Source: Diabrotica undecimpunctata (Eukaryota > Arthropoda > Insecta > Coleoptera > Chrysomelidae). From it: a stretch of 64,000 nt of DNA. Below, in pieces: positions 1 to 64,000 of the stretch. The DNA lies in contig NC_092806.1 of NCBI RefSeq assembly GCF_040954645.1, positions 108,584,731-108,648,730 of the forward strand, read 5' to 3'. Under the pieces are notes generated by a model. It was not told the origin of the DNA. It worked only from the letters and a program-made list of their open reading frames with translations, and made no database searches. How positions within the stretch are numbered: the first letter of the stretch is position 1; the number at the start of each line of letters is the position of its first letter. A program made the translations under genes and the position numbers.

Positions 1-85
1 AATAATAGGATTTTACATCAAACATTTTACGTTTTATGTTAAATTAAAGTCGTAATCAAAACATTTTGTTTACAAACCAAATTAA

Positions 86-1975
86 GAAATAGATAAACTA
101 AATAACAGAACTTTTTGTGAAAATAAGTGTTCGATATGTCCACCATTTTCTATAATTCATTTGTCAATATATTACATAAAAGATCGTCTCATATTAAATA
201 GCATCATTGGTTCTAAAGAATCTGCTGCAGTATTTATTTCTTCCCATAGTTGGTTGCGACTGTTTATGGGATTCTTATAGACACGTTGTTTTAATACGCC
301 CCATACACCAAAATATCGATGAATATATCGATGAATTGTTCGATGATGAAAGAGGAGATCTGGAGCACATAGAACTTACGTCAGAAGAAATAGGTCCATA
401 TATTACAAAAGAAGAAATATTGCACGCATTAAAAACAATGAAGAGCGGGAAAAGCCCTGGACCTGATATGCTTCCTATAGAAATCCTAAAAATTCTAGAT
501 GAGAAGCACATTGATGTTTTAGTGACACTTTTAAACCAAATTTATAGTTCAGGCGTATTACCCAAAGAGTGGTTGACATCTATTTTTATTTGTCTCCCTA
601 AAAAGAAAAACGCAAGAGAATGCAGCGATTACCGCACCATTAGCTTAATGTCTCATACGCTAAAGTTACTACTTAAAGTCATCCATAACCGAATATATCA
701 CAAACTGGACATAGACGTTAATAATACACAATTTGGTTTCCGCAAAGGCCTAGGAACACGTGAAGCTCTTTTTTCACTTAATATACTAATACAAAGATGC
801 CTGGACGTCAATCAAGATATATACGCATGTTTTATTGACTATAATAAAGCATTCGATAAAGTACGACATGAACATTTAATGAATGTCCTGAAATCAAAGA
901 AGATTGACTACAACGACCTCAGGATCATATCAAATTTATACTATAAACAGCGAGCAAAAGTACGTGTTAACGAACAGCTGTCAGAAGAAATTGAAATTAG
1001 ATGTGGAGTAAGACAGGGATGCGTATTGTCGCCAATTCTTTTCAACGCCTACTCCGAAGAGGTCGTGAAAAAAGCTCTTGAGGGTGAAACAGCTGGAATA
1101 AAGGTAAATGGAGTTCCCATTAACAACATTAGATATGCGGACGACACTGTGATTTTAGCCGAAAACATTGAAGATCTTCAGAGACTGGTGACCAGAATAG
1201 CAGAGTATGGAAAAGAGTATGGTCTAACAATGAATGTCAAGAAGACGAAATTTATGAGAATATCGAAAACTCAAAGAAATAACGAGAGTCTTCTAATAAA
1301 CGAAACCAACGTCGAACAAGTGGACAAATATGCATACCTGGGAACAATGATTAACTCCACAAATGATTACAATCAGGAGATAAAAATAAGAATAGAAAAG
1401 GCTAGAGCAAATTTCAACAAAATGAGAAGAGTTCTATGTACCAGGGATTTAAAACTGGAACTAAGAGTTAGGTTGGCGAGGTGCTATGTTTTTTCGACCT
1501 TATTTTATGGAATGGAATCTTGGACCTTGAATGCTACATCAACGAAAAAACTGGAATCATTTGAGCTGTGGGTGTACAGAAGAATTCTGAAAATATCATG
1601 GACAGAACACGTCACAAACAAAGAGGTTCTGAGAAGGATGAACAAAGAAATGGAAATTTTAAATTCAATAAAAACAAAAAAATTGGAATATCTCGGACAT
1701 ATTACACGTGGAGAGAAATACACCTTGCTCCAACTGATCATACAGGGAAAGATCCAAGGAAAGAGAAGCATAGGGAGGCGTAGAATGTCATGGCTGCGCA
1801 ACCTGAGAGAGTGGTACGGATGTACATCAAATGAACTTTTCAGAGCAGCCGTCTCAAAAGTTCGAATAGCTATGATGATTGCCGACCTCCGCCGCGGAGA
1901 TGGCACTTGAAGAAGAAGATACACCAAAATCAAGCGGATTAAATTTTGGGCTACGTGGTGGCTATAATGTATAAT
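86..1975 (-). pseudogene. mariner-like transposase C-terminal relic, split by an RTE insertion
   Basis: Read on the minus strand across 1975-1931 and 302-86, the translation resembles the end of a mariner transposase. It has PPRSP then NPLDFGVWGVLKQRVY (third catalytic Asp region), and ends near ENGGHIEHLF, like the GGHFEELL end of the intact transposase at 8240-9322. Two stops lie in the last 20 codons and no upstream DDE part is present beyond about 1975. The RTE element at 315-1918 sits inside it, and removing that element and one TSD copy rejoins the frame. Inactive; the family call is good, the exact lineage is unknown. Confidence 0.7.
315..1918 (+). mobile_element. 5'-truncated RTE-type LINE with an open reverse transcriptase
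   Basis: The element is flanked by the 12-bp TSD ATACACCAAAAT at 303-314 and 1919-1930. The reading frame is open from the truncation point to the stop at 1908-1910. It carries the end of the EN-RT linker, an RT domain (SGKSPGPD motif, FIDYNKAFDKV, RQGCVLSP, RYADDTVIL with both Asp residues) and a C-terminal region with HVTNKEVLRRM and RRRMSWLRNLREW, typical of RTE-like elements in insects. The 3' tail is a short GAAGAAGAAG run rather than poly(A). The endonuclease domain was lost by 5' truncation. The first ~36 codons of the open frame (from 207) belong to the flank, so I start at the TSD. Confidence 0.85.
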
Positions 1976-2799
1976 GGATGAATATATTCTTTTGAATACA
2001 TATCCAAACCTTATGGTATATTATGGAACTACATCTTATTTGTCGCAGAGGTTAAATAATGTATTAACTGTGATGTATCTAATTCATTGGTTACTTATAT
2101 AAACACGAAATAACCTATCGATGACATTACTTATTTATATGATTACGTTACAGCTTACAAGTAACTATAATTACATCTCGAACAAATGGTCTATTACGAT
2201 TAACTAACGAACTAATATTATGCTGAACTAAATTACCTGTGTGTTAACGGTTATTAGACCAACAATGATGTTTTTGTAAAAATGCTGAGTCTTTAAGGTT
2301 AGATTGGTAGCAAAAGTATTATGAAACAAGACACATATGTGTTATTCAATACCTGGGCTTTAGTTTCTAATTGTCCTAATAAAAATGGGTAAACAATTTA
2401 CGTAATGAATAATAAGTATTCTTTTGGTATTTTTTATAAATTAAATAATTATATCAATATCTCACCACATTGCCAAAGAATATGACTGTCACGATCAATC
2501 TAACGTTCAGAACAGTTATATTTAAGTATGTTCTCACTGCCTTATCTCTAGAATGTGGTGGTGTACCATCTTACATAAACCACATATTTAGGGTTTTCAG
2601 CATTTTACAATAGGGCAAAAGTAATACAACGCCAGTAGGTATAGAAAATTAAGAAGCGATAGAAAGGGGAAATTGTAAACATGATGTAATATTACATTAT
2701 CATCTTTGAGTTGTTGTAATAAGAATAAACTATGTATTATGCTTATCTATAGATATTCAGTGCTTTACCGCACAAATATTACAACTAAGAATTATTATG
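1976..2799. other. unassigned AT-rich sequence
   Basis: No coding frame, inverted repeat or recognisable element was seen in this stretch. It probably contains decayed repeats. Confidence 0.5.
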
Positions 2800-3222
2800 C
2801 AGCTGACTTATAAAATGCCAATATCTCCAAAACGGTTTAATTTTGAGGTTACTAACAAGTATACCTTGTAGAAATAATGTATCTTTAATATTTTTTAACA
2901 CAAATAGAGCTAACTTAAAGAGCAGAAAAGTTAAGCGCAAATCTATGCCACACATGTGGCATATGTGGCGCCCTCTATCGGTTACATTAAAGTTTGTATA
3001 AAATTATAATTTATCCTGCTTTAAAGCATCCAATTATAAATTTTGGTCTAAAAATATTTACAAACGTAAAAGTTATAGCAAAAAATAGAATTTTAAATTT
3101 CCACTTTAACACCCTGTATCTTTCTTAATATCAACATTTTATTAAAGCAAGTTAGCTTAAATCGTAATACTTTAAGGTGTAGAATTTACGGTTTTCGTTT
3201 GTACAATTACTTAAGGACCACC

Positions 3223-3224
<2 letters not shown>
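2800..3224. mobile_element. possible MITE relic of mariner type
   Basis: The sequence has the look of a nonautonomous mariner-type repeat: AAAACGGTTTAA near 2828, GGCGCCCTCTATCGG near 2967 and an end reading GGACCACCCTG followed by TA at about 3213-3224. That end resembles the CTGGACCACCTTG terminus of the intact mariner at 9881-9894. I did not find the matching left terminus, so this is tentative. Confidence 0.3.

Positions 3225-3308
<84 letters not shown>
3225..3308. repeat. (TA)n microsatellite
   Basis: About 84 bp of uninterrupted TA dinucleotides, directly adjoining the candidate LTR that starts at 3309. Confidence 0.97.
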
Positions 3309-3312
<4 letters not shown>

Positions 3313-3746
3313 ACGATAATTATGACTCATCAAAACTGTAAACATATTTATTACTAATATCCTTATTCATTCGAGTATTTTCTAGTAAGAAGATCCAAGG
3401 GTCTCCCTCGGCTAAAAAACCAGTATGGCGTGACCTTCCAGTCTTTTCGCCAAGGGTGAGGAAGGTCGACATCCTTCGACGAGATTCTAGATTAACGGTG
3501 CTTTATATATAAAGACGAAAGTTTTTGAATAACAATTAGATTTTGAACATCGCGTCGAGTTTTTAAAATGTAACGCACGTATTGTAATAAATGTAGATAA
3601 ATTATATAATTATTAGTATGAAATAAATTAGTTATATTGTACAAATAAAGACTTTAAATAAACTTGTAAGTGTTAACTAAGTGTAGAACCTTTGATAAAA
3701 GGTTAATAAAAACTAAACTAAAACCACACTCATGTAACATGTAACA
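3309..3746 (+). mobile_element. candidate solo LTR
   Basis: It begins TGTTACGAT and ends TGTAACA at 3739 or 3746, giving the TG...CA ends and short terminal palindrome of an LTR. Inside are a TATA-like box (CTTTATATATAAAG, about 3500-3514) and AATAAA signals near 3645-3660. Its left edge abuts (TA)n, so a TSD cannot be read. No internal retrotransposon region is attached. It could be another repeat type. Confidence 0.4.
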
Positions 3747-3838
3747 TATCGAAGATAGCTGCAATCAACATTGTACCAACAAAATTTTTACTTGATGTTA
3801 TTAAAATAAATCACACTGCCGTTAACCTCAATCAACTC

Positions 3839-3878
3839 TCATCTGATGATGCCAATAAAAATTGGCGAAATATAATGA
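3839..3878 (+). ncRNA. hammerhead-ribozyme-like motif A
   Basis: Stem I UCAU (3839-3842) pairs with AUGA (3875-3878). The core CUGAUGA is at 3843-3849. Stem II GCCAAU/AUUGGC (3851-3856/3861-3866) has an AAAA loop and one unpaired U at 3850. GAAA is at 3867-3870, followed by a 1-bp stem III (A3870-U3873) and A3874 as the cleavage-site base. Very short stem III is known for hammerheads of Penelope-like elements. The bulged U may reduce activity. Confidence 0.55.
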
Positions 3879-3942
3879 ACTGTTGAACAGAGTACACTTG
3901 GCTTTTAATCAGCTGTATACCCAATTAACCTCAACCCCCTTT

Positions 3943-3943
<1 letters not shown>

Positions 3944-4022
<79 letters not shown>
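3944..4022. repeat. (TA)n microsatellite
   Basis: TA array of about 78 bp with one interrupting ACAT, between hammerhead motif A and the PLE terminal repeat. Confidence 0.95.
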
Positions 4023-4027
4023 CAAAA

Positions 4028-4375
4028 ATACCAGTTTATTAGGGCTGCAGTCAGAAGGTTGGCCGAGATGTTAGAGAAACACTTTTTTGACTTTTTGTCG
4101 AGCTTTCGGAATGGTTTTATTTCTTTTTTCAAGACACTGTAATATATATAAAAAAATGTTTAAATATTTACAAAATATTACAATTCGTCAGTGCAACTTA
4201 GTAGTTGTTGAGATTATTTAAAATAAACTTTGACACTCAACAATAAAAACACAAATATAAAATATAATAATGGACAATACATTCTAAAAATTTTGGTCAG
4301 GATAGTAAAACTTAGTTTATTTCATGACATATTTTAATAGTATGTTTTATCTCTTAGACATGAGAACAGAAAAAA
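4028..4375 (-). repeat. PLE terminal repeat (PLTR), left copy
   Basis: This block recurs in the same orientation at 7388-7575: near-identical over 4028-4142, then again over 4316-4375, with about 170 bp missing from the right copy. Direct repeats flanking a Penelope-type ORF are typical PLTRs. On the minus strand it contains a decayed hammerhead (4096-4136). Confidence 0.75.
4096..4136 (-). ncRNA. decayed hammerhead-like motif in left PLTR
   Basis: On the minus strand, stem I UGUC/GACA, stem II around AAACCATTCC, GAAAG and a 1-bp stem III followed by UC can be paired. The expected CUGANGA core reads UUGAAAA, so C3 and G8 are changed, which should abolish cleavage. The right PLTR copy at 7458-7497 has the same changes. 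Confidence 0.45.
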
Positions 4376-4471
4376 AAGCAATGTGATTAAAGTGTAATTA
4401 GTTGTTCTTAATATCGTATTTATTTTCAAGAAGCAAGAGGCCCACATTTAAGAAGTTTTGATTTTTAATTA

Positions 4472-6667
4472 TTAACCTGTCTTTATGGTCTGCAACCAGT
4501 TATGCATACAAGAATATGTAGAAAATAATATTTGTTTTATTTTTGATGTTTTTTCAGTAAATAACAATAAATGTTGTACGATGCACGATGTACAAAATTT
4601 TTTGAAACACATTTCCAAGAAAACACGTTTTGCATGGTTTTTTTCTTTTGCCAAAATACAGGAATCCTCAAAATTAAACTTATGTTTCCGAGTTATTGCA
4701 TGTTCTGCGAGTGTACATACATTTATTTTGTTGGTTTTTATGTCACTACGATGTGAGATCACCCTACTGTGGAAATTACGAGATGATTCTCCGATCTGAA
4801 CGTTGTAGCAATTGGCACACGGTATAGAATAAACAACATTCGATGCCTCCTGTAGTGTGAAACGATCTTTTGTCTTTGTGAATAACTTCGATACCGTTTT
4901 CACATTCTTAGTTGTAACTTTCAAGCCATTAACATTTTTGAAAATGTTCATTAGCTTAGGTGTCAGAACTGGAATGTAGGGTAAGGAATCAAAAGTTATT
5001 TTAGATGGTATTATTGAAGTGTTGTATGTCAATGTCAATTGTCGGACCTCATTGTTATGAAGATTTTGGTTGTTGGAAAATTGCGAAGAAAAAGGAGCAC
5101 CGAAAATGAGTTTATTTAAAAGCCCTAAGGGGTAGGAGTTCTCTAGTAGTATAGATCTCAACTCATTTAGTCCCTTGTCCCTAAAATCGATGTGTGACAA
5201 GTTAGTAAGCCTAGTTTTTAAGGCCAAAACTAAATTTGTTTTCATCTTGGATGATTGTTGAGAATCAAAATTTATGAAACGGTTACTAAAACCAGGTTTG
5301 CGATACCACTCTGTTCTTAGCATGCCATGGCTGCCACAATGGATAAGCATGTCTAAAAAAGGAAACATAACATCTGCCTCGCTCTCAACCGTAAACTTTA
5401 AGTGTTCACATTGGAAGTTAAATGTGTTTAAAATATCAGTTACTTTGTTTTCAGGGGCCGATAAAACCAAACCGTCTAAATATCGTTTAATAAAAGGTAT
5501 GTGAAAAGGTATATTTTCTTTACAAGTTGTTATAAGTTCATCCAAAACAAAGTTACATAGTATTGGGGATATTTTACTGCCCACTGGAGTGCCAAATATT
5601 TGTTTATAAAAATTACCATTGAACAAAAAGATCTTAGAGTTAAATATAAATGTTAAAATTCTTATGGAATCATCTAAACTGATCTTGGTATGCGGAGACA
5701 TGCTGTTCCAATTATTTTTGATGCTGTTCAGAGTAGCATCTAGTTGTAAGTTTGTAAACAGTGACACAACGTTTAAACTAATCAATATATAATTATTCGG
5801 AACTTTAACATTGTTAATGAAGTTACTAAACGTGAAAGAATCTCTAATATAGAATTCATTGGATTCGTTGTAGGAAATTGTGAGAATATCTGTAAGGTGT
5901 TTAGCAAGTTTACTATTAGGAGCATCAATTGAAGAGACAATGGTTCTCATAGAAATAGTGGGTTTGTGAACTTTAGGCAGTCTATAAAATCTGGGTGTAA
6001 CTGCATTGTAAATTTTCATGGATTTTGCAACCTCTGTTGTTATGGATTTGGAAGAAGCTAAATCCGAAACCAGCTTGTTTGCCTTTTGTTGGAGGGTGCA
6101 CACCGGACTGTTCTTAAGTTTGGTGTAACTTTTTTTCTCAATCAGTAAACTATTACTTTTTTCAATGTAATCATTTTTATACATTGCCACTGTTACATTT
6201 CCCTTGTCACTCATAACAATGTAAATTTCTGGATGTGATTTTAAAAATTGTTTGCACTCATTGTATATTGTGTTCAAAAAATGTCCTTCTTTACTTGTTT
6301 TAAGTAGAAAGTTAGTGATAACATTAGTGCTTTGAGATCTCACAATATCCTTCTCTTGGGGTTCCAGACCAGAAATACAGAACTCGATATCTGAGAGAAG
6401 AGAAGACATTTTGAAATCTTTAGCACTAGAAAATAGGCAAAATTTTGGACCCAAAGACAAAAGTTTTTTGACATTGTAAGGAAAAGTGACGTCAGCTAAA
6501 TTTTTGAACCATCTATCTTGGAATGTTATTTTTGAAAATTGATCTACTTTTATTTTGTTGAATTTTTTGATGTTATTTTTAATTTGAAAAAATAATTTAC
6601 TATATTTATTTTTTTGTCTTATATCGAATTCGTGTAGTAAAGGAGCAGATAAATGCTGCTCTAACAT
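4472..6667 (-). CDS. Penelope-like element RT plus GIY-YIG endonuclease ORF (731 aa)
   Basis: The frame is open from an ATG at 6667 with the PLE domain order. The N-terminal region ends in LSLGPKFC. The RT core has YRLPKVHKP, SSIDAPNSKLAKHL, LNVVSLFTNLQLD and FGTPVGSKISPILCNFVLD. The C-terminal GIY-YIG-type module (about residues 612-690) has VYSIPCANC and GESSRNFHSR. Two key sites look damaged: the catalytic YxDD reads YLDG (about residue 396), and the YIG of the nuclease reads QIG. The ORF is long but probably encodes an inactive enzyme. Its natural N-terminus lies upstream (6769-6950 and beyond 7317), separated by stops and an RTE insertion. Confidence 0.85.
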   Translation of the reverse strand: MLEQHLSAPLLHEFDIRQKNKYSKLFFQIKNNIKKFNKIKVDQFSKITFQDRWFKNLADVTFPYNVKKLLSLGPKFCLFSSAKDFKMSSLLSDIEFCISGLEPQEKDIVRSQSTNVITNFLLKTSKEGHFLNTIYNECKQFLKSHPEIYIVMSDKGNVTVAMYKNDYIEKSNSLLIEKKSYTKLKNSPVCTLQQKANKLVSDLASSKSITTEVAKSMKIYNAVTPRFYRLPKVHKPTISMRTIVSSIDAPNSKLAKHLTDILTISYNESNEFYIRDSFTFSNFINNVKVPNNYILISLNVVSLFTNLQLDATLNSIKNNWNSMSPHTKISLDDSIRILTFIFNSKIFLFNGNFYKQIFGTPVGSKISPILCNFVLDELITTCKENIPFHIPFIKRYLDGLVLSAPENKVTDILNTFNFQCEHLKFTVESEADVMFPFLDMLIHCGSHGMLRTEWYRKPGFSNRFINFDSQQSSKMKTNLVLALKTRLTNLSHIDFRDKGLNELRSILLENSYPLGLLNKLIFGAPFSSQFSNNQNLHNNEVRQLTLTYNTSIIPSKITFDSLPYIPVLTPKLMNIFKNVNGLKVTTKNVKTVSKLFTKTKDRFTLQEASNVVYSIPCANCYNVQIGESSRNFHSRVISHRSDIKTNKINVCTLAEHAITRKHKFNFEDSCILAKEKNHAKRVFLEMCFKKFCTSCIVQHLLLFTEKTSKIKQILFSTYSCMHNWLQTIKTG

Positions 6668-6768
6668 ATTTTTAATTGATATAAATTCTTTTCTATGTAA
6701 GTAATATCACTTGTTATTACTGAAACTTCTAAGTTTAAGATTTTGGTTTTTAAATTTGAATTAAAGTT

Positions 6769-6950
6769 TTAAATTTTACTACCTAATTTACCTCCTTTAT
6801 GATGTAACAAGTTATTGATGTTTAACTTTTCATTCTCTATGTGTACAGGAAAACCTAGATTTCTTCTACATTTCAGAAGGAAAATCCTTCTGTTGTTGAG
6901 TGATGCAAGCTTGATGTTGAAGTTGGCCCATTGTTGTAGGAAATCTACGA
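6769..6950 (-). pseudogene. PLE N-terminal coding relic
   Basis: The minus-strand translation reads IVDFLQQWANFNIKLASLNN then FLLKCRRNLGFPVHIENEKL. This matches the usual PLE N-terminal pattern in which a block near LKNR is followed by FLLRCR and a short linker. The frame runs into the RTE copy at 6952 and resumes after its TSD at 7328. Stops lie between it and the ORF starting at 6667, so the 5' part of this PLE is broken. Confidence 0.65.
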
Positions 6951-6951
6951 T

Positions 6952-7316
6952 TCTTCTTCTCATTGCGCCGTCTCCTTTCGAAGGTTGGCGATCCAAATGG
7001 CAATTGTAGTTTTGGAAACTGCTGCGCGAAAGATCTCTGCCGATGAGCGGTCGAACCATCTCCTCAGGTCTTTCAGCCACGAGTTCTGGCGTCTTCCTAC
7101 TGATCTTTTGCCGTGTACTTTTCCTTCCAGTATAACTTGAAGTAATTCATATCTTTCGCCTCTCAGCACATGACACAAGTATTGCATTTTCCTCTCTTTG
7201 ATTATTCTTAATAATTGTTTCTGTTTACACATGCGACGAAGTACCTCAACATTAGTAACTCTTTGTACCCATGGAATCCTCAACATTCGTCTGTATATAT
7301 ATACATCTCAATATAT
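6952..7316 (-). mobile_element. short 5'-truncated RTE insertion within the PLE
   Basis: The 11-bp TSD AAATCTACGAT occurs at 6941-6951 and 7317-7327. The insert encodes only the RTE C-terminus on the minus strand (IPWVQRVTNVEVLRRM, then RRQNSWLKDLRRWFD and IANLRKE). It ends with a GAAGAA-type 3' tail at 6952-6960. It is the same family as 315-1918. The insertion is younger than the PLE copy it interrupts. Confidence 0.9.
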
Positions 7317-7387
7317 AAATCTACGATAGCAGAACCATATCCTCTTCGGAAGAAATACAGGATATTAGTGACTGTCGTTATAAACAA

Positions 7388-7575
7388 AACTACCAGTTTA
7401 TTAGGGCTGCAGTCAGAAGGTTGGCCGAGATGTTAGAGAAACACTCTTTTGACTTTTTGTCGAGCTTTCGGAATGGTTTTATTCCTTTTTCAAGACACTG
7501 TATTTATTTCATGACATATTTTGATAGTATGTTTTATCTCTGATACATAGAGAACAGAAAGAAAAACAATTTTTT
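7388..7575 (-). repeat. PLE terminal repeat (PLTR), right copy
   Basis: Direct repeat of 4028-4142 and 4316-4375 with an internal deletion. It lies on the 5' side of the minus-strand PLE ORF, as expected for the partial upstream copy in a tandem PLE arrangement. It carries the decayed hammerhead at 7458-7497. Confidence 0.75.
7458..7497 (-). ncRNA. decayed hammerhead-like motif in right PLTR
   Basis: Same architecture as 4096-4136. Stem I GACA/UGUC and stem II GGAAU/AUUCC pair cleanly, GAAAG follows, but the core reads UUGAAAA instead of CUGANGA. Confidence 0.45.
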
Positions 7576-7585
7576 TTAACTTATA

Positions 7586-9894
7586 CAAGGTGGTCCAGAA
7601 TTATGTACATTAATTTCTAGAGCTCATAGTACGTCCAAAAATAAGGGTACTTCTTTATGTACACTTTTTTATAAAACTGAATAATAAAGAAGATACAACC
7701 CTTTAAAGGGGTGAATTGAAATTCTTATTTTTTCAAATATCTTCTAAACGGTTTTGAATACGGAGTTCATATTTTGGGAGTGATTATAAGACATTAGGAT
7801 AATTAATTGCATGTCACCACCTACCACATCCTATATTAATACAGGCTAGTTTTGGAGGGTAAGTGGGGGTTATTGCGTCACATGTTTTTTTAATTTTTAC
7901 ATATTTTAGAAAAAATATTTTAAAAATTATTTCCTTAGACTTTTCTACGCAAAAAACGTGCTCTTGTAATATTTCGATAGATATCACCGTTTTCGATTTA
8001 TTTAAACTCGAAGGTATACATGTATTTTATTGTAATCGTTACATTTCTTAATATTCATCAAGTATGCTTTGGAATTGACACTTGTGTTAGCAACAACACT
8101 TTAATCTCAAGTAGTCTATGAATTGTCAGTGACGTTTAATAACAATTAAATTATTTTATTTACACTTTTATTGTACTCGACAGTGAAATTTGTTTAACAC
8201 GTCTCTTTTGCTATATTTTTAAATTTGTTTGCCCGCAATATGCCACACTATTCAAATTCTGAGATGACAGACATACTTTTAGTATTAGGGGAATGTTCGG
8301 GAAATGCTGCTGCCGCTGTAAGACGCTACAGAGAAAAGTATCTGAACAGAAATATTCCTAATGCCAGGACTTTTGTAAGTACTGAACGACGACTGAGAGA
8401 AACCGGTTGTCTTCAAAGAATGAATACAGATGCTGGTCGTCGTAGAGAAGCAAGAAATGTTCGCGTTGGACAGCAAATATTGGATGCTGTAATAAATGAC
8501 CCCACAATAAGTACACGCAGGTTAGGATTAAGAACGAATATTTCCCATCAAAGTGTTTTAAGAGTTCTGCATGAAGAGCAATTACATTCTTACCACTATC
8601 GACAGGTGCAGGAATTGTTACCTGACGATATGCCACTTAGAGTTGATTTTTGTGAAGTATTGCAAAATAAAGTTCAAACTGCACCAAATTTTTTAAGCAA
8701 CATTCTGTTTACAGACGAGGCCACATTTACAAGACAAGGTATGTTCAATTCTAGAAATATGTACTTCTGGGCTGAAGAAAATCCAAGGGCTACAATGGAA
8801 ACTCACTTCCAACACACGTTCAAGATAAACGTTTGGGCAGCTACTTTAGGAAATAGTTTCATAGGATACCACATCTTTCCCGAAAATTTAAATGGTAACA
8901 TGTATTACAATTTGCTAGACAATATTTTACATGATATTTTGGAAGATATTCCATTACAAATACGAAGAAACATGTTTTTCATGCATGATGGTGCTACACC
9001 ACATTACACAAGAATTTTTAGAAGGTGGTTACATGAACATTTCCCTGATAGGTGGATAGGCCGGGGTGCGGATGCACCGATTCATTGGCCTGCTCGTAGT
9101 TGTGATCTTAATCCAATGGACTTTACAGTATGGAGTTATTTGAAATCAAAAGTGTATAACACTCCAATTAATACAGTAAATGAGTTAAGAAACAAAATTG
9201 AACAAGTATTTACCGATTTACAAAACGATCCAGTAACATTAAATGGATTAATGCGTTCGCTAAATAAAAGAATTAGATTATGTATTCAACAAAATGGAGG
9301 ACATTTTGAAGAGTTGTTGTGAAATATTATTTTCGCCATTAATTAAATGTTAAGTATTAATTAAGTTTTCCATTAATTTGTAATATTATTGCTAACACAA
9401 GTGTCAATTCTAAAGCATACTTGATGAATATTAAGAAATGTAACGGTTACAATAAAATACATGTATACCTTCGAGTTTAAATAAATCGAAAACGGTGATA
9501 TCTATCGAAATATTACAAGAGCAACTTTTTTGCGTAGAAAAGTCTAAGGAAACAATTTTTAAAATATTTTTTTAAAATATGTAAAAATTAAAAAACATAT
9601 GACGCAATAACCCCCACTTACCCTCCAAAACTAGCCTGTATTAATATAGGATGTGGTAGGTGGTGACATGAAATTAATTATCCTAATGTCTCATAATCAC
9701 TCCCAAAATATGAACTCCGTATTCAAAACCGTTTGGAAGATATTTGAAAAAATAAGAATTTCAATTCACCCCTTTAAAGGGTTGTATCTCCCTTATTATT
9801 CAGTTTTATAAAAAAGTGTACATAAAGAAGTACCCTTATTTTTGGACGTAATATGAGTTTTAGAAATTAATGTACATAATTCTGGACCACCTTG
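7586..9894 (+). mobile_element. intact mariner-like transposon with ~507-bp TIRs
   Basis: The ends read CAAGGTGGTCCAG...CTGGACCACCTTG, flanked by the target dinucleotide TA (7584-7585 and 9895-9896). The left arm (7586-8093) and right arm (9389-9894) are near-perfect inverted repeats about 507 bp long, far longer than the roughly 30-bp TIRs of classical mariners. One uninterrupted transposase gene lies between them. Arm similarity and the open frame suggest recent transposition. Confidence 0.92.
8240..9322 (+). CDS. Tc1/mariner-superfamily transposase, 360 aa
   Basis: Cut-and-paste DDE/D transposase. I start at the first ATG (8240, MPHYSNSEMTDILLV) because the open frame upstream has only TTG. 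Residues 1-60 form the HTH region with GECSGNAAAAVRRYREKY, like the helix-turn-helix (DUF4817-type) domain of many insect transposases. The second HTH lies near TRRLGLRTNISHQSVLRVL. The catalytic Asp candidates are LFTDEATF (D159), FMHDGATPHY (D250) and WPARSCDLNPMDF (D294), 43 residues between the last two by my count. It ends in GGHFEELL. All expected parts are present without frameshift, so it may be functional. Confidence 0.92.
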   Translation: MPHYSNSEMTDILLVLGECSGNAAAAVRRYREKYLNRNIPNARTFVSTERRLRETGCLQRMNTDAGRRREARNVRVGQQILDAVINDPTISTRRLGLRTNISHQSVLRVLHEEQLHSYHYRQVQELLPDDMPLRVDFCEVLQNKVQTAPNFLSNILFTDEATFTRQGMFNSRNMYFWAEENPRATMETHFQHTFKINVWAATLGNSFIGYHIFPENLNGNMYYNLLDNILHDILEDIPLQIRRNMFFMHDGATPHYTRIFRRWLHEHFPDRWIGRGADAPIHWPARSCDLNPMDFTVWSYLKSKVYNTPINTVNELRNKIEQVFTDLQNDPVTLNGLMRSLNKRIRLCIQQNGGHFEELL

Positions 9895-11958
9895 TATAAG
9901 CTTTGTCCATAAAATTGTACAATTTTCAGTGACAATAAAGCATATTTCTATTTAATTATATTCTACTGTAAATTCAATTTAATTAAATTTTTCTCTTGCA
10001 TAACTTGTAGTTTGGAACCAAATTATAGTAGCATTTTTTTAATGGCATAGACTAGGTGTCAATGAGCCAGTTACCAGTTACAACGTGACTAATACCTCAA
10101 ACATAAAAATGTAACGACCGTAAAGTCCATAAAATATCAATAACGAAGAGTTGAATAATATGATTTAAGTACTTAAATTAAGGAAATAGTATTAAAGCTA
10201 ACAAAATACATAGTATATATTTTTTTATCTGTTTTAGTATTTTTTTTAAGTTGAAGATACAGTGATATAAAAGTAAAGGTTATCTGTCAAACTTTTTTTA
10301 TTTTTTAAGGGGTTTTTTGAGTTTGTGGGCGGTACCATGGTAGAACCACTAACACTACAAATATTAATAATCAGGTATTAAATAACAAGTAACAATCAAG
10401 TATATAATTGCATATTTATTTTTTATGAAATTTAAAAAAAAACAATCATTTATTCTCTTAAACAAAACCTCACGTTACATACAGTGGAATGCCATCTAGT
10501 TCTACGGATTTGATTTCTTTTATTACATCATGCATATATAACCTTATTCCCATTTACTCACATATATGGTCTGTTTGCTGGTGCACATTTCAGTGAGAAC
10601 TTAAAACTAATTTACCTTAGGTTGTGATTTTCTATCCTACTAAAAAGAAATCCTATGGGTCCAGAAGACACTGCAAGTCAAAATTCTTTCAGAGAGTTAG
10701 TGAAAGCATCTAAAGAAATTTTCAAGTATAGTTCGCACTTTATACAGTTTATCATATCTGTTTTCGTCGATAAGATAAGGAAGGGAATTAATACGACCAA
10801 CTTGGTGTTCCGGCCAGCCCAGCGCTTACTGATACTTTACGGAAAATTTTTTAAAATGGTGGTTCCTCTATGGAACCGCTGGCCCAAAAAGGGCTAAACC
10901 ATATTGATCTTATGTAAGAATATTTTTTATATTATGAAAGCAGTATAATTATTTCAAAATACTTTTCTTTCTAGTCTTTTGCTTATATTTCAAAGATTAA
11001 TAGGTTAATAGGAAAGATAACACTTTCTTTAGCGCAAATATTAAGCAAGACATTTTACTTGTAAAAATGGTATTTTTAGTTTGATTAAAAAACACGTATA
11101 CCTGATTTGGAAACCTATTTATATAATAAATTATTATTAATATCAGTTTACACACCTACAAATTTAATGTAAGGGTATCAACACTGTTCTCTACATTGTC
11201 ATCGAAGTTACTATAATTTTATATTAAGTAATATAATTTACTTTAATATGAATATGTATGTAACTAATGTTGTAACATCTGATGAATATAATTGCATAAA
11301 TTATTAATAAATTAATATAATTTGTAATTTTAAGCGGAATCGTGCCTTTGAATTTGCTATATCTGAACATTTACTTTAGATATAATGGAGAAATAATTAT
11401 TTGGCTTGTGTATATAACATTGAAATCATTTTTTTAATCCTATTATTCGGTATTACTGAAATTGACCTTACTTGTAAATCACTTATCTTAAACGGTATAT
11501 TATAAATTATTACGAAATTACTATTGACATATATACCACCTATTTTATGCTTATCAGTGAAGTAACATTGCGTTAATTCATAATTTGTATATTTTTAAGT
11601 TCTTCGCGGTACCTACTCTATATCTAGGAATAAAAATCAATATGTAATATATAAATTGATTATAAAATCTCTTGTAAATTATCTGCAATATTTTCAATTA
11701 AAATTATATATTTTTGACTTTCTACTTTTAATGTAAAACTAGTTTTCAAATTGACAGAAGTTCATGCCAGTAATTGGTATTATCGTAAGCTACTAGTCGA
11801 AATGTATTTTACTTGATATAAATACCTTTATACAGGTATACCTTTATTATTCCAGTTGTTCTGAGAACAACTGAAATTAATGATGATGAAGAATTATCTC
11901 ACGATCTTATTTTCTCATGTTATAATTATTTTAAAACTATATTGAAGATATACTAAAC
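9895..11958. other. unassigned AT-rich sequence
   Basis: No feature I can support. A phrase near 9897 (TAAGCTTTGTCCATA) recurs near 44634, suggesting a shared low-copy repeat. The open frame at 10655-10897 matches nothing I recognise and looks like chance. Confidence 0.5.
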
Positions 11959-12855
11959 CCGACGAGTAGTGAGAAAAGGTTGCGTCTTATCACCGCTATT
12001 ATTTAATCTGTATTCGGAATCTGTATTCAGAAAAGCATTAGACCAAGTTGCAATTACGATTAACGGAACCAGTATAGACATCAGGTACGCTGATGATACC
12101 ATCCTAATAGCAAGCAACGCACAAGAACTACAAAATATAATAAATGCGGTAGTTCGTCAAAGCGAAATGTTCGATTTACGTCTAAATGTTAACAAATCTA
12201 AAATTCTAGTATTTTCAAAGATACCAACATACATAGATTTGCATGCTAAGACATAACAGGTAACTTCCATCAAATATTTGGACGAAAATATCAACAGCCA
12301 GTGTAACTCACAAAAAGAAATCCTATTAAGAATAGAAAAAGCGAGGAAAACATGCATGAACATGAAAACATTTTTTACAAAATCAGACCTTAGACTAGAG
12401 TTCAGAATTCGAAAGATTAGATGTTACGTTTTCTCTGTTTTGCTGTATGGCTGTGAAAGTTGTACAATGAATTTTAAAACAGAAAAAATAATAGATGCCT
12501 TTGAAATGTATATATAAAGACGGATACTGAGAATTTCTTAGATACAAAAAGTTACCAACGGTTAGGAACCTCGGCACATGACTTAAGAAAAAGAGTTAAT
12601 CAGTATAATTAAAGACAGAAAAAAATACAATACTTGGGTCATACGTTGAGAAGTAAAAGTTATGAATTACTCCAAATTATATTAGAAGGTAAATTGCAAG
12701 GAAAAAATCAGTTGGAAGACGTGAAAACTTGTGGCTGAAAGACCTGGGGAGATAGTTTGACCGCTCATCCACTGAAAGTTTTCGTACAGCTGTTTCCAAA
12801 GTTATAATTGCCTCTTAGATCGCCAACCTTCGAAAGGAGACGGCGCAATAAGAAA
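11959..12855 (+). pseudogene. RTE-type LINE fragment, frameshifted
   Basis: It begins inside the RT domain (VRKGCVLSPLLFNLYSES, then IRYADDTILIASNAQELQNI). It continues after a break with LRIEKARKTCMNMK and CYVFSVLLYGCES, and decays toward a C-terminus recognisable as GRRENLWLKDL-like and IANLRKE, followed by AATAAGAAAAAGAT. It is 5' truncated, has several stops and frameshifts, and is older than the copy at 315-1918. No clear TSD. Confidence 0.75.
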
Positions 12856-12889
12856 AAGATACCTTTATGCTATTTTATAAAATTAGAGT

Positions 12890-13830
12890 AAACCTTTAAA
12901 TCTTAAAAAGTTTACACATTATGCTTTGTAGAAGACCAAATAGCATTTATACAGGGGATGAGGATGCTGTAAATTAATACAAGAATACAAAATTGGGGCT
13001 TAGAGGTGAAAATTGACAAAACGGAATACATCTGTATCGACAGATAACAACAAACTATACTACTTGAAGACTATGAACCAGAAATAAAACAATATCATCC
13101 TCAACAGCTATTCCATCCATCGTCAGATGTAAGCTTACCTTAGGTGTGTACATTCATAAATTTATAAATTAGTTTGGACTAACATACACAGCTATATCCG
13201 TGTAGTGATCAAGAAAAAGGAAGAGGAAGAAAGACTGCTAAACCAACGCTAAAGGTAAGAGTGAATGATGCTGAAAGGTGAAGTTAGAAAAGTGGGTCAC
13301 ACTGTGTGAGTTGGAATGCGTGAGTCAGACTGTGGGGAAGGAGGAAATGCCCATCTGGAAATAATGCCGAACTAGGAGCGATGAGTGTCTTCTACGCGCT
13401 ACCTGGAACGAGACAGGGAACCTCCTTGCTGATGAATAGAGTGTGAATGTGTATGAATGGAGAATGAATGAATAAAGGTAGTGATTCGGAAGTTATGCCA
13501 GCCTTACAGCGGCCATTTCGCTTCCGGATCGCTGGATGACAGAGGAGGGTCTGGTTTAGCAGGTAGGCGTTCGGCGTAGACTCGGCGATGAGAGGGCATT
13601 TTAAAGTATCTCGGGAACTATCGCCGGGAGTACGAAGAACGAATCCTGCACTAAAGTTAGTCAGGCGGCGCCCTGGACTGAGATGTCTTTTGAAGATTCC
13701 AGACCCCCCCTCTATAAAGACGAAAAAAAAAAAGGTGTGTACATTCAGTTCTGTTTTATGCGGAACCAGCTATTCTCTTAACGTCACCAGTCCTGGTTTA
13801 AGGCCCGTTTAGACTTCCCTTATTTGCTCT
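12890..13830 (+). pseudogene. second LINE RT fragment, split by a retroelement insertion
   Basis: Across frameshifts, 12895-13141 reads EDQIAFIQ, then NWGLEVKIDKTEYICIDR and ILLEDYEPEIKQ. This fits the RT region just after the FADDQ motif of a cfdp2-like/RTE-type LINE. After the inserted 13157-13732 block, sequence from 13748 may continue it (SSVLCGTS, compare FSVLLYG). Heavily decayed. Confidence 0.5.
13157..13732 (+). mobile_element. poly(A)-tailed retroelement 3' end with 15-bp TSD
   Basis: The TSD AGGTGTGTACATTCA lies at 13142-13156 and 13733-13747. The insert is about 576 bp, distinctly more GC-rich than its surroundings, and ends CTCTATAAAGACG plus a run of A. I see no protein motif, so it is either the 3' untranslated end of a truncated LINE or a SINE-like element. 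It lies within the older RT fragment. Confidence 0.75.
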
Positions 13831-13984
13831 TAGTCGCCACTCAACAATTGAAGACTTAGTTACAAATACAAAATAACCCACATTTTTACTAAATTTGAGC
13901 TAATACTTCAGACAACTCTTTGTTTTAAGGTACATCGGATAGTGTAAAAGATATTTTACAAAAACGACACAGGCCGCTAAAAAT

Positions 13985-16268
13985 AAACGTCATCATATTG
14001 TATTGTATTGGTCAGTTTTCAAGCATGAGTACAATCTCAAGTTTGGTCTCCCACGAACTAATACATGAGCCACATGTAATAGTTATAAACTAAAAATTCA
14101 GTTGGCAAATTTAGGAGAAGCAAACGTAATTAAACCTGAGTACAAACTACATTTGAAGAAGGTTAAAAAATTTACGGAAATTAAAAAAAATCTAGAGCAA
14201 AATGCCCAACAAAAGAAGATAATGTTGCTTGCCTTTGATTAAAATATGCAAAACCTAACTTTGCCACACATACGTACCAGTGATGTTTTTTCTTGTCGCC
14301 AGCAGTGTATTTGGGATTCATGATGTTGGGAAAAATAATGTCGTTTTATACACTTATTTAGAACCAGGGCAAAATGGCCAAAATAATGTTACAACATTAT
14401 TACTCAGATATTTATTTATTTATTTTTATTCCACAACAAACACATTTTACAGAATAAAATGTAATTACAAACAGGGATTTTGACATTAGATATACCTACA
14501 TGCTAAGATAAAGTGATCGAAGCGGATAGAAAGCTAGATTTAATTGCTGTGATGTTGGTGTTGAAGATATCTATGTCGCTATTTTTTTTAGTATCATATT
14601 GCACTGGCTTATCATGTTGTTTATAGGCGAGCAGTCTATTTCACAAATAAAAAAGCAGCATCTATGACTTAACCTCAAGTTAATTTTAGGTACCAAGAAC
14701 TTTATATAGTTGATCTAGTATAAGCCTTTATATTTTAAGTTATTCACAATATAATATACAAGTAGCATTGCTTGCATTTTCCGTCTCTGTTCCCGTGTTA
14801 CAAATTTGAAAGCTTCAAGCATACTCCGGTAAGACAGCAAGTATGGATAGGAATTATATTTTCTAACATATAGATATCTTAAAAATCTTTTTGTACCTTT
14901 TCAATTAAATCTATATTTACTTATGCATGGTGTGCCCAAACTACAGAAGCATACTCAAGATGTGGTCTTACCAAGCAATTATATAGTTTAATTATGCTAT
15001 CTAGCATCTTAAAATGTTTGGTGTGTCTAATTATAAAACCTAACATCCTAAAAGCCCTATTAGTAGCAATGTGATAGTGATCATTGAAGTGCAAGCTTTG
15101 CTGAAAATTCACACCAAGAACTTTACACACGGATTTTCTGGGCAATTCTTTACTATTAATATAATAAACCATTTTATTAAAGTTCCTGTTACGTGTGAAG
15201 GTCATCACTGAATACTTTTCAACCTTTAGATCCATCTGAAACCAATTAGATACCGCATTCAACTCTAGTTGTAATAGTTGGCAATCACATTGATCTTCTA
15301 CAACTCTAAACATCTTAAAATCATCTGCAAATATTAAACAAGTGGAAAATTTGAGACAACTAGAAAGATCATTTATGAAGCAGCAAATCAAAGTGGTCCC
15401 AGGTTGCTACCCTGAGGAACTCCAGAAGTTACGGAATATTCCGCTGACAAAAAATTACCAAATCTAACTTACTGACTTCTATCTGCTAGGTACGAATTCA
15501 AAAATGTTAATGCATTAATTGAGAGGCCAAAGGTGCCCAGTTTTTAATTTAAATCACAATGAAATCTATTTCAGAAATTTAGTATTGATAAGTGACGGAT
15601 GCTCAGGGCAAAACAAAAATTATGTTATGTTTTTTTTCTGTACTGCTTGGTACATTCTATCGGCCTGTTGGACTACATTCAATATGTGTTTCCTATAAGG
15701 GTCATACATATTTATTCAATGACCAAGATTTAATTTTAATTTGTACCAAGAAAAAAAAAGTGTACTACAGAGATTCCAGAAGATTGAAACAATATAATAA
15801 AAAATGCTTGGTAGACCCATCTCCATACAAAGTTGACACAATTACACATGATGTCTTCTTAATATAAAGGAAGCCATTGAGAATTATTTTTACGTAAAAG
15901 TAAACCAGCAATGAGGTTAAAATAAATTAGAATAATTAGAATGAGTAAAGAATTTAGATATGTAATAGTTAGATGTACATTTACTACAGGTCCATGGTAC
16001 AAGATCTACATACGCAATAAACGGAAGTTGTCCCTCTCAACGCAATAAACGCAATAAACGGAGTCCTCATTGCCACTGAATGCAATTAAACTAAGGTTTA
16101 ATTAAACTAAAGACTAACGCTAAGGATTTGCAGAAGTTAAAGAAATATGTATCAAATCCAGTTGGTCAGGAATTTTACGATTTTTTGAATTTAAATTCAG
16201 CTCTCCAGGAAATAATATCTGTTAATAATAACGACAGCGAGGACAACAGTAGTGGCACAAAAAATTAA
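13985..16268 (+). pseudogene. DUF7869-like repeat-derived protein relic, split by a LINE
   Basis: Two parts (13985-14402 and about 15546-16268) read through frameshifts as one protein of a large insect family I recall as DUF7869-like. Part one: FKHEYNLKFGLPRTNT (usual pattern FGxPRxDTCxxC), IMLLAFD, then HDVGKNNVVLYTYLEPGQNG. Part two: LISDGCSGQN, HTYLFNDQDLILICTKKKKV, then KDLQKLKKYVSNP near the end. The pattern of an Asp-containing DGCGGQN motif and a GHSY...ND motif is typical. The CR1/jockey-like copy at 14403-15545 separates the halves. The biochemical role of the family is not known to me. Confidence 0.6.
14403..15545 (-). mobile_element. 5'-truncated CR1/jockey-like LINE fragment
   Basis: Minus-strand translation with breaks gives SGVPQGSNLGPL, then an open stretch (14921-15391) with FADDFKMFRVV, LELNAVSNWFQMDLKVEKYS, KVLGVNFQQSLHFNDH and LVRPHLEYASVVW. 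It continues past a stop as IEKVQKRFLRYLY. This is the RT palm-to-thumb region of the CR1/jockey group. The 3' end is a short TAAATAAA-type repeat at 14403-14430. Several stops make it inactive. Confidence 0.75.
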
Positions 16269-16611
16269 ACTTTAATAACTTTTACTTTACTTACTTTAAT
16301 TTACTGTACATTTCATGAATAAATATCTTTTAAATTTATTAATAATGAAGTGTGAGAATTTTTACAAAAACAATATATCTTCCCTTACATACCTTACTAG
16401 TTTAGCACAAAAAATACATACACGTCAATGTAATATTTCTGTTTATTTTTCTTAAAAAGAACCTTCAATGGAAATTAACCCAAACATTCAAATAAATACA
16501 CATTTTTCTAGAATATCTATAAACATAATAATTTCCCATTATCATCATAATTTTCCCTTCTTTCATAGAAATTAGGTTTTTCTATTTAATGTAAAACATT
16601 AAAAATACAGA

Positions 16612-16765
16612 TGAGTTGTTTTTGGAAATAAGTCTTCAATTCGCTTCGTCCAACGGTTGTTCTTGATTCTTTCTGTGTGTCCTGCCTACTTCCATTTTAA
16701 CATGGCAATTCTTTGGATTTACATCTGTTACTTTTAATCGTTCTTATTTCTTCATTGGTATGATA
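16612..16765 (-). pseudogene. C-terminal fragment of an RTE/cfdp2-like LINE
   Basis: The minus-strand frame reads KWK, a stop, AGHTERIKNNRWTKRIEDLFP. This corresponds to the WxWAGHxxRxxDxRWT...W.P block found at the C-terminus of many insect endonuclease-RT proteins. Only about 50 codons are visible. Confidence 0.55.
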
Positions 16766-18245
16766 TCATACCATGATTATATGTCTTTAGTAATAATACT
16801 GGAAGAAGTATGACAAAAAGGAGAGAAACGTATCGAACTATAAAGGGGTCACTAAATTTTCTAGTGGACTTTTCGCCCATTTTCCTGTTTCTGATCTTAA
16901 TGGTAGGATTGTATAGTTCAGTCTTCGTAATGTCCGTGTAGCCTTCCATAACCAGTAGTTAGTGGCTTGTGTTGTATCTAATTTTTGTAAAGTTGCATTT
17001 TTTCTGCTAATATTAGTTTTTAACTTCTTTTTGTAATTTATTAGGGTCTGTTTTACTCTTAGGGAATCTTTTTATTTGCCATTGTTTTCTAAGCCTTCTT
17101 TTCTTCATTATTTTTTCCTATGTTGTATTGTATCAGTTTCTATTCACCTGTACAACTGTGTTAAAATGTTCTATTTGCATGTTCGATCTGTTTATCTGTC
17201 TTTAGTGAAATGTGTAAACTGGTTTGATTTTTTACTTGATATATAAAATAGCTTCAATTTGTTTTATTGTTGTGTAATATGCAGCTCTTTACTGCTGTTG
17301 ATATGTTTTTACTTACGATTATGATAACGGGTGAGTTGTCGGGGGATAAATCAAAACAAGACTTTGTTTTAAAAATTCGTTTATTCCTTTTACTACAGTA
17401 AAATCGAGAATATCTGGAATTTTCGAAGGGTGTGCCAGCCAGTATGTTGGCTCTCTTTTGGATACTTTGTTTAGGTTATCTATGAGTATTTATTTTTGCA
17501 GTTTACGACCTTTGGTATTATTATGTCTAGAGCCCCACATTAGATGTTTTAAATTGGAGTCTGCGCCTCAAATAAACCTAGGTTCAAGTGTATCAAAAAA
17601 GATTTTAAATTCTGGTTGTTTAATTGTTTTGGTCAATAGTGGACAATATATAGTCAATAATAGACAATAATAGACAATATATAATAGTGGACAATATATA
17701 GCTAAAAAAGTTATTTTGTTCTGTCCAATATTTTACGACTACATTTGTGGCTTGAATATGTGCTTTTTGATACTGGGTTGTTTACTAATGTTTGATGTTG
17801 TTTCTTATAATGATTGCTGTCCCACCGTGTGCAGTATTTTTGTTTCTATAAATGCATACCACTCATGTTTGTATTGTGTCAGGCCATTAGCATTCCATAG
17901 CGCAAATTTTAGTGTATTAGTCTTTAATTCATTTTTGTGACAAGTATTGTGAGTAGGTTTAGCATAGTGCTTATTTGTTCCATAAGCCTTTTCATGATAT
18001 TTTTTAACTTCTGTATGTCATTTGTCTGAATGACCATTGAAATCTCTTGTTGATTGGTGTTTACTATTTGAGCATATGTAGATCTTTGTGTGTTACTTAT
18101 ATTTGCTGTAGCCACTGGAAGCTGTTGGTTATGTTATTGATTCCTTGACTTCAAAAATCTTGCTTTCTGCAGTTCTATATATACACTGTATCCTCTGTAA
18201 TCCTCTGGGTAATTATTATCGCAAAGTACACATTTACTAGATCAG
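16766..18245 (-). pseudogene. jockey-type LINE relic: ORF1 C-terminus and ORF2 endonuclease
   Basis: In minus-strand order: KCVLCDNNYPEDYRGYSVY (gag-like zinc-knuckle region), then STYAQIVNTNQQEIS and LMEQISTMLNLLTILVTKMN with a natural stop (ORF1 end, 17924-18115). Next comes ORF2 with LKFALWNANGLTQYKHE, WGSRHNNTKGRKL, REPTYWLAHPSKIPDILDF (APE-type endonuclease), KKRRLRKQWQIKRFPKSKT (linker) and LWKATRTLRRLN (start of RT). Many frameshifts. A short tandem repeat of TGTCTATTAT-like units around 17636-17700 has expanded inside it. Confidence 0.7.
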
Positions 18246-18254
18246 ATCAATTTT

Positions 18255-18620
18255 TTTTTCGACTATTTCATCCATTATAAGATTTAAAATTAGAGGGCTT
18301 AGGAAGTATGTCTGCTTTATACCTGTACCTGTGTCTTTTTTCTTTTATCAGTTCCTATTTTATAAAGGTAAATAAAGTCCTTCGTCCTTTCTGTTTAAAA
18401 GACCTTTTTCAACTCAAAGTCAATCAAGCAAAGAAATACCGGTTAATTTTATTCTAGTGCCTTTACATGATTTTTCTTGTAATAAATACTGTGTCTGTAT
18501 TCGATCTTCTGCTTCGAAATCCCGGTTTTTTCCTCAAGTGCCATTCTCTCGTTTATTAATTTGGATAAAACTTTTGTCCTAAATTTCAGTGTGGTGTTAA
18601 ATAGCTTCATTCCTCTAAAT
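18255..18620 (-). pseudogene. LINE reverse transcriptase fragment
   Basis: The minus-strand reading with frameshifts gives GMKLFNTTLKFRTKVLSKLI, EEKTGFRSRRSNTDTVFITR and, after a decayed stretch, GIKQTYFLSPLILNLIMDEI. These match RT blocks before the FADD motif (usual GFRxGRSxxD and G.RQGdxLSPLLF). It is a different LINE from the jockey relic next to it. Confidence 0.6.
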
Positions 18621-18663
18621 TTTCCATTCCCATTACTTTTTTTAAACCCAAACTACTTTAGTA

Positions 18664-19920
18664 GGGTCAAATTTAACCCCAGGACTTTTCGTGCGGCCAC
18701 TGTTAGACAGTTTGGCAAACGACCTTGTTACTCCATGTATTTTTGCAAATTAAGTACGTAGTTTAGCATGTCGCTTAGTATCAAACGATGAGTGGGATAA
18801 CGCACACGTGCTACTGTGTTCTGGTCAGATTTGACCCCACTTTAGTAAATAGTTACGTTATAACTATTTAAGATAATACATTAAAATGTCTTTAAGAATT
18901 AGCGGAAGTACGGTGACGAGTAATAATGTTTTTGACTTCCTCGAATCCCTGGAGAAGCCAACCGAGAATATTGACATTAATAGTAACTCTAATGACAGTG
19001 ATACTGACAGTATAAGTGAACACTTGGATTATAATACATATTCAAAAATTGACGTCAGTGACTTATCAAGTGACGAATGTAAAACAGCATTTAATAATAA
19101 AACAAATTTTAACTATGGACGGAACAGATATAAGTGGGCTAAAATGTCATCGAATGCCATAGTCTGTGGACTAGTACGCATTTCGATGCGCATCGCCCTG
19201 TCTCGAATTTTCCCATTGGCTCTTGACCTGGAAATCCCTATTTATCGCTCGAACAGCGCATATAAATATTGGCGATTTTCAAGTCAGCCAAGTCAGTCCC
19301 TTACGGGCTCTCCGAGAGCTTAGTGCTCTCGGGGCTCTGCTTCCTGCATTTCTTTTCCATACTCTTTGGCTGAGAATTATTTCAACTTAACTTGGTGTTT
19401 TATTTCGACGAAGAATATCTTGCCTTTTTCAAGGCAAGACACCGAAATATTTACAAGTCCATAACCCGAAAATGGACTTAAAGTAGAGGAGCTCTCGACG
19501 TTAACTCCAAAGCCCTCTACAGGGGCTTTTAGAAGGTGGTTAGACCCTTAATTGTTCCCCCAAGGTGACAAAAAATGCTCCGGCACCATCAAAGACTCGC
19601 GTACAGAACATTATTACACACTTTTCTGGTGTTCTTGGACCTGACTTAAAAAAAACCATCGACTCCACTTGAATCTTGATCTTTTCTTATAATTCCTGAC
19701 ATGTTGGCCTCTATTCTAAAGTACATAGATGATAAAAATGCCGAGCTCAGTGTGAATTATGAGGATACCTGTACATTTGTCGATCATCCAAACGAAGGTG
19801 AACTTAAGGCTCTTTAGGGTCTTTTATACCTTTCAGGTGTACTAAAATCCAATCATGGGAATGCCGATTCAATATTTTCAGGTGTTTTAGGTAGGCCAAA
19901 CTTTTATATTTTATTGTAAG
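18664..19920 (+). pseudogene. piggyBac-like element, 5' part, interrupted
   Basis: The ORF from ATG 18886 has the acidic N-terminus usual for piggyBac transposases (SNSNDSDTDSISEHLD) and NRYKWAK. After an inserted block it resumes near 19563 as PKVTKNAPAPSKTRVQNIIT and later LSGVLKSNHGNADSIFSGV. Upstream, AGGGTCAAATTTAACCCC (about 18662-18680) and GGTCAGATTTGACCCC (18823-18838) form inverted repeats as at piggyBac 5' ends. The DDD catalytic core is absent; the sequence ends near 19920. Frameshifts make it inactive. Confidence 0.6.
19144..19575 (+). mobile_element. LTR-like insertion in the piggyBac relic
   Basis: This block interrupts the piggyBac reading frame and is more GC-rich than its flanks. 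It has a TATA-like CATATAAATATT (about 19259-19270), a CAAGTCAGCCAAGTCAGT start-like region and an imperfect hairpin (CTCTCCGAGAGC). It opens with TG and closes with CCA, but I could not find a clean TSD, so the boundaries and the LTR call are tentative. Confidence 0.4.
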
Positions 19921-20407
19921 TTTGATGACATTATACTTATATACTTTTTTCATAAACTTTACAATTGCCTTTCCTTACTTTCTTTAAATAATTTAATTTG
20001 ATCCTAAAAGGCCGTTAACGTTTTACTACACAATTTTTCGTAGGTAACTTTTGTGTTTAGGTAAGATATTGAAAGAAAAGTTTACCTAAACCCACTTAAA
20101 GTATTTTGTTTAAAGTTAAAAGTACTTAATATTTAAGACACTTTTAGTAAAAAGTTTTTAAGCCTTAAGTTCTTGGACAGATTTTATCAGTAAATGTTAC
20201 AATCGATAGTTTATCAATATATTTAATATGTTCTATGAACAAACCCAAAAAACTTTCATTTATGAACTTTTTGCAGTAAGTCCGCGATAGGATTATGTAA
20301 CTAGGAAGTTGAACACAAATTTTTAGGTTTAGTTGTATGATTTTTCTCCGCCTATATTACAATTTATTTCATAAAAAAAAAAACATTCATCATTATTATA
20401 ATTAGAT
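19921..20407. other. unassigned flank left of the full-length LINE
   Basis: AT-rich and non-coding as far as I can see. It ends at the 13-bp target-site duplication (20408-20420). Confidence 0.5.
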
Positions 20408-20758
20408 AAAGTGTCAAAGAAGAGTGTCAAATAACTGTCAAAGTGTGGTTACACATTTTAAAGTTTTCTCCACATTTTAAAGTTTAATTCGAGATTCCAA
20501 CCCTGCGTTTAAAATATTGTTAGCTAAATAGAGTATTTAAACAACAAAGTTTCTTCACACAAAAAATAAACTGTGAGTACATTACCAATTTAATACAAAT
20601 TCAATATTATTAAATATTATACATAACCCATAATTCAATACAACACATCAATTAATCCAGTCTCTGGTTTTTTGGCAACTTCCACAAGTCGAACTAATTA
20701 GCCGATACAAGACCGGCTCTAGAAAAATTTTATCAAATGAAGAAAACAAAAATTAAAA

Positions 20759-22012
20759 ATGGATAATTCTGAAAATATTAGTATACCTACTACATCATCA
20801 ACATCGACATACTCCAATGCAGTAAGCAACTTCAATTTTCCTTCAAAAGAACAAGCCATTATTCTGTCAGCTATCCAAGGTATTAAAATACATGAATACA
20901 TAGTAGCCATAGGGTCTCTACTCACACCAAAAAATGTTATCTTTGCATCACGAATAGCTAACAACAGAGTTTGTATTTACTTGAACAATACTAGCATAGT
21001 AGATACCTTACTAAACAACCATAAAACAGTACTCATCCAAGGCAATGAGATAGAAATTCGAAGACTTATTACGCCAGCAAGGAGACTAGTAATATCAAAC
21101 ATCTGCCCCAGCATTCCGAACAGTATTTTAGAAGAAGAACTGAAACAACTAGAAATAACTGCAGTATCCAAATTAACGTTTTTAAAAGTTGGCATGCCCG
21201 AGTCTGAGTATAGTCATGTCTTAAGCTTTAGGCGGCAAATATTTGTCTCTCCGATAATCACCAAACCAATTCCAAATACAATCTTAATAACCTATGACAA
21301 CACTCCTTACAGAATCTTCCTATCCCTAGATGGTTTAAATTGCTCTAGATGTAATACTACTGGCCACAAAGAAGAAAACTGCACATCAACATCAACTGGT
21401 ACAGAAACACTTAAAGATCCTTATACCTCAGAACTCGAACTCATGGAAATAAATCAGAATAATTCAGCAACAAATATTTCAGATGATACAACCAACTGTT
21501 TCAACCCTATTTCTGCAGATATCCCAACGACAAATGATTCGCTTATAGTACACAGCATACCTTCAACTAAAGCTAACAGCAATAATAGTAAAACAACCAA
21601 TCAAGCAAAAAGGCAAATTTCAACCTCTCCTGAAATCTCAGAAACTAAAAACCTAAACGAAACTTTCATAACTCCAAAAAAATCCGCACACAAAAAAAAG
21701 AAAAAGGCTTTAGATGTCGAAGCCACATTAAAACCAATTGAAAACATTTTAATGACAGCATCTCCTTCATATACGCTAAATTTCTCTGAATTATGCGACT
21801 TCGTGATAAACGCAATAGGATCAAAATTTCCTGAAGTCACAGCTAAAAACTATACAGAAGATTTTGACGGCTTATACACCTTATTAAAAATGGTTCACTC
21901 AAAATTAAATGATAGACGCATGAAAAATAATATCACAAGAATTATAAAGAAAATAAATCCAACAAATGAATCTTCCCTCACTGAAGAAAGCGACTACGAT
22001 TTATCTCAATAG
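20759..22012 (+). CDS. LINE ORF1, gag-like nucleic-acid-binding protein (417 aa)
   Basis: First protein of the full-length LINE, expected to bind element RNA and form ribonucleoprotein particles. A CCHC-type knuckle CSRCNTTGHKEENC lies near residue 194, preceded by a stretch ending RIFLSLDGLN. The C-terminal half is rich in Ser, Thr, Asn and Lys (TPKKSAHKKKKKAL) and ends with an acidic tail. Only one knuckle is obvious, where two or three are common. Its stop lies 47 bases inside ORF2, which suggests coupled or reinitiated translation. Confidence 0.85.
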   Translation: MDNSENISIPTTSSTSTYSNAVSNFNFPSKEQAIILSAIQGIKIHEYIVAIGSLLTPKNVIFASRIANNRVCIYLNNTSIVDTLLNNHKTVLIQGNEIEIRRLITPARRLVISNICPSIPNSILEEELKQLEITAVSKLTFLKVGMPESEYSHVLSFRRQIFVSPIITKPIPNTILITYDNTPYRIFLSLDGLNCSRCNTTGHKEENCTSTSTGTETLKDPYTSELELMEINQNNSATNISDDTTNCFNPISADIPTTNDSLIVHSIPSTKANSNNSKTTNQAKRQISTSPEISETKNLNETFITPKKSAHKKKKKALDVEATLKPIENILMTASPSYTLNFSELCDFVINAIGSKFPEVTAKNYTEDFDGLYTLLKMVHSKLNDRRMKNNITRIIKKINPTNESSLTEESDYDLSQ

Positions 22013-25000
22013 TCCAATTATATTCATTCTTCAATGGAACTTGAATGGCTATTATAGCCACATTGAAAACATTAAAATGCTAATCAATGAACTGTCACCA
22101 CTAATAATATGTCTTCAAGAAACTCGTCTTTCCAACAATCAAGCAAAACTAAAAAATTATATGCCCTATACAAAAAATCGAGCAGTACAGCAAATATCCA
22201 GTGGTGGAGTCGGAATTTTTGTACATTCAACCATCCAATCCCAAGAAATTCCGTTAAATACAAATCTGGAAGCAGTAGCAGTTTCGGTAATACATCATTT
22301 TAAAATCAACATATGCAACGTATATTTACCACATCCTGACGAAACTACTCTATTAGAACTTCAAAATGTAATTAAACAAATTCCATCTCCAAAATTAATT
22401 TTGGGTGACACAAACTGTCACAACATCGCATGGGGATCACAAAGAACAGATAAAAATGGACGAATATTATTAGAAGCAATTAATAACATAAAACTAGTTT
22501 TATTAAACACAGGAGCACCTACTAGATTCAATGTACATAATGGCACTTTTTCCTCCATAGACTTATCTATCAGTGATTCAACTTTAGCTCCATTTTTACA
22601 GTGGAATACATTGGACCACCTATACGACAGTGATCATTTTCCGATAATAATTACTCATGACAAAGATGAAAAAACCTGTACAACACCATATGAAACTTGG
22701 AAATTAAAGTCAGCCGATTGGGAAAAATACTCGAACTTAGTAAGCATACGTATACCAAATCTCGTTATATCAGATAATATAGACACTACTCTATCATCTT
22801 TCAATGGTATAATTTTAGACGCAGCCAGAGATTCTATAGGAAAAACCAAAAATATCACAAAAGCTCCTCTTCCTTGGTGGAACACTGAAATCGCATCCGC
22901 TTTAAAGCAAACAAAACATGCTTTTAATATATACAAAAAGTTTAACACACCTAATAACTTAAACAATTTTAGATCTTTAAGGGCCAGATCTAGATTTTTA
23001 ATAAAACAAGCAAAAAAAGAGAGCTGGACCAATTACGTGTCGTCAATTGACTCGTCTACGCCCATAAGGGATATATGGCAAAAAATAAGGAAAATAAAAG
23101 GTTCAAAAACATTTAACCATATTGACACAATCACTACAAATGATCTAACAACTTCAGACAAACACGAAATCTCAGAAATTTTAGTAGAACACTATCAGTT
23201 GTATTCAAGCAATCAGCAGTACCACCCAAATTTCTTAGAACACAAAGAAAAAACAGAAGCATCAAAAATTAATATAGAAGATACTGCTGATCCACTAAAC
23301 ACTTCCATAACACTTGATGAATTAAATGAAAGTCTTAATAACCTCAAAAATATCTCACCTGGACCTGATGACATACCACCAATTTTCATAGAAAAACTAC
23401 CTATAAGCGCGAAGGTTACTTTAGTAGAGATCTACAACAAAATTTATTCGACCCATAAATTTCCATCTCTCTGGCGCGAAGCAATTATAATACCATTTTT
23501 AAAAGACAATAAACCAAAAAACTTATCTTCTTCGTATCGACCAATATCTCTTACCTGTAGCATCTGTAAAATAATGGAAAAAATTCTAAGCAAAAGATTA
23601 AAATGGTACTTAGAAAAGAAAAATCTCCTTACATCCATCCAAAGTGGGTATCGATCAGAACGGTCTACAATAGATAACATTATAGCATTAGAATCTGAAA
23701 TACACGAAGCTTTTATACATAAACAAAAATTAATAGCAATTTTCTTTGACATCACAAAAGCATTTGACACCACGTGGACATATCACATCTTAAAAACAAT
23801 GAAGAGTTGGAAAATAGATGGTAAATTCCTAGCCTTCGCCAAAAACTTCCTGGAGAACAGAAGTATAAAAGTTAAAACAAACGGTGTCATGTCAACTAAG
23901 AAATCACTGGAAAATGGTATCCCTCAAGGATCTGTATTAAGCCCCCTGCTATTCTTAATAGCAATCAACAACGTATCTAACCATTTTATGCTTCCAGTAA
24001 AAGCAAACCTTTACGCCGATGATCTTGTAATATATATGAGAAGTAAAAACCTAAAATCAGCTGCATCAATATTACAAAATACACTAAATAAATTAGAAGG
24101 GTGGTCTTTAGATATAGGCTTGAGATTTTCAACCGAAAAAACTAAAGTAATAATATTTGACAAAAGAAAAACACAACACCACTTAAATTTAAAACTTAAC
24201 GGAAATACTCTTATAACAATCAACGAAATCAAATTTTTGGGAATGACATTCGACTCTCAACTAAAATGGACATCGCACATAAATGAACTAATTAAATCAT
24301 GCCAACAGAGAATAAATCTTCTAAAAGTTCTTTCCAATCACAAATGGGGCGCAGACACAACTATTCTTCTGCGATTATATCAAGCTCTAATTAGAAGCAA
24401 ACTAGATTATGGATGTATATGCTACGAAACTGCTACTAAAACTCAAATGAACAAACTGGACATCATCCAATCCACAGCATTACGCATAGTTTTCGGAGCT
24501 TTTAGAACCACGCCAATTAGCAGCCTTCAAGTCCTAGCAGGAGAACCGCCATTAACTCTCAGAAGACAATATTTTTCAATGTGTTGTGCTACTAAATATC
24601 TTAGTGCAAAGGAAAACCCGTTTATAACAAGCCTAATAAGGAGCAACCCTCCAAATCTGTACTCAAATTATTGCCCTAGAAACTTACCTTTCAATGAACG
24701 AATAAATCGATTTGAATTCGATATACATCAATTGAGAGCCACTTCTACAAACAGATGCCAGTCTCCTCCCTGGAAAGTTCAAATACCAAAAGTAGATTTT
24801 ACCTTACTTAACTATCCCAAACATTCACACAATCCTTCTGAAATACAACAACAATTCCGGTCTACCATCTCCAGATACCCTGATTTCAAACTAATTTTTA
24901 CTGATGCCTCTAAAAGCAGTAATGGTGTAGCTGCTGCAGCTATTTTTGAAGACAACACCTCTGTCACCCGTCTAGCCAAGGAGTGTAGCATATATACTGG

Positions 25001-25685
25001 AGAACTACAGGCAATCTTCAACGCACTGAACCAATGTACCAGCATTGATACAAACTTTCTTATTATATCAGATTCTCTAAGTGCCTTAAATGGTGTCAAG
25101 CAGATGTATCCTACTCATGCCAATTTAGCATTAATAAAAGACATGCTATACAATGCCCAAACATGTGGTAAAAACATAACATTTTTATGGGTACCATCCC
25201 ATGTTGGGATAAAGGGTAATGAATCAGCTGATAAAGCAGCAACAGAAACTATCAATAACATGACAATTCCTATTATGCAAAACATACCAATTTCAGACCA
25301 AAAAACATTAATAAAAACTTACATGAACAAAATCTGGCAAGTAAAATGGAACCAAACAGAAGCAAAATTAAAAAGTATCAAACCAGATGTTACTTCTGCT
25401 TTACTACCGCTCCCAGCTAAAAGACATGACCAAGTAGTTATTAACAGACTGCGACTAGGTCATACAAAATTTACACATGGATACATCATCTCCAAGGACC
25501 CTCAGCCGATTTGCCACATCTGTCAAATACCATTTTCAGTGCAACATATAATGATAGACTGTCCAGTGTACTCAACAGCAAGATCGACAGCAAAACTAAA
25601 ACACAATTTGAAAGAAACTCTAAAAGAAGACATCAGCAATACAATAAATTTTATCAAAAATTGTAAACTATATAACAAACTGTAA
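21966..25685 (+). CDS. LINE ORF2: APE endonuclease, reverse transcriptase, RNase H (1239 aa)
   Basis: Target-primed reverse transcription enzyme. Endonuclease (about residues 20-225): LQWNLNGY, LQETRLSN, LGDTNCHNIAWGS, DSDHFPII. RT (about 480-760): SPGPDDIPP, SYRPISLTCSICKIMEKIL, FFDITKAFDTTW, GIPQGSVLSPLLF and LYADDLVIY with both Asp residues near 683. RNase H (about 975-1105): FTDASKSSNG, GELQAIFNAL, ISDSLSALNG, WVPSHVGIKGNESADKAA, so the D-E-D-D set is present. A C-terminal knuckle, CHICQ...HIMIDC, lies near 1182. No stop or frameshift. Confidence 0.93.
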   Translation: MNLPSLKKATTIYLNSPIIFILQWNLNGYYSHIENIKMLINELSPLIICLQETRLSNNQAKLKNYMPYTKNRAVQQISSGGVGIFVHSTIQSQEIPLNTNLEAVAVSVIHHFKINICNVYLPHPDETTLLELQNVIKQIPSPKLILGDTNCHNIAWGSQRTDKNGRILLEAINNIKLVLLNTGAPTRFNVHNGTFSSIDLSISDSTLAPFLQWNTLDHLYDSDHFPIIITHDKDEKTCTTPYETWKLKSADWEKYSNLVSIRIPNLVISDNIDTTLSSFNGIILDAARDSIGKTKNITKAPLPWWNTEIASALKQTKHAFNIYKKFNTPNNLNNFRSLRARSRFLIKQAKKESWTNYVSSIDSSTPIRDIWQKIRKIKGSKTFNHIDTITTNDLTTSDKHEISEILVEHYQLYSSNQQYHPNFLEHKEKTEASKINIEDTADPLNTSITLDELNESLNNLKNISPGPDDIPPIFIEKLPISAKVTLVEIYNKIYSTHKFPSLWREAIIIPFLKDNKPKNLSSSYRPISLTCSICKIMEKILSKRLKWYLEKKNLLTSIQSGYRSERSTIDNIIALESEIHEAFIHKQKLIAIFFDITKAFDTTWTYHILKTMKSWKIDGKFLAFAKNFLENRSIKVKTNGVMSTKKSLENGIPQGSVLSPLLFLIAINNVSNHFMLPVKANLYADDLVIYMRSKNLKSAASILQNTLNKLEGWSLDIGLRFSTEKTKVIIFDKRKTQHHLNLKLNGNTLITINEIKFLGMTFDSQLKWTSHINELIKSCQQRINLLKVLSNHKWGADTTILLRLYQALIRSKLDYGCICYETATKTQMNKLDIIQSTALRIVFGAFRTTPISSLQVLAGEPPLTLRRQYFSMCCATKYLSAKENPFITSLIRSNPPNLYSNYCPRNLPFNERINRFEFDIHQLRATSTNRCQSPPWKVQIPKVDFTLLNYPKHSHNPSEIQQQFRSTISRYPDFKLIFTDASKSSNGVAAAAIFEDNTSVTRLAKECSIYTGELQAIFNALNQCTSIDTNFLIISDSLSALNGVKQMYPTHANLALIKDMLYNAQTCGKNITFLWVPSHVGIKGNESADKAATETINNMTIPIMQNIPISDQKTLIKTYMNKIWQVKWNQTEAKLKSIKPDVTSALLPLPAKRHDQVVINRLRLGHTKFTHGYIISKDPQPICHICQIPFSVQHIMIDCPVYSTARSTAKLKHNLKETLKEDISNTINFIKNCKLYNKL

Positions 25686-25827
25686 CATAACATAAAATGT
25701 TTGTATTTTACAAAACTGTTATGTAAATTTAAATAATATACTAAATGTAACTTTTCTAAAATAAAGATATACCACCCGCTAATAACCCTAGGGGTTGATG
25801 CGGTACAAAAAAAAAAAGTGTCAAAGA

Positions 25828-26176
25828 CATAATAAAGGCGGGTACTGTATACCTGCCTACATACGTATGCCAAATACATATGGGCTAAATTAATTTAAAT
25901 TTGTGGGTTCCAAGCTTCATCAAAAAATCGTGTTTGTTGTAAATATGTATTGTTTAATTAAAGAACATATGTTTCCAGCCTTGTTTTACTTTCTTCGAAT
26001 ATAAACCTTGAATAAATTTAAATTGTTTAAATAATTGTCAATGAATTTGATGAAGATTTTGTGCAATTTGCGTGAAGCAATATCAATGACGATTTATGTT
26101 GTTATCAGCACATACTAGCATTGAAAAACTTACAAAATAGAAAAATAGTTATAATGAAACAAATAATTTTTGTTAA

Positions 26177-26183
<7 letters not shown>
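25828..26183. other. unassigned sequence between LINE and long LTR
   Basis: No feature recognised; AT-rich. Confidence 0.5.

Positions 26184-26254
<71 letters not shown>
26184..26254. repeat. (TA)n microsatellite
   Basis: About 71 bp TA array immediately left of the long LTR-like repeat. Confidence 0.96.
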
Positions 26255-26255
<1 letters not shown>

Positions 26256-26856
26256 TGAAATGATATTTTATATAGGAGAAAGAAAAATAGTGATTAAAAA
26301 TAATTTATAAGTTATACACTAGATAATATTAGATATAAAAAGTATTTGGTTATTTTAATAAGTTATAGACTAGGGAATATTATAAAAATTATTTATGTGA
26401 GGGCATTTTTAAGAAATTAGCATATAATAAGTGTAAAAAGTTTTTTTTAATAATTATAATATTGTAAATATATTTAAGTGAGCCATGTGCATAGGCAACC
26501 AAAAATACTCTGAAATGACATTTAAGTGATGGTTGCGAATATAAAGTGGGGTTATTTGTTATTTAACATGTTTAGTTTACATATAGTTACGGATTTGAGG
26601 TAGTGTAGTTTATTAATTTAGGTTGTTTTAATTACATATCAGTTTATATTCTGATCTGAAAAGCCTAAATGTCAATAAAATCCTCGATAGAATAGTAAAC
26701 AATTCTCTAGAATACAGAATTTAACCTTTGTTTATGGTAGAACTTTCTCGAATATGGTTATGTCTGTGGATCGAAGATATACTTTTTCGAGAACATTCAT
26801 ATATAGAACAATTCGAATATGATTTCTTGCCAGATGATTCTGGAACAATGAAAAGA

Positions 26857-26905
26857 TATAAATACTCGGTGATTTGAATTCAAAAGAGTAAGGGGGCCAG
26901 TCAGT
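26857..26905 (+). promoter_or_regulatory. TATA box and initiator-like repeats in the long LTR
   Basis: TATAAATA at 26857-26864 is followed about 40 bases later by a run of TCAGT units, a common arthropod initiator sequence. The inverted copy at 46146-47560 conserves the TATA box (46960-46967, minus strand), which argues that it is functional promoter architecture and not chance. Confidence 0.5.
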
Positions 26906-27387
26906 CAGTCAGTAAGCAGTCAGACAATTAGTTATTAAGAAGACAGACACAGTTAGTTACAGTTAGTGAAGTCAATTGTTCAATAAGTTCAAGATAAAGT
27001 CAGTCAGAATTAGGAAGAAAGTATAAAGTATGCAATAATCAGTGATTTAGTATTAAAATTTGATAGTATTGGAAAGTATATTAGAAGAATATTATTGAAG
27101 ATTAAAAATTATGTTATATATAAATGGTGATTGGATAATGGAAGAAAGTATTAATTGAAAATTAAATTTATATAATATATTTGGTAATTGGATATTGGTG
27201 TATTAAAAAGAAGAATAAATATAAATGCTATTAAGAAGAAAAATATTTTAAATTGGTGGAAGCTGATAATTGAAAAAAGTAATTTCACAAAAACAAGCTA
27301 ACCGAAACTGAGAACGAAGACATTGAGTGGTGATTAAAATCTATATAGTGGAGAACAGTTTCATTTAGGCATTCAGTGACAGAAAGG

Positions 27388-28192
27388 TGTAGCGTTATAA
27401 CTGCTACATTGCCTGCTTTCTTTCTTATGTTAATATATTTCGTTAATTCTATTCTCCAATTTCCATATCTTCTGTCATAATTCATATTCTTCCATATCCT
27501 CCATTGTATCTCTTATTTTTCTATATATTTTCTCAGATATAGATTGTATCAGAATTTCCTACCGAGCCCGAGAATGGCACTATCATTTCGATAGGAGAGT
27601 TGACTCCGGGGCAAGAAAATCCACAGCTAACAACATGGCTTGCTAACAACCATAGCAGAAAAGACCAGGATAAAACCTAGGATTTTGTGACAAACATTTT
27701 TCTTTACTATAATGTAACACTGTAGCAAAAAGTCGAATAATTTTTATTTAAATTCAATATCATATTTAAACATGTATTTTTCTGTCATTTTTTTTTAATA
27801 TTTTAATAAACATGTGTTAATTTATCTGTGTATTGTTTCTTCTTTTTAATTGTTTGCGTGTGTTGCTCCAGTGTAGGCCATATTCACGTCCTGAGTGGGT
27901 TAGCCAGGGAGTGTTTCGTATAACGTCTAATGTAGCAATTTTGCAATTGATACATTAGGGGTTATGACGTTAAAAATTGGTCCCAACGGGAAACGATTTG
28001 TCGCTCCAACGTTGTTAGTGATGTTAGTCGGGTTGTAGCAGCAAACTAAGGTTTGCGGTTACAAGTTGACAACAGCAGCTTAACGTTGGGATGTTACAAA
28101 TTGAGCCTCGAAGGGTTACAAATTGGCACCCAATGAATATTCGTTGGCACGTCATAGATTGACGTCCAATGAATGTTCGTTGGAACGTTACA
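27388..28192 (+). mobile_element. solo LTR nested in the long LTR, with empty-site control
   Basis: It starts TGTAGCGTT and ends AACGTTACA, an LTR-style short terminal palindrome, between two AAGG copies (27384-27387 and 28193-28196). The sister copy at 46 kb reads straight through this point (about 46441-46450) with a single near-identical AGAGG, so it is an empty site. This supports insertion of an 805-bp element with a 4-5 bp TSD. No internal coding region is left. Confidence 0.75.
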
Positions 28193-28273
28193 AAGGTACA
28201 AAATTTTGTTAATATAATTTAGTTAGTGTCATAACAATTTCAATTTTAAAGATAGTTTGTTTAAAATTTACAT

Positions 28274-29640
28274 TGTCTTCTTCTTCTTAACATGCCATAC
28301 ACCAAAGTGCGTAGGCGACTATCTCATTACTAGAATTCTGTTCTTGGCGGCGTGACACAGCTCGCCTGTATTGTTTATTCCTGTCCATTCTTTAATATTC
28401 CTTAACCAGGATAATTGTTTGCGGCCGGCTCCTCTCCTACCTTCGATCTTCCCTTGTAGGATTAACTGTGGTATTTCATATTTTGCTCCTCTCAATATGT
28501 GCTCAAGGTAATCAATCTTGCGTTTTTTAATTAATTCAAAGAGTTCTCTTTCCACGCCGGCTCTCTTAAGGACGTCATCGTTTCAAACTCTATCCACCCA
28601 AGGTATGCGCATCATTCTTCTCAATGACCACATTTCAAATGTTTCAAGTTTGTTGATAGATGTTTTTTTCAAAGTCCACGTTTCCATGCCATAAAGCAAG
28701 ATGGACCATATGTAGCACTTGACCATTCTGTAGCGTATTTCGAAATTTAGGTTTTGATTACATAGGAGCGGTCTGAATTTCACAAAAGCTTGTCTTGCCA
28801 TTTGTATTCGGGTTTTTATCTCTTGTTGTGGATCCGATTGGTCATTGATTGTGGTGCCAAGGTATTTAAAAGTTTTCACGCGTTTTATGCGATCGTCACC
28901 TATGCATATTATCGGGTTTTCTGGAGGGTTTCTGCTAATGACCATATATTTCGTTTTTAAAATGTTGATTTTGAGGCCATATTTTTCACCTATGCTATTT
29001 ACCCTATCAAGTAATAACTGCTGATCTTCCAAATTATCAGTTATAATCACTGTGTCGTCCGCATAGCGTAGGTTGCTAATTGGTATGCCGTTCACCTTAA
29101 TGCCTAATTCCGTGTCTTCTAATGCTTCCGCAAATATATTTTCAACATACAAATTAAAAAGCATCGGAGAGAGTATGCAGCCTTGGCGGACACCTTTCCG
29201 GATTTCAAATTCATCCGTATATTGGTCTTGATCAATCCTCACCTTTGCCATTTGGTTCCAGTATAGATTCTGAATAATTCTGATCTCCTTCTGGTCCATG
29301 TTGGCCCTATGTAGTAGTTCCATCATGATATCATGTTTAACATTGTCAAATGCCTTCTCGTAGTCGATGAAGGTGGGGTAGACATCTTTTCGTTGATCTA
29401 AACAGTTTTGTATTAAGGTGTTCAAACATAAAATTGCCTCTCTTGTTCCTAGTCCTCCCTTAAAACCGAATTGTGTTGACCCGCTAAGTTCTTCTAGTAT
29501 CTTGTACATTCTTGAGTGCAATATCCTAAGGAAGAGTTTCAGCAAGTGACTCATTAAACTGATTAAGCGGTGTTCATTGCATTTTGTGGCATGTGACAAC
29601 GTAAGGAAGTAAACGTTAAATATTGGGTTTGCAGCAATAT
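28274..29640 (-). mobile_element. 5'-truncated RTE-type LINE with one in-frame stop
   Basis: Minus-strand RT frame runs from about 29620 to 28319, broken only by a TGA at 28583-28585. Motifs: LISLMSHLLKLFLRILHSRMY, FIDYEKAFDNV, RQGCILSPMLFNLY, RYADDTVIITDN, IPWVDRV and RKQLSWLRNIKEW. The 3' end is the AAGAAGAAGAAGA tail at 28274-28285 (plus-strand TCTTCTTCTTCTT), inserted into the long LTR. The 5' edge abuts (TA)n. Endonuclease is missing. Closely related to 315-1918. Confidence 0.85.
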
Positions 29641-29642
29641 AT

Positions 29643-29644
29643 TG

Positions 29645-29718
<74 letters not shown>
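29643..29718. repeat. (TA)n microsatellite
   Basis: About 76 bp TA array at the 5' edge of the RTE copy. Confidence 0.96.
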
Positions 29719-29723
<5 letters not shown>

Positions 29724-29860
29724 ACGAGGACCTTTCTGCAAACTTGGCAGCTCCATTTATAGTAATTTTTCAGAAAAATAGAGAAAAAATATGTTTAGTT
29801 AAAGATAATTATGTTGGCACAACTATAAGATATTTTCTTTGATGATAAAAGTTTGTTTAA

Positions 29861-31990
29861 CCCTTTCTTTACCGGTCGTCAATACCTAGGTAGTACTGCC
29901 AGATTTAGATTTTTTTAAAAGTCATAATCCCCAGTGCCATATATATACGTCATTCTAGAAAATAGATCAAGAGTTGTTTTATGAAAAGGTAATAAATACT
30001 ATTGATATAAAATAATTGAATCACCTTGTATATTTTATTATAAGAATATATTTTGGCAAAAAATAAGTTTAAACAAATAACTAGGATTGCGTACATATAA
30101 GTCAAAAGTTTTTAATACATTTCTTTTGTGTGATATTCTCCGAAGCAAGGAAAAACACATAGACCTACGTCGCATTCATTGCACATATATCTTGAACCCC
30201 GCCTCTTTTTTGGGTCACGAATTTTAGAATGTGAACAAACAATGCATCTTCGAACTTTTTTATTTGGTACCATATCCGGAAAATGTCTGGGTAACAAAAA
30301 TTTTCGTAAATAAAATAAATTTATAGTCTCTCACAAAATTACTTTTTAAGCAGCTGTCGAGTTAGCCGCAATTGGAAATCTGCCAAGGGCAACTGCCCTG
30401 GATTTTGCGTAAGGAATAATGCATGACTGTTCAGGACACATAGATCAAGAATGGGAAAGAATAGTTTCTTGTACTACTTTAATGTTTTTCTAACGCATTC
30501 TGTGGAACTTAGCATCATATCCGTCGTGTCTACTTCTCCCATATTTTGGTTGTAGTGGACGACACATTCCGGTTTCTTCACAGATTGCCCTGTCTTCCTG
30601 TTTGTTTTATTTACATTTATCATTTGATCTTTATGAAAAGTTGTCAACATATTAACGTCTCTACGATCTTTTCATCTAACGGCTAACATATCTCGATTTT
30701 GTTTCGCCTTTTTATAATTTACCCGATAAATCAGGCATTTGTTTTTTGTTAGTACTAATCGTACCGCACATTTTTGTTTTGTGTTCAAATAAACAGATAG
30801 AAAGCGTTGAAGAGGTATACCAGTTATCCGTGAATAGAGAGTGGCCTTTATCTAAATAAAACTTCATAAGTGTTGTTACAACTGACCCTGATATCCCCAG
30901 ATCCGGGTATCGCTCTATTTCCGTTTTGGAGCCTGTATATACGACAAAATTTAAAACGTATCCTGTCTCACAGTCTCACAGAAGAAATAGTTTATTGCCA
31001 AAACGATGACGTTTTGTTCTTATAAACTGATTGAAAAGCAGGCGTCATTTAAAAAGCATAAAACTGTCATTAATTACTAAGTTCTGGAATGGCGAAAATC
31101 TCTGAGCAAATGTATTTTTGATCTTTTCGAAAATTAGTTCGCCTTTACTTTAATTTGTTGGTCATTATCTGCAAAATGTAACATACGTACTATAATTTGA
31201 AGGCGGTTTCTGTACATAACTTTTTTAAATATCGGAGTGTACAACAATTCATCTGTCGATAAATTTTCGACAAGTTTGTTTTTTCGATGACGAGCAGCAA
31301 GGAAAAGAATAGCAATAAAATTAAAGAAATCTTCTTTAGTCATTGCTGTCCTAGTTATTTTTTTATTCAAACGTGTCTGTTCTAAAGCATATTTATTATT
31401 CTGCGTTATAATCATGTTTACTACCTCATCATTCGTAAATAATAGAAAATAATCCAATACACTCAATGGAACTTCCGTTTTTCTAAACAAGCACCATCAG
31501 TTTTATCGTCAAAATTATATATTTAAGGAATAAATTTGCCTTTTGTCCAGTTCAAGCTAAAGTTTTCAGGTAAAGCATTCCTTACCGCTTGTGCTTCTTT
31601 CTGTTCATCTATAACATTGGCCGCCATTTAATTTATCTCATACTCACTGTCGCTGTGGTTTTCGGCGCACAACATATGATCAATCTCGTCTTCGCTACTG
31701 GCTTCACTGTCAGTAGGTTGAAATTCACTTCCACTGTCAATATAGGGTTCTTCATCCGAATCTAGACACTCTAGTATTTTATCGATATCGTCCTCCGCAA
31801 GGCAACACATACTAACTTTAGTATTAACACGTGTTCTCTTTCGAGACGTATTCGAACTATACGCGATTTTAGATACTTTCCTTACCGCTTGGCACTGTTC
31901 AATATGACATACATGTCACCTAATTATTTCCGTTAATACCGGGAGCCATTCTCTCTACTGATGCCGACCGGAATGTAGATTCGACTTTTT
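29861..31990 (-). pseudogene. piggyBac-like transposon relic
   Basis: The left end has the piggyBac target TTAA (29857-29860) followed by CCCTTTCTTTACCGG. Minus-strand coding pieces: acidic N-terminus (31628-31810, LECLDSDEEPYID), core start (31134-31490, LDYFLLFTNDEVVNMIITQN and RNRLQIIVRMLHFAD), a frameshifted middle with FTDNWYTS, KMCGTISTNKKQMPDL, and a C-terminal Cys-rich finger (30112-30297, CIVCSHSKI then YMCNECDVGLCVFPCF). The order matches a full transposase but stops and frameshifts inactivate it. The right-hand TIR was not found, so that edge is approximate. Confidence 0.75.
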
Positions 31991-32101
31991 AAATTATTTT
32001 AAACTGTTTGTCCTTGTTAAGTGTAGTGTTATGTTCAACTTTTGGTTTAGTTTTATGTGTATGACATTCTGCAATTGTTGGATAGCCCAAAATTGACGAA
32101 A

Positions 32102-32141
32102 TGCCCCTGAAGATGCTCTAGGGAGCGAAAGTACTTGGGCA
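32102..32141 (+). ncRNA. hammerhead-ribozyme-like motif B
   Basis: Stem I UGCCC (32102-32106) pairs with GGGCA (32137-32141). Core CUGAAGA is at 32107-32113. Stem II GCUC/GAGC (32115-32118/32123-32126) has one bulged U at 32114. GAAA is at 32127-32130. Stem III A-U, G-C with a UA loop leads to U32136 as the cleavage base. All core positions are intact. The RTE at 32148-33703 inserted directly after it, and its TSD overlaps the 3' arm of stem I. Confidence 0.6.
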
Positions 32142-32147
32142 AAATTT

Positions 32148-33703
32148 TTACTTTACTTAATCAGTAGACCCATTTGTACCTTTCGGTGTTGGGCCGTTTA
32201 AAATACAATTCATTACATTACAATATTTGACAGTCTTCTGAGGTGTCCTAGCTCTTAACGAACTTTCTCCATTCCTTCCTATTGGATGCCATCTGTGTTG
32301 CTTCCTGCCAAGTCTTACCCTTACTCTGCAGTATCTGCGAGATGTCACTGTTCCATTCTTTAATGGGTCTTCCTCTTCTGTTCTTCCCTATTGGTTTGGC
32401 GTCCCACACTCTTTTAACTTGTCTATTATTGTCCATCCGGGTTAGATGTCCGAACCATGCCAATATTTTCTCTTTGATTGACTCGAGTATCGGTTTGATT
32501 TTGAGTCTTTCTCGTATTTCTTCATTTCTGATTCTATCAGTTCTTTTTACTCCTATCGTTCTTCTGAGGTATTTCATCTCTGCTGCCTGAATTCTGCTCT
32601 GATGTCTTTTGTTTAATATCAAATTTTCTGCTCCATATGTCACTGTAGGTCTATATATTGTTTTGTATATTGTCATCTTGGTCTTTGTTGATATTTCTTT
32701 GTTATTAAGGAATCCTCTATTTAGTGCTTGGAATAGTTTTCCTGTGTTTTCCATTCTGTTGTTAAGATCATCCTCGATGTCTCCTTTGTTGTTGATTACT
32801 GTTCCTAAGTATTTGTATGAATTTGTCTGTATTATTTTTTGTTGGTCTATCATTACTTCTATTTGATATTCCGTCCCTTGTTTCCTTAATATTTTCATTA
32901 TTTGAGTCTTTTCTTTGTTTACGTTTAAGTTGTATTTGCTTGCTTCTAGGTTCCATTTCTCTAAGTTGTATTTCAGTTTTTCTGCAGTTTCCGCAATTAA
33001 TACTATGTCGTCTGCAAATATACACATCTCAGCATTTATCATTTGCATTCTGTTCCAACCGATGCAGTATTTCTTGAATGTTTTCTTACATTCTTTCACT
33101 ATCTCATCTATTACATTTATGAATAGTACTGGGCTGAGGCTTTCCCCTTGTCTAACTCCTTGGGTTGTTTCGAATGGTTCTGATTGTATATTTAACATTC
33201 TTACTGTATTTGTTGTTTTCATGTATATACTCTTTGTTGCTTCTATCAGTTCTTCACTTACTTGTTTCTTCTTTAGGCTTTCCCATATATCTTTTCTTTT
33301 GACTGAGTCGAATGCTTTTTTCATGTCATGTAAAGCTCAGATGTATTTCTTTATTTTTCTTTAAGGCTTTTTCTATTACTTGTTGCATGGTGAATATATG
33401 GTCTTGTGTGTTGTGTCCTTTCCTGAACCCTCTTTGTACATCCTCTAATTTATGTTCTATTTCTTTTCTAATTTTCCTTTCTATTATGGTTTCGTATACT
33501 TTTGCTGCTACACATAGTAGTGATATACCTCTATAGTTCCTACAGTCTCTTGTGTTTCCTTTCTTGTATATAGGTATAATTACTGCATTTGTCCATTCTC
33601 TGCGTATTACTTTTCTCTTCCTTATTAGGTTATATATGTATAACAATTTTTCTTTTGCTTTTACTCCTATATATTTTACCATTTCTGGTGCTACTTCATC
33701 GCT
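32148..33703 (-). mobile_element. 5'-truncated RTE/cfdp2-like LINE with 13-bp TSD
   Basis: TSD TTGGGCAAAATTT at 32135-32147 and 33704-33716. Minus-strand coding in two frames (33326-33682 and 32248-33324): SDEVAPEMVKYIG, WTNAVIIPIYKKGNTRDCRNYRGISL, FRKGHNTQDHIF; then KKAFDSVKRKDIWESL, GVRQGESLSPVLF, CIFADDIVLIAE, TVTYGAENLILNKR and RRGRPIKEWNSDI. One frameshift near 33325 separates them. The 3' tail is AAGTAAAGTAAA-like, unlike the GAA tails of the other RTE group here, so this is a separate family. Confidence 0.85.
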
Positions 33704-33779
33704 TTGGGCAAAATTTAATGTTCGATATCTATGCTCGATATCTGCTTTTATTTTTTAAAGTTTCTTTTATATGTTTGAG

Positions 33780-34661
33780 ATATTTTTTTGGGGAAATAAA
33801 ATGCATTTTTAAATGGCGTTGGAAATTTTGGAGCAGTGACAGAATAGGATTCAGCAGAATTTATGGGGGATTGATTTTCAAAATAAGTTTAGAAATCATA
33901 AACTATTTTGAAGCTTAGACAGGTCGGAATATAGCAACATTAAGCGGCTGCATTATATGTATAGAATTTGAAATCAGTGCTACCAAAACAATTCCATTAG
34001 TAGTGGGATATCTCCACTAGCGGATATTGTTGCTAATACGGTCAGACCATGAAGAAAAACAAGGCTGTCTCATTCCAGTTAAATATTCGACTTGGATCTT
34101 TAAACACATCTGTGATGCCATTTTGACCAAAATAATCAAATACTTGCTTTAACCAATTTATTATCCTTTCCTCTGTAATGAAGGGATGGGTAGCTGTCAG
34201 ATTTTGCGATACACGAAGTCTTACTTCCGGATGCTGAGTTAGGAAATGTTATACCGACTATTTCCAGAAATTCCATTCTTGAATGGATTGGCTCACTTTA
34301 GATTTTTATTGAGCACTGCTGCGGTGTTAATAAGCTGATCGCGTATCACGGGAAAACCCGCGACAGCCAAAAACAATATCTATTTTACTATTAGGTTTTT
34401 CTCATCACAAGTTAAAACTGGTTGTCTTTCAATATTTTCATGCACGTACTTTTGCATAATTTTATCTTTCAATGTACTTTTTGGTACACAATATGTCTTG
34501 GATGCTTTATAGGCAGACATGCCAGTTTTCATGTCAGTTAGGGTCCAATAGCTCTTGTGAATATTTTGTTTGCATTGGCTTAGGGTTTTTAGTTCTGACC
34601 ATGATTCTAGAAAAAAAATCAAATGTAAACAATTCACAATGTCTTTTTTTGTAGATACCAT
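33780..34661 (-). pseudogene. pogo/Tigger-like (psq HTH, DDE) transposase relic
   Basis: Minus strand: KTGMSAYKASKTYCVPKSTLKDKI is a Pipsqueak-type HTH, followed by PVLTCDEKNLIVK. With frameshifts come FLTQHPEVRLRVSQNL, TEERIINWLKQVFDYFG and PSRIFNWNETALFF (usual N.DEtg, first catalytic Asp region, here NWNET). Then TISASGDIPLLMELFW and, after an internal deletion, IMQPLNVAIFRPV. Most of the DDE core is missing. Confidence 0.65.
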
Positions 34662-34699
34662 GTTAGGCTAAATTTGAGTTAGACCGAAATAAGAGCACA

Positions 34700-35170
34700 T
34701 GCGAAATAAAATAAAATCTAATACGCCGAGAATAAAATAAAATTATTTTAATATTTTTTTTCTAATTGATTAATTGTTAGACTGTATTTTAACTTGAGTA
34801 AGTTACAAAAAAAAGTGGGTTATTTTTTGGAAAAAAATCCGAGATTTTGTCAATTTTCCACCATTCAAAATAACTAACTGACTTTAGTTGTATACTTCCT
34901 TTTTTGCTTTTATAGAAAACAAAGTATGAGACGGAATTTGATAGAACGTTTTTGTTAATATTTTTTTAAAAGAATGTATTATTTTTTTTTAATAATTTTT
35001 GATATTAAAGGACAAAAATTTAAATTGAAAAAAAAAACAAAAATATTTGTTATTACGGCCCATTAGACCAGAATTACATTAGCTACTAAAATAGTGCTCT
35101 AATACTGGCCTAATCTGTTTTTCTAAAATCTACTTTCTTTTGCACAAAAACTAAAGTGTTTTATAAAAAA
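34700..35170. other. unassigned AT-rich sequence
   Basis: Homopolymer-rich; no feature recognised. Confidence 0.5.
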
Positions 35171-35527
35171 TACAACTATAAAACATCCCAGAGGTACTTT
35201 TCAGTGCGTCACAGTTTTTCGATTTCTTTCTAATGCATTAAGTTGGATGTGACGGAAAAAGCGGTAGTCCGTGATTAAAAAGAACTATATTGCAGCGTTA
35301 GAATAAGCTTACATACATAACGGTTCTTTCCTAACCTACGTTTGATTCGTTGATATTTAGATGCGCGCTTTCTCTAGCCAATCAAATACGCCTATACTGA
35401 CAGTTGACGTAAAACTTTGTCCATGCTGGCCATTCTTTCGAAGTGTTGAACAACAAGTGACGGCTGTCGTTCAGGTCAGTATTTGTACATAGTATTGGGT
35501 GTTTATTTGTATTTGTGTAGAGCCAAG

Positions 35528-35852
35528 ATGACAAGATATACCGAAAAAGAACAAGTATTAATATTAAAATTGCTTAAATATTTTCAATTGGAAAAGGAAG
35601 TTGGATAAACATTATTACCAATTTCTGCTGTTCGTGAAGATAGTTGAAAATTACACTGAAAATAAAATTGTTTTATTTACTCTTTATTTCATCGTGTTGC
35701 TGAGGCACAAATTAGCAAATGAAGTAATCCAAAAAGATTGTGATTATACCAACAAAGTAAGCGAATCAGTAGCTACTAGTTGTGAACCCAACTTGATTTT
35801 ACATAAATACCAACATACCATTAGGACTCGTATATACGGAATGTTTAGTAAA
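35528..35852 (+). pseudogene. N-terminal exon of a transposase-like protein
   Basis: The ATG at 35528 begins MTRYTEKEQVLILKLLKYFQ, repeated almost exactly at 60383. The frame breaks, then continues in another as NLILHKYQHTIRTRIYGMFSKGK, a pattern (IRxxIYxF) I recall from insect transposase-like families. AG followed by GTAAGT at 35851 looks like a splice donor. The next piece begins near 36854. I do not recognise a specific family name. Confidence 0.5.
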
Positions 35853-35888
35853 GGTAAGTTAAAGTCTCTATGTACATATACATATATA

Positions 35889-36352
35889 TCTGTGGCTTGG
35901 AATAAAAAGGGCTGGTGTCACAACATGTAAACTCCAGTAATCGGCCATTGTTTGTATTTGGCCACATAGTAACCATGTTTGATTGTAGTTTATAATCTTA
36001 TTACTCAATAAACATCAATATACTTATAAAAGTTAATATTGGAATATCCCTATGTTTGAAACAATTTGTATGCTAGAAATATTTATAAATATTATAAAAT
36101 TAAGGGACACTTAATGCTGCTCGTCCACCCATTGTAGAAGAACCATATAATTGTTGTATTTTTGTTTATTAATGGTAATTAAACTATTTATCCTTATTTT
36201 GTCTAGTTACACCTTTATGTTTTGAAAAAGGTAAAAACATAAAATATATGGACATCTGATTTTTTTAAATGAAACTATCTCATGTCCTTACTATAGAAAT
36301 GATATTAAATCCAGAAAAATGGGCATCCGCCCTTTTTATTCCAAGCCACAGA
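35889..36352. mobile_element. 464-bp MITE with 24-bp TIRs
   Basis: The termini read TCTGTGGCTTGGAATAAAAA and continue to GGGC, and the right end is its exact inverse. TA flanks both sides (35887-35888 and 36353-36354). No coding capacity. It lies in the presumed intron of the Tc1-like element. Confidence 0.85.
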
Positions 36353-36853
36353 TAATATATAATTAATAATAATATACCTAGTTAAAATAATTTATCATAT
36401 TTCTGTTATGTAGGAAGGCAGGAGCAACTAACTTTCCAGATACATTTCTTTTAAAAAATTGTTACTGACAACTAGTTACATAATATATAAAATATATAGA
36501 AGTGAAAAGTAATTATAAAAAGAATATTACTGATATAAGTACCAAACTTCTGTGGTAAATGGGTAAACTTACTTACAATATTGTAATAAAGATTTAAGAG
36601 TCCTCTTTGGCTTTTTGCTGAAGTTTATCCATTTACATCATACATTTTAGGAAAATATACAGATATATTTTTATAACTCTTACACTTTGAATTGTTCAAA
36701 TATGATTACTACGATTTATGAACGGAGTACTGTTTATTGCATATACCATTTAAATAGATAAATTAAAAATGTTACAATTAATATGTTACTTTACATTCCA
36801 AATATTGTTTCTAGAAGAATAACTGTAGTGTCGTATCAATTTTTCTTTCTTAG

Positions 36854-37062
36854 TTTTAGGTGAGCATGTAACTCTCTATACGCTAAAACAAAAGCTCGAG
36901 GAAGTGGATGAGGTTAAAATTTCTATTTCTGAGAGTTTTAAAAGTATTCAAATTCAGATGGGTGAATTGTAATATTTCAAACAGGAAGTATTTAATGGAG
37001 CAAACACATGTGTTACATTAAAGAGACTCCAGTTCTTAAAAGCATACATACAAACAGAATGA
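36854..37062 (+). pseudogene. second exon-like piece of the Tc1-like N-terminus
   Basis: After a TTTCTTTCTTAG acceptor-like sequence the frame reads EHVTLYTLKQKLEEVDEVKI, ESFKSIQIQMGEL, then a stop, then TLKRLQFLKAYIQTE. This resembles the block after the N-terminal exon in related families (PTxxxLxxxL...GF). The catalytic domain that should follow is absent, replaced by a piggyBac fragment. Confidence 0.4.
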
Positions 37063-37069
37063 AATGGAT

Positions 37070-37400
37070 GGATACCCCTTTAAACCAGTTTTTCTAGATG
37101 GTTCAGGCAGGTATTTCAAAAGATCAATTACTGCTTTAGCTCCAAGTGGTATTTTTTTAGTATCTTCAGTATCATTCGTTTTTTTTTTTCAAAACAAACG
37201 TCAAAACCATAATCATATCCAGTGGAACCAGTTATCATCCAATTCTTATATCCAAATCTGACTGGCTCCTCTCTAATTAATGTTTTTCTAGGTTATGACC
37301 GAAATATTTCACCATGAATTCGTCTAAGGATATATCTTTAAGGAAACTCTCCACTGGCAGTATTTTTCTATAATTTTCTATTACACTCATATTCAAATTC
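37070..37400 (-). pseudogene. piggyBac transposase core fragment
   Basis: The minus strand reads LSLDEFMVKYFGHN, EEPVRFGYKNWMITGSTGYD and IPLGAKAVIDLLKYLPEP, KTGLKGYPSI, across one frameshift. These match the piggyBac blocks around the second catalytic Asp (usual DESMVxYxGRH and KPIRFGYK). About 105 codons only. The plus-strand open frame here is its shadow. Confidence 0.7.
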
Positions 37401-37559
37401 TACTTTTCAGTGTTTTCAATAAACTATTATTATTGCGCATTGGTGAATAAATAGTTTTTATAATTAGAATTAAATTTTATTTATGTAATTAATTTATAAG
37501 TTACCTAATAAATTTTTGAAAACAATCTTTTCTGTGTTACTTATACTATGGCCAAAAAG

Positions 37560-38434
37560 CATTAGTGAGAATAGAAGACATTACATCAGAAGAAATAGAA
37601 GTACAAAGAGTTGTTTGACTAGGGTGTATACATTCACCAGTATTTTTAATATATACTCGGAAGACATATTAAGTAAGGCAATGGATTAACGAAATGTAGG
37701 CATTAGAATTAATGACATGATCATAAATAACCTGAGATACGCTGATAATACAATTCTTTTAGCCGAATTACATAAAGACTTACAGATACTTCTTAATTAG
37801 GTGACCGCAGTAAGCGAAGAAGAATATGGACCATCACTCAACAGAGCAAGAAATATATAATAATAACAAAAACAACGCAGGACATTCAACGCAGGTAAGA
37901 GAATTCAAATACCTAGATATAACTATTAATGAAATGAATGACAACTCTTATAAAATACGAATCAGAATCGAACTTCTCTGCTGTAGAAACTTAAACCCTA
38001 AGTTAAAAATACGACTGCTGAGGTGCTATGTGCTATCCGTATTTTAATACGGGATGGAAGCGTGGACACTGAAGAAAATTGACGTGAGGAGACTGAAGGC
38101 ATTCGAGATGTGGATGTACCGAAGAGTACTAGAGATCTCATGGGTAGATGGACTAGCTAACGTTGAGGAAATGTGACGTATGCATAAGGAAAGAGAAGTA
38201 CTAACAATTAAAAGGAGAAAAGTGAGATATATGGGTCATGTGATGAGAGGAGATAAATATCTAATACTCCAGGTCATTATGCAAGGAAAAATCCGGAGAA
38301 AAAGATCCATAGGAAGGAGACGTAACTCATGTAATAACGACTTATTATTTAAAACCGCGGTCTCCAAATTAAAAATCGATGTGATGATTGCCAACTTTCG
38401 ACGCGCAGACAAGCCTCTTGAGAAGAAGAAGATA
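37560..38434 (+). pseudogene. RTE-type LINE fragment, degenerate
   Basis: The plus strand reads EDITSEEIEVQRVV, GCIHSPVFLIYSED, NLRYADNTILLAELHKDLQIL (YADD changed to YADN), then REFKYLDITINE, MWMYRRVLEISWVDG and RKVRYMGHVMRGDKYLILQVI, with a GAGAAGAAGAAGA tail near 38420-38432. Several stops. Same family as 315-1918 but older. It lies inside the Tc1-like composite. Confidence 0.75.
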
Positions 38435-38780
38435 CAAAAATTCAATAAATGAATCATTTTGTCGTCAATTTTAAATGTTTCCATATTTATAAATTTAGAA
38501 AAAAAATATTGTTTACTTTTTATTTTTATTAGTATACGGGATTACCCCTATTACAAAAAAAATATATCTTAACATATTTTGTAATAATCAAATCTACTCA
38601 GATGACCTTGCAATAAAAATACTAGTAATTCCACAAGCTTTTCACCTGTGGGTAAGTACGATCCTGGCATCTGTCAGATTCTTCAATAATGATATGAAAT
38701 AATTCTCGACACACCTAATTCATTCTAAGACGTCATAATTAATGACGCACTGAAAAGTACCTCTGGGATGTTCTTTATTA

Positions 38781-39369
38781 ACCATTTCTTATGAACAAAC
38801 TACTATATGTAGGTAGAAAAATATTTTTTGTAATAATTTGCAAGCAAATATTGTAACCAAAGAATTTCTCAATGCTTACCTGAACCATTTAGGATTGACG
38901 AGCTCTTTCGAACTGATTGCGTCGCTTGATTAAATCTAGTTGACTAAAACAAAAGCTAGAACTTGTCACCTCACCATTTATACATAAAAAAATGGCCTAA
39001 TAAATTTCTCGCTAGGATAAACACGCGCCGTAGTATTAAGTTTAACCAACTTAAACGTATTTACAAAAGAATTTCAGTTTTTTGAATAGGCCGGATTTAC
39101 ATCACGAATTTGTATAAGCCGTTAATAGGTAGTTTTACCTTAGTTACTACTAAATTTTTGAAGCGAAACTTTAATACCGGCGTTCTTTTAATTTTTCTCT
39201 AAAGTAAAACGCAGAGTAAATGGTCACCACAAGGCGGAGAATATAACATCTACATATTTTATTGAATCATAAAATAAATTTGGTTATTTCTACTAACCTT
39301 TATTTATATTATACTAGCTGATCCAACGAACTTCCTACCTTCTTAAAATTAAATGATGTATCAAAGTTC
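38781..39369. other. unassigned sequence
   Basis: No feature recognised between the Tc1-like composite and the Helitron relic. Confidence 0.5.
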
Positions 39370-41115
39370 AATAAGCTCCTATTTCTAGTCTGTTAAGGAA
39401 CAGAAATAGTTGTGTAATTAAATAAATACTGTCGAGTTGTCAATAGCGACTTTAACATTTCCAATATCCAACAAATGTTTCGAAAACACAATTTTACTTT
39501 GATCTTTTTGCAAAAACACTTGCATGGTATTTATCAATTAAAGCGTCTTTATATGCCGTCACAAATTGGATGATGTTAGGCATGCGTTTAGTTCGTCAGC
39601 AGCAATAGTTTGAAGAACAATTATTAAATAAAGAACAGTCTGACAATAGAATTATGGCACCACCAAAAATGTTTTTGATTGTTACGAATAGCTTTCAAAG
39701 TACTGTCCAGTTTCTGTGATGATCTCTTTTGGGCCAATGTACATTTATCCCAATCGACTAATTTGTTTACCCGTAAAATATTCGCTATTTCGTTTTGTTT
39801 GGTGGTGTTGCAATCTGGTGTTTCATTAATTTGTATGTAATATATAACAAGCGAGTCTTCTACAGCTGGCGCCGCTTTTCGCATCCTAATTTCCAGCGTT
39901 TTTTGTCGAAGCAATCTTCAGTTGTTAAATCTCTGGCGGTCATTGCATCGTCGACATCGTCTCTCAAGGATCGTCTTGGTCTACCTCGTTTTCTTCTAGT
40001 TGGCGGAGTCCATTCTTCTATTTTTTTTGGCCATCTATTTTCAGGCATTCTCTGAAGGTGTCCATACCAGTTAAGTCTTTTGGCTTCGATTGTGTCTATT
40101 ATGTCTAGATCGATTTCCATTTCTCCCCGAATATCTTCGTTTTTCACCCTATCAAGTCTAGTGAGCTGGCAACATCGTCCCCAGTAGTTCATTTCCATGG
40201 CCTTAATTTTTGATTTGTTTCTTTGGTTTATTTCCCAGAGTTCGGCGCCGTACAGCCCAATACTTTCTATTATTGTTTTATAGATTCTTCTTTTATTTTC
40301 TTTTGTTATTTTTTTAATCCATAATAGTCCGTGTAGCTGTCTGGTAGCTGATCTTGCTTGGCCAATCCTGGAGTGTATTTCTTCGCTACTTCCTGCTTTT
40401 GATGTTATTTGGACTCTTAAGTATTTGAAATTGTCTGTTGGTTTTATAGTTCCCATTTCGATTTGTAGGCTTTCTGGTTTTTCTCCTACAACTAAGTACT
40501 CAGTTTTTTGTATATTAATTGTGAGGCCCCATTTGGTATACTCATCTTCCAGTTTTCTAAGCATGTAGCCTACATCACTCTCGTCTTCAGCTAGAATGGC
40601 TTGGTCGTCAGCGAAGTGTATCGTGTACAATCTATCATCTCCGATTGGGATGCCCATATTGCAGCACTTTCTTCTCCACACTGAGAGTGCCTCATTTAGA
40701 TATATTTTGAAGAGTGTAGGTGCTATGCAGCAGCCTTGCTTTAGGCCCTTACTAATAGGAATTTCACTAGTTAATCTATTTCCAGTTTTAATGTTTGCCG
40801 TCATATTTTTGTAGAGTTGTTGTACTGCTTGTATATTTTTTTTGCTTATTCCTTGTTTTTCCATTGCTACCCAAAGCATTGAAAGTGGTACACTATCGTA
40901 TGCCTTTGTCAGATCTATAAAGACTATATGAGTTAAAAGGTTGTGGGCTAATCTTTTCTCGATAACTTGCTTTAGAGAGAATATACTGTCCATACAGGAT
41001 CTGCCTGTATGGCCTGTAAAAAAATAATAATAATTTGTATGTTTAATGATAATTCGAGGCGATGTGCAACTCCAGTATTAAACTATTGTTCTCTTTCTAA
41101 TTGTTGTTGTTCTCT
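39370..41115 (-). pseudogene. Helitron helicase relic, split by a LINE insertion
   Basis: Read on the minus strand from 41115-41043 and then 39838-39370. GVAHRLELSLNIQINETPDCN is followed by EIANILRVNKLVDWDKCTLA, QKLDSTLKAIRNNQKHFWW, then ADELNACLTSSNL and QSKIVFSKHLLDIGNVKV. This matches the Helitron Pif1-type helicase (usual NExPxCN, WDECTMAHKxxLEALdrtLkD, ADElNACLKSSxLW, LLxIGNG). The Walker B DE is DK here. Frameshifts and stops are present. The Rep (HUH) part is absent. Confidence 0.7.
39839..41030 (-). mobile_element. 5'-truncated LINE (cfdp2-like RT), 12-bp TSD
   Basis: TSD TAATTTGTATGT at 39827-39838 and 41031-41042. The minus-strand frame is open for 377 codons from an internal Met (40993 to 39860): FSLKQVIEKRLAHNLL, FIDLTKAYDSVPLSML, GLKQGCCIAPTLFKIYLNEAL, HFADDQAILAEDESD, LYGAELWEINQR, NWYGHLQRMPENRWPKKI and RKRGRPRRSLRDDV. 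Both catalytic Asp residues are present. Endonuclease and 5' RT parts were lost on insertion. The Helitron relic is the target. Confidence 0.88.
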
Positions 41116-41116
41116 T

Positions 41117-41650
41117 TCATAAAGTCGCAAAGGAAATAGCACGGGGAAAAACAAGCCACAAGAGCACTTCATGGAGTGATATGGAACAACACTCTAACCA
41201 AAGAAAACAAAAAGAGGACCTTTAAAATCATAGTGATGAATATTACCCTATATGGAGCGGAAGTATGGCCAATGACAACAACAATACGAAATATGAACTG
41301 GACTTTATGAGAAGATGTCTACAAATCACAAGAGCGGATAGAATAAGAACGGAGGAAATATGGAACAGAATGGAAGTAAAATGCTCAATTACAAAAAGTT
41401 GGAAAACAGAGCCCTGCAGTGGTACGGGCATGTACAAAGAATGCCAGAGCATAGGTGGCCGAAAAGAATATTAAACTGGGACCCACCGGGAAAAAGACGG
41501 AGAGGAAGACCTGCTATAAGATGGAAAACATACGTCGGAAATGCTATGATAGATAGAGACCTCAGAGAAGGTGACTGGGAGAATAGAGTGCTGTGGATGA
41601 CGAAAACGGCGAACTCATAATGGGAAAAGCCGAAGAAGAAGAAAAAGCAA
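41117..41650 (+). pseudogene. C-terminal fragment of a cfdp2-like LINE
   Basis: The plus strand reads ITLYGAEVWPMT, FMRRCLQITRADRIRTEEIW, then in another frame ALQWYGHVQRMPEHRWPKRI, RRRGRPAIRWKTYVGNAM and GDWENRVLWMTK, followed by GAAGAAGAAGAAAAAG. Related to the adjacent minus-strand LINE (39839-41030) but inserted in the opposite direction and frameshifted. About 170 codons. Confidence 0.75.
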
Positions 41651-41839
41651 AAGACATAAATAAATTAGTGACATTTATTTATGTCAAATATTGACGTTAA
41701 ATGATGCGTCATAAATTTTCTTTGAAAGATATATTAATCAACATAGTAAAACTATGTCTCTATAATAAACTAAAATAAAAAAATAAATAAAAGACAGACC
41801 AAGTGACAGACCAAACCATTCAATTAGCATACTGCTATT

Positions 41840-41999
41840 ATTATTTGATAAAAATGTAAGATTTGATTTTATATTTTATTATATTGTATTCTATTGTATT
41901 CAATGTTATTCCATTTTATTTTAGTTTAATTTTATTTTATCTGACTCAACTTTATTGTATTTCATACCATTTTATTCTAATTTATTTTATTCACTTTTC
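41840..41999. repeat. AT-rich low-complexity tract
   Basis: Irregular repeats of TTTTATT and TTGTATTCTA units. They form the 5' edge of the PLE fragment, so coding before about 42005 is not real. Confidence 0.7.
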
Positions 42000-42004
42000 A
42001 CTTT

Positions 42005-42666
42005 TATATATGAAAATATTTTCCTATTCCGTGTACCGGAAACCCACTCATACAAACCGCTATCTCAATGCCCAGTCACATCATCACCCCGCCCAACTTA
42101 ATTCAGTCATCAACACTCTTATTTCTCGTTCCATAAGACTTAGCGACAACAATCACAGGTCATCCGAAATCAATTCAATAAGACAAACACTCCTACAAAA
42201 CGGCTACCACAAAACCCAAATCAATAGAAGCATTCAAAAACTTCTAAACCCCGTTCCATCCAAAAAAGAAACCTTGCCGCCGGATCAACCCAAAATCTTT
42301 CTACCTTTCATTAAAGGTGTCACTGACAAGATCAGTAGAACTCTTATCCCTCTTAATATCAAAACCATCTTCACCACTCACTCCAAATTGTCCAATCTCG
42401 TCAGATTCGTAAAAGACCAAATCCCCAATAAAGACCATGGTGTCTACGAGATACCTTGTTCCAGTTGCTCACGTACATACGTAGGACAGACAAACCGACG
42501 AATCCATAACCGTATTTACGAACATTCTCTATCAGTCAAACATTCCGATAGCACTTCAGCCCTAGCCCAACATCATATTCAGATAGGCCACAAAATAGAT
42601 TTCGAAAAAGCAAAAACCATCGCTCCCATCCGCTCATTAAAAGCGAGAATCCGCGGAATTATCTGA
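42005..42666 (+). pseudogene. Penelope-like element 3' part with GIY-YIG endonuclease
   Basis: About 220 codons open on the plus strand from a 5' truncation: VYRKPTHTNRYLNAQSHHH (end of RT/thumb), IFLPFIKGVTDKISRTL, then the nuclease module GVYEIPCSSCSRTYVGQTN, HNRIYEHS and ALAQHHIQIGHKIDF. It stops at 42664, slightly shorter than usual. RT catalytic region is missing. It is distinct in sequence from the other PLE copies here. Confidence 0.85.
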
Positions 42667-42683
42667 CCGCGGAAACTTATCCG

Positions 42684-43381
<698 letters not shown>

Positions 43382-44432
43382 ATGCCTATTACGTTGTATA
43401 CCATCCAAGAAAAAGTGCAACTTGTAACATGGTCCTTTCAGGGTCATTCGATACGCGAAGTAATTGATTTATTTATTGTTGCCTTCGAAAATAGACCCTC
43501 ACCAAGTGTTACAACAGTTAAAATTACCATTAAACATTTTCAAACATCGGGATGTGTAAACAGTTGAAAAAAGTGTCATGAAGGTAATGAACCACGTGTT
43601 AGACCTGTCGATGAGGAGCGTCAAAACAGGGATATTGATATTTGTGCTTTTGTGGAAGCTAGTAAACCTTGCAACAGTGTACAATGCTGCAAAAGTTAAC
43701 GTGAATGCTCGAACTGTCCAGCGAGTTCTCAAAAGGAATGGGTATCACTGTTTTATACAACCAACACAAGAACTGTTTTCGGAAGACAACGTTAGGCGGA
43801 TGGAGTTTTGTGAATTTATGTTAGATAAACAGAATAAAAATGTACACTTTTTAAAAAATATTTTATTTTATGACGAATCTTTATTTTCATTACATAAAAA
43901 ACACAATCCATCCGTTGCAAGGTATTATTCTCTAAAAAATAAGCACCTCAGTGTTGTAGTGCGAACGCAGCATCCGCAAAAGTTAAATGTATGGACTGGG
44001 ATGTTAGGCGACCATATTGTCGGTCAATATTTTACAACTTTTACAGAATGCGATCATTGCGGCAGTGCGACGCCTTCCCCTTAATTTTCAGGAGGTTTAT
44101 TTCCAACAGGGTGGGTGTTCGACTCACTAGAGCAACTATTGACTTCCTCAATCAAACATTTGATGATCGACTGATAAGTACACGTGGTACAATTAAATGA
44201 CCCGCTAGATCCTGTGACTTAGCGCCTAATGATTTCTTTTTTTGGGGTTTTCTCAAAGAAAACGTTTATAGACATCAGTTTAAAAGGGCCACAAACCTAG
44301 TCGAAATAAGGGCAAAAAAACTTTATTCCTCTGCAAGCATTATACCATCCCTACTTCAAAATATGAGGAGAAATCTGTATGACAGATTTGGTTACTGTTT
44401 AGCACAAGGAGGTGGAATATTTCTATATTAAG
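43382..44432 (+). pseudogene. mariner-like transposase relic
   Basis: The ATG at 43382 starts MPITLYTIQEKVQLVTWSFQ, the same HTH type as the intact transposase at 8240, then RPSPSVTTVKITIKHFQTSG and a stop. It resumes in frame two (43578-44084: VNARTVQRVLKRNGYHCF, ILFYDESLF with the first Asp, QKLNVWTGMLGDHIVG) and in frame three (FDDRLISTRGTI, PARSCDLAPNDFFFWGFLKE with the third Asp, ending near AQGGGIFLY). At least two frameshifts and two stops. No TIR found. Confidence 0.8.
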
Positions 44433-44453
44433 GGCTATATATATAGCCCTTAA
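44428..44453. repeat. perfect 26-bp palindrome
   Basis: TTAAGGGCTATAT at 44428-44440 is followed at once by its exact inverse at 44441-44453. It overlaps the end of the mariner relic. Possibly a fold-back formed from a transposon terminus, or a structured RNA end. Confidence 0.7.
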
Positions 44454-45480
44454 TTCACTAATCTGCTTTCCTAATTTTTATTTTTTGTTAGGTACAGTTT
44501 ACGAAGTTTGTAGGTTCTGAATTAGGTAGTATTTTTTATATTTAAGTTTCGAAGAATTTTATTGTTTTTATTTATTTAAAAGTACAAAATATTCTTATTC
44601 TGATTTCTTTCTTCTTTCTTGTCTTATTGTTATAAGCTTTGTCCATAGAATTATCTAATTTAAACAATAAACTTTGCAACCCATCTCTACACTTACATTT
44701 TGTGCGTAAGTTAGAGAAATAGCTAATGATATTTATATTACACACCTCAGTTCATAAAAGTAAAACAAAGAACAATGTTGTTGTTATCTAACACGAAAGG
44801 TGAACAAAAATAATCTGGTACACTAGGTTGTTGAAATGATCAACAAAATGAGATATTTCTAAAAGGTCGGTTATTCCAAACCGAGAAATAATTGTGAAAG
44901 TTTTTACGCATACAAAGTATAATAAATCATTTAGTTAGGTATGAAAAGTTTTTATTCTCAAGTGGCAACCACTTTATCTTAAGTAGCCTTAAAGGATTTC
45001 TTTAATATAACAACCATTTATCAATTTAGTAACGATTTCATTTTATAAAATTTTTCTTACTACTACGATTGTTAATTCGTTTTCAATGGCATTTAATCCC
45101 ATGAAATAATAGTGGAACAAACGTATAAATGGGTTAAGTCTTTTGGATCATTAAAGCTTAAAAATTAGCATGAGTTGTCAGTAATAAGATTTGGTCATGA
45201 TTATTATTGATTTAAGTATTATTATTTGAAAACCAACTGGTAAATTTAAGTGAAAATTAAAACAATTGCCATTGTCTTTAAAAGAACACTTTACGAGTAT
45301 TTACAGGAAATATTATAATATAGCGTTTTCTTAACTATCATTTTTTTTTTCATATCAACCCATTTTTTTGAGGTAGTACATCTCCATAAGTGCCATATCC
45401 CGCAAGGGATGACACAGCATGTGGATTCAGAGTAAAAGCATTTAATAAATTTTAAAGTCCTGCACATGGATGTCAGGTTC
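44454..45480. other. unassigned AT-rich sequence
   Basis: No supported feature; a short phrase near 44634 matches the flank at 9897. Confidence 0.5.
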
Positions 45481-46050
45481 TATCGGTCTGGAACTAAAAC
45501 AACTCTGTTTTTTAGTCACTTAATATTTCGCCAATTGATTATTGGTTTCATCAGAAGTGCTCTACAAATTTATTAAAACAAAGTGATAAGCAACATTACG
45601 ATAAAATTACATAAATATGTACTTACAGAGGTAGAACTGTTCACAAAAAAAGAGACATGATTAACATTAGTTTGACACTTTGCCAATTAGACTGACAATT
45701 TTTAAAATAAGTTAATATACACATAAAACAACAAAAAGTGTATAGTGGATTAGACGATTTTTCTGTAATTTTTATATATAACAAACAAGGTAACAGGTAT
45801 ACCGTTAATTAATATTGATTTAAATAAATTGCAGAATATTGCTGTAGATGCTGCTTAGCTGATTCGTATATGTTTTGTAATTTATTACATTTTGTGTTTT
45901 AGTAATATAACACATTTCCAGAAAGCCTGTTTTTATAATTAGTTGATGTTTGTAGGATTTTAATATTCGTATAGTCAAATTTGTGACCTGTATTGGTGGA
46001 GTGTTCGACATATTTATATTTTTTCAGTTTTAATTCCAGACCGATAGAAA
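45481..46050 (-). pseudogene. PLE 3' end relic with hammerhead
   Basis: The minus strand reads YVEHSTNTGHKFDYTNIKILQ and NYKNRLSGN (end of the GIY-YIG module), in two frames and truncated upstream. Downstream lies hammerhead motif C. CTATCGGTCTGGAA occurs at both edges in opposite orientation (about 45481 and 46028), framing the fragment with short inverted repeats. The 3' part aligns by eye with the PLE end at 47641-47730. Confidence 0.65.
45517..45559 (-). ncRNA. hammerhead-ribozyme-like motif C
   Basis: Minus strand: stem I CACUU/AAGUG (5 bp), core CUGAUGA (45548-45554), stem II ACCAAU/AUUGGC region, GAAA (45526-45529), a 1-bp stem III with UA loop and U as cleavage base. Core bases are intact; stem II carries an extra A next to the core. 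Confidence 0.6.
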
Positions 46051-46107
46051 CTGACATATACCCAACAAAATATTTTAAATAATATACGATACTAAACAAA
46101 AAATTGT

Positions 46108-46110
<3 letters not shown>

Positions 46111-46145
<35 letters not shown>
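46111..46145. repeat. (TA)n microsatellite
   Basis: Short TA array at the end of the long LTR copy 2. Confidence 0.93.
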
Positions 46146-46149
<4 letters not shown>

Positions 46150-47558
46150 ATGATGTTTTGTTTTTGAATGATGAGCAATGAGTGTTTTTAATAATATAGG
46201 GTTTTTATCGCGGTTCTCAAAGAATTAGTTTGTAAGTACTTTTTAAAATTATCTTTATTATATCTTTTATGAAACACACATATATATCTAACCTAGCCAA
46301 TGTAAATTTAAAATAAACTATCTTTAAATTGAAATTCTTATGAAACTAATTAAATTCTATAGACAATGTAAAATTTAAACAAACTATCTTCAAAATTTAA
46401 ATTGTTATGACACTAACTAAATTATATTAACAAAATTTTGTACCTCTCTGTCACTGAATGCCTAAATGAACTGTTTTCCACTATATAGATTCTAATCACC
46501 ACTCAATGTCTTCGTGCTTCGGTTATCCTTGTTTTTGTGAAATTACTTTTTCCAATTATCAGCTTCCACCAATTTAAAAGATATTTCTTCTTAAGCATTT
46601 ATAAACCACCAAGCAAACCAGCAAACAGCATTTATATTTATTCTTCTTTTCAGTATACCAATATCCAATCACCAAATATATTATATAATTTTAATTTTCA
46701 ATTAATACTTCTTGCATTATCCAATCACCATTTATACATTACATAATTTTTAATCTTCAATAATATTTTCTTTATACTGTTTCTTAATCTTCATTTAACT
46801 CACTATATTGAACAATTGGACCTTCTGTCTGACTATAATTGATCTGACTTCTATTTCATGCTAACTCTAATTAACTTTCATACTAAACTGGACTCATAGT
46901 AACTGTAACTCATAACTGATTGACTAACTGAATGGACATCTTGAATCCAAATCACCGGATATTTATATCTTTTTCCATGTTCCAGAATCATCTAGCAAGA
47001 AATCATGTTCGATTTTGTTCTATTTCTTCCATATGGATGTTCTGGAAACAGTATATGTTCGATCCACAGACATAACCATTATTCCATAATGTTCCACCGT
47101 AAAAAAAGGTCAAATTCTGCATTCTGGAGTATTCCTTAATTTTCTATTGATAATTTTGTTGACATTTAGGCTTTTCAGATCAGAATATACACTTAAATTA
47201 GTAACTAACACTCTAATTTAATAAAATACACATTTTAAACAACATTTTATTATAACTCCACTTTATATTCCCAATTATTACCTAAAATGTCACTTGGAGA
47301 GTATGTATAGTTGGTTGCCTAGTCACATGGCTCACTTAAATATATCTACATCATAATTACTAAAACAAAACTTTTTTTTACACTTATTACATGCTAATTT
47401 CTTAAAAAAAGCCCTCACATAAATAATTTTTCTTAAATTCTCTAGTATATAACTTATTAAAATAACCAAATACTTTTAATATCTAATATGATCTAGTATA
47501 TAACTTGTAAATTAACCTTTTAAACACTATTTTTCTTTCTCCTATATTCTATTCATTT

Positions 47559-47560
<2 letters not shown>
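46146..47560 (-). mobile_element. long LTR-like repeat, copy 2 (1415 bp)
   Basis: Inverted relative of 26256-28273. On the minus strand it begins TGAAATGA and ends CATCATAACA, with (TA)n on both sides. Shared blocks include GGCAACCAA...ACTCT near 47300/26495, the TATA box (46960-46967) and the final GATAGTTTGTTTAAA region. It lacks the 805-bp nested insertion, so it serves as the empty site. No internal coding sequence: a solo LTR is the simplest reading. Confidence 0.65.

Positions 47561-47639
<79 letters not shown>
47561..47639. repeat. (TA)n microsatellite
   Basis: TA array of about 78 bp between the long LTR and the PLE 3' end. Confidence 0.97.
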
Positions 47640-47640
<1 letters not shown>

Positions 47641-49510
47641 ATTTATAGTATCAGCAATCGGTCAGGAAATAAAACTCTATTTGTTCAGTCTCAATATTTC
47701 GTCACGATTTTGTGACTTCTTCAGGAGAAAACTGTAAATTTATTAGAATAATTAATTATTATATGTAAACAAAGTGAATATTTTAATACTTACAACTATA
47801 AAAATAAAAATTTCAATTTTTTTAGCATATCTAAATAAATGACATATTTGTTTGATTTTATTTAACCGCATGGTTAAAGTTATGGTAACCGCAATATTTT
47901 ATAGAGTGAAATCCCATTGTACAATTTTTAGTGAGTAGGTTAAAATAAACAATTACTATGACAGTATTATCCATATTATAAAGTGGAAAGATGGAATTAA
48001 TAGTACAGAATTGAAAAAGAATCAGGAACACGATAAATTGATCTATAAATTGTAATTGATGGTATGTAGTCAGTTATTGCAATACTGATATTTAGGAATG
48101 TAATAAAATTATAGGTACAGTTACTGGAGAATTACTAAGTTTGTGTTTAAATGTTAAGATCTATCATATTATATATTGTTTAGTATGTTGCAGTAGATAT
48201 TACTTAAATGATTGGTGTCTGTCTTATAATTGATAGATTCAGGAGTGTTATTAATGTGTACCATTTCAAGGAAAAGCCGATTTTTATAATTATCAACTTG
48301 TTCCAAGATTTTTACATTATTAAAGTCAAAGTTATGTCCTGTCTTTAAGTGGTGGTCCACTAAGGCACAAGAGTTTTTTCGTATGTTACAGTCACTTTTG
48401 TGTTGAGTGACACGTTGTTTAAGCCACTGTTGACTTTGACCAATATAATAACTTTGACATTGACTGCAATTTATTCTATAAATTATATTACTCATTAATG
48501 AATTTGGAGTTTTAACTTTTATTTTTAAAAATAACCTTGAATTTAGAAGTGGATTGTATTTAATTAATTTAATGTTCGGAAATGTTTTGAAAAGTGAAAC
48601 AATTTGGTCTGTTAAATTTTTTATGAAAGGTATTTTTTTATATGAAACTGGTTGTGGATTATTTATTAAAGCTCTATTGTAAAAGTTAGTGTTATAAATA
48701 AGTTTTTTTAATATATGTTTTGGGTAGCCATTGTTTAAAAACATTTCAAAAAGTTTCTTTAAATTGACATCTAGGAAACTCCGATCACAGATTGTCGTTA
48801 CAAGATTTTTCATAGATACAATTGTGTTGAATTTTTGATTTCTAGAATGATTAGAATAATAATTTATAAATCTGCCGGATGCAGTATCTTTTTGATACCA
48901 ATCTGATTTTGTTATCATTAGTTCTTATGACTTTGGTATCTATAAAAGGTATATTATTTTTATTTTCATATTCGACAGTGAATTGAATATTTTAATGGAG
49001 TGAATTAAAGATCGTTTGTACTGTCTGAATATGGTTGAATGGTACACTGCATATTATATCATCAACAAATTTATAAATAAATGCTAGTGAAAACGGCAAT
49101 TTTGAAATTCCAAAGTCTAATAAATGGTCTAGGATAATTGTTGCTAAAATAGGACTAATAGGACTGCTGCTTGGTGTTCCAAATATTTGTTTATAGAATT
49201 TATCACAAAAACAAAAATATGTGTGGTCAAATAAGAATGTTAATAATGACAGGAAGTCTTTTCTAGATAATGATGTGAATTGTTCTATTTTAGACCATTT
49301 TTCTTGTATGATTTCAATGATTAACTTTATTGGGATGTTAGTAAACAATGACAATACATCTAATGATATCAAAACATAGTTATCTGGTAGCTGAATTCCA
49401 TTTACAGCATTGACAAAAGAAAATGTATCTTTTGTATTGAAACTTGGCTCATTTTCAAATGTCTGTGTAAGTATATTTCCCAAGAATTTGGATAGTCTAT
49501 GAATTTATTA
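47640..49510 (-). pseudogene. Penelope-like element, 5' truncated, one frameshift
   Basis: Minus-strand ORFs 48992-49483 and 48169-48918 form one PLE protein broken near 48918-48992. RT: LISLDVLSLFTNIPI, FGTPSSSPISPILATIILD and FVDDIICSVPF with an intact catalytic DD pair. Linker: WYQKDTASGRFINYYSNHS. Nuclease: IYRINCSQCQSYYIGQSQQW, HKSDCNIRK, DHHLKTGHNFDF. The 3' UTR includes hammerhead motif D. Apart from one frameshift and the missing N-terminus it is well preserved. Confidence 0.85.
47689..47728 (-). ncRNA. hammerhead-ribozyme-like motif D
   Basis: Minus strand: stem I UCUC/GAGA, core CUGAAGA (47718-47724), stem II GUCAC/GUGAC with a six-base loop and one unpaired A, GAAA (47697-47700), minimal stem III (AUAU) and U as cleavage base. 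Located 3' of the PLE ORF on the same strand. Core intact. Confidence 0.6.
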
Positions 49511-49639
49511 GAATTTATTATAATTTATTAGAATTATTAATTTGTTATTATTTACTTGTAGATGTAGTCCGGTATGCACTTAATACTTTAGGAGATTTAA
49601 GGTACTCTTTTAATTATTAGGACTACCTATGTTTGGTAT

Positions 49640-50730
49640 AATTTATTTTTATAACAGCCACAGTTTTTGAATCGGCTTTGTGATTATATTAACTATGTAT
49701 TTCGTAAATCGTAACCTGAATCTAAGTGTATGCCCAGATTTTTCACACGGTTTTTTGGCTCAATGATATTGCTACCTCACTGGTATTTGTATCTCACTGG
49801 CCGACAGTTCTAAATCATTTTCATTTATCCATATGTTGACATTTTTGCAGCATTCATTAATCTTTTTATTTTTCACTTCATAGGTCATCACTTGGTTTAT
49901 TTTTCAAAATTTAGTTCTGGTACTTCATTAGAAAGTACATTTCATAACGTTGATCCCAACATGGGTCCATGTAGGACCCTTGAGGATAGACCTTGCCGTC
50001 TGATTTATATAGTGAAATATATCTATCGGTAATATACTTCTATAATTGATGTTAAGGACGGCTTATCGTTTCTTTATCCTCTTAACCATGTCAGTGATAG
50101 ACTTTACCACCTCAAGGGCAGATTCAGTACCTCCAGCTCTTCTAAACGATTTTTAATTAGGTTTTTGTAAACAATTTTTAAGCAGTCTAAAAGAAAGATT
50201 AAACTATACTAAGTAGCTTTGGTCGGTCTTTTTCCGGGTTTCAAAATAAGAGTTAACGAAGCTTTTTTATTTTTTTTTTAATTCTTGATCGTGTACTAGT
50301 TGGTTTACCATTCTCTATACAATATTATTAAATTTTTTTTTGTAATTATTACCTTTATAGACTTAGGCGTTAGGCGTTACACCGTACAGACAAGGAGGTT
50401 CGCCGTTTTTCATGCTATCAGCTACTTTTAACATTTCTCCTACTGTGAACTCGTTGGGTTGGAGGTTAATTTCTGTCTTTTTTAATTCTGCTATTAGTCA
50501 TTTAAAAAATAGGCTATTTGCAATCTCCTGCGTTTAGTCAGCGGAAAAGCTATATGATGTTTTGGATCTAAGGGTTTTCATTACTATACTAAAGGCTTCT
50601 TCTCTTATGTCATTCTCAACCGCAGCGCATATGTTTTGACTAGCTTGCATGTGCGTCTTGACCTTCTAATTATTTTATTTTGTCCTTTTCTTATCTCCTT
50701 GTATGCAAAGCTTGTGCAAAGCATTGACGC
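49640..50730 (-). pseudogene. R1-group-like LINE RT relic
   Basis: Minus strand across frameshifts: EEAFSIVMKTLRSKTSYSF, NEFTVGEMLKVADSMKNGEP, LKPGKRPTKAT, LIFLLDCLKIVYKNLIKNRL, ALEVVKSITDMVKRI, SRVLHGPMLGSTLWNVLSNE (usual QGSVLGPxLWNxLYxxV) and VNIWINENDLELSASE, VKNLGIHLDSGYDL. The LGPxLWN pattern is typical of the R1/TRAS group. Strongly decayed, no catalytic YADD visible. Confidence 0.6.
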
Positions 50731-50777
50731 AAAGCGATAATAGCTAGGTGTTTAGTTGTTTACTTTTAATTAGGATA

Positions 50778-51967
50778 TCGCTCACTGGATGTAATAATGG
50801 AACATCTAATAAATTAAAGTTTTGTAAAAAATAAAACTTTTGTAATTTCAAAATAGTACATTGAGATTTTCGTGAATATTTTTATGTTGGTTTTAAATAT
50901 TTTTTCTCATGTTGTGTTATTTATAACAAAACATAAAAATTGATTAAAAAAAAGTATATTTTCTTTAAAGCATTAAAAAAATGTCTTATGCATATGCCTC
51001 TCCGCTATTTCTTAAAGTCTTGGCTTGGTTTGTCTTCCAATTTTTAGGCATCCTTTTTCTCTTCCTACTTTTTTCTTCGCCTCAGGTTCTTTTTTTACAT
51101 TATTCTTAACTTCTGATGGCCCACTTTCGCCGCTGCTTGAAGATGTGTTTGTGTCGTCCTCATAATTTATATCAGTAATAGAAATATCTAAAAAAATCGG
51201 CACTTTTCTCTTCTTCGAAAAAAGTCTTGACATTTACCGAGGAGAAAATTGTGTTTTTTATTATATTTTCTTTTTTTCCGTTAGTTAGTAACTGAACATT
51301 GTTACTTTTTTCACATGCCTTGTTGTTTCCTAATGTTTTAACATAGGGGGTATCTTACTCAAATTTAATAACACTCTCACAACGTCCAACAGCCTTGCAC
51401 CTCTTAAATAAGGCTCCACCTTTTGTGTGTTAACTAAAAAATACCGTTGCAATCTTATAAAATTCAAAAACAAACTTAGTTTGTTAGTTTGTACAATTTT
51501 GCATGTTATTTAATTTTCATTGTCAATAGTGACAAAGTTTATAAGTTTCTACTTAGTACATAGTAGGTTTCTAAAAATTAAATGCTTCACAAATAAACCC
51601 TTATTATTATTATATTAGATATTCATATGCAATAGCGCCACTCTTAACAATGTGCCGTTAAAGTCACAATAAAATGATGATAATTGTTAAAATTTACAGA
51701 ACTAAATCAATATGCCACTAGTGAACTTACTTTTTGCCCTTTTAGAGAGTTGCCAATGTACTTAACTGTTGTGCCGGTGTTGCTCCTAGGATGTGGTAAA
51801 AATGAGTGATAGTCAATAACGTCATTTGTGCCATCTACCAGGCCATGTGAGAGCTATCTTTATGCCAGTATTATACAACATTAGACTTTCAAAAACCAGT
51901 TATTTTAAGTGTTAAAATTCAAAACAGCAAAAATTTGAGATGTGCCACTCTTGCATCCAGTGAGCGA
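50778..51967. mobile_element. 1.19-kb TIR element with TA target
   Basis: Ends TCGCTCACTGGATG...CATCCAGTGAGCGA form imperfect TIRs of about 45-50 bp, with TA at 50776-50777 and 51968-51969. The interior is AT-rich with one 73-codon ORF. Length and TA target fit an internally deleted Tc1/mariner/pogo-type element. I do not recognise the family. Confidence 0.75.
51012..51233 (-). CDS. 73-aa ORF inside the TIR element
   Basis: Starts with ATG, begins MSRLFSKKRKVPIFLDISI, has a Ser-rich acidic middle (TSSSSGESGPSE) and a basic end (KKKVGREKGCLKIG). The composition resembles the C-terminal tail of some pogo-like transposases, but no motif identifies it. It may be a remnant of the original transposase or chance. 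Confidence 0.3.
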   Translation of the reverse strand: MSRLFSKKRKVPIFLDISITDINYEDDTNTSSSSGESGPSEVKNNVKKEPEAKKKVGREKGCLKIGRQTKPRL

Positions 51968-51969
51968 TA

Positions 51970-53100
51970 TGCCCCTCGCTTTATGTAATCTTGTCGATCC
52001 ACCCTCTTTATTTAAGGGGTATATTGCCACATCAACACTACTATTGACTATACAGCCGGTTTTTTGTCATATTTTTATTTAGTTCGGTGATTATTAGTAA
52101 ATCTTTAATCGGTTTAAAATATCTTATATTTTCCTTTTTGTTAAGCATTTCTAAACTGCTTGGATCATCCTTATTATAAGTAGTTCTGCAGTCATTAACA
52201 TTTACTTGTCTTTTATATTATACTCTTGGCAAATCTATCCTCTTGGCGTTATTATTATAAGTACATAATCATCTTACAATGTAGGAAGTCTGTATTTTTT
52301 TCCCGTCAAATATAGTCTGCTGTAGGGTAGTCAGCATACATAAAACTAGACTTATATCGTCAGGCTGGTAATGGTATTTTACAGTTATAATAACATTTCT
52401 TCGTGATTGCTCGAGGTCATAATTTACCTACTTGAGGTGAGGCAATTCAACTGTTTGTTTTTCCGATTTATTGATAGGATCGAAATGTAATTATTTTTAC
52501 AAAAATACTTAAACTATTTCAAGACAGAATTGGAAAATTGGTGGTGTATAATTAAATAATTTGCAAGCCGTGACTATCTAAATGTCAAATCAAAGGTAAA
52601 GTAATGTAGATTACATAGTTAAACATTTTGATTATATTAAACATATACTGCACACAATTACTACAACACAAATATCTTTTTCTGATATCACTTAATAAAT
52701 AAGTTCCTTGAAAACAACTATTAGAAATCCGTTTAAAATTTTCTAAGTAAAAGTTCTGTTAGATATAAATATGATTATCGAAAAGTATAAAAGAGATTTC
52801 AAAGTTACGAAATTTCGTTGAGAGTACCGTTTCTTTGGTGGCTCCGTTATTTTTGAAAAAGGGTATTTGAATTGAGTCACTCTCATATTTGTATAAGAAT
52901 GAGAACTGTGAATAGCGATTATTATTTTAACCATCTAGTTAGAATCTATGGAGAGGGCATCACGTGACTAAAAACAACCTCACTTCGGCCATATTGTTAT
53001 AATAGTTTTGACAGATCGTGTATGATTGTTTACGTTTGTTGTTTTTCGAATATTTTTACTTTTATAATCCTTTTATAAAATCTGTAATATTATATTGTGA
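51970..53100. other. unassigned sequence, promoter-like at its right end
   Basis: No element recognised. The stretch 52960-53110, with a CACTTCGGCCATATTG block upstream of the THAP-like exon, could hold a host promoter; this is inference from position. Confidence 0.35.
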
Positions 53101-53112
53101 TACTGCATAATA

Positions 53113-53189
53113 ATGGTTTCTTGTTCTCAACGTAGTTGTAGTAGCAGAAGCAATGTTAATAAAAAATCTTCTAGAATAACGTTCCACAG
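53113..53189 (+). CDS. first coding exon of a THAP-domain protein (candidate)
   Basis: The ATG at 53113 reads MVSCSQRSCSSRSNVNKKSS then RITFHR and meets CAG followed by GTTAGT, a good splice donor, at 53190. THAP zinc fingers start MxxC...GC.N and continue to FHRFP, and intron position after FHR is common. The following exon (expected WxxxxxR...CSxHF) is not visible in this window, so it is distant or lost. It could be a host gene or a P-element-related transposase. Confidence 0.5.
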
Positions 53190-53605
53190 GTTAGTATACA
53201 AATATATAAACAAAGTAATGGCCCGTACTAATAGAAAATAAATTAATAGTATTCATAAAAAATCTTATAAGTAAGGTAATTGTACTATTCTTGAGAATAC
53301 TCAAATATCTTCATCCTAAATATCTTAAAATTTCTTATTAACTACTGCAACATGATTATTTTTATTTCTACACAGTATTTCCATTATGATATTCGGCAGA
53401 TATTCAATTTTGTTATTTTAATAATAACTTTTTTTTGTTAATGGAATTAAATTTTTACTTTATTATTTCTTTTACTTTATACCGTATATTTATTTTACCC
53501 TTTAAAATATTATTTACATTATTATCTCTTTCAGATACAACTTGTTATTTCACTGTATTAATTTATTTTTATGTATAATATGTCATGTTTTTAGTGTTTA
53601 TAATA

Positions 53606-54294
53606 GAGGCCCATTAGGCCGAAATACTTATAAGCGCATGCGCAGGCGCCCTGTACGTGAAATCAAATCTTAACTGTCTTTTCCTTTTTATTCCGATATA
53701 CTCTGTACGAGTACTAGACACCAATTCGCTAAGAATTTTGCTTAGTTGAGGAGATATGTTGTGGAATGCAATTTTTAGATTCCCCATGTCTCTAATAACA
53801 TCTTTATCAACGTTTGTTTTGCATTGCAATTCTTAGAAGGCACAGATTAAAGCGAAATTCTGAATTTGGTTTCGAAAATTAGTTTACGGATTTTATTATC
53901 AGATGTCGCTCTTTGCGTCTATACGAAGCTATGTTAGAGTTGCTTCCTAAGACAGAAAAGATTTATTTTCACATTCAGAGCGACTGCGAAAGCCGTTCTG
54001 ATGAGGCCTATTAGGCCGAAATACGTATAAGCGGATGCGCAGGCGCCCTGTACGTGAAATCAAATCTTAACGGTATTTTCCTTTTTATTCCGATATACTC
54101 TGTACGAGTACTAGAAACCAATTCGCTAAGAATTTTGCTTAGTTGAGGAGATATGTTGTGTAATGCAATTTCTAGATTCCCTATGTCGCTAATAACATCT
54201 TTATCAACGTCTGTTTTACTTTGCAATTCTTAGAAGGCACAGATTAAAGCGAAATTCTGAATTTGGTTTCGAAAATTAGTTTACGGATTTTAAT
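53606..54294 (+). mobile_element. tandem 397-bp hammerhead repeat (retrozyme-like)
   Basis: Two head-to-tail units with a period of exactly 397 bp (53606 aligns with 54003; 53871 with 54268), no indels and about a dozen substitutions over about 280 bp. Unit 2 stops at 54294. A hammerhead motif sits across the unit junction (53993-54034), and a partial one lacking the first core half starts the array. Cleavage at 53632 and 54029 would release a 397-nt monomer. This is the arrangement described for animal retrozymes. Minus-strand 71-codon frames here are by-products of the repeat. Confidence 0.75.
53993..54034 (+). ncRNA. type I hammerhead ribozyme at repeat junction
   Basis: Stem I CCGUU (53993-53997) pairs with AGCGG (54030-54034), with one G-U. 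Core CUGAUGA is at 53998-54004. Stem II GGCC/GGCC (54005-54008/54014-54017) follows without bulge and closes with the expected G-C. GAAA is at 54018-54021. Stem III AU/AU (or AUA/UAU with CG loop) leads to A54029 as cleavage base. Every core position matches the hammerhead consensus. Confidence 0.8.
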
Positions 54295-55410
54295 ATTATT
54301 TGTATGTCTCTGGTGTCGATGTTCTTACCCTCCAGGATTTCTTTGAGTTTATTGTGGCGTACTTTGTCAAAAGCCTTTTCAAAGTCTATAAAGCAGGTGT
54401 GTACCTCTTGGTTAACATCTAGACATCTCTGTGTTAGGACGTTTAAAGCAAAGAGAGCTCCTCTTGTACCTAATCCTTTTCTGAATCCCATCTGTGTATC
54501 GGTAATATCGATATCTAACTTTTGATAGATTCGGTTGTGGATGACTCTAAGAAATATTTTAACCAGATGGCTTATCAAGGAGATTGTTCGATGATCTAAA
54601 AATTGCATTGCCTTAGTTTTCTTTGGTATGGTGACAAACGTAGACAGCGCCCATTCTTGAGGTATTATACCAGTACTGCATATTGTATTGAATAGATGTA
54701 ATATGATGGTTACGGATTTATCATTCAAAAGCTTCAACAGTTCTGTGAGAATTTCATCAGGTCCATTTGTTTTTCCATTTTTAGCGTTTCCTATTGCGTA
54801 TTCTACTTCTTCTTTCAATATGTCTGGCCCAGTTGCATTGATTATCTGAGTTAAGTTGTTTTTATCGTCTTCAAATAAATCATTCAGGTATTCTGTCTAT
54901 CTTTTTATTTTATTCCCTAGCTCTACAATAAGATTTCCATCTTTGTCTTTAAGTTTATCTATTTGGCATTTCTTTATGCTTCCTGTTATCTTTTTACTTT
55001 TTTTGTGCATATTGAACGCATCGTACTTTTTCTGATAGGTTTCCATTTCTTCACACTGTCCTGTAATCCACGCCTGTTTGGCTTCTTTTATTCTCTTTTT
55101 TATGTGTTTGTTTATTTCTTTGTATTTGTTTAGGCAATTCTTTATCTTTCTTCTTTGTTCCATCAAGTCTAGTATATCTTATGTCATCCACCCCTTATTC
55201 TTTGTTGTTGTTTTTGTAAGATGCTTCTTTCCTGCTGCTTGTATAGCTGTATTTATGTACTTTAATTTTTGGTTAACGTTATTTGTGTCGTTAATTTGTT
55301 GCTGTACTGAACGGAGGTTTTCATTTATTTCTTCTCCTGTTTCTTGTCGTATATTTTTGTTTCTAAGTTGAATCTAGTGCCTTTCTGTGTGGTCTTCTAA
55401 TCTTTTTTGG
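54295..55410 (-). pseudogene. RTE-type LINE fragment, linker and first half of RT
   Basis: Minus strand: EINENLRSVQQQINDTNNVN, LMEQRRKIKNCLNKYKEINK (54897-55166, EN-RT linker), EYLNDLFEDDKNNLTQII, then 54276-54818: VEYAIGNAKNGKTNGPDEIL, FVTIPKKTKAMQFLDHRTIS, MGFRKGLGTRGALFALNVLT and FIDFEKAFDKVRHNKL. Same family as 315-1918. It ends abruptly before the YADD motif at the edge of the retrozyme repeat. Loss of the 3' half is unusual for a LINE and points to a later break. Confidence 0.8.
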
Positions 55411-55411
55411 T

Positions 55412-55446
55412 CTCGCCTCTATCACAGTTACTGTGATAGAAGCGAG
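55412..55446. repeat. near-perfect palindrome
   Basis: CTCGCCTCTATCACAG and its inverse CTGTGATAGAAGCGAG are separated by TTA, with one mismatch. A stable hairpin of 15-16 bp. Possibly a remnant transposon terminus. Confidence 0.7.
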
Positions 55447-55449
55447 ATT

Positions 55450-56540
55450 TTGAGCAAAATCCTTTAAATTCAAGATGGCAGTTAATGTGGCAGCCGAATT
55501 TAATCGAGATTTTAAATTTACAGTATCTCTGACCCCATTTTAAGGTTAAAATGATAAAATTTGGGATAGTTTACCAAACAAGATAAAATGACATCCCGAC
55601 TGGACTACAAGGCTCTTTAATCAATGATACGCAGAACTCTCTTATAGCAGCAGTAACTTTAGCAGAATATACCTTACTGTGCTAAAGGTTCGCTTATATA
55701 ATCTATTTTGGAATCTATGCGGTATAAAAAGAGGGCTACTAAAAATAAAAACTCTTTAAAAAGATAAAGGTTTTTAAAATCTCGATCTCGTTTTAGGGTC
55801 TTCTGGACAAATAGGGTCACAAATCAGGCAGTGCTGGAAAGACTAATTATTGAACCTTAAAATTATACTTACTATAAGAAAGAAAAGTCACGTCTTTTGA
55901 GTCATAAACTATGAATTCTTACAGTTTATCATGCAAGACAATATCGTTGGACGAAAAAGCGTGTAGCGTAAAAGAATTTCTTGCCTGCGAAATCTTTGTG
56001 AATGTTTTGGAATGACATCGGTGGAATTATTCCATGCAGTAGTTTCGAAATTGCAAACAGCTATATTTATTAGCAGCCTCTACAGGAGACATCGAATGTA
56101 AGAAGTGAAAATGTAAGTGTGTGTCAGATTCAATCAAGAAATCTACACTTAATGATATAGCTGAAAACCTTGTTTGATTATGCCTTATTCAAACATGTCA
56201 TAAGGCCCTAGGATGATCTGTATTGGCTATTGCGACCAGTCGTCTCGGGTATGAGAACTTAGTTATCAGTTTGTTCTGTTTAGAATAGTGGCGAACTCAG
56301 GCTCATATTGTCAGACAGAGTCGGTGATAAAATTCTGACGTTTACTTTGTGAATTATTTATGGAACCATCTGTGTCAGTTTTATTAATTGTATTACTGTC
56401 ATGTTATAATTTCTATAATTGGATTTTTATTATCATGTCTCAATTTACAACCGTTATACAACCGAGATAAACCTTGAAGTATTGTGCCTCAAAATATTTA
56501 CAAAATACTGCAAGCCTACGACTAGATTAGTGTTATAATT
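55450..56540. other. unassigned sequence
   Basis: No recognised motif or repeat. Confidence 0.45.
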
Positions 56541-56800
56541 TTTATAATTTTATAAAATTATCTCCATACCTTCCCCTTATCTGGCTGTGTGTCCAAAAAA
56601 CCTTAATATATTTTGGTTGACGACCTGTTAATACTGATATATTTGTGCGGTGTGCTTTCCAGGGTATGCGTATCATTCTACGCTTGACCCGCAGTTTAAA
56701 GGTTTGTGTGTTGGACCCGCAGTTTGTGTGTTGGATTTTTTGATGGTCGTATGTAGCGTAGGTAGCGACAGAAACGATAAGAGCCCGTAGCAAGCCTAGT
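56541..56800 (-). pseudogene. RTE-type LINE C-terminal fragment
   Basis: Minus strand: LRVKRRMIRIPWKAHRTNIS matches the block RRMLRIPWTxHxTN after the RT domain, preceded by a degenerate YG.E.W region and followed by a weak GHxxR region. Short and decayed; from a different RTE group than 315-1918. Confidence 0.55.
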
Positions 56801-57084
56801 TCGGTGTTCTTAGTTATTACAATATATTTTAAGATTTAAGTAAGTTTGACCATTGCTGAACTGATTATTTTTAATATCTGATCTGATCATTATTTGAGAT
56901 AACAGAGACCAATAAAATATGGATATTAATAATTAAAACAACTAACCAATTTATATCCTGCTGCATTTCTTATTGACGGATGGTTATTTCTACTTTTATC
57001 AATGGTCATTCGTACCAAATTATTTATTATCCGTACCATTATTTGGTACAGATAATGACAGCATCGCCTACTGAAGGTAATATT

Positions 57085-57385
57085 AGATTGGCAGCCACCT
57101 GAGCAAAAAAAAACCGAGGAAGACTGAAAACAACATGGCTTGATGGAGTCCAAAAGGCAATGTCAAAGAGAGATTTACCATCATCATCTTCGTCTGCTGT
57201 GCATTAATTTTAAGTCCATATTCATGACTAATAGTATTTAATCTGTTAATGATGTGTTTAAGTACAGCTGTTGATGGTGCTAGTTTTAAACTCTCGTCAG
57301 CATGTCGGGAATTGATGATTTTTTAACCTCCGACAGTTATTCCACTTTGCCATCCGTCGAAGACAATCCGCATAATATGTTCGCT
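57085..57385. pseudogene. two RTE-type LINE scraps in opposite orientation
   Basis: Plus strand 57105-57185 reads KNRGRLKTTWLDGVQKAMSK (usual GRPRxxWxDxV). Minus strand 57385-57175 reads ENIMRIVFDGWQSGITVGG, SRHADESLKLAPSTAVLKHI and ISHEYGLKINAQQTKM, matching the RT block around YADD (here HADE). They abut, so they derive from separate insertions or an inversion. Confidence 0.6.
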
Positions 57386-58989
57386 ATATGAATAACGTGA
57401 ATGTATCATCATATTCTTTTCTGCCTAGCGTCGTCTTCACATATCTCTGAACAGCTCTAGCGATATTAGCACCTCCTCCACCAGTTCCTTGATTGATTAT
57501 AGCCTTATTCCCAGTTCTCTCTCAGGTAGGCTCCTCTCGGCTATCTATTGTATACCAGAAGAGTGTGTAAGACTGAACGGGCATAGATATGGTAACTAGC
57601 ACATAATATCTGCTTTTGAACGAATAAAAGTGTCATCATTGGAGTTAGTTTTGTTGAGCCTGGTTGCTACCCTTAAAATCTGTTTTGGCTTGTTTGGTTT
57701 TGCCAGTACATTATTTAAGAATTTAAGAATTTTTAAGTACAAAGTATTACTTAACCCAGAATCGACAAAAAAGTGGAGTTGGCTTGTTTTGGCAGTAAGC
57801 TGACGATATGTCTGTGTGTGAATGTTTTTGTATAATATATTTAGTTGCCACAGTGGCAGTTTTTTTTATTGTTTTATTATTTTTTAGCATTTAGAAAACA
57901 AGAATAATTATAACGACATTATAATTTTAAAACTTATTCCCATTAATCCGTTCTCTTTATAATTGATTTTAGCTTATTTTTACCTGCTTATTTCTTTCCT
58001 TGTGCCTTGTACGCCCCTGCTTTGATCCGATACAACATCATCACCGATAAGAGATTGAGTAATTACTAATCGTATTAGGAGCAATTTTTCCGATTCTTCC
58101 TTTTTCGCATTTTGATTTTAATTAAGTTTGCGAAGGATCTCTCTCGCATTTCGATGCCCTCCGAATGCCCCAGGCTCCAGTGATTGGTTAATGCCGTCGG
58201 ACATAGTTAAGCGGATTGAATAATTTCGGAACTTGGCACGGCGTACCAGCAATTTATATTAGAGTCGATTAAAGTCAGTTCGTTTCTGATGAATGTTGAG
58301 CTATGGGTCTTTTATAAATGTAGTTAATTCTAATTCAAGGAATACAACGGTAAGTTAATTTGACGGTAGTAGTGATGTGAAAACAAATAAATCAATTTTG
58401 ATGTGAATACTTCTTATCGCTAGGCTTGATGTTTTTGCACGGAACCAAAATAATATTTAGCGGGACACGAAATATCGAGAAGCGTGCAGTAACCTTGCGG
58501 TATCCAGTGATATACATAATAATATATATTATATATACACTTATAAAAATAAAATGAAGTTTAGCAAACGTTATTTTATTTTTTTATAATTATTTTTTAA
58601 TAACTGGAGAACGAGGAAAATATTTGAAGAAGTCCAAGAAATGTTTAAAAGGTGAGAATATAGATACAATGAAATTGTAAGGAGAATAGTAAAAGCCACA
58701 ATTTTATATACTCATTCGAATTGACGCCATTAAAACCTTGGCTTTCTTCACGTCTGTTTACTTTTTTTAATTTTCACGCGAATGACTAGCGTTTGATTTC
58801 CCGTAGAGGAGGAATTTTTTGTTTTTCTTTAAATCATTTTTAATGAGATCAAATGATAATCAAAAAGAAGTAAGGTAACCTAAATACAAGGTAATGATGT
58901 AAATGATGAATAAATTCTATATTATATTAGACAAATTTTGAAAATTACTAAATCATTAACCCTTTAACGCTTCCAAAGCTTTCTAAATC
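57386..58989. other. unassigned sequence
   Basis: No coding motif or clear repeat; contains a few short AT tracts. Confidence 0.45.
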
Positions 58990-58991
58990 TA

Positions 58992-59735
58992 TGGTTTGTT
59001 AGAACAGTGAGCGACGCATAACTCACAGTCAGTCGAACGCCGCGCACGTTCGTCAAAATCAAAAGAATGGTTCTCTATAAGAACGGTTTGTTAGGTTCTG
59101 CTTAATTGAGCGGAGCGCGCTGCAGAGCTATAGCAGTGTACGTTGACGGTGTGCGCTGGAATCTATTGCAATTTGATTTGGACGCACGCGTTCAGCTGAG
59201 CTCACAGCGTACACATTTATATCGAAATTATAATTGTGTTTTTATGTAGTTATTCTTATTGTAATAATTAGATGATGTCTTCTGTTGTAGAGTTTTTTAG
59301 TAATATCATCCCTTATAAATTGTAAGAGTTCCAAATAAATCCCTGGAAAGTCTAAAGTATTCTCGAAATTTTTCCCCTGTTTTGAAACAATCTTCTTTCG
59401 ACTGTTAATTTAAAAGCACCTTCTGTATTACGAGATGAAAAAAATTCGTTTACATTTTTATTTCTTTTATTTAGATTTGACATTATAAGTTCTTTTTCTT
59501 GGAATAATAAAATTACTTTTTGCGTTAAGTTTGCGAGAATTCATTTTTCTAGACGTACAACCTTTAAGAGAACAAAAGTAAAACTAATTTCTAAACTTGT
59601 TTTGAGCGCGACAGAATATATATTATGTATCCGAACTAATCTAACAAACCGACTCACCCAAAACTGCTGTGAGTCGAGTACAACAGATTTTACTGAACGT
59701 GTATGCTGTGCGCTGCGCACTGTTCTAACAAACCG
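58992..59735. mobile_element. 744-bp TIR element (MITE)
   Basis: Termini YGGTTTGTTAGAACAGTG are inverted at both ends, with TA at 58990-58991 and 59736-59737. A second, internal GGTTTGTTAG unit occurs near 59085 and its inverse near 59643, so the ends are double. The left third is GC-rich for this window. No transposase; family unknown. Confidence 0.75.
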
Positions 59736-59737
59736 TA

Positions 59738-60023
59738 GCTTTATAGTTAAATGCTTAGTGGCAACGTAGTTAGCCACCCACGTTAAGGTCGAAAGCGACA
59801 TTACTCGTCCGAAAATGAACTTTATTAGCACTGAAAGTATGCTTAAACCTTGTAGCCCAGTCTGGTTAAAAAAAAAAGATCGAAAAATTTTTCGCAGATA
59901 TCTGAAGCTTTTAAGACATAGGTGGGGGTTACTAGATGATGAATAGATGAAAAAGTACTCGTATTTTTACCTTGCGTTTTTTTTAAACACAAATTTATGG
60001 TCACAAATTTGATTTTTTGTCTA
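59738..60023. other. spacer between two MITEs
   Basis: No feature recognised. Confidence 0.4.
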
Positions 60024-60576
60024 CAGTTCGTCCCAAAACCTTCTTTCAGTGCGTCATAGTTGATCGAATTCTCTCTAACACATTAAGCTAGAAGTGACAG
60101 AAAAAAACGTGAGTCTGTGATTATTATACATAGAGCTTAGAAAATTATTTATCGTAAAGCTAATTCTACTTACGGATGTATAATTGGTTGGAGTTTAGAA
60201 TACGCTAAATAGATATCCAATCAACGATGCGCATAAATATAATTTGACGCAGATTGACGATCGTGACAGTACTTTCACAATGTCAACTGATAAAATGATA
60301 ATTGTCATTCCAGGTTAGTAGTATCAGACATTTTACAGTGAAAATTTAATTTTGTATTTATTGTCATAAAAATATTTTAAATATGCCGAGATATATCGAG
60401 AAAGAACAAAGACTAATATTAAAATTAATAAATTATTTTCAATTAGAAAAAGAGAGATTACGATCCTGCAACTGTCAAATTTAACTAAAATGTCATGCAA
60501 CAATTCTCGACATTCTTAAAATCCTTTATGACGTCAAAATTAGTGACGCACTGAAAGAAGGGTTTGGGACAGACTG
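60024..60576 (+). mobile_element. 553-bp deletion derivative of the Tc1-like element
   Basis: Starts CAGTTCGTCCCAAA and ends TTTGGGACAGACTG, with TA at 60022-60023 and 60577-60578; Tc1-type CAGT ends. It keeps the start of the same ORF as 35528 (MPRYIEKEQRLILKLINYFQ at 60383) and then joins directly to the right-end sequence (TACGATCCTG near 60459, matching 38667). It is an internally deleted, nonautonomous relative. Confidence 0.85.
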
Positions 60577-60579
60577 TAT

Positions 60580-61160
60580 AAGTTTTTTCCCTTATATTTC
60601 ACATAAACAATATTTATATCATTTTTTTATATCAAGAATTACTTTATTTTTCCGTATTTTGAATTAAAATTAATAAATAATTTACGGAGATATTTTCAGA
60701 AAAGCAGTTTTTTTGCATTAATTTATAAATTTTATTAATTTTATTATTAACAAAATAAAATGTTATTAATACATTTGACCTAGGAGGAATTATCATCTTT
60801 TAAATTTGTGCGATGAGTCAAATAGTTTAAAAGTTATTTAATTTATTTATCCCTGAGGCTAAATATTTAAACTATTGAACTTGCTCTATTAACGATGATA
60901 GATACATTTAGCAAATTTCATAGGATTCTTCAAGACCTAAACTATCTCATAAGTGAAATACATTTCGAGTTTTCATCGAAACTATTTACAAAATAAACAT
61001 TTGAAAAAGGGGTATGTTTTTTACTTATAACCAATTGTAATAATAATCCACAAGGAAACTAAGTTCCTGTAGTTGGCTGTATACCATATATTAAAAAAAT
61101 TTTTCAATGAAATCCTTTATAAAAAGGTATATAAAAAACCCATTTGGGCTATGTTAAATT
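60580..61160. other. unassigned AT-rich sequence
   Basis: No feature recognised; precedes hammerhead motif E. Confidence 0.45.
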
Positions 61161-61200
61161 GACAAAACGTTTTCGGAATAAGTATTCCATGATCAGTGTC
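61161..61200 (-). ncRNA. hammerhead-like motif E, core mutated
   Basis: Minus strand: stem I GACA/UGUC (4 bp), core CUGAUCA (61190-61196) with G8 changed to C, stem II GGAAUA/UAUUCC, GAAA (61171-61174), stem III AA/UU with CG loop, U as cleavage base. The stems are intact but G8 is catalytic, so this copy should not cleave. Downstream of the minus-strand PLE relic at 62677-63139. Confidence 0.5.
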
Positions 61201-61337
61201 CTAAAAAGTATTTAACCACTTAATTAAGAAGAACATGAAATAATTTAAGTTTTGACTAAGGTTAATGTAAAATGTGGTTAATACTTACAGGTTAATACAT
61301 GGAAATAGCCACTAAATATGGGGGTAAAAACCCTTTA

Positions 61338-62201
61338 AAAATTACTAAATGAAATTTAGTTTACATTATGTGTAGTTTAAAATTAAGATGGTAAAGTTAC
61401 CGTTGGATTGGTAACATGGCGACATATGACTCTACATTAAGTTGCAAGTCCTGAGACGGTATGTCTACGAGGACTTTATTAAAGCAACTGATTGAAATGA
61501 CAATCTTGACAGGTTATGACGGAAGTTGTGACAGAGCAGTCAGTGTAACTGTATATGTCTATTTCAGACAGAAGCCAATGTTGTTTAAAAGTTGTGAAAG
61601 TTGAAATAAAAATAAAATTATAACAGTATCAACCATCAATGTTATTGTTTTAAATTATGTATGTGAGATGAAATTGTGGTGAGAAAATTATGTGATTATA
61701 GTTAGGCAACCAACTATACAGTGTCAAGTGGTGTGATGAAAAGATTCTAATATAAGGCCTTTATGTTTTAATAACATTTGGTACCTGGAAAATGGAAACT
61801 AGATACAGGTGGAAAGTTGGGTACTTGAAAAAGTATAGGAATTAATATATTTAATATGTGAGAATGTTATTCAATGAATAAAATAAAACTATTGTAATAT
61901 AAAGTTCATGTAAAAATTGACTTATAACTCAAATATATTAGGCCCTGTATGTCAAAAAACAACATTTGGTACCTGGTAAATGTAAAACTTCTTGAGTTGT
62001 AACTTCATGAATACAAATATCTGATTGGGTGTTAACAAACTGAGTGATGTAGTTATATTTTGTGTGTTGACAAGTATATGAAATAGACAAAATTTGATGG
62101 TTGGAAGTGGTTTTGTAATATATTGATCGTAAAGTATTTAATTTATAACTTGAGAAAAGGCCCTATCTGTTATAAAGCAACACTAGGTACATAGGAAAAA
62201 T
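61338..62201. repeat. left arm of a long inverted repeat (at least 860 bp)
   Basis: It matches 63140-64000 in inverse orientation with high similarity from AATTACT...TTTAGTTTACATT at the outer end to CTAGGTACATAGG at the inner end. Three imperfect internal units end in TTTGGTACCTGG or its variant (about 61780, 61970, 62190). It flanks a PLE 3' fragment and may be a PLE terminal repeat in inverted arrangement. Confidence 0.85.
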
Positions 62202-62676
62202 AAAAGATTAAGTTATAAGTTGGTAAGTTGAATGAACTATTGGTCTATATTGACTATAATAGTAAAATGAAATTGTTGTAGGTGGCTCTGTTAAATTTGA
62301 GTAAAGAGAATGAAAATCAAGGTGTTTTTGAGAAAATTGTGATAAATGGATAGACTACAGAAGGCTGAGATCCCCAGAGAACCGAAGCCAAACCCTGAGG
62401 GAGTTGTGTAGAGAAGTAAAATAAGAATTTAATAATCTGGAAGGGGGGGGATGACGGATGATCTGATCTGAATTTGGAAGTGTCGAAATAGAAGCATGGG
62501 AAGTATTGGTTATAGTGGTTAATACATGAAGTTTGGGTTGAAAAGAAAAGAGTGGGATAGATGGAGAGTAAGATGTATTGGAAGAAAGGTTTTTAGAGTG
62601 AACTAAGGTAGATGAGTATTAGGTGAACTAATAATAAATATAGATTTTAATTGTAGAAATAAATTGGGGATGTGAG
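62202..62676. other. spacer, 3' untranslated side of PLE relic
   Basis: Non-coding sequence between the left arm and the end of the PLE coding relic on the minus strand. Confidence 0.5.
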
Positions 62677-63139
62677 TTAGGAGAATAGTTGACGATGGAG
62701 AGGGAGAAAATCTCGATTGAATGAAACATGACGATTGACGCAATTTGTGCTTTTTTGTTTTTCTTTAAGAATTCCAAGATCTTCGTATAAATCTAATTTG
62801 AGGAAATTTTTTTGGGAGATATTGTGGATAAGTGAAACGTCTTCTGGGATATTGAGGGTGTGGTTGTGTTCTTTGAGATGTTGAGAGAAAGTGGAAGTAT
62901 TTTCTCTTTTTATGTGCTCTAGAGAGCGTGAAGAAAGAGATCTGCATGTTCTACCTATGTAGGTGGCATTGCAATCTGAACATTTAAGTCTATATACTCC
63001 ACTCCGGTTCATATAATTGATAGGATCTTTGGAATTAGAAATATGTTGTCCCAAATTGTTGGGTACTTTGAAAGAAACATGGGTGTTTTCAACCGAATGT
63101 TGGATGAGATTTCGAATATCTCCAGAATGCTTTTTTTGC
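62677..63139 (-). pseudogene. PLE GIY-YIG nuclease end
   Basis: The minus-strand frame is open from the inner edge of the right arm: DIRNLIQHSVENTHVSFKVP, then the module SGVYRLKCSDCNATYIGRTC, SSRSLEHIKRE, TFSQHLKEHNHTL and NFLKLDLYEDLGILK, ending QLFS. Nuclease core residues look intact, but the whole RT is missing because the copy begins at the repeat arm. Confidence 0.85.
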
Positions 63140-64000
63140 CTATGTACCTAGTGTTGCTTTATAACAGATACGGCCTTTTCTCAAGTTATAAGTTAAATAC
63201 TTTACGATCAATATATTACAAAACCACTTCCAACCATCAAATTTTGTCCATTTCATATACTTGTCAACACACAAAATATAACTACATCACTCAGTTTGTT
63301 AACACCCAATCAGATATTTATATTCATGAAGTTACAACTCTAGAAGTATTACATTTACCAGGTACCAAATGTTCTTTTTTGACATACAGGGCCTAATATA
63401 ATTGAGTTATAAGTCAATTTTTACATGAACTTTATATTACAATAGTTTTATTTCATTCATTGAATAACATTCTCACATATTAAATATATTAATTCCTATA
63501 CTTTTTTAAGAACCCAACTTTCCACCTGTGTCTAGTTTCCATTTTCCAGGTACCAAATGTTATTAAAACATTTGGTGCCTTATATTAGAATCTTTTCATC
63601 ACACCACTTGACACTGTATAGTTGGTTGCCTAACTATAATCACATAATTTTCTCACCACAATTTCATCTCACATACATAATTTAAAACAATAACATTGAT
63701 GGTTGATACTGTTATAATTTTATTTTTATTTCAACTTTCACAATTTTTAAACAACGTTGGCTTCTGTCTTAAATAGACATATACAGTTACACTGACTGCT
63801 CTGTCACAACTTCCGTCATAACCTGTCAAGATTGTCATTTCAATCAGTTGCTTTAATAAAGTCCTCGTAGACATACCGTCTCAAGACTTGCAACTTAATG
63901 TAGAGTCATATGTCGCCATGTTACCAATCCAACGGTAACTTTACCATCTTAATTTTAAACTAGACATAATGTAAACTAAATTTCATTAAGTAATTTTTAA
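63140..64000. repeat. right arm of the long inverted repeat (runs off window)
   Basis: Inverse copy of 61338-62201. Similarity persists to the last base of the window, so the arm probably continues beyond it. The plus-strand open frame at 63043-63396 is an accident of this repeat. Confidence 0.85.

Follow-up and report, generated by a model that had tools for sequence, protein, structure and literature searches.

A hammerhead retrozyme family of Diabrotica undecimpunctata with two fixed insertion ends and a conjectured Penelope-type mode of insertion

Within a 64,000-nucleotide stretch of the Diabrotica undecimpunctata genome (hereafter, the window) lies an old, worn, 5'-truncated animal non-LTR retrozyme of 1.73 units. 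Judged by its sequence, the family to which it belongs is a new family of animal non-LTR retrozymes, and its copies end at non-random positions: the 3' ends of the RNA from which they derive fall mainly at two sites of the 397-nt unit, and inserts with an end at each side of this kind carry one of each. The explanation that we consider best, and highly probable, is that these are retrozymes, probably copied from a circular template, that are inserted from two sites in the manner of Penelope-like elements (PLEs). That PLEs are what mobilizes them is our conjecture.

The window copy consists of two head-to-tail parts. Across 291 positions, 54003–54293 differs from 53606–53896 by 14 mismatches, without insertions or deletions, at an offset of exactly 397 bp, as a preliminary description of this DNA had reported. 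Tandem Repeats Finder does not list this tandem, probably because it contains fewer than two copies. By self-comparison, the first unit (u1–u397) occupies 53606–54002 of the plus strand, and the 5' half of its ribozyme is missing; the second (u1–u290, 54003–54292, plus strand) stops at a 3' end common to many loci, termed site A. The direct repeats at this locus are the retrozyme unit itself, and no tRNA-like gene was found near the copy. The unit has a GC content of 37.8%. Its longest stop-free circular frames are 43 aa (plus strand) and 72 aa (minus strand); the two window copies disagree at 10 of the latter's 72 residues, and a search of protein collections with it found no candidate with three shared 5-residue words.

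A complete type I hammerhead spans the junction of the two units at 53984–54042 (plus strand), where the preliminary description had folded one by hand. The assignment is based on the motif, the local fold, and covariation in 54 genome copies, with the motif read against the hammerhead consensus. Stem I has an outer part of 5 bp (CUGCG/CGCAG) and an inner part of 5 bp that includes one G-U pair (CCGUU/AGCGG); the core comprises CUGAUGA, stem II (GGCC/GGCC), and GAAA; stem III has 2 bp and the loop ACGU; and an A precedes the predicted cleavage site, 54029/54030. The local minimum-energy fold has the same stems I and II as the motif. The stem III region (AUACGUAU) is palindromic, and by analogy two hammerhead copies could pair through it; motifs from axolotl likewise have a 2-bp stem III with a palindromic tetraloop, and pairing between copies has been described for these weak stems (PMC7229834).

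A strict hammerhead descriptor identifies 53984–54042 as the only site in the window and finds matches in 2 of 2000 dinucleotide-shuffled windows (1 of 300 in an earlier run); a chance origin of the motif was dismissed on these counts. The preliminary description had also stated that a failing covariance-model score would count against the motif, and the Rfam hammerhead models do reject it. There was no match at gathering score in the whole window and none at E ≤ 5 with a 1.1-kb query, whereas the sole hammerhead match of a 101-base query was to RF00008, at 15.3 bits versus a gathering score of 48.5, with RF00163 not listed for that query. We consider this rejection to be outweighed by the genome-wide evidence given below.

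The two equivalent cleavage sites first proposed for the window copy reduce to one, as there is only one complete ribozyme. The left unit begins at GAGGCC (53606) and is devoid of CTGAT and of the 5' stem I strand, so the upstream ribozyme half is absent at its equivalent of the cleavage region (53628–53637, plus strand; the cut would be 53632/53633); in addition, position 53637 in the 3' strand of stem I is C, compared with G in unit 2. With one complete ribozyme and a broken left unit, the window locus therefore cannot release the circularizable 397-nt monomer that had been suggested for it.

Related copies are found throughout the genome. The window copy matches at least 88 places, in about 40 loci by our own grouping (40 of 2893 candidates scored; 1.74-Gb genome), and the exact ribozyme core pattern occurs 713 times in the genome, compared with 0 for a reversed-pattern control. 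The loci are dispersed over many contigs and range in content from a partial unit to several units; one arm of L027 contains about four. The search for genome-wide multimers that the preliminary description had proposed was successful, with multi-unit loci present. No exact-pattern relatives were found in viral contigs and prokaryote genomes.

We examined 62 ribozymes from 27 loci, of which 51 have an intact hammerhead core. In an alignment of 54 of them (42 distinct sequences; seven with indels and one diverged sequence were dropped), two stem I pairs show a C-G to U-A replacement affecting both partners, one in 9 and the other in 11 distinct sequences. There are 20 double-change cells, compared with 6.8 ± 2.0 in shuffled alignments (0 of 500 shuffles as high), the covariation score is 0.115 compared with 0.082 (0 of 500 shuffles), and 94.5% of stem cells are paired, compared with at most 51.5% when the partner strand is slid. 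The other two of the five measures were not above the shuffles, namely how many pairs have a double change (2 versus 2.7; 486 of 500 shuffles as high) and how many further pair types there are (15 versus 16.4; 494 of 500 as high). A minimum of two compensatory events, centered on two stem I pairs, can be read from the alignment, and each of these changes may be a single inherited event. The subfamilies differ at core position 7 (CUGAUGA or CUGAAGA), which we take to be the one free position of the hammerhead core. Because the core recurs 713 times with none in the control, is kept in most ribozymes examined, and is accompanied by compensatory stem I pairs, we conclude on sequence grounds that the family is one of retrozymes. 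The retrozyme-like reading of the preliminary description is borne out by a dispersed, multicopy, non-coding, multimeric unit with compensatory change in a type I stem I; the tandem length (within 150–450 bp), the range from dimers to multimers, and the low GC content are all those of retrozyme units. The new information comes from features outside that description, namely the termini, the target duplications, and the head-to-head arrangement of inserts.

The ends of the copies were mapped at 60 loci, 40 of them (27 + 13) selected for their score against the window copy and the other 20 taken as the first in order along one contig (C1); the latter were drawn from exact core matches, so all 20 carry the ribozyme core. 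Ends were classed in a uniform automatic count with a 120-bp merge. The outer boundaries are non-random, with RNA 3' ends mainly at site A (u290) and at a second site, B (u85), which, from the DNA ends, lies 58 nt past the cleavage site; the 5' ends vary. By this mapping, site A (ending in TTTACGGATTTTA) is the cDNA start site of the window copy, at 54292, and site B (ending in TCTTTTCCTTTTTA), the second cDNA start site of the family, is at 53690 in unit 1 and at 54087 in its unit 2 equivalent (plus strand). Many inserts are two cDNAs of one RNA strand joined head-to-head, so that both outer ends are 3' ends. Twenty-seven of the 60 loci have one A and one B end, 4 have A and 3 have B paired with another end, and the 5'-truncated loci comprise 11 with A, 14 with B, and 1 with another end. 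No locus has two A ends, and none has two B ends. A 500-bp merge gave 28 A+B loci and a single B+B locus (L039), which joins a diverged neighboring copy. The 20 C1 loci comprise 10 A+B loci, 3 with one irregular end, and 7 single-headed ones; over all 60 loci, an irregular 3' end was present in 8. One A+B locus (L038) is a segmental copy of another (L037), leaving 26 independent A+B loci. By independent, equal choice of ends, 26 mixed pairs out of 26 would arise about once in 7 × 10^7, an arithmetic figure that treats the loci as independent.

Two of these loci have further features. The only single-headed locus of the 60 with a 3' end that is neither A nor B (L028:660–2278) is a retrozyme array with atypical ends (u260 and u385); a Penelope endonuclease fragment lies 385 bp upstream of it. 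At L039:2800–3061, beside a younger copy, there is a diverged (∼64%) relative with its own hammerhead-like sequence, which suggests an older retrozyme family.

None of the 24 listed single-headed 5' ends is at the cleavage position (u28), and units run past the cleavage site within one cDNA; therefore, a cut linear monomer was not the usual template. The template may have been a circle or an uncut multimer, two possibilities that the 5' ends do not separate.

Target-site duplications were found at 18 of the 27 A+B loci (score of at least 11), with lengths of 13 (9 loci), 12 (5), 14 (3), and 11 bp (1) that may include one or two bases common to the end of the element; the other 9 have no duplication with this score. 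In the first set of loci, 13 of 26 scored at least 11, compared with 6 of 650 controls, and a 12–13-bp duplication was present at 10 of the 20 C1 loci, compared with 0 of 380 mismatched flank pairs. Automatic duplication calls at L049 and L066 were spurious (element-internal and (TA)n, respectively), and neither is an A+B locus. The targets are mixed AT-rich sites.

At the window copy, no duplication directly flanks the element, and a candidate is found only with up to 130 nt allowed on the left. Its left copy (ATATTATTTACAT, 13 bp, 53507–53519) is identical to the right copy (ATATTATTTGTAT, 54293–54305) at 11 of 13 positions, or at 12 of 14 when the shared A is included; 14-mers as similar as this are present at 8 of 63,987 plus-strand window positions, both duplication copies included. 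Between the left duplication and the retrozyme are 86 nt of filler (53520–53605) that are foreign to the unit, a search for similarity to the 397-bp unit having found none; for comparison, the two heads of L050 are separated by 456 unmatched nt. The length of the candidate duplication fits the 12–13 bp of the family, the match is imperfect, and the left copy is 86 nt away from the element. The window copy reads as a single-headed insertion with filler, an assignment less certain than those of the other loci. A LINE reverse-transcriptase fragment (54276–54896, minus strand) breaks off at the candidate target duplication and does not resume upstream; this lack of resumption and its position on the other strand oppose an origin of the abutting LINE by template jump.

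The sites A and B face each other in the predicted fold of the RNA. Folded as a circle, a consensus of 40 complete units from 28 loci is predicted to be a rod, one end of which is formed by the ribozyme; its energy is −117.7 kcal/mol (z −6.3), a value that 0 of 200 shuffles reached. The circle of the window composite had a z of −3.1 (1 of 300 shuffles as low), 16 other window stretches had a z of −1.0 or higher, and the paired fraction of the window composite was not above the shuffles. By prediction, then, the unit forms the self-paired circle typical of retrozymes. In the predicted rod, A and B are on opposite strands of one junction. On the ribozyme side, this junction is closed by a firm helix of u69–75 with u344–350 (pair probabilities of 0.69 to 1.0 in the consensus circle), the strands of which lie at 53674–53680 and 53949–53955 in the window (plus strand), where they are also an inverted match; on the far side is a weak 4-bp helix of u87–90 with u282–285 (∼0.27).

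The window also contains Penelope-like elements. A Penelope-like reverse transcriptase (RT) frame is at 4472–6664 and an RT and GIY-YIG pair is at 48169–49483, both on the minus strand. The GIY-YIG match is above the Pfam cut-off; for the two RT matches, scores of 27.1 and 24.2 bits (E values of 4e-06 and 3e-05) fall short of the required 29.6 bits, and the frames align with each other at 31–39% identity. A hammerhead-like site (45513–45554, minus strand) is found ∼270 nt past endonuclease fragments of the 48169–49483 element, which is a natural candidate for the mobilizer; duplicated endonuclease-end fragments of this second Penelope element are at 45823–46009. The RT frame at 4472–6664 is flanked by a 112-bp direct repeat (4017–4128 and 7379–7490, 96% identical) that is probably the pseudo-LTR of the element with this frame, and the 3' end of this repeat faces the (TA)n that is common to the family described next.

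A second hammerhead family, represented at 3780–3943 of the window (plus strand; hammerhead-like sequence at 3843–3884), has short copies with fixed 3' ends in (TA)n targets. Local alignment of its ribozyme region with the one at 45513–45554 scores 58, compared with 37 for the best of 1000 shuffles. Fourteen head-to-head loci of this family were chosen for adjacent minus and plus pieces. At 11 of the 14 (perhaps 10 of 13, as L094 and L095 look like one duplicated locus), one end has a 31-nt or near-31-nt tail and the other is tail-less; the remaining 3 are irregular, and 0 of the 14 have two like ends. At one locus of this family (L056), a single uncontrolled case, the two ends are on the two strands of the base of a predicted 5-bp hairpin. 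We had at first read these sequences as a coding PLE and dropped that reading, as no PLE open reading frame is present in the copies examined; they look like a second PLE-related, non-autonomous family. Two observations count against the link of the retrozyme to PLEs: this absence of PLE coding sequence from the comparison family, and its location in (TA)n when the retrozyme is in mixed AT-rich sites. A direct sequence tie between the retrozyme ribozyme and the PLE ribozyme was rejected as weak, with 3 of 1000 shuffles reaching the score and the similarity being mostly the common core. Elsewhere in the genome (L085:991–1224), a Penelope RT fragment with 34.6% identity to the frame in the window lies directly against the B end of a retrozyme, which may have inserted into a PLE.

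Other elements are present in the window as well. A Tc1/mariner-like transposon at 7580–9900 has a 365-aa open reading frame (8225–9322) between inverted repeats that are 92–93% alike; among the best 120 of 563 relatives of this transposase, those with an organism in the name are from the beetles Anoplophora, Euwallacea, and Tribolium. A LINE at 20759–25685 has two long open reading frames, the second of which (1239 aa) has endonuclease, RT, and RNase H domains. Long inverted repeats, with arms of 441 and 424 nt (97% and 99%), occupy 61335–64000, up to the window edge.

What mobilizes animal retrozymes has been asked before. As far as the accessible parts of these sources go, the 2020 paper on animal retrozymes names PLEs as a strong candidate and leaves the question open (PMC7229834), and reviews state that PLEs or LINEs may do so (PMC7761336, PMC11722881, PMC8969392). 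The Penelope inserts of Adineta include an inverted pLTR and are flanked by 8–10-bp duplications, and one inverted pLTR may bear a tail of 31 bp (PMC3846280). With purified PLE protein from Anolis, both strands of the target are cut and extended, AT-rich DNA is preferred, and reverse transcription begins inside the RNA at two adjacent tail-defining sites downstream of the hammerhead (PMC11167929). As an observation against the proposed link, the start site in vitro is apparently alike on the top and bottom strands, so that the Anolis enzyme provides no example of a one-of-each rule (PMC11167929).

The argument for a Penelope-type mode of insertion is that the one-of-each ends of the retrozyme and of the PLE-related family match the published Penelope signature. 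In common with endonuclease-bearing PLEs, as described for Adineta Penelope and for Anolis PAc (PMC3846280; PMC11167929), the retrozyme has head-to-head inserts bounded by RNA 3' ends, two start sites (with a tail at one end in the PLEs), AT-rich targets, and target duplications. Like PAc, it has the hammerhead upstream of the start site (PMC11167929), so that, as deduced from the DNA ends, reverse transcription would begin internally and downstream of the ribozyme; Adineta Penelope, in turn, provides an example of a foreign sequence mobilized in trans (PMC3846280). Unlike PLEs, the retrozyme has no open reading frame, its start sites are ∼192–205 nt apart around the unit rather than separated by a ∼31-nt tail, and its duplications are 12–13 bp rather than the 8–10 bp of Adineta Penelope (PMC3846280). 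As a non-coding unit, it is not itself a PLE, and our claim is limited to PLE-like insertion.

In the model that we favor, multimeric retrozyme transcripts would cut themselves at the hammerhead, and the cut monomers would probably be ligated into 397-nt circles that fold as rods. A PLE RT/endonuclease, probably a dimer, would take up this RNA and cut AT-rich DNA with a 12–13-nt stagger. Site B, located 58 nt beyond the cut, would be the start of one cDNA, and site A, predicted to face B across the same junction, that of the second; each cDNA would follow the template, often beyond unit length. Joining of the two cDNAs would produce a head-to-head insert that has A at one end and B at the other and is flanked by a ∼13-bp duplication, and success of one side alone would give a single-headed copy with a variable 5' end, like that in the window. 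Self-cleavage, circularity of the RNA, the PLE as the enzyme, and the enzyme dimer are the steps that we infer, and we hypothesize that the dimer may be seated on the A/B junction and begin one cDNA per side.

A variant of this model, which does not exclude it, is that the same enzyme uses a linear multimeric transcript of tandem loci and that the ribozyme is dispensable for insertion. We rate it as possible, somewhat short of an even chance. Multi-unit source loci such as the L027 arm exist, and the Anolis PLE inserts uncleaved RNA in vitro, where ribozyme mutants leave insertion unchanged (PMC11167929). The retention of the core in 51 of 62 ribozymes, with compensatory changes, indicates however that the ribozyme matters to the family, and measurements of animal retrozyme RNA found circles in abundance (PMC7229834); the lack of 5' ends at u28 argues against a cut monomer and not against an uncut multimer.

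Mobilization by a LINE, through ordinary target-primed reverse transcription with the inverted pieces as products of twin priming, is in our view unlikely. Twin priming yields one fixed 3' end and a variable inversion, and a LINE-mobilized SINE has a single fixed 3' end; the retrozyme has two. LINE reverse transcriptases are frequent in the window, the window copy adjoins a LINE fragment, and LINEs or PLEs have been named as candidates (PMC7229834; PMC11722881), but both outer ends of the inserts are fixed start sites, one of each in 27 of 27 classed pairs, and the PLE-related family of this genome follows the same rule of one tailed and one tail-less end.

A foldback or MITE-like DNA transposon, with the inverted halves as its terminal repeats, would account for head-to-head halves and a near-constant duplication length, yet it is very improbable given that A and B differ in sequence, that 26 of the 60 loci have a single head and a 5' end that varies, that an arm may contain tandem units, and that a ribozyme, a feature of the RNA level, is conserved. 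An ordinary tandem duplication or satellite with a chance hammerhead-like string, although in keeping with the mere 1.73 units, the broken left ribozyme, and the Rfam rejection, is scarcely credible in the face of loci dispersed on many contigs, 713 cores with none in the control, target duplications, and compensatory changes.

Among described elements, the family is closest to the animal non-LTR retrozymes of Acropora, Mytilus, and axolotl (PMC7229834), with which it shares a type I hammerhead, a short low-GC tandem unit (here 397 nt and 38%), lack of coding capacity, a predicted self-paired circle, PLEs in the same genome, and duplications of more than 4 bp. It differs from them in having a sequence of its own and in that two start sites, head-to-head inserts, and the duplication length are resolved here; the accessible part of PMC7229834 mentions duplications when present and does not name start sites. 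The retrozyme literature as surveyed, which included few subscription journals, reports neither two fixed cDNA start sites nor head-to-head inserts. A type I hammerhead in a repeat of a few hundred base pairs is also present in Dolichopoda pDo500, with compensatory stem changes (PMC2837043), and in a newt satellite (cited in PMC7229834), and the Schistosoma W-elements are type I hammerhead repeats with a target duplication known for one of them (PMC8490949). These are described as satellites in the sources available, whereas the retrozyme copies examined are dispersed inserts that are short and have defined ends. The concept of a non-autonomous retroelement with a hammerhead and a circular RNA is shared by plant LTR retrozymes (PMC4918200); unlike this family, these have type III hammerheads, LTRs, a PBS, a PPT, and 4-bp duplications, and they are ascribed to Gypsy (PMC7761336).

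With 60 end-mapped loci out of hundreds in one genome, the question of which enzyme moves retrozymes becomes a testable claim, and a 397-nt RNA with two mapped start sites is a small model for PLE insertion. A broader proposal, for which we judge the balance to be even, is that animal retrozymes are parasites of PLEs: a folded circle would present two facing start sites to a PLE dimer, which would prime one cDNA at each from the cut strands, and the PLE tail would follow the same logic with sites 31 nt apart. If this is true, every complete retrozyme insert would have one A and one B end. The insertion signature of the retrozyme supports the conjecture that its movement is driven by PLEs.
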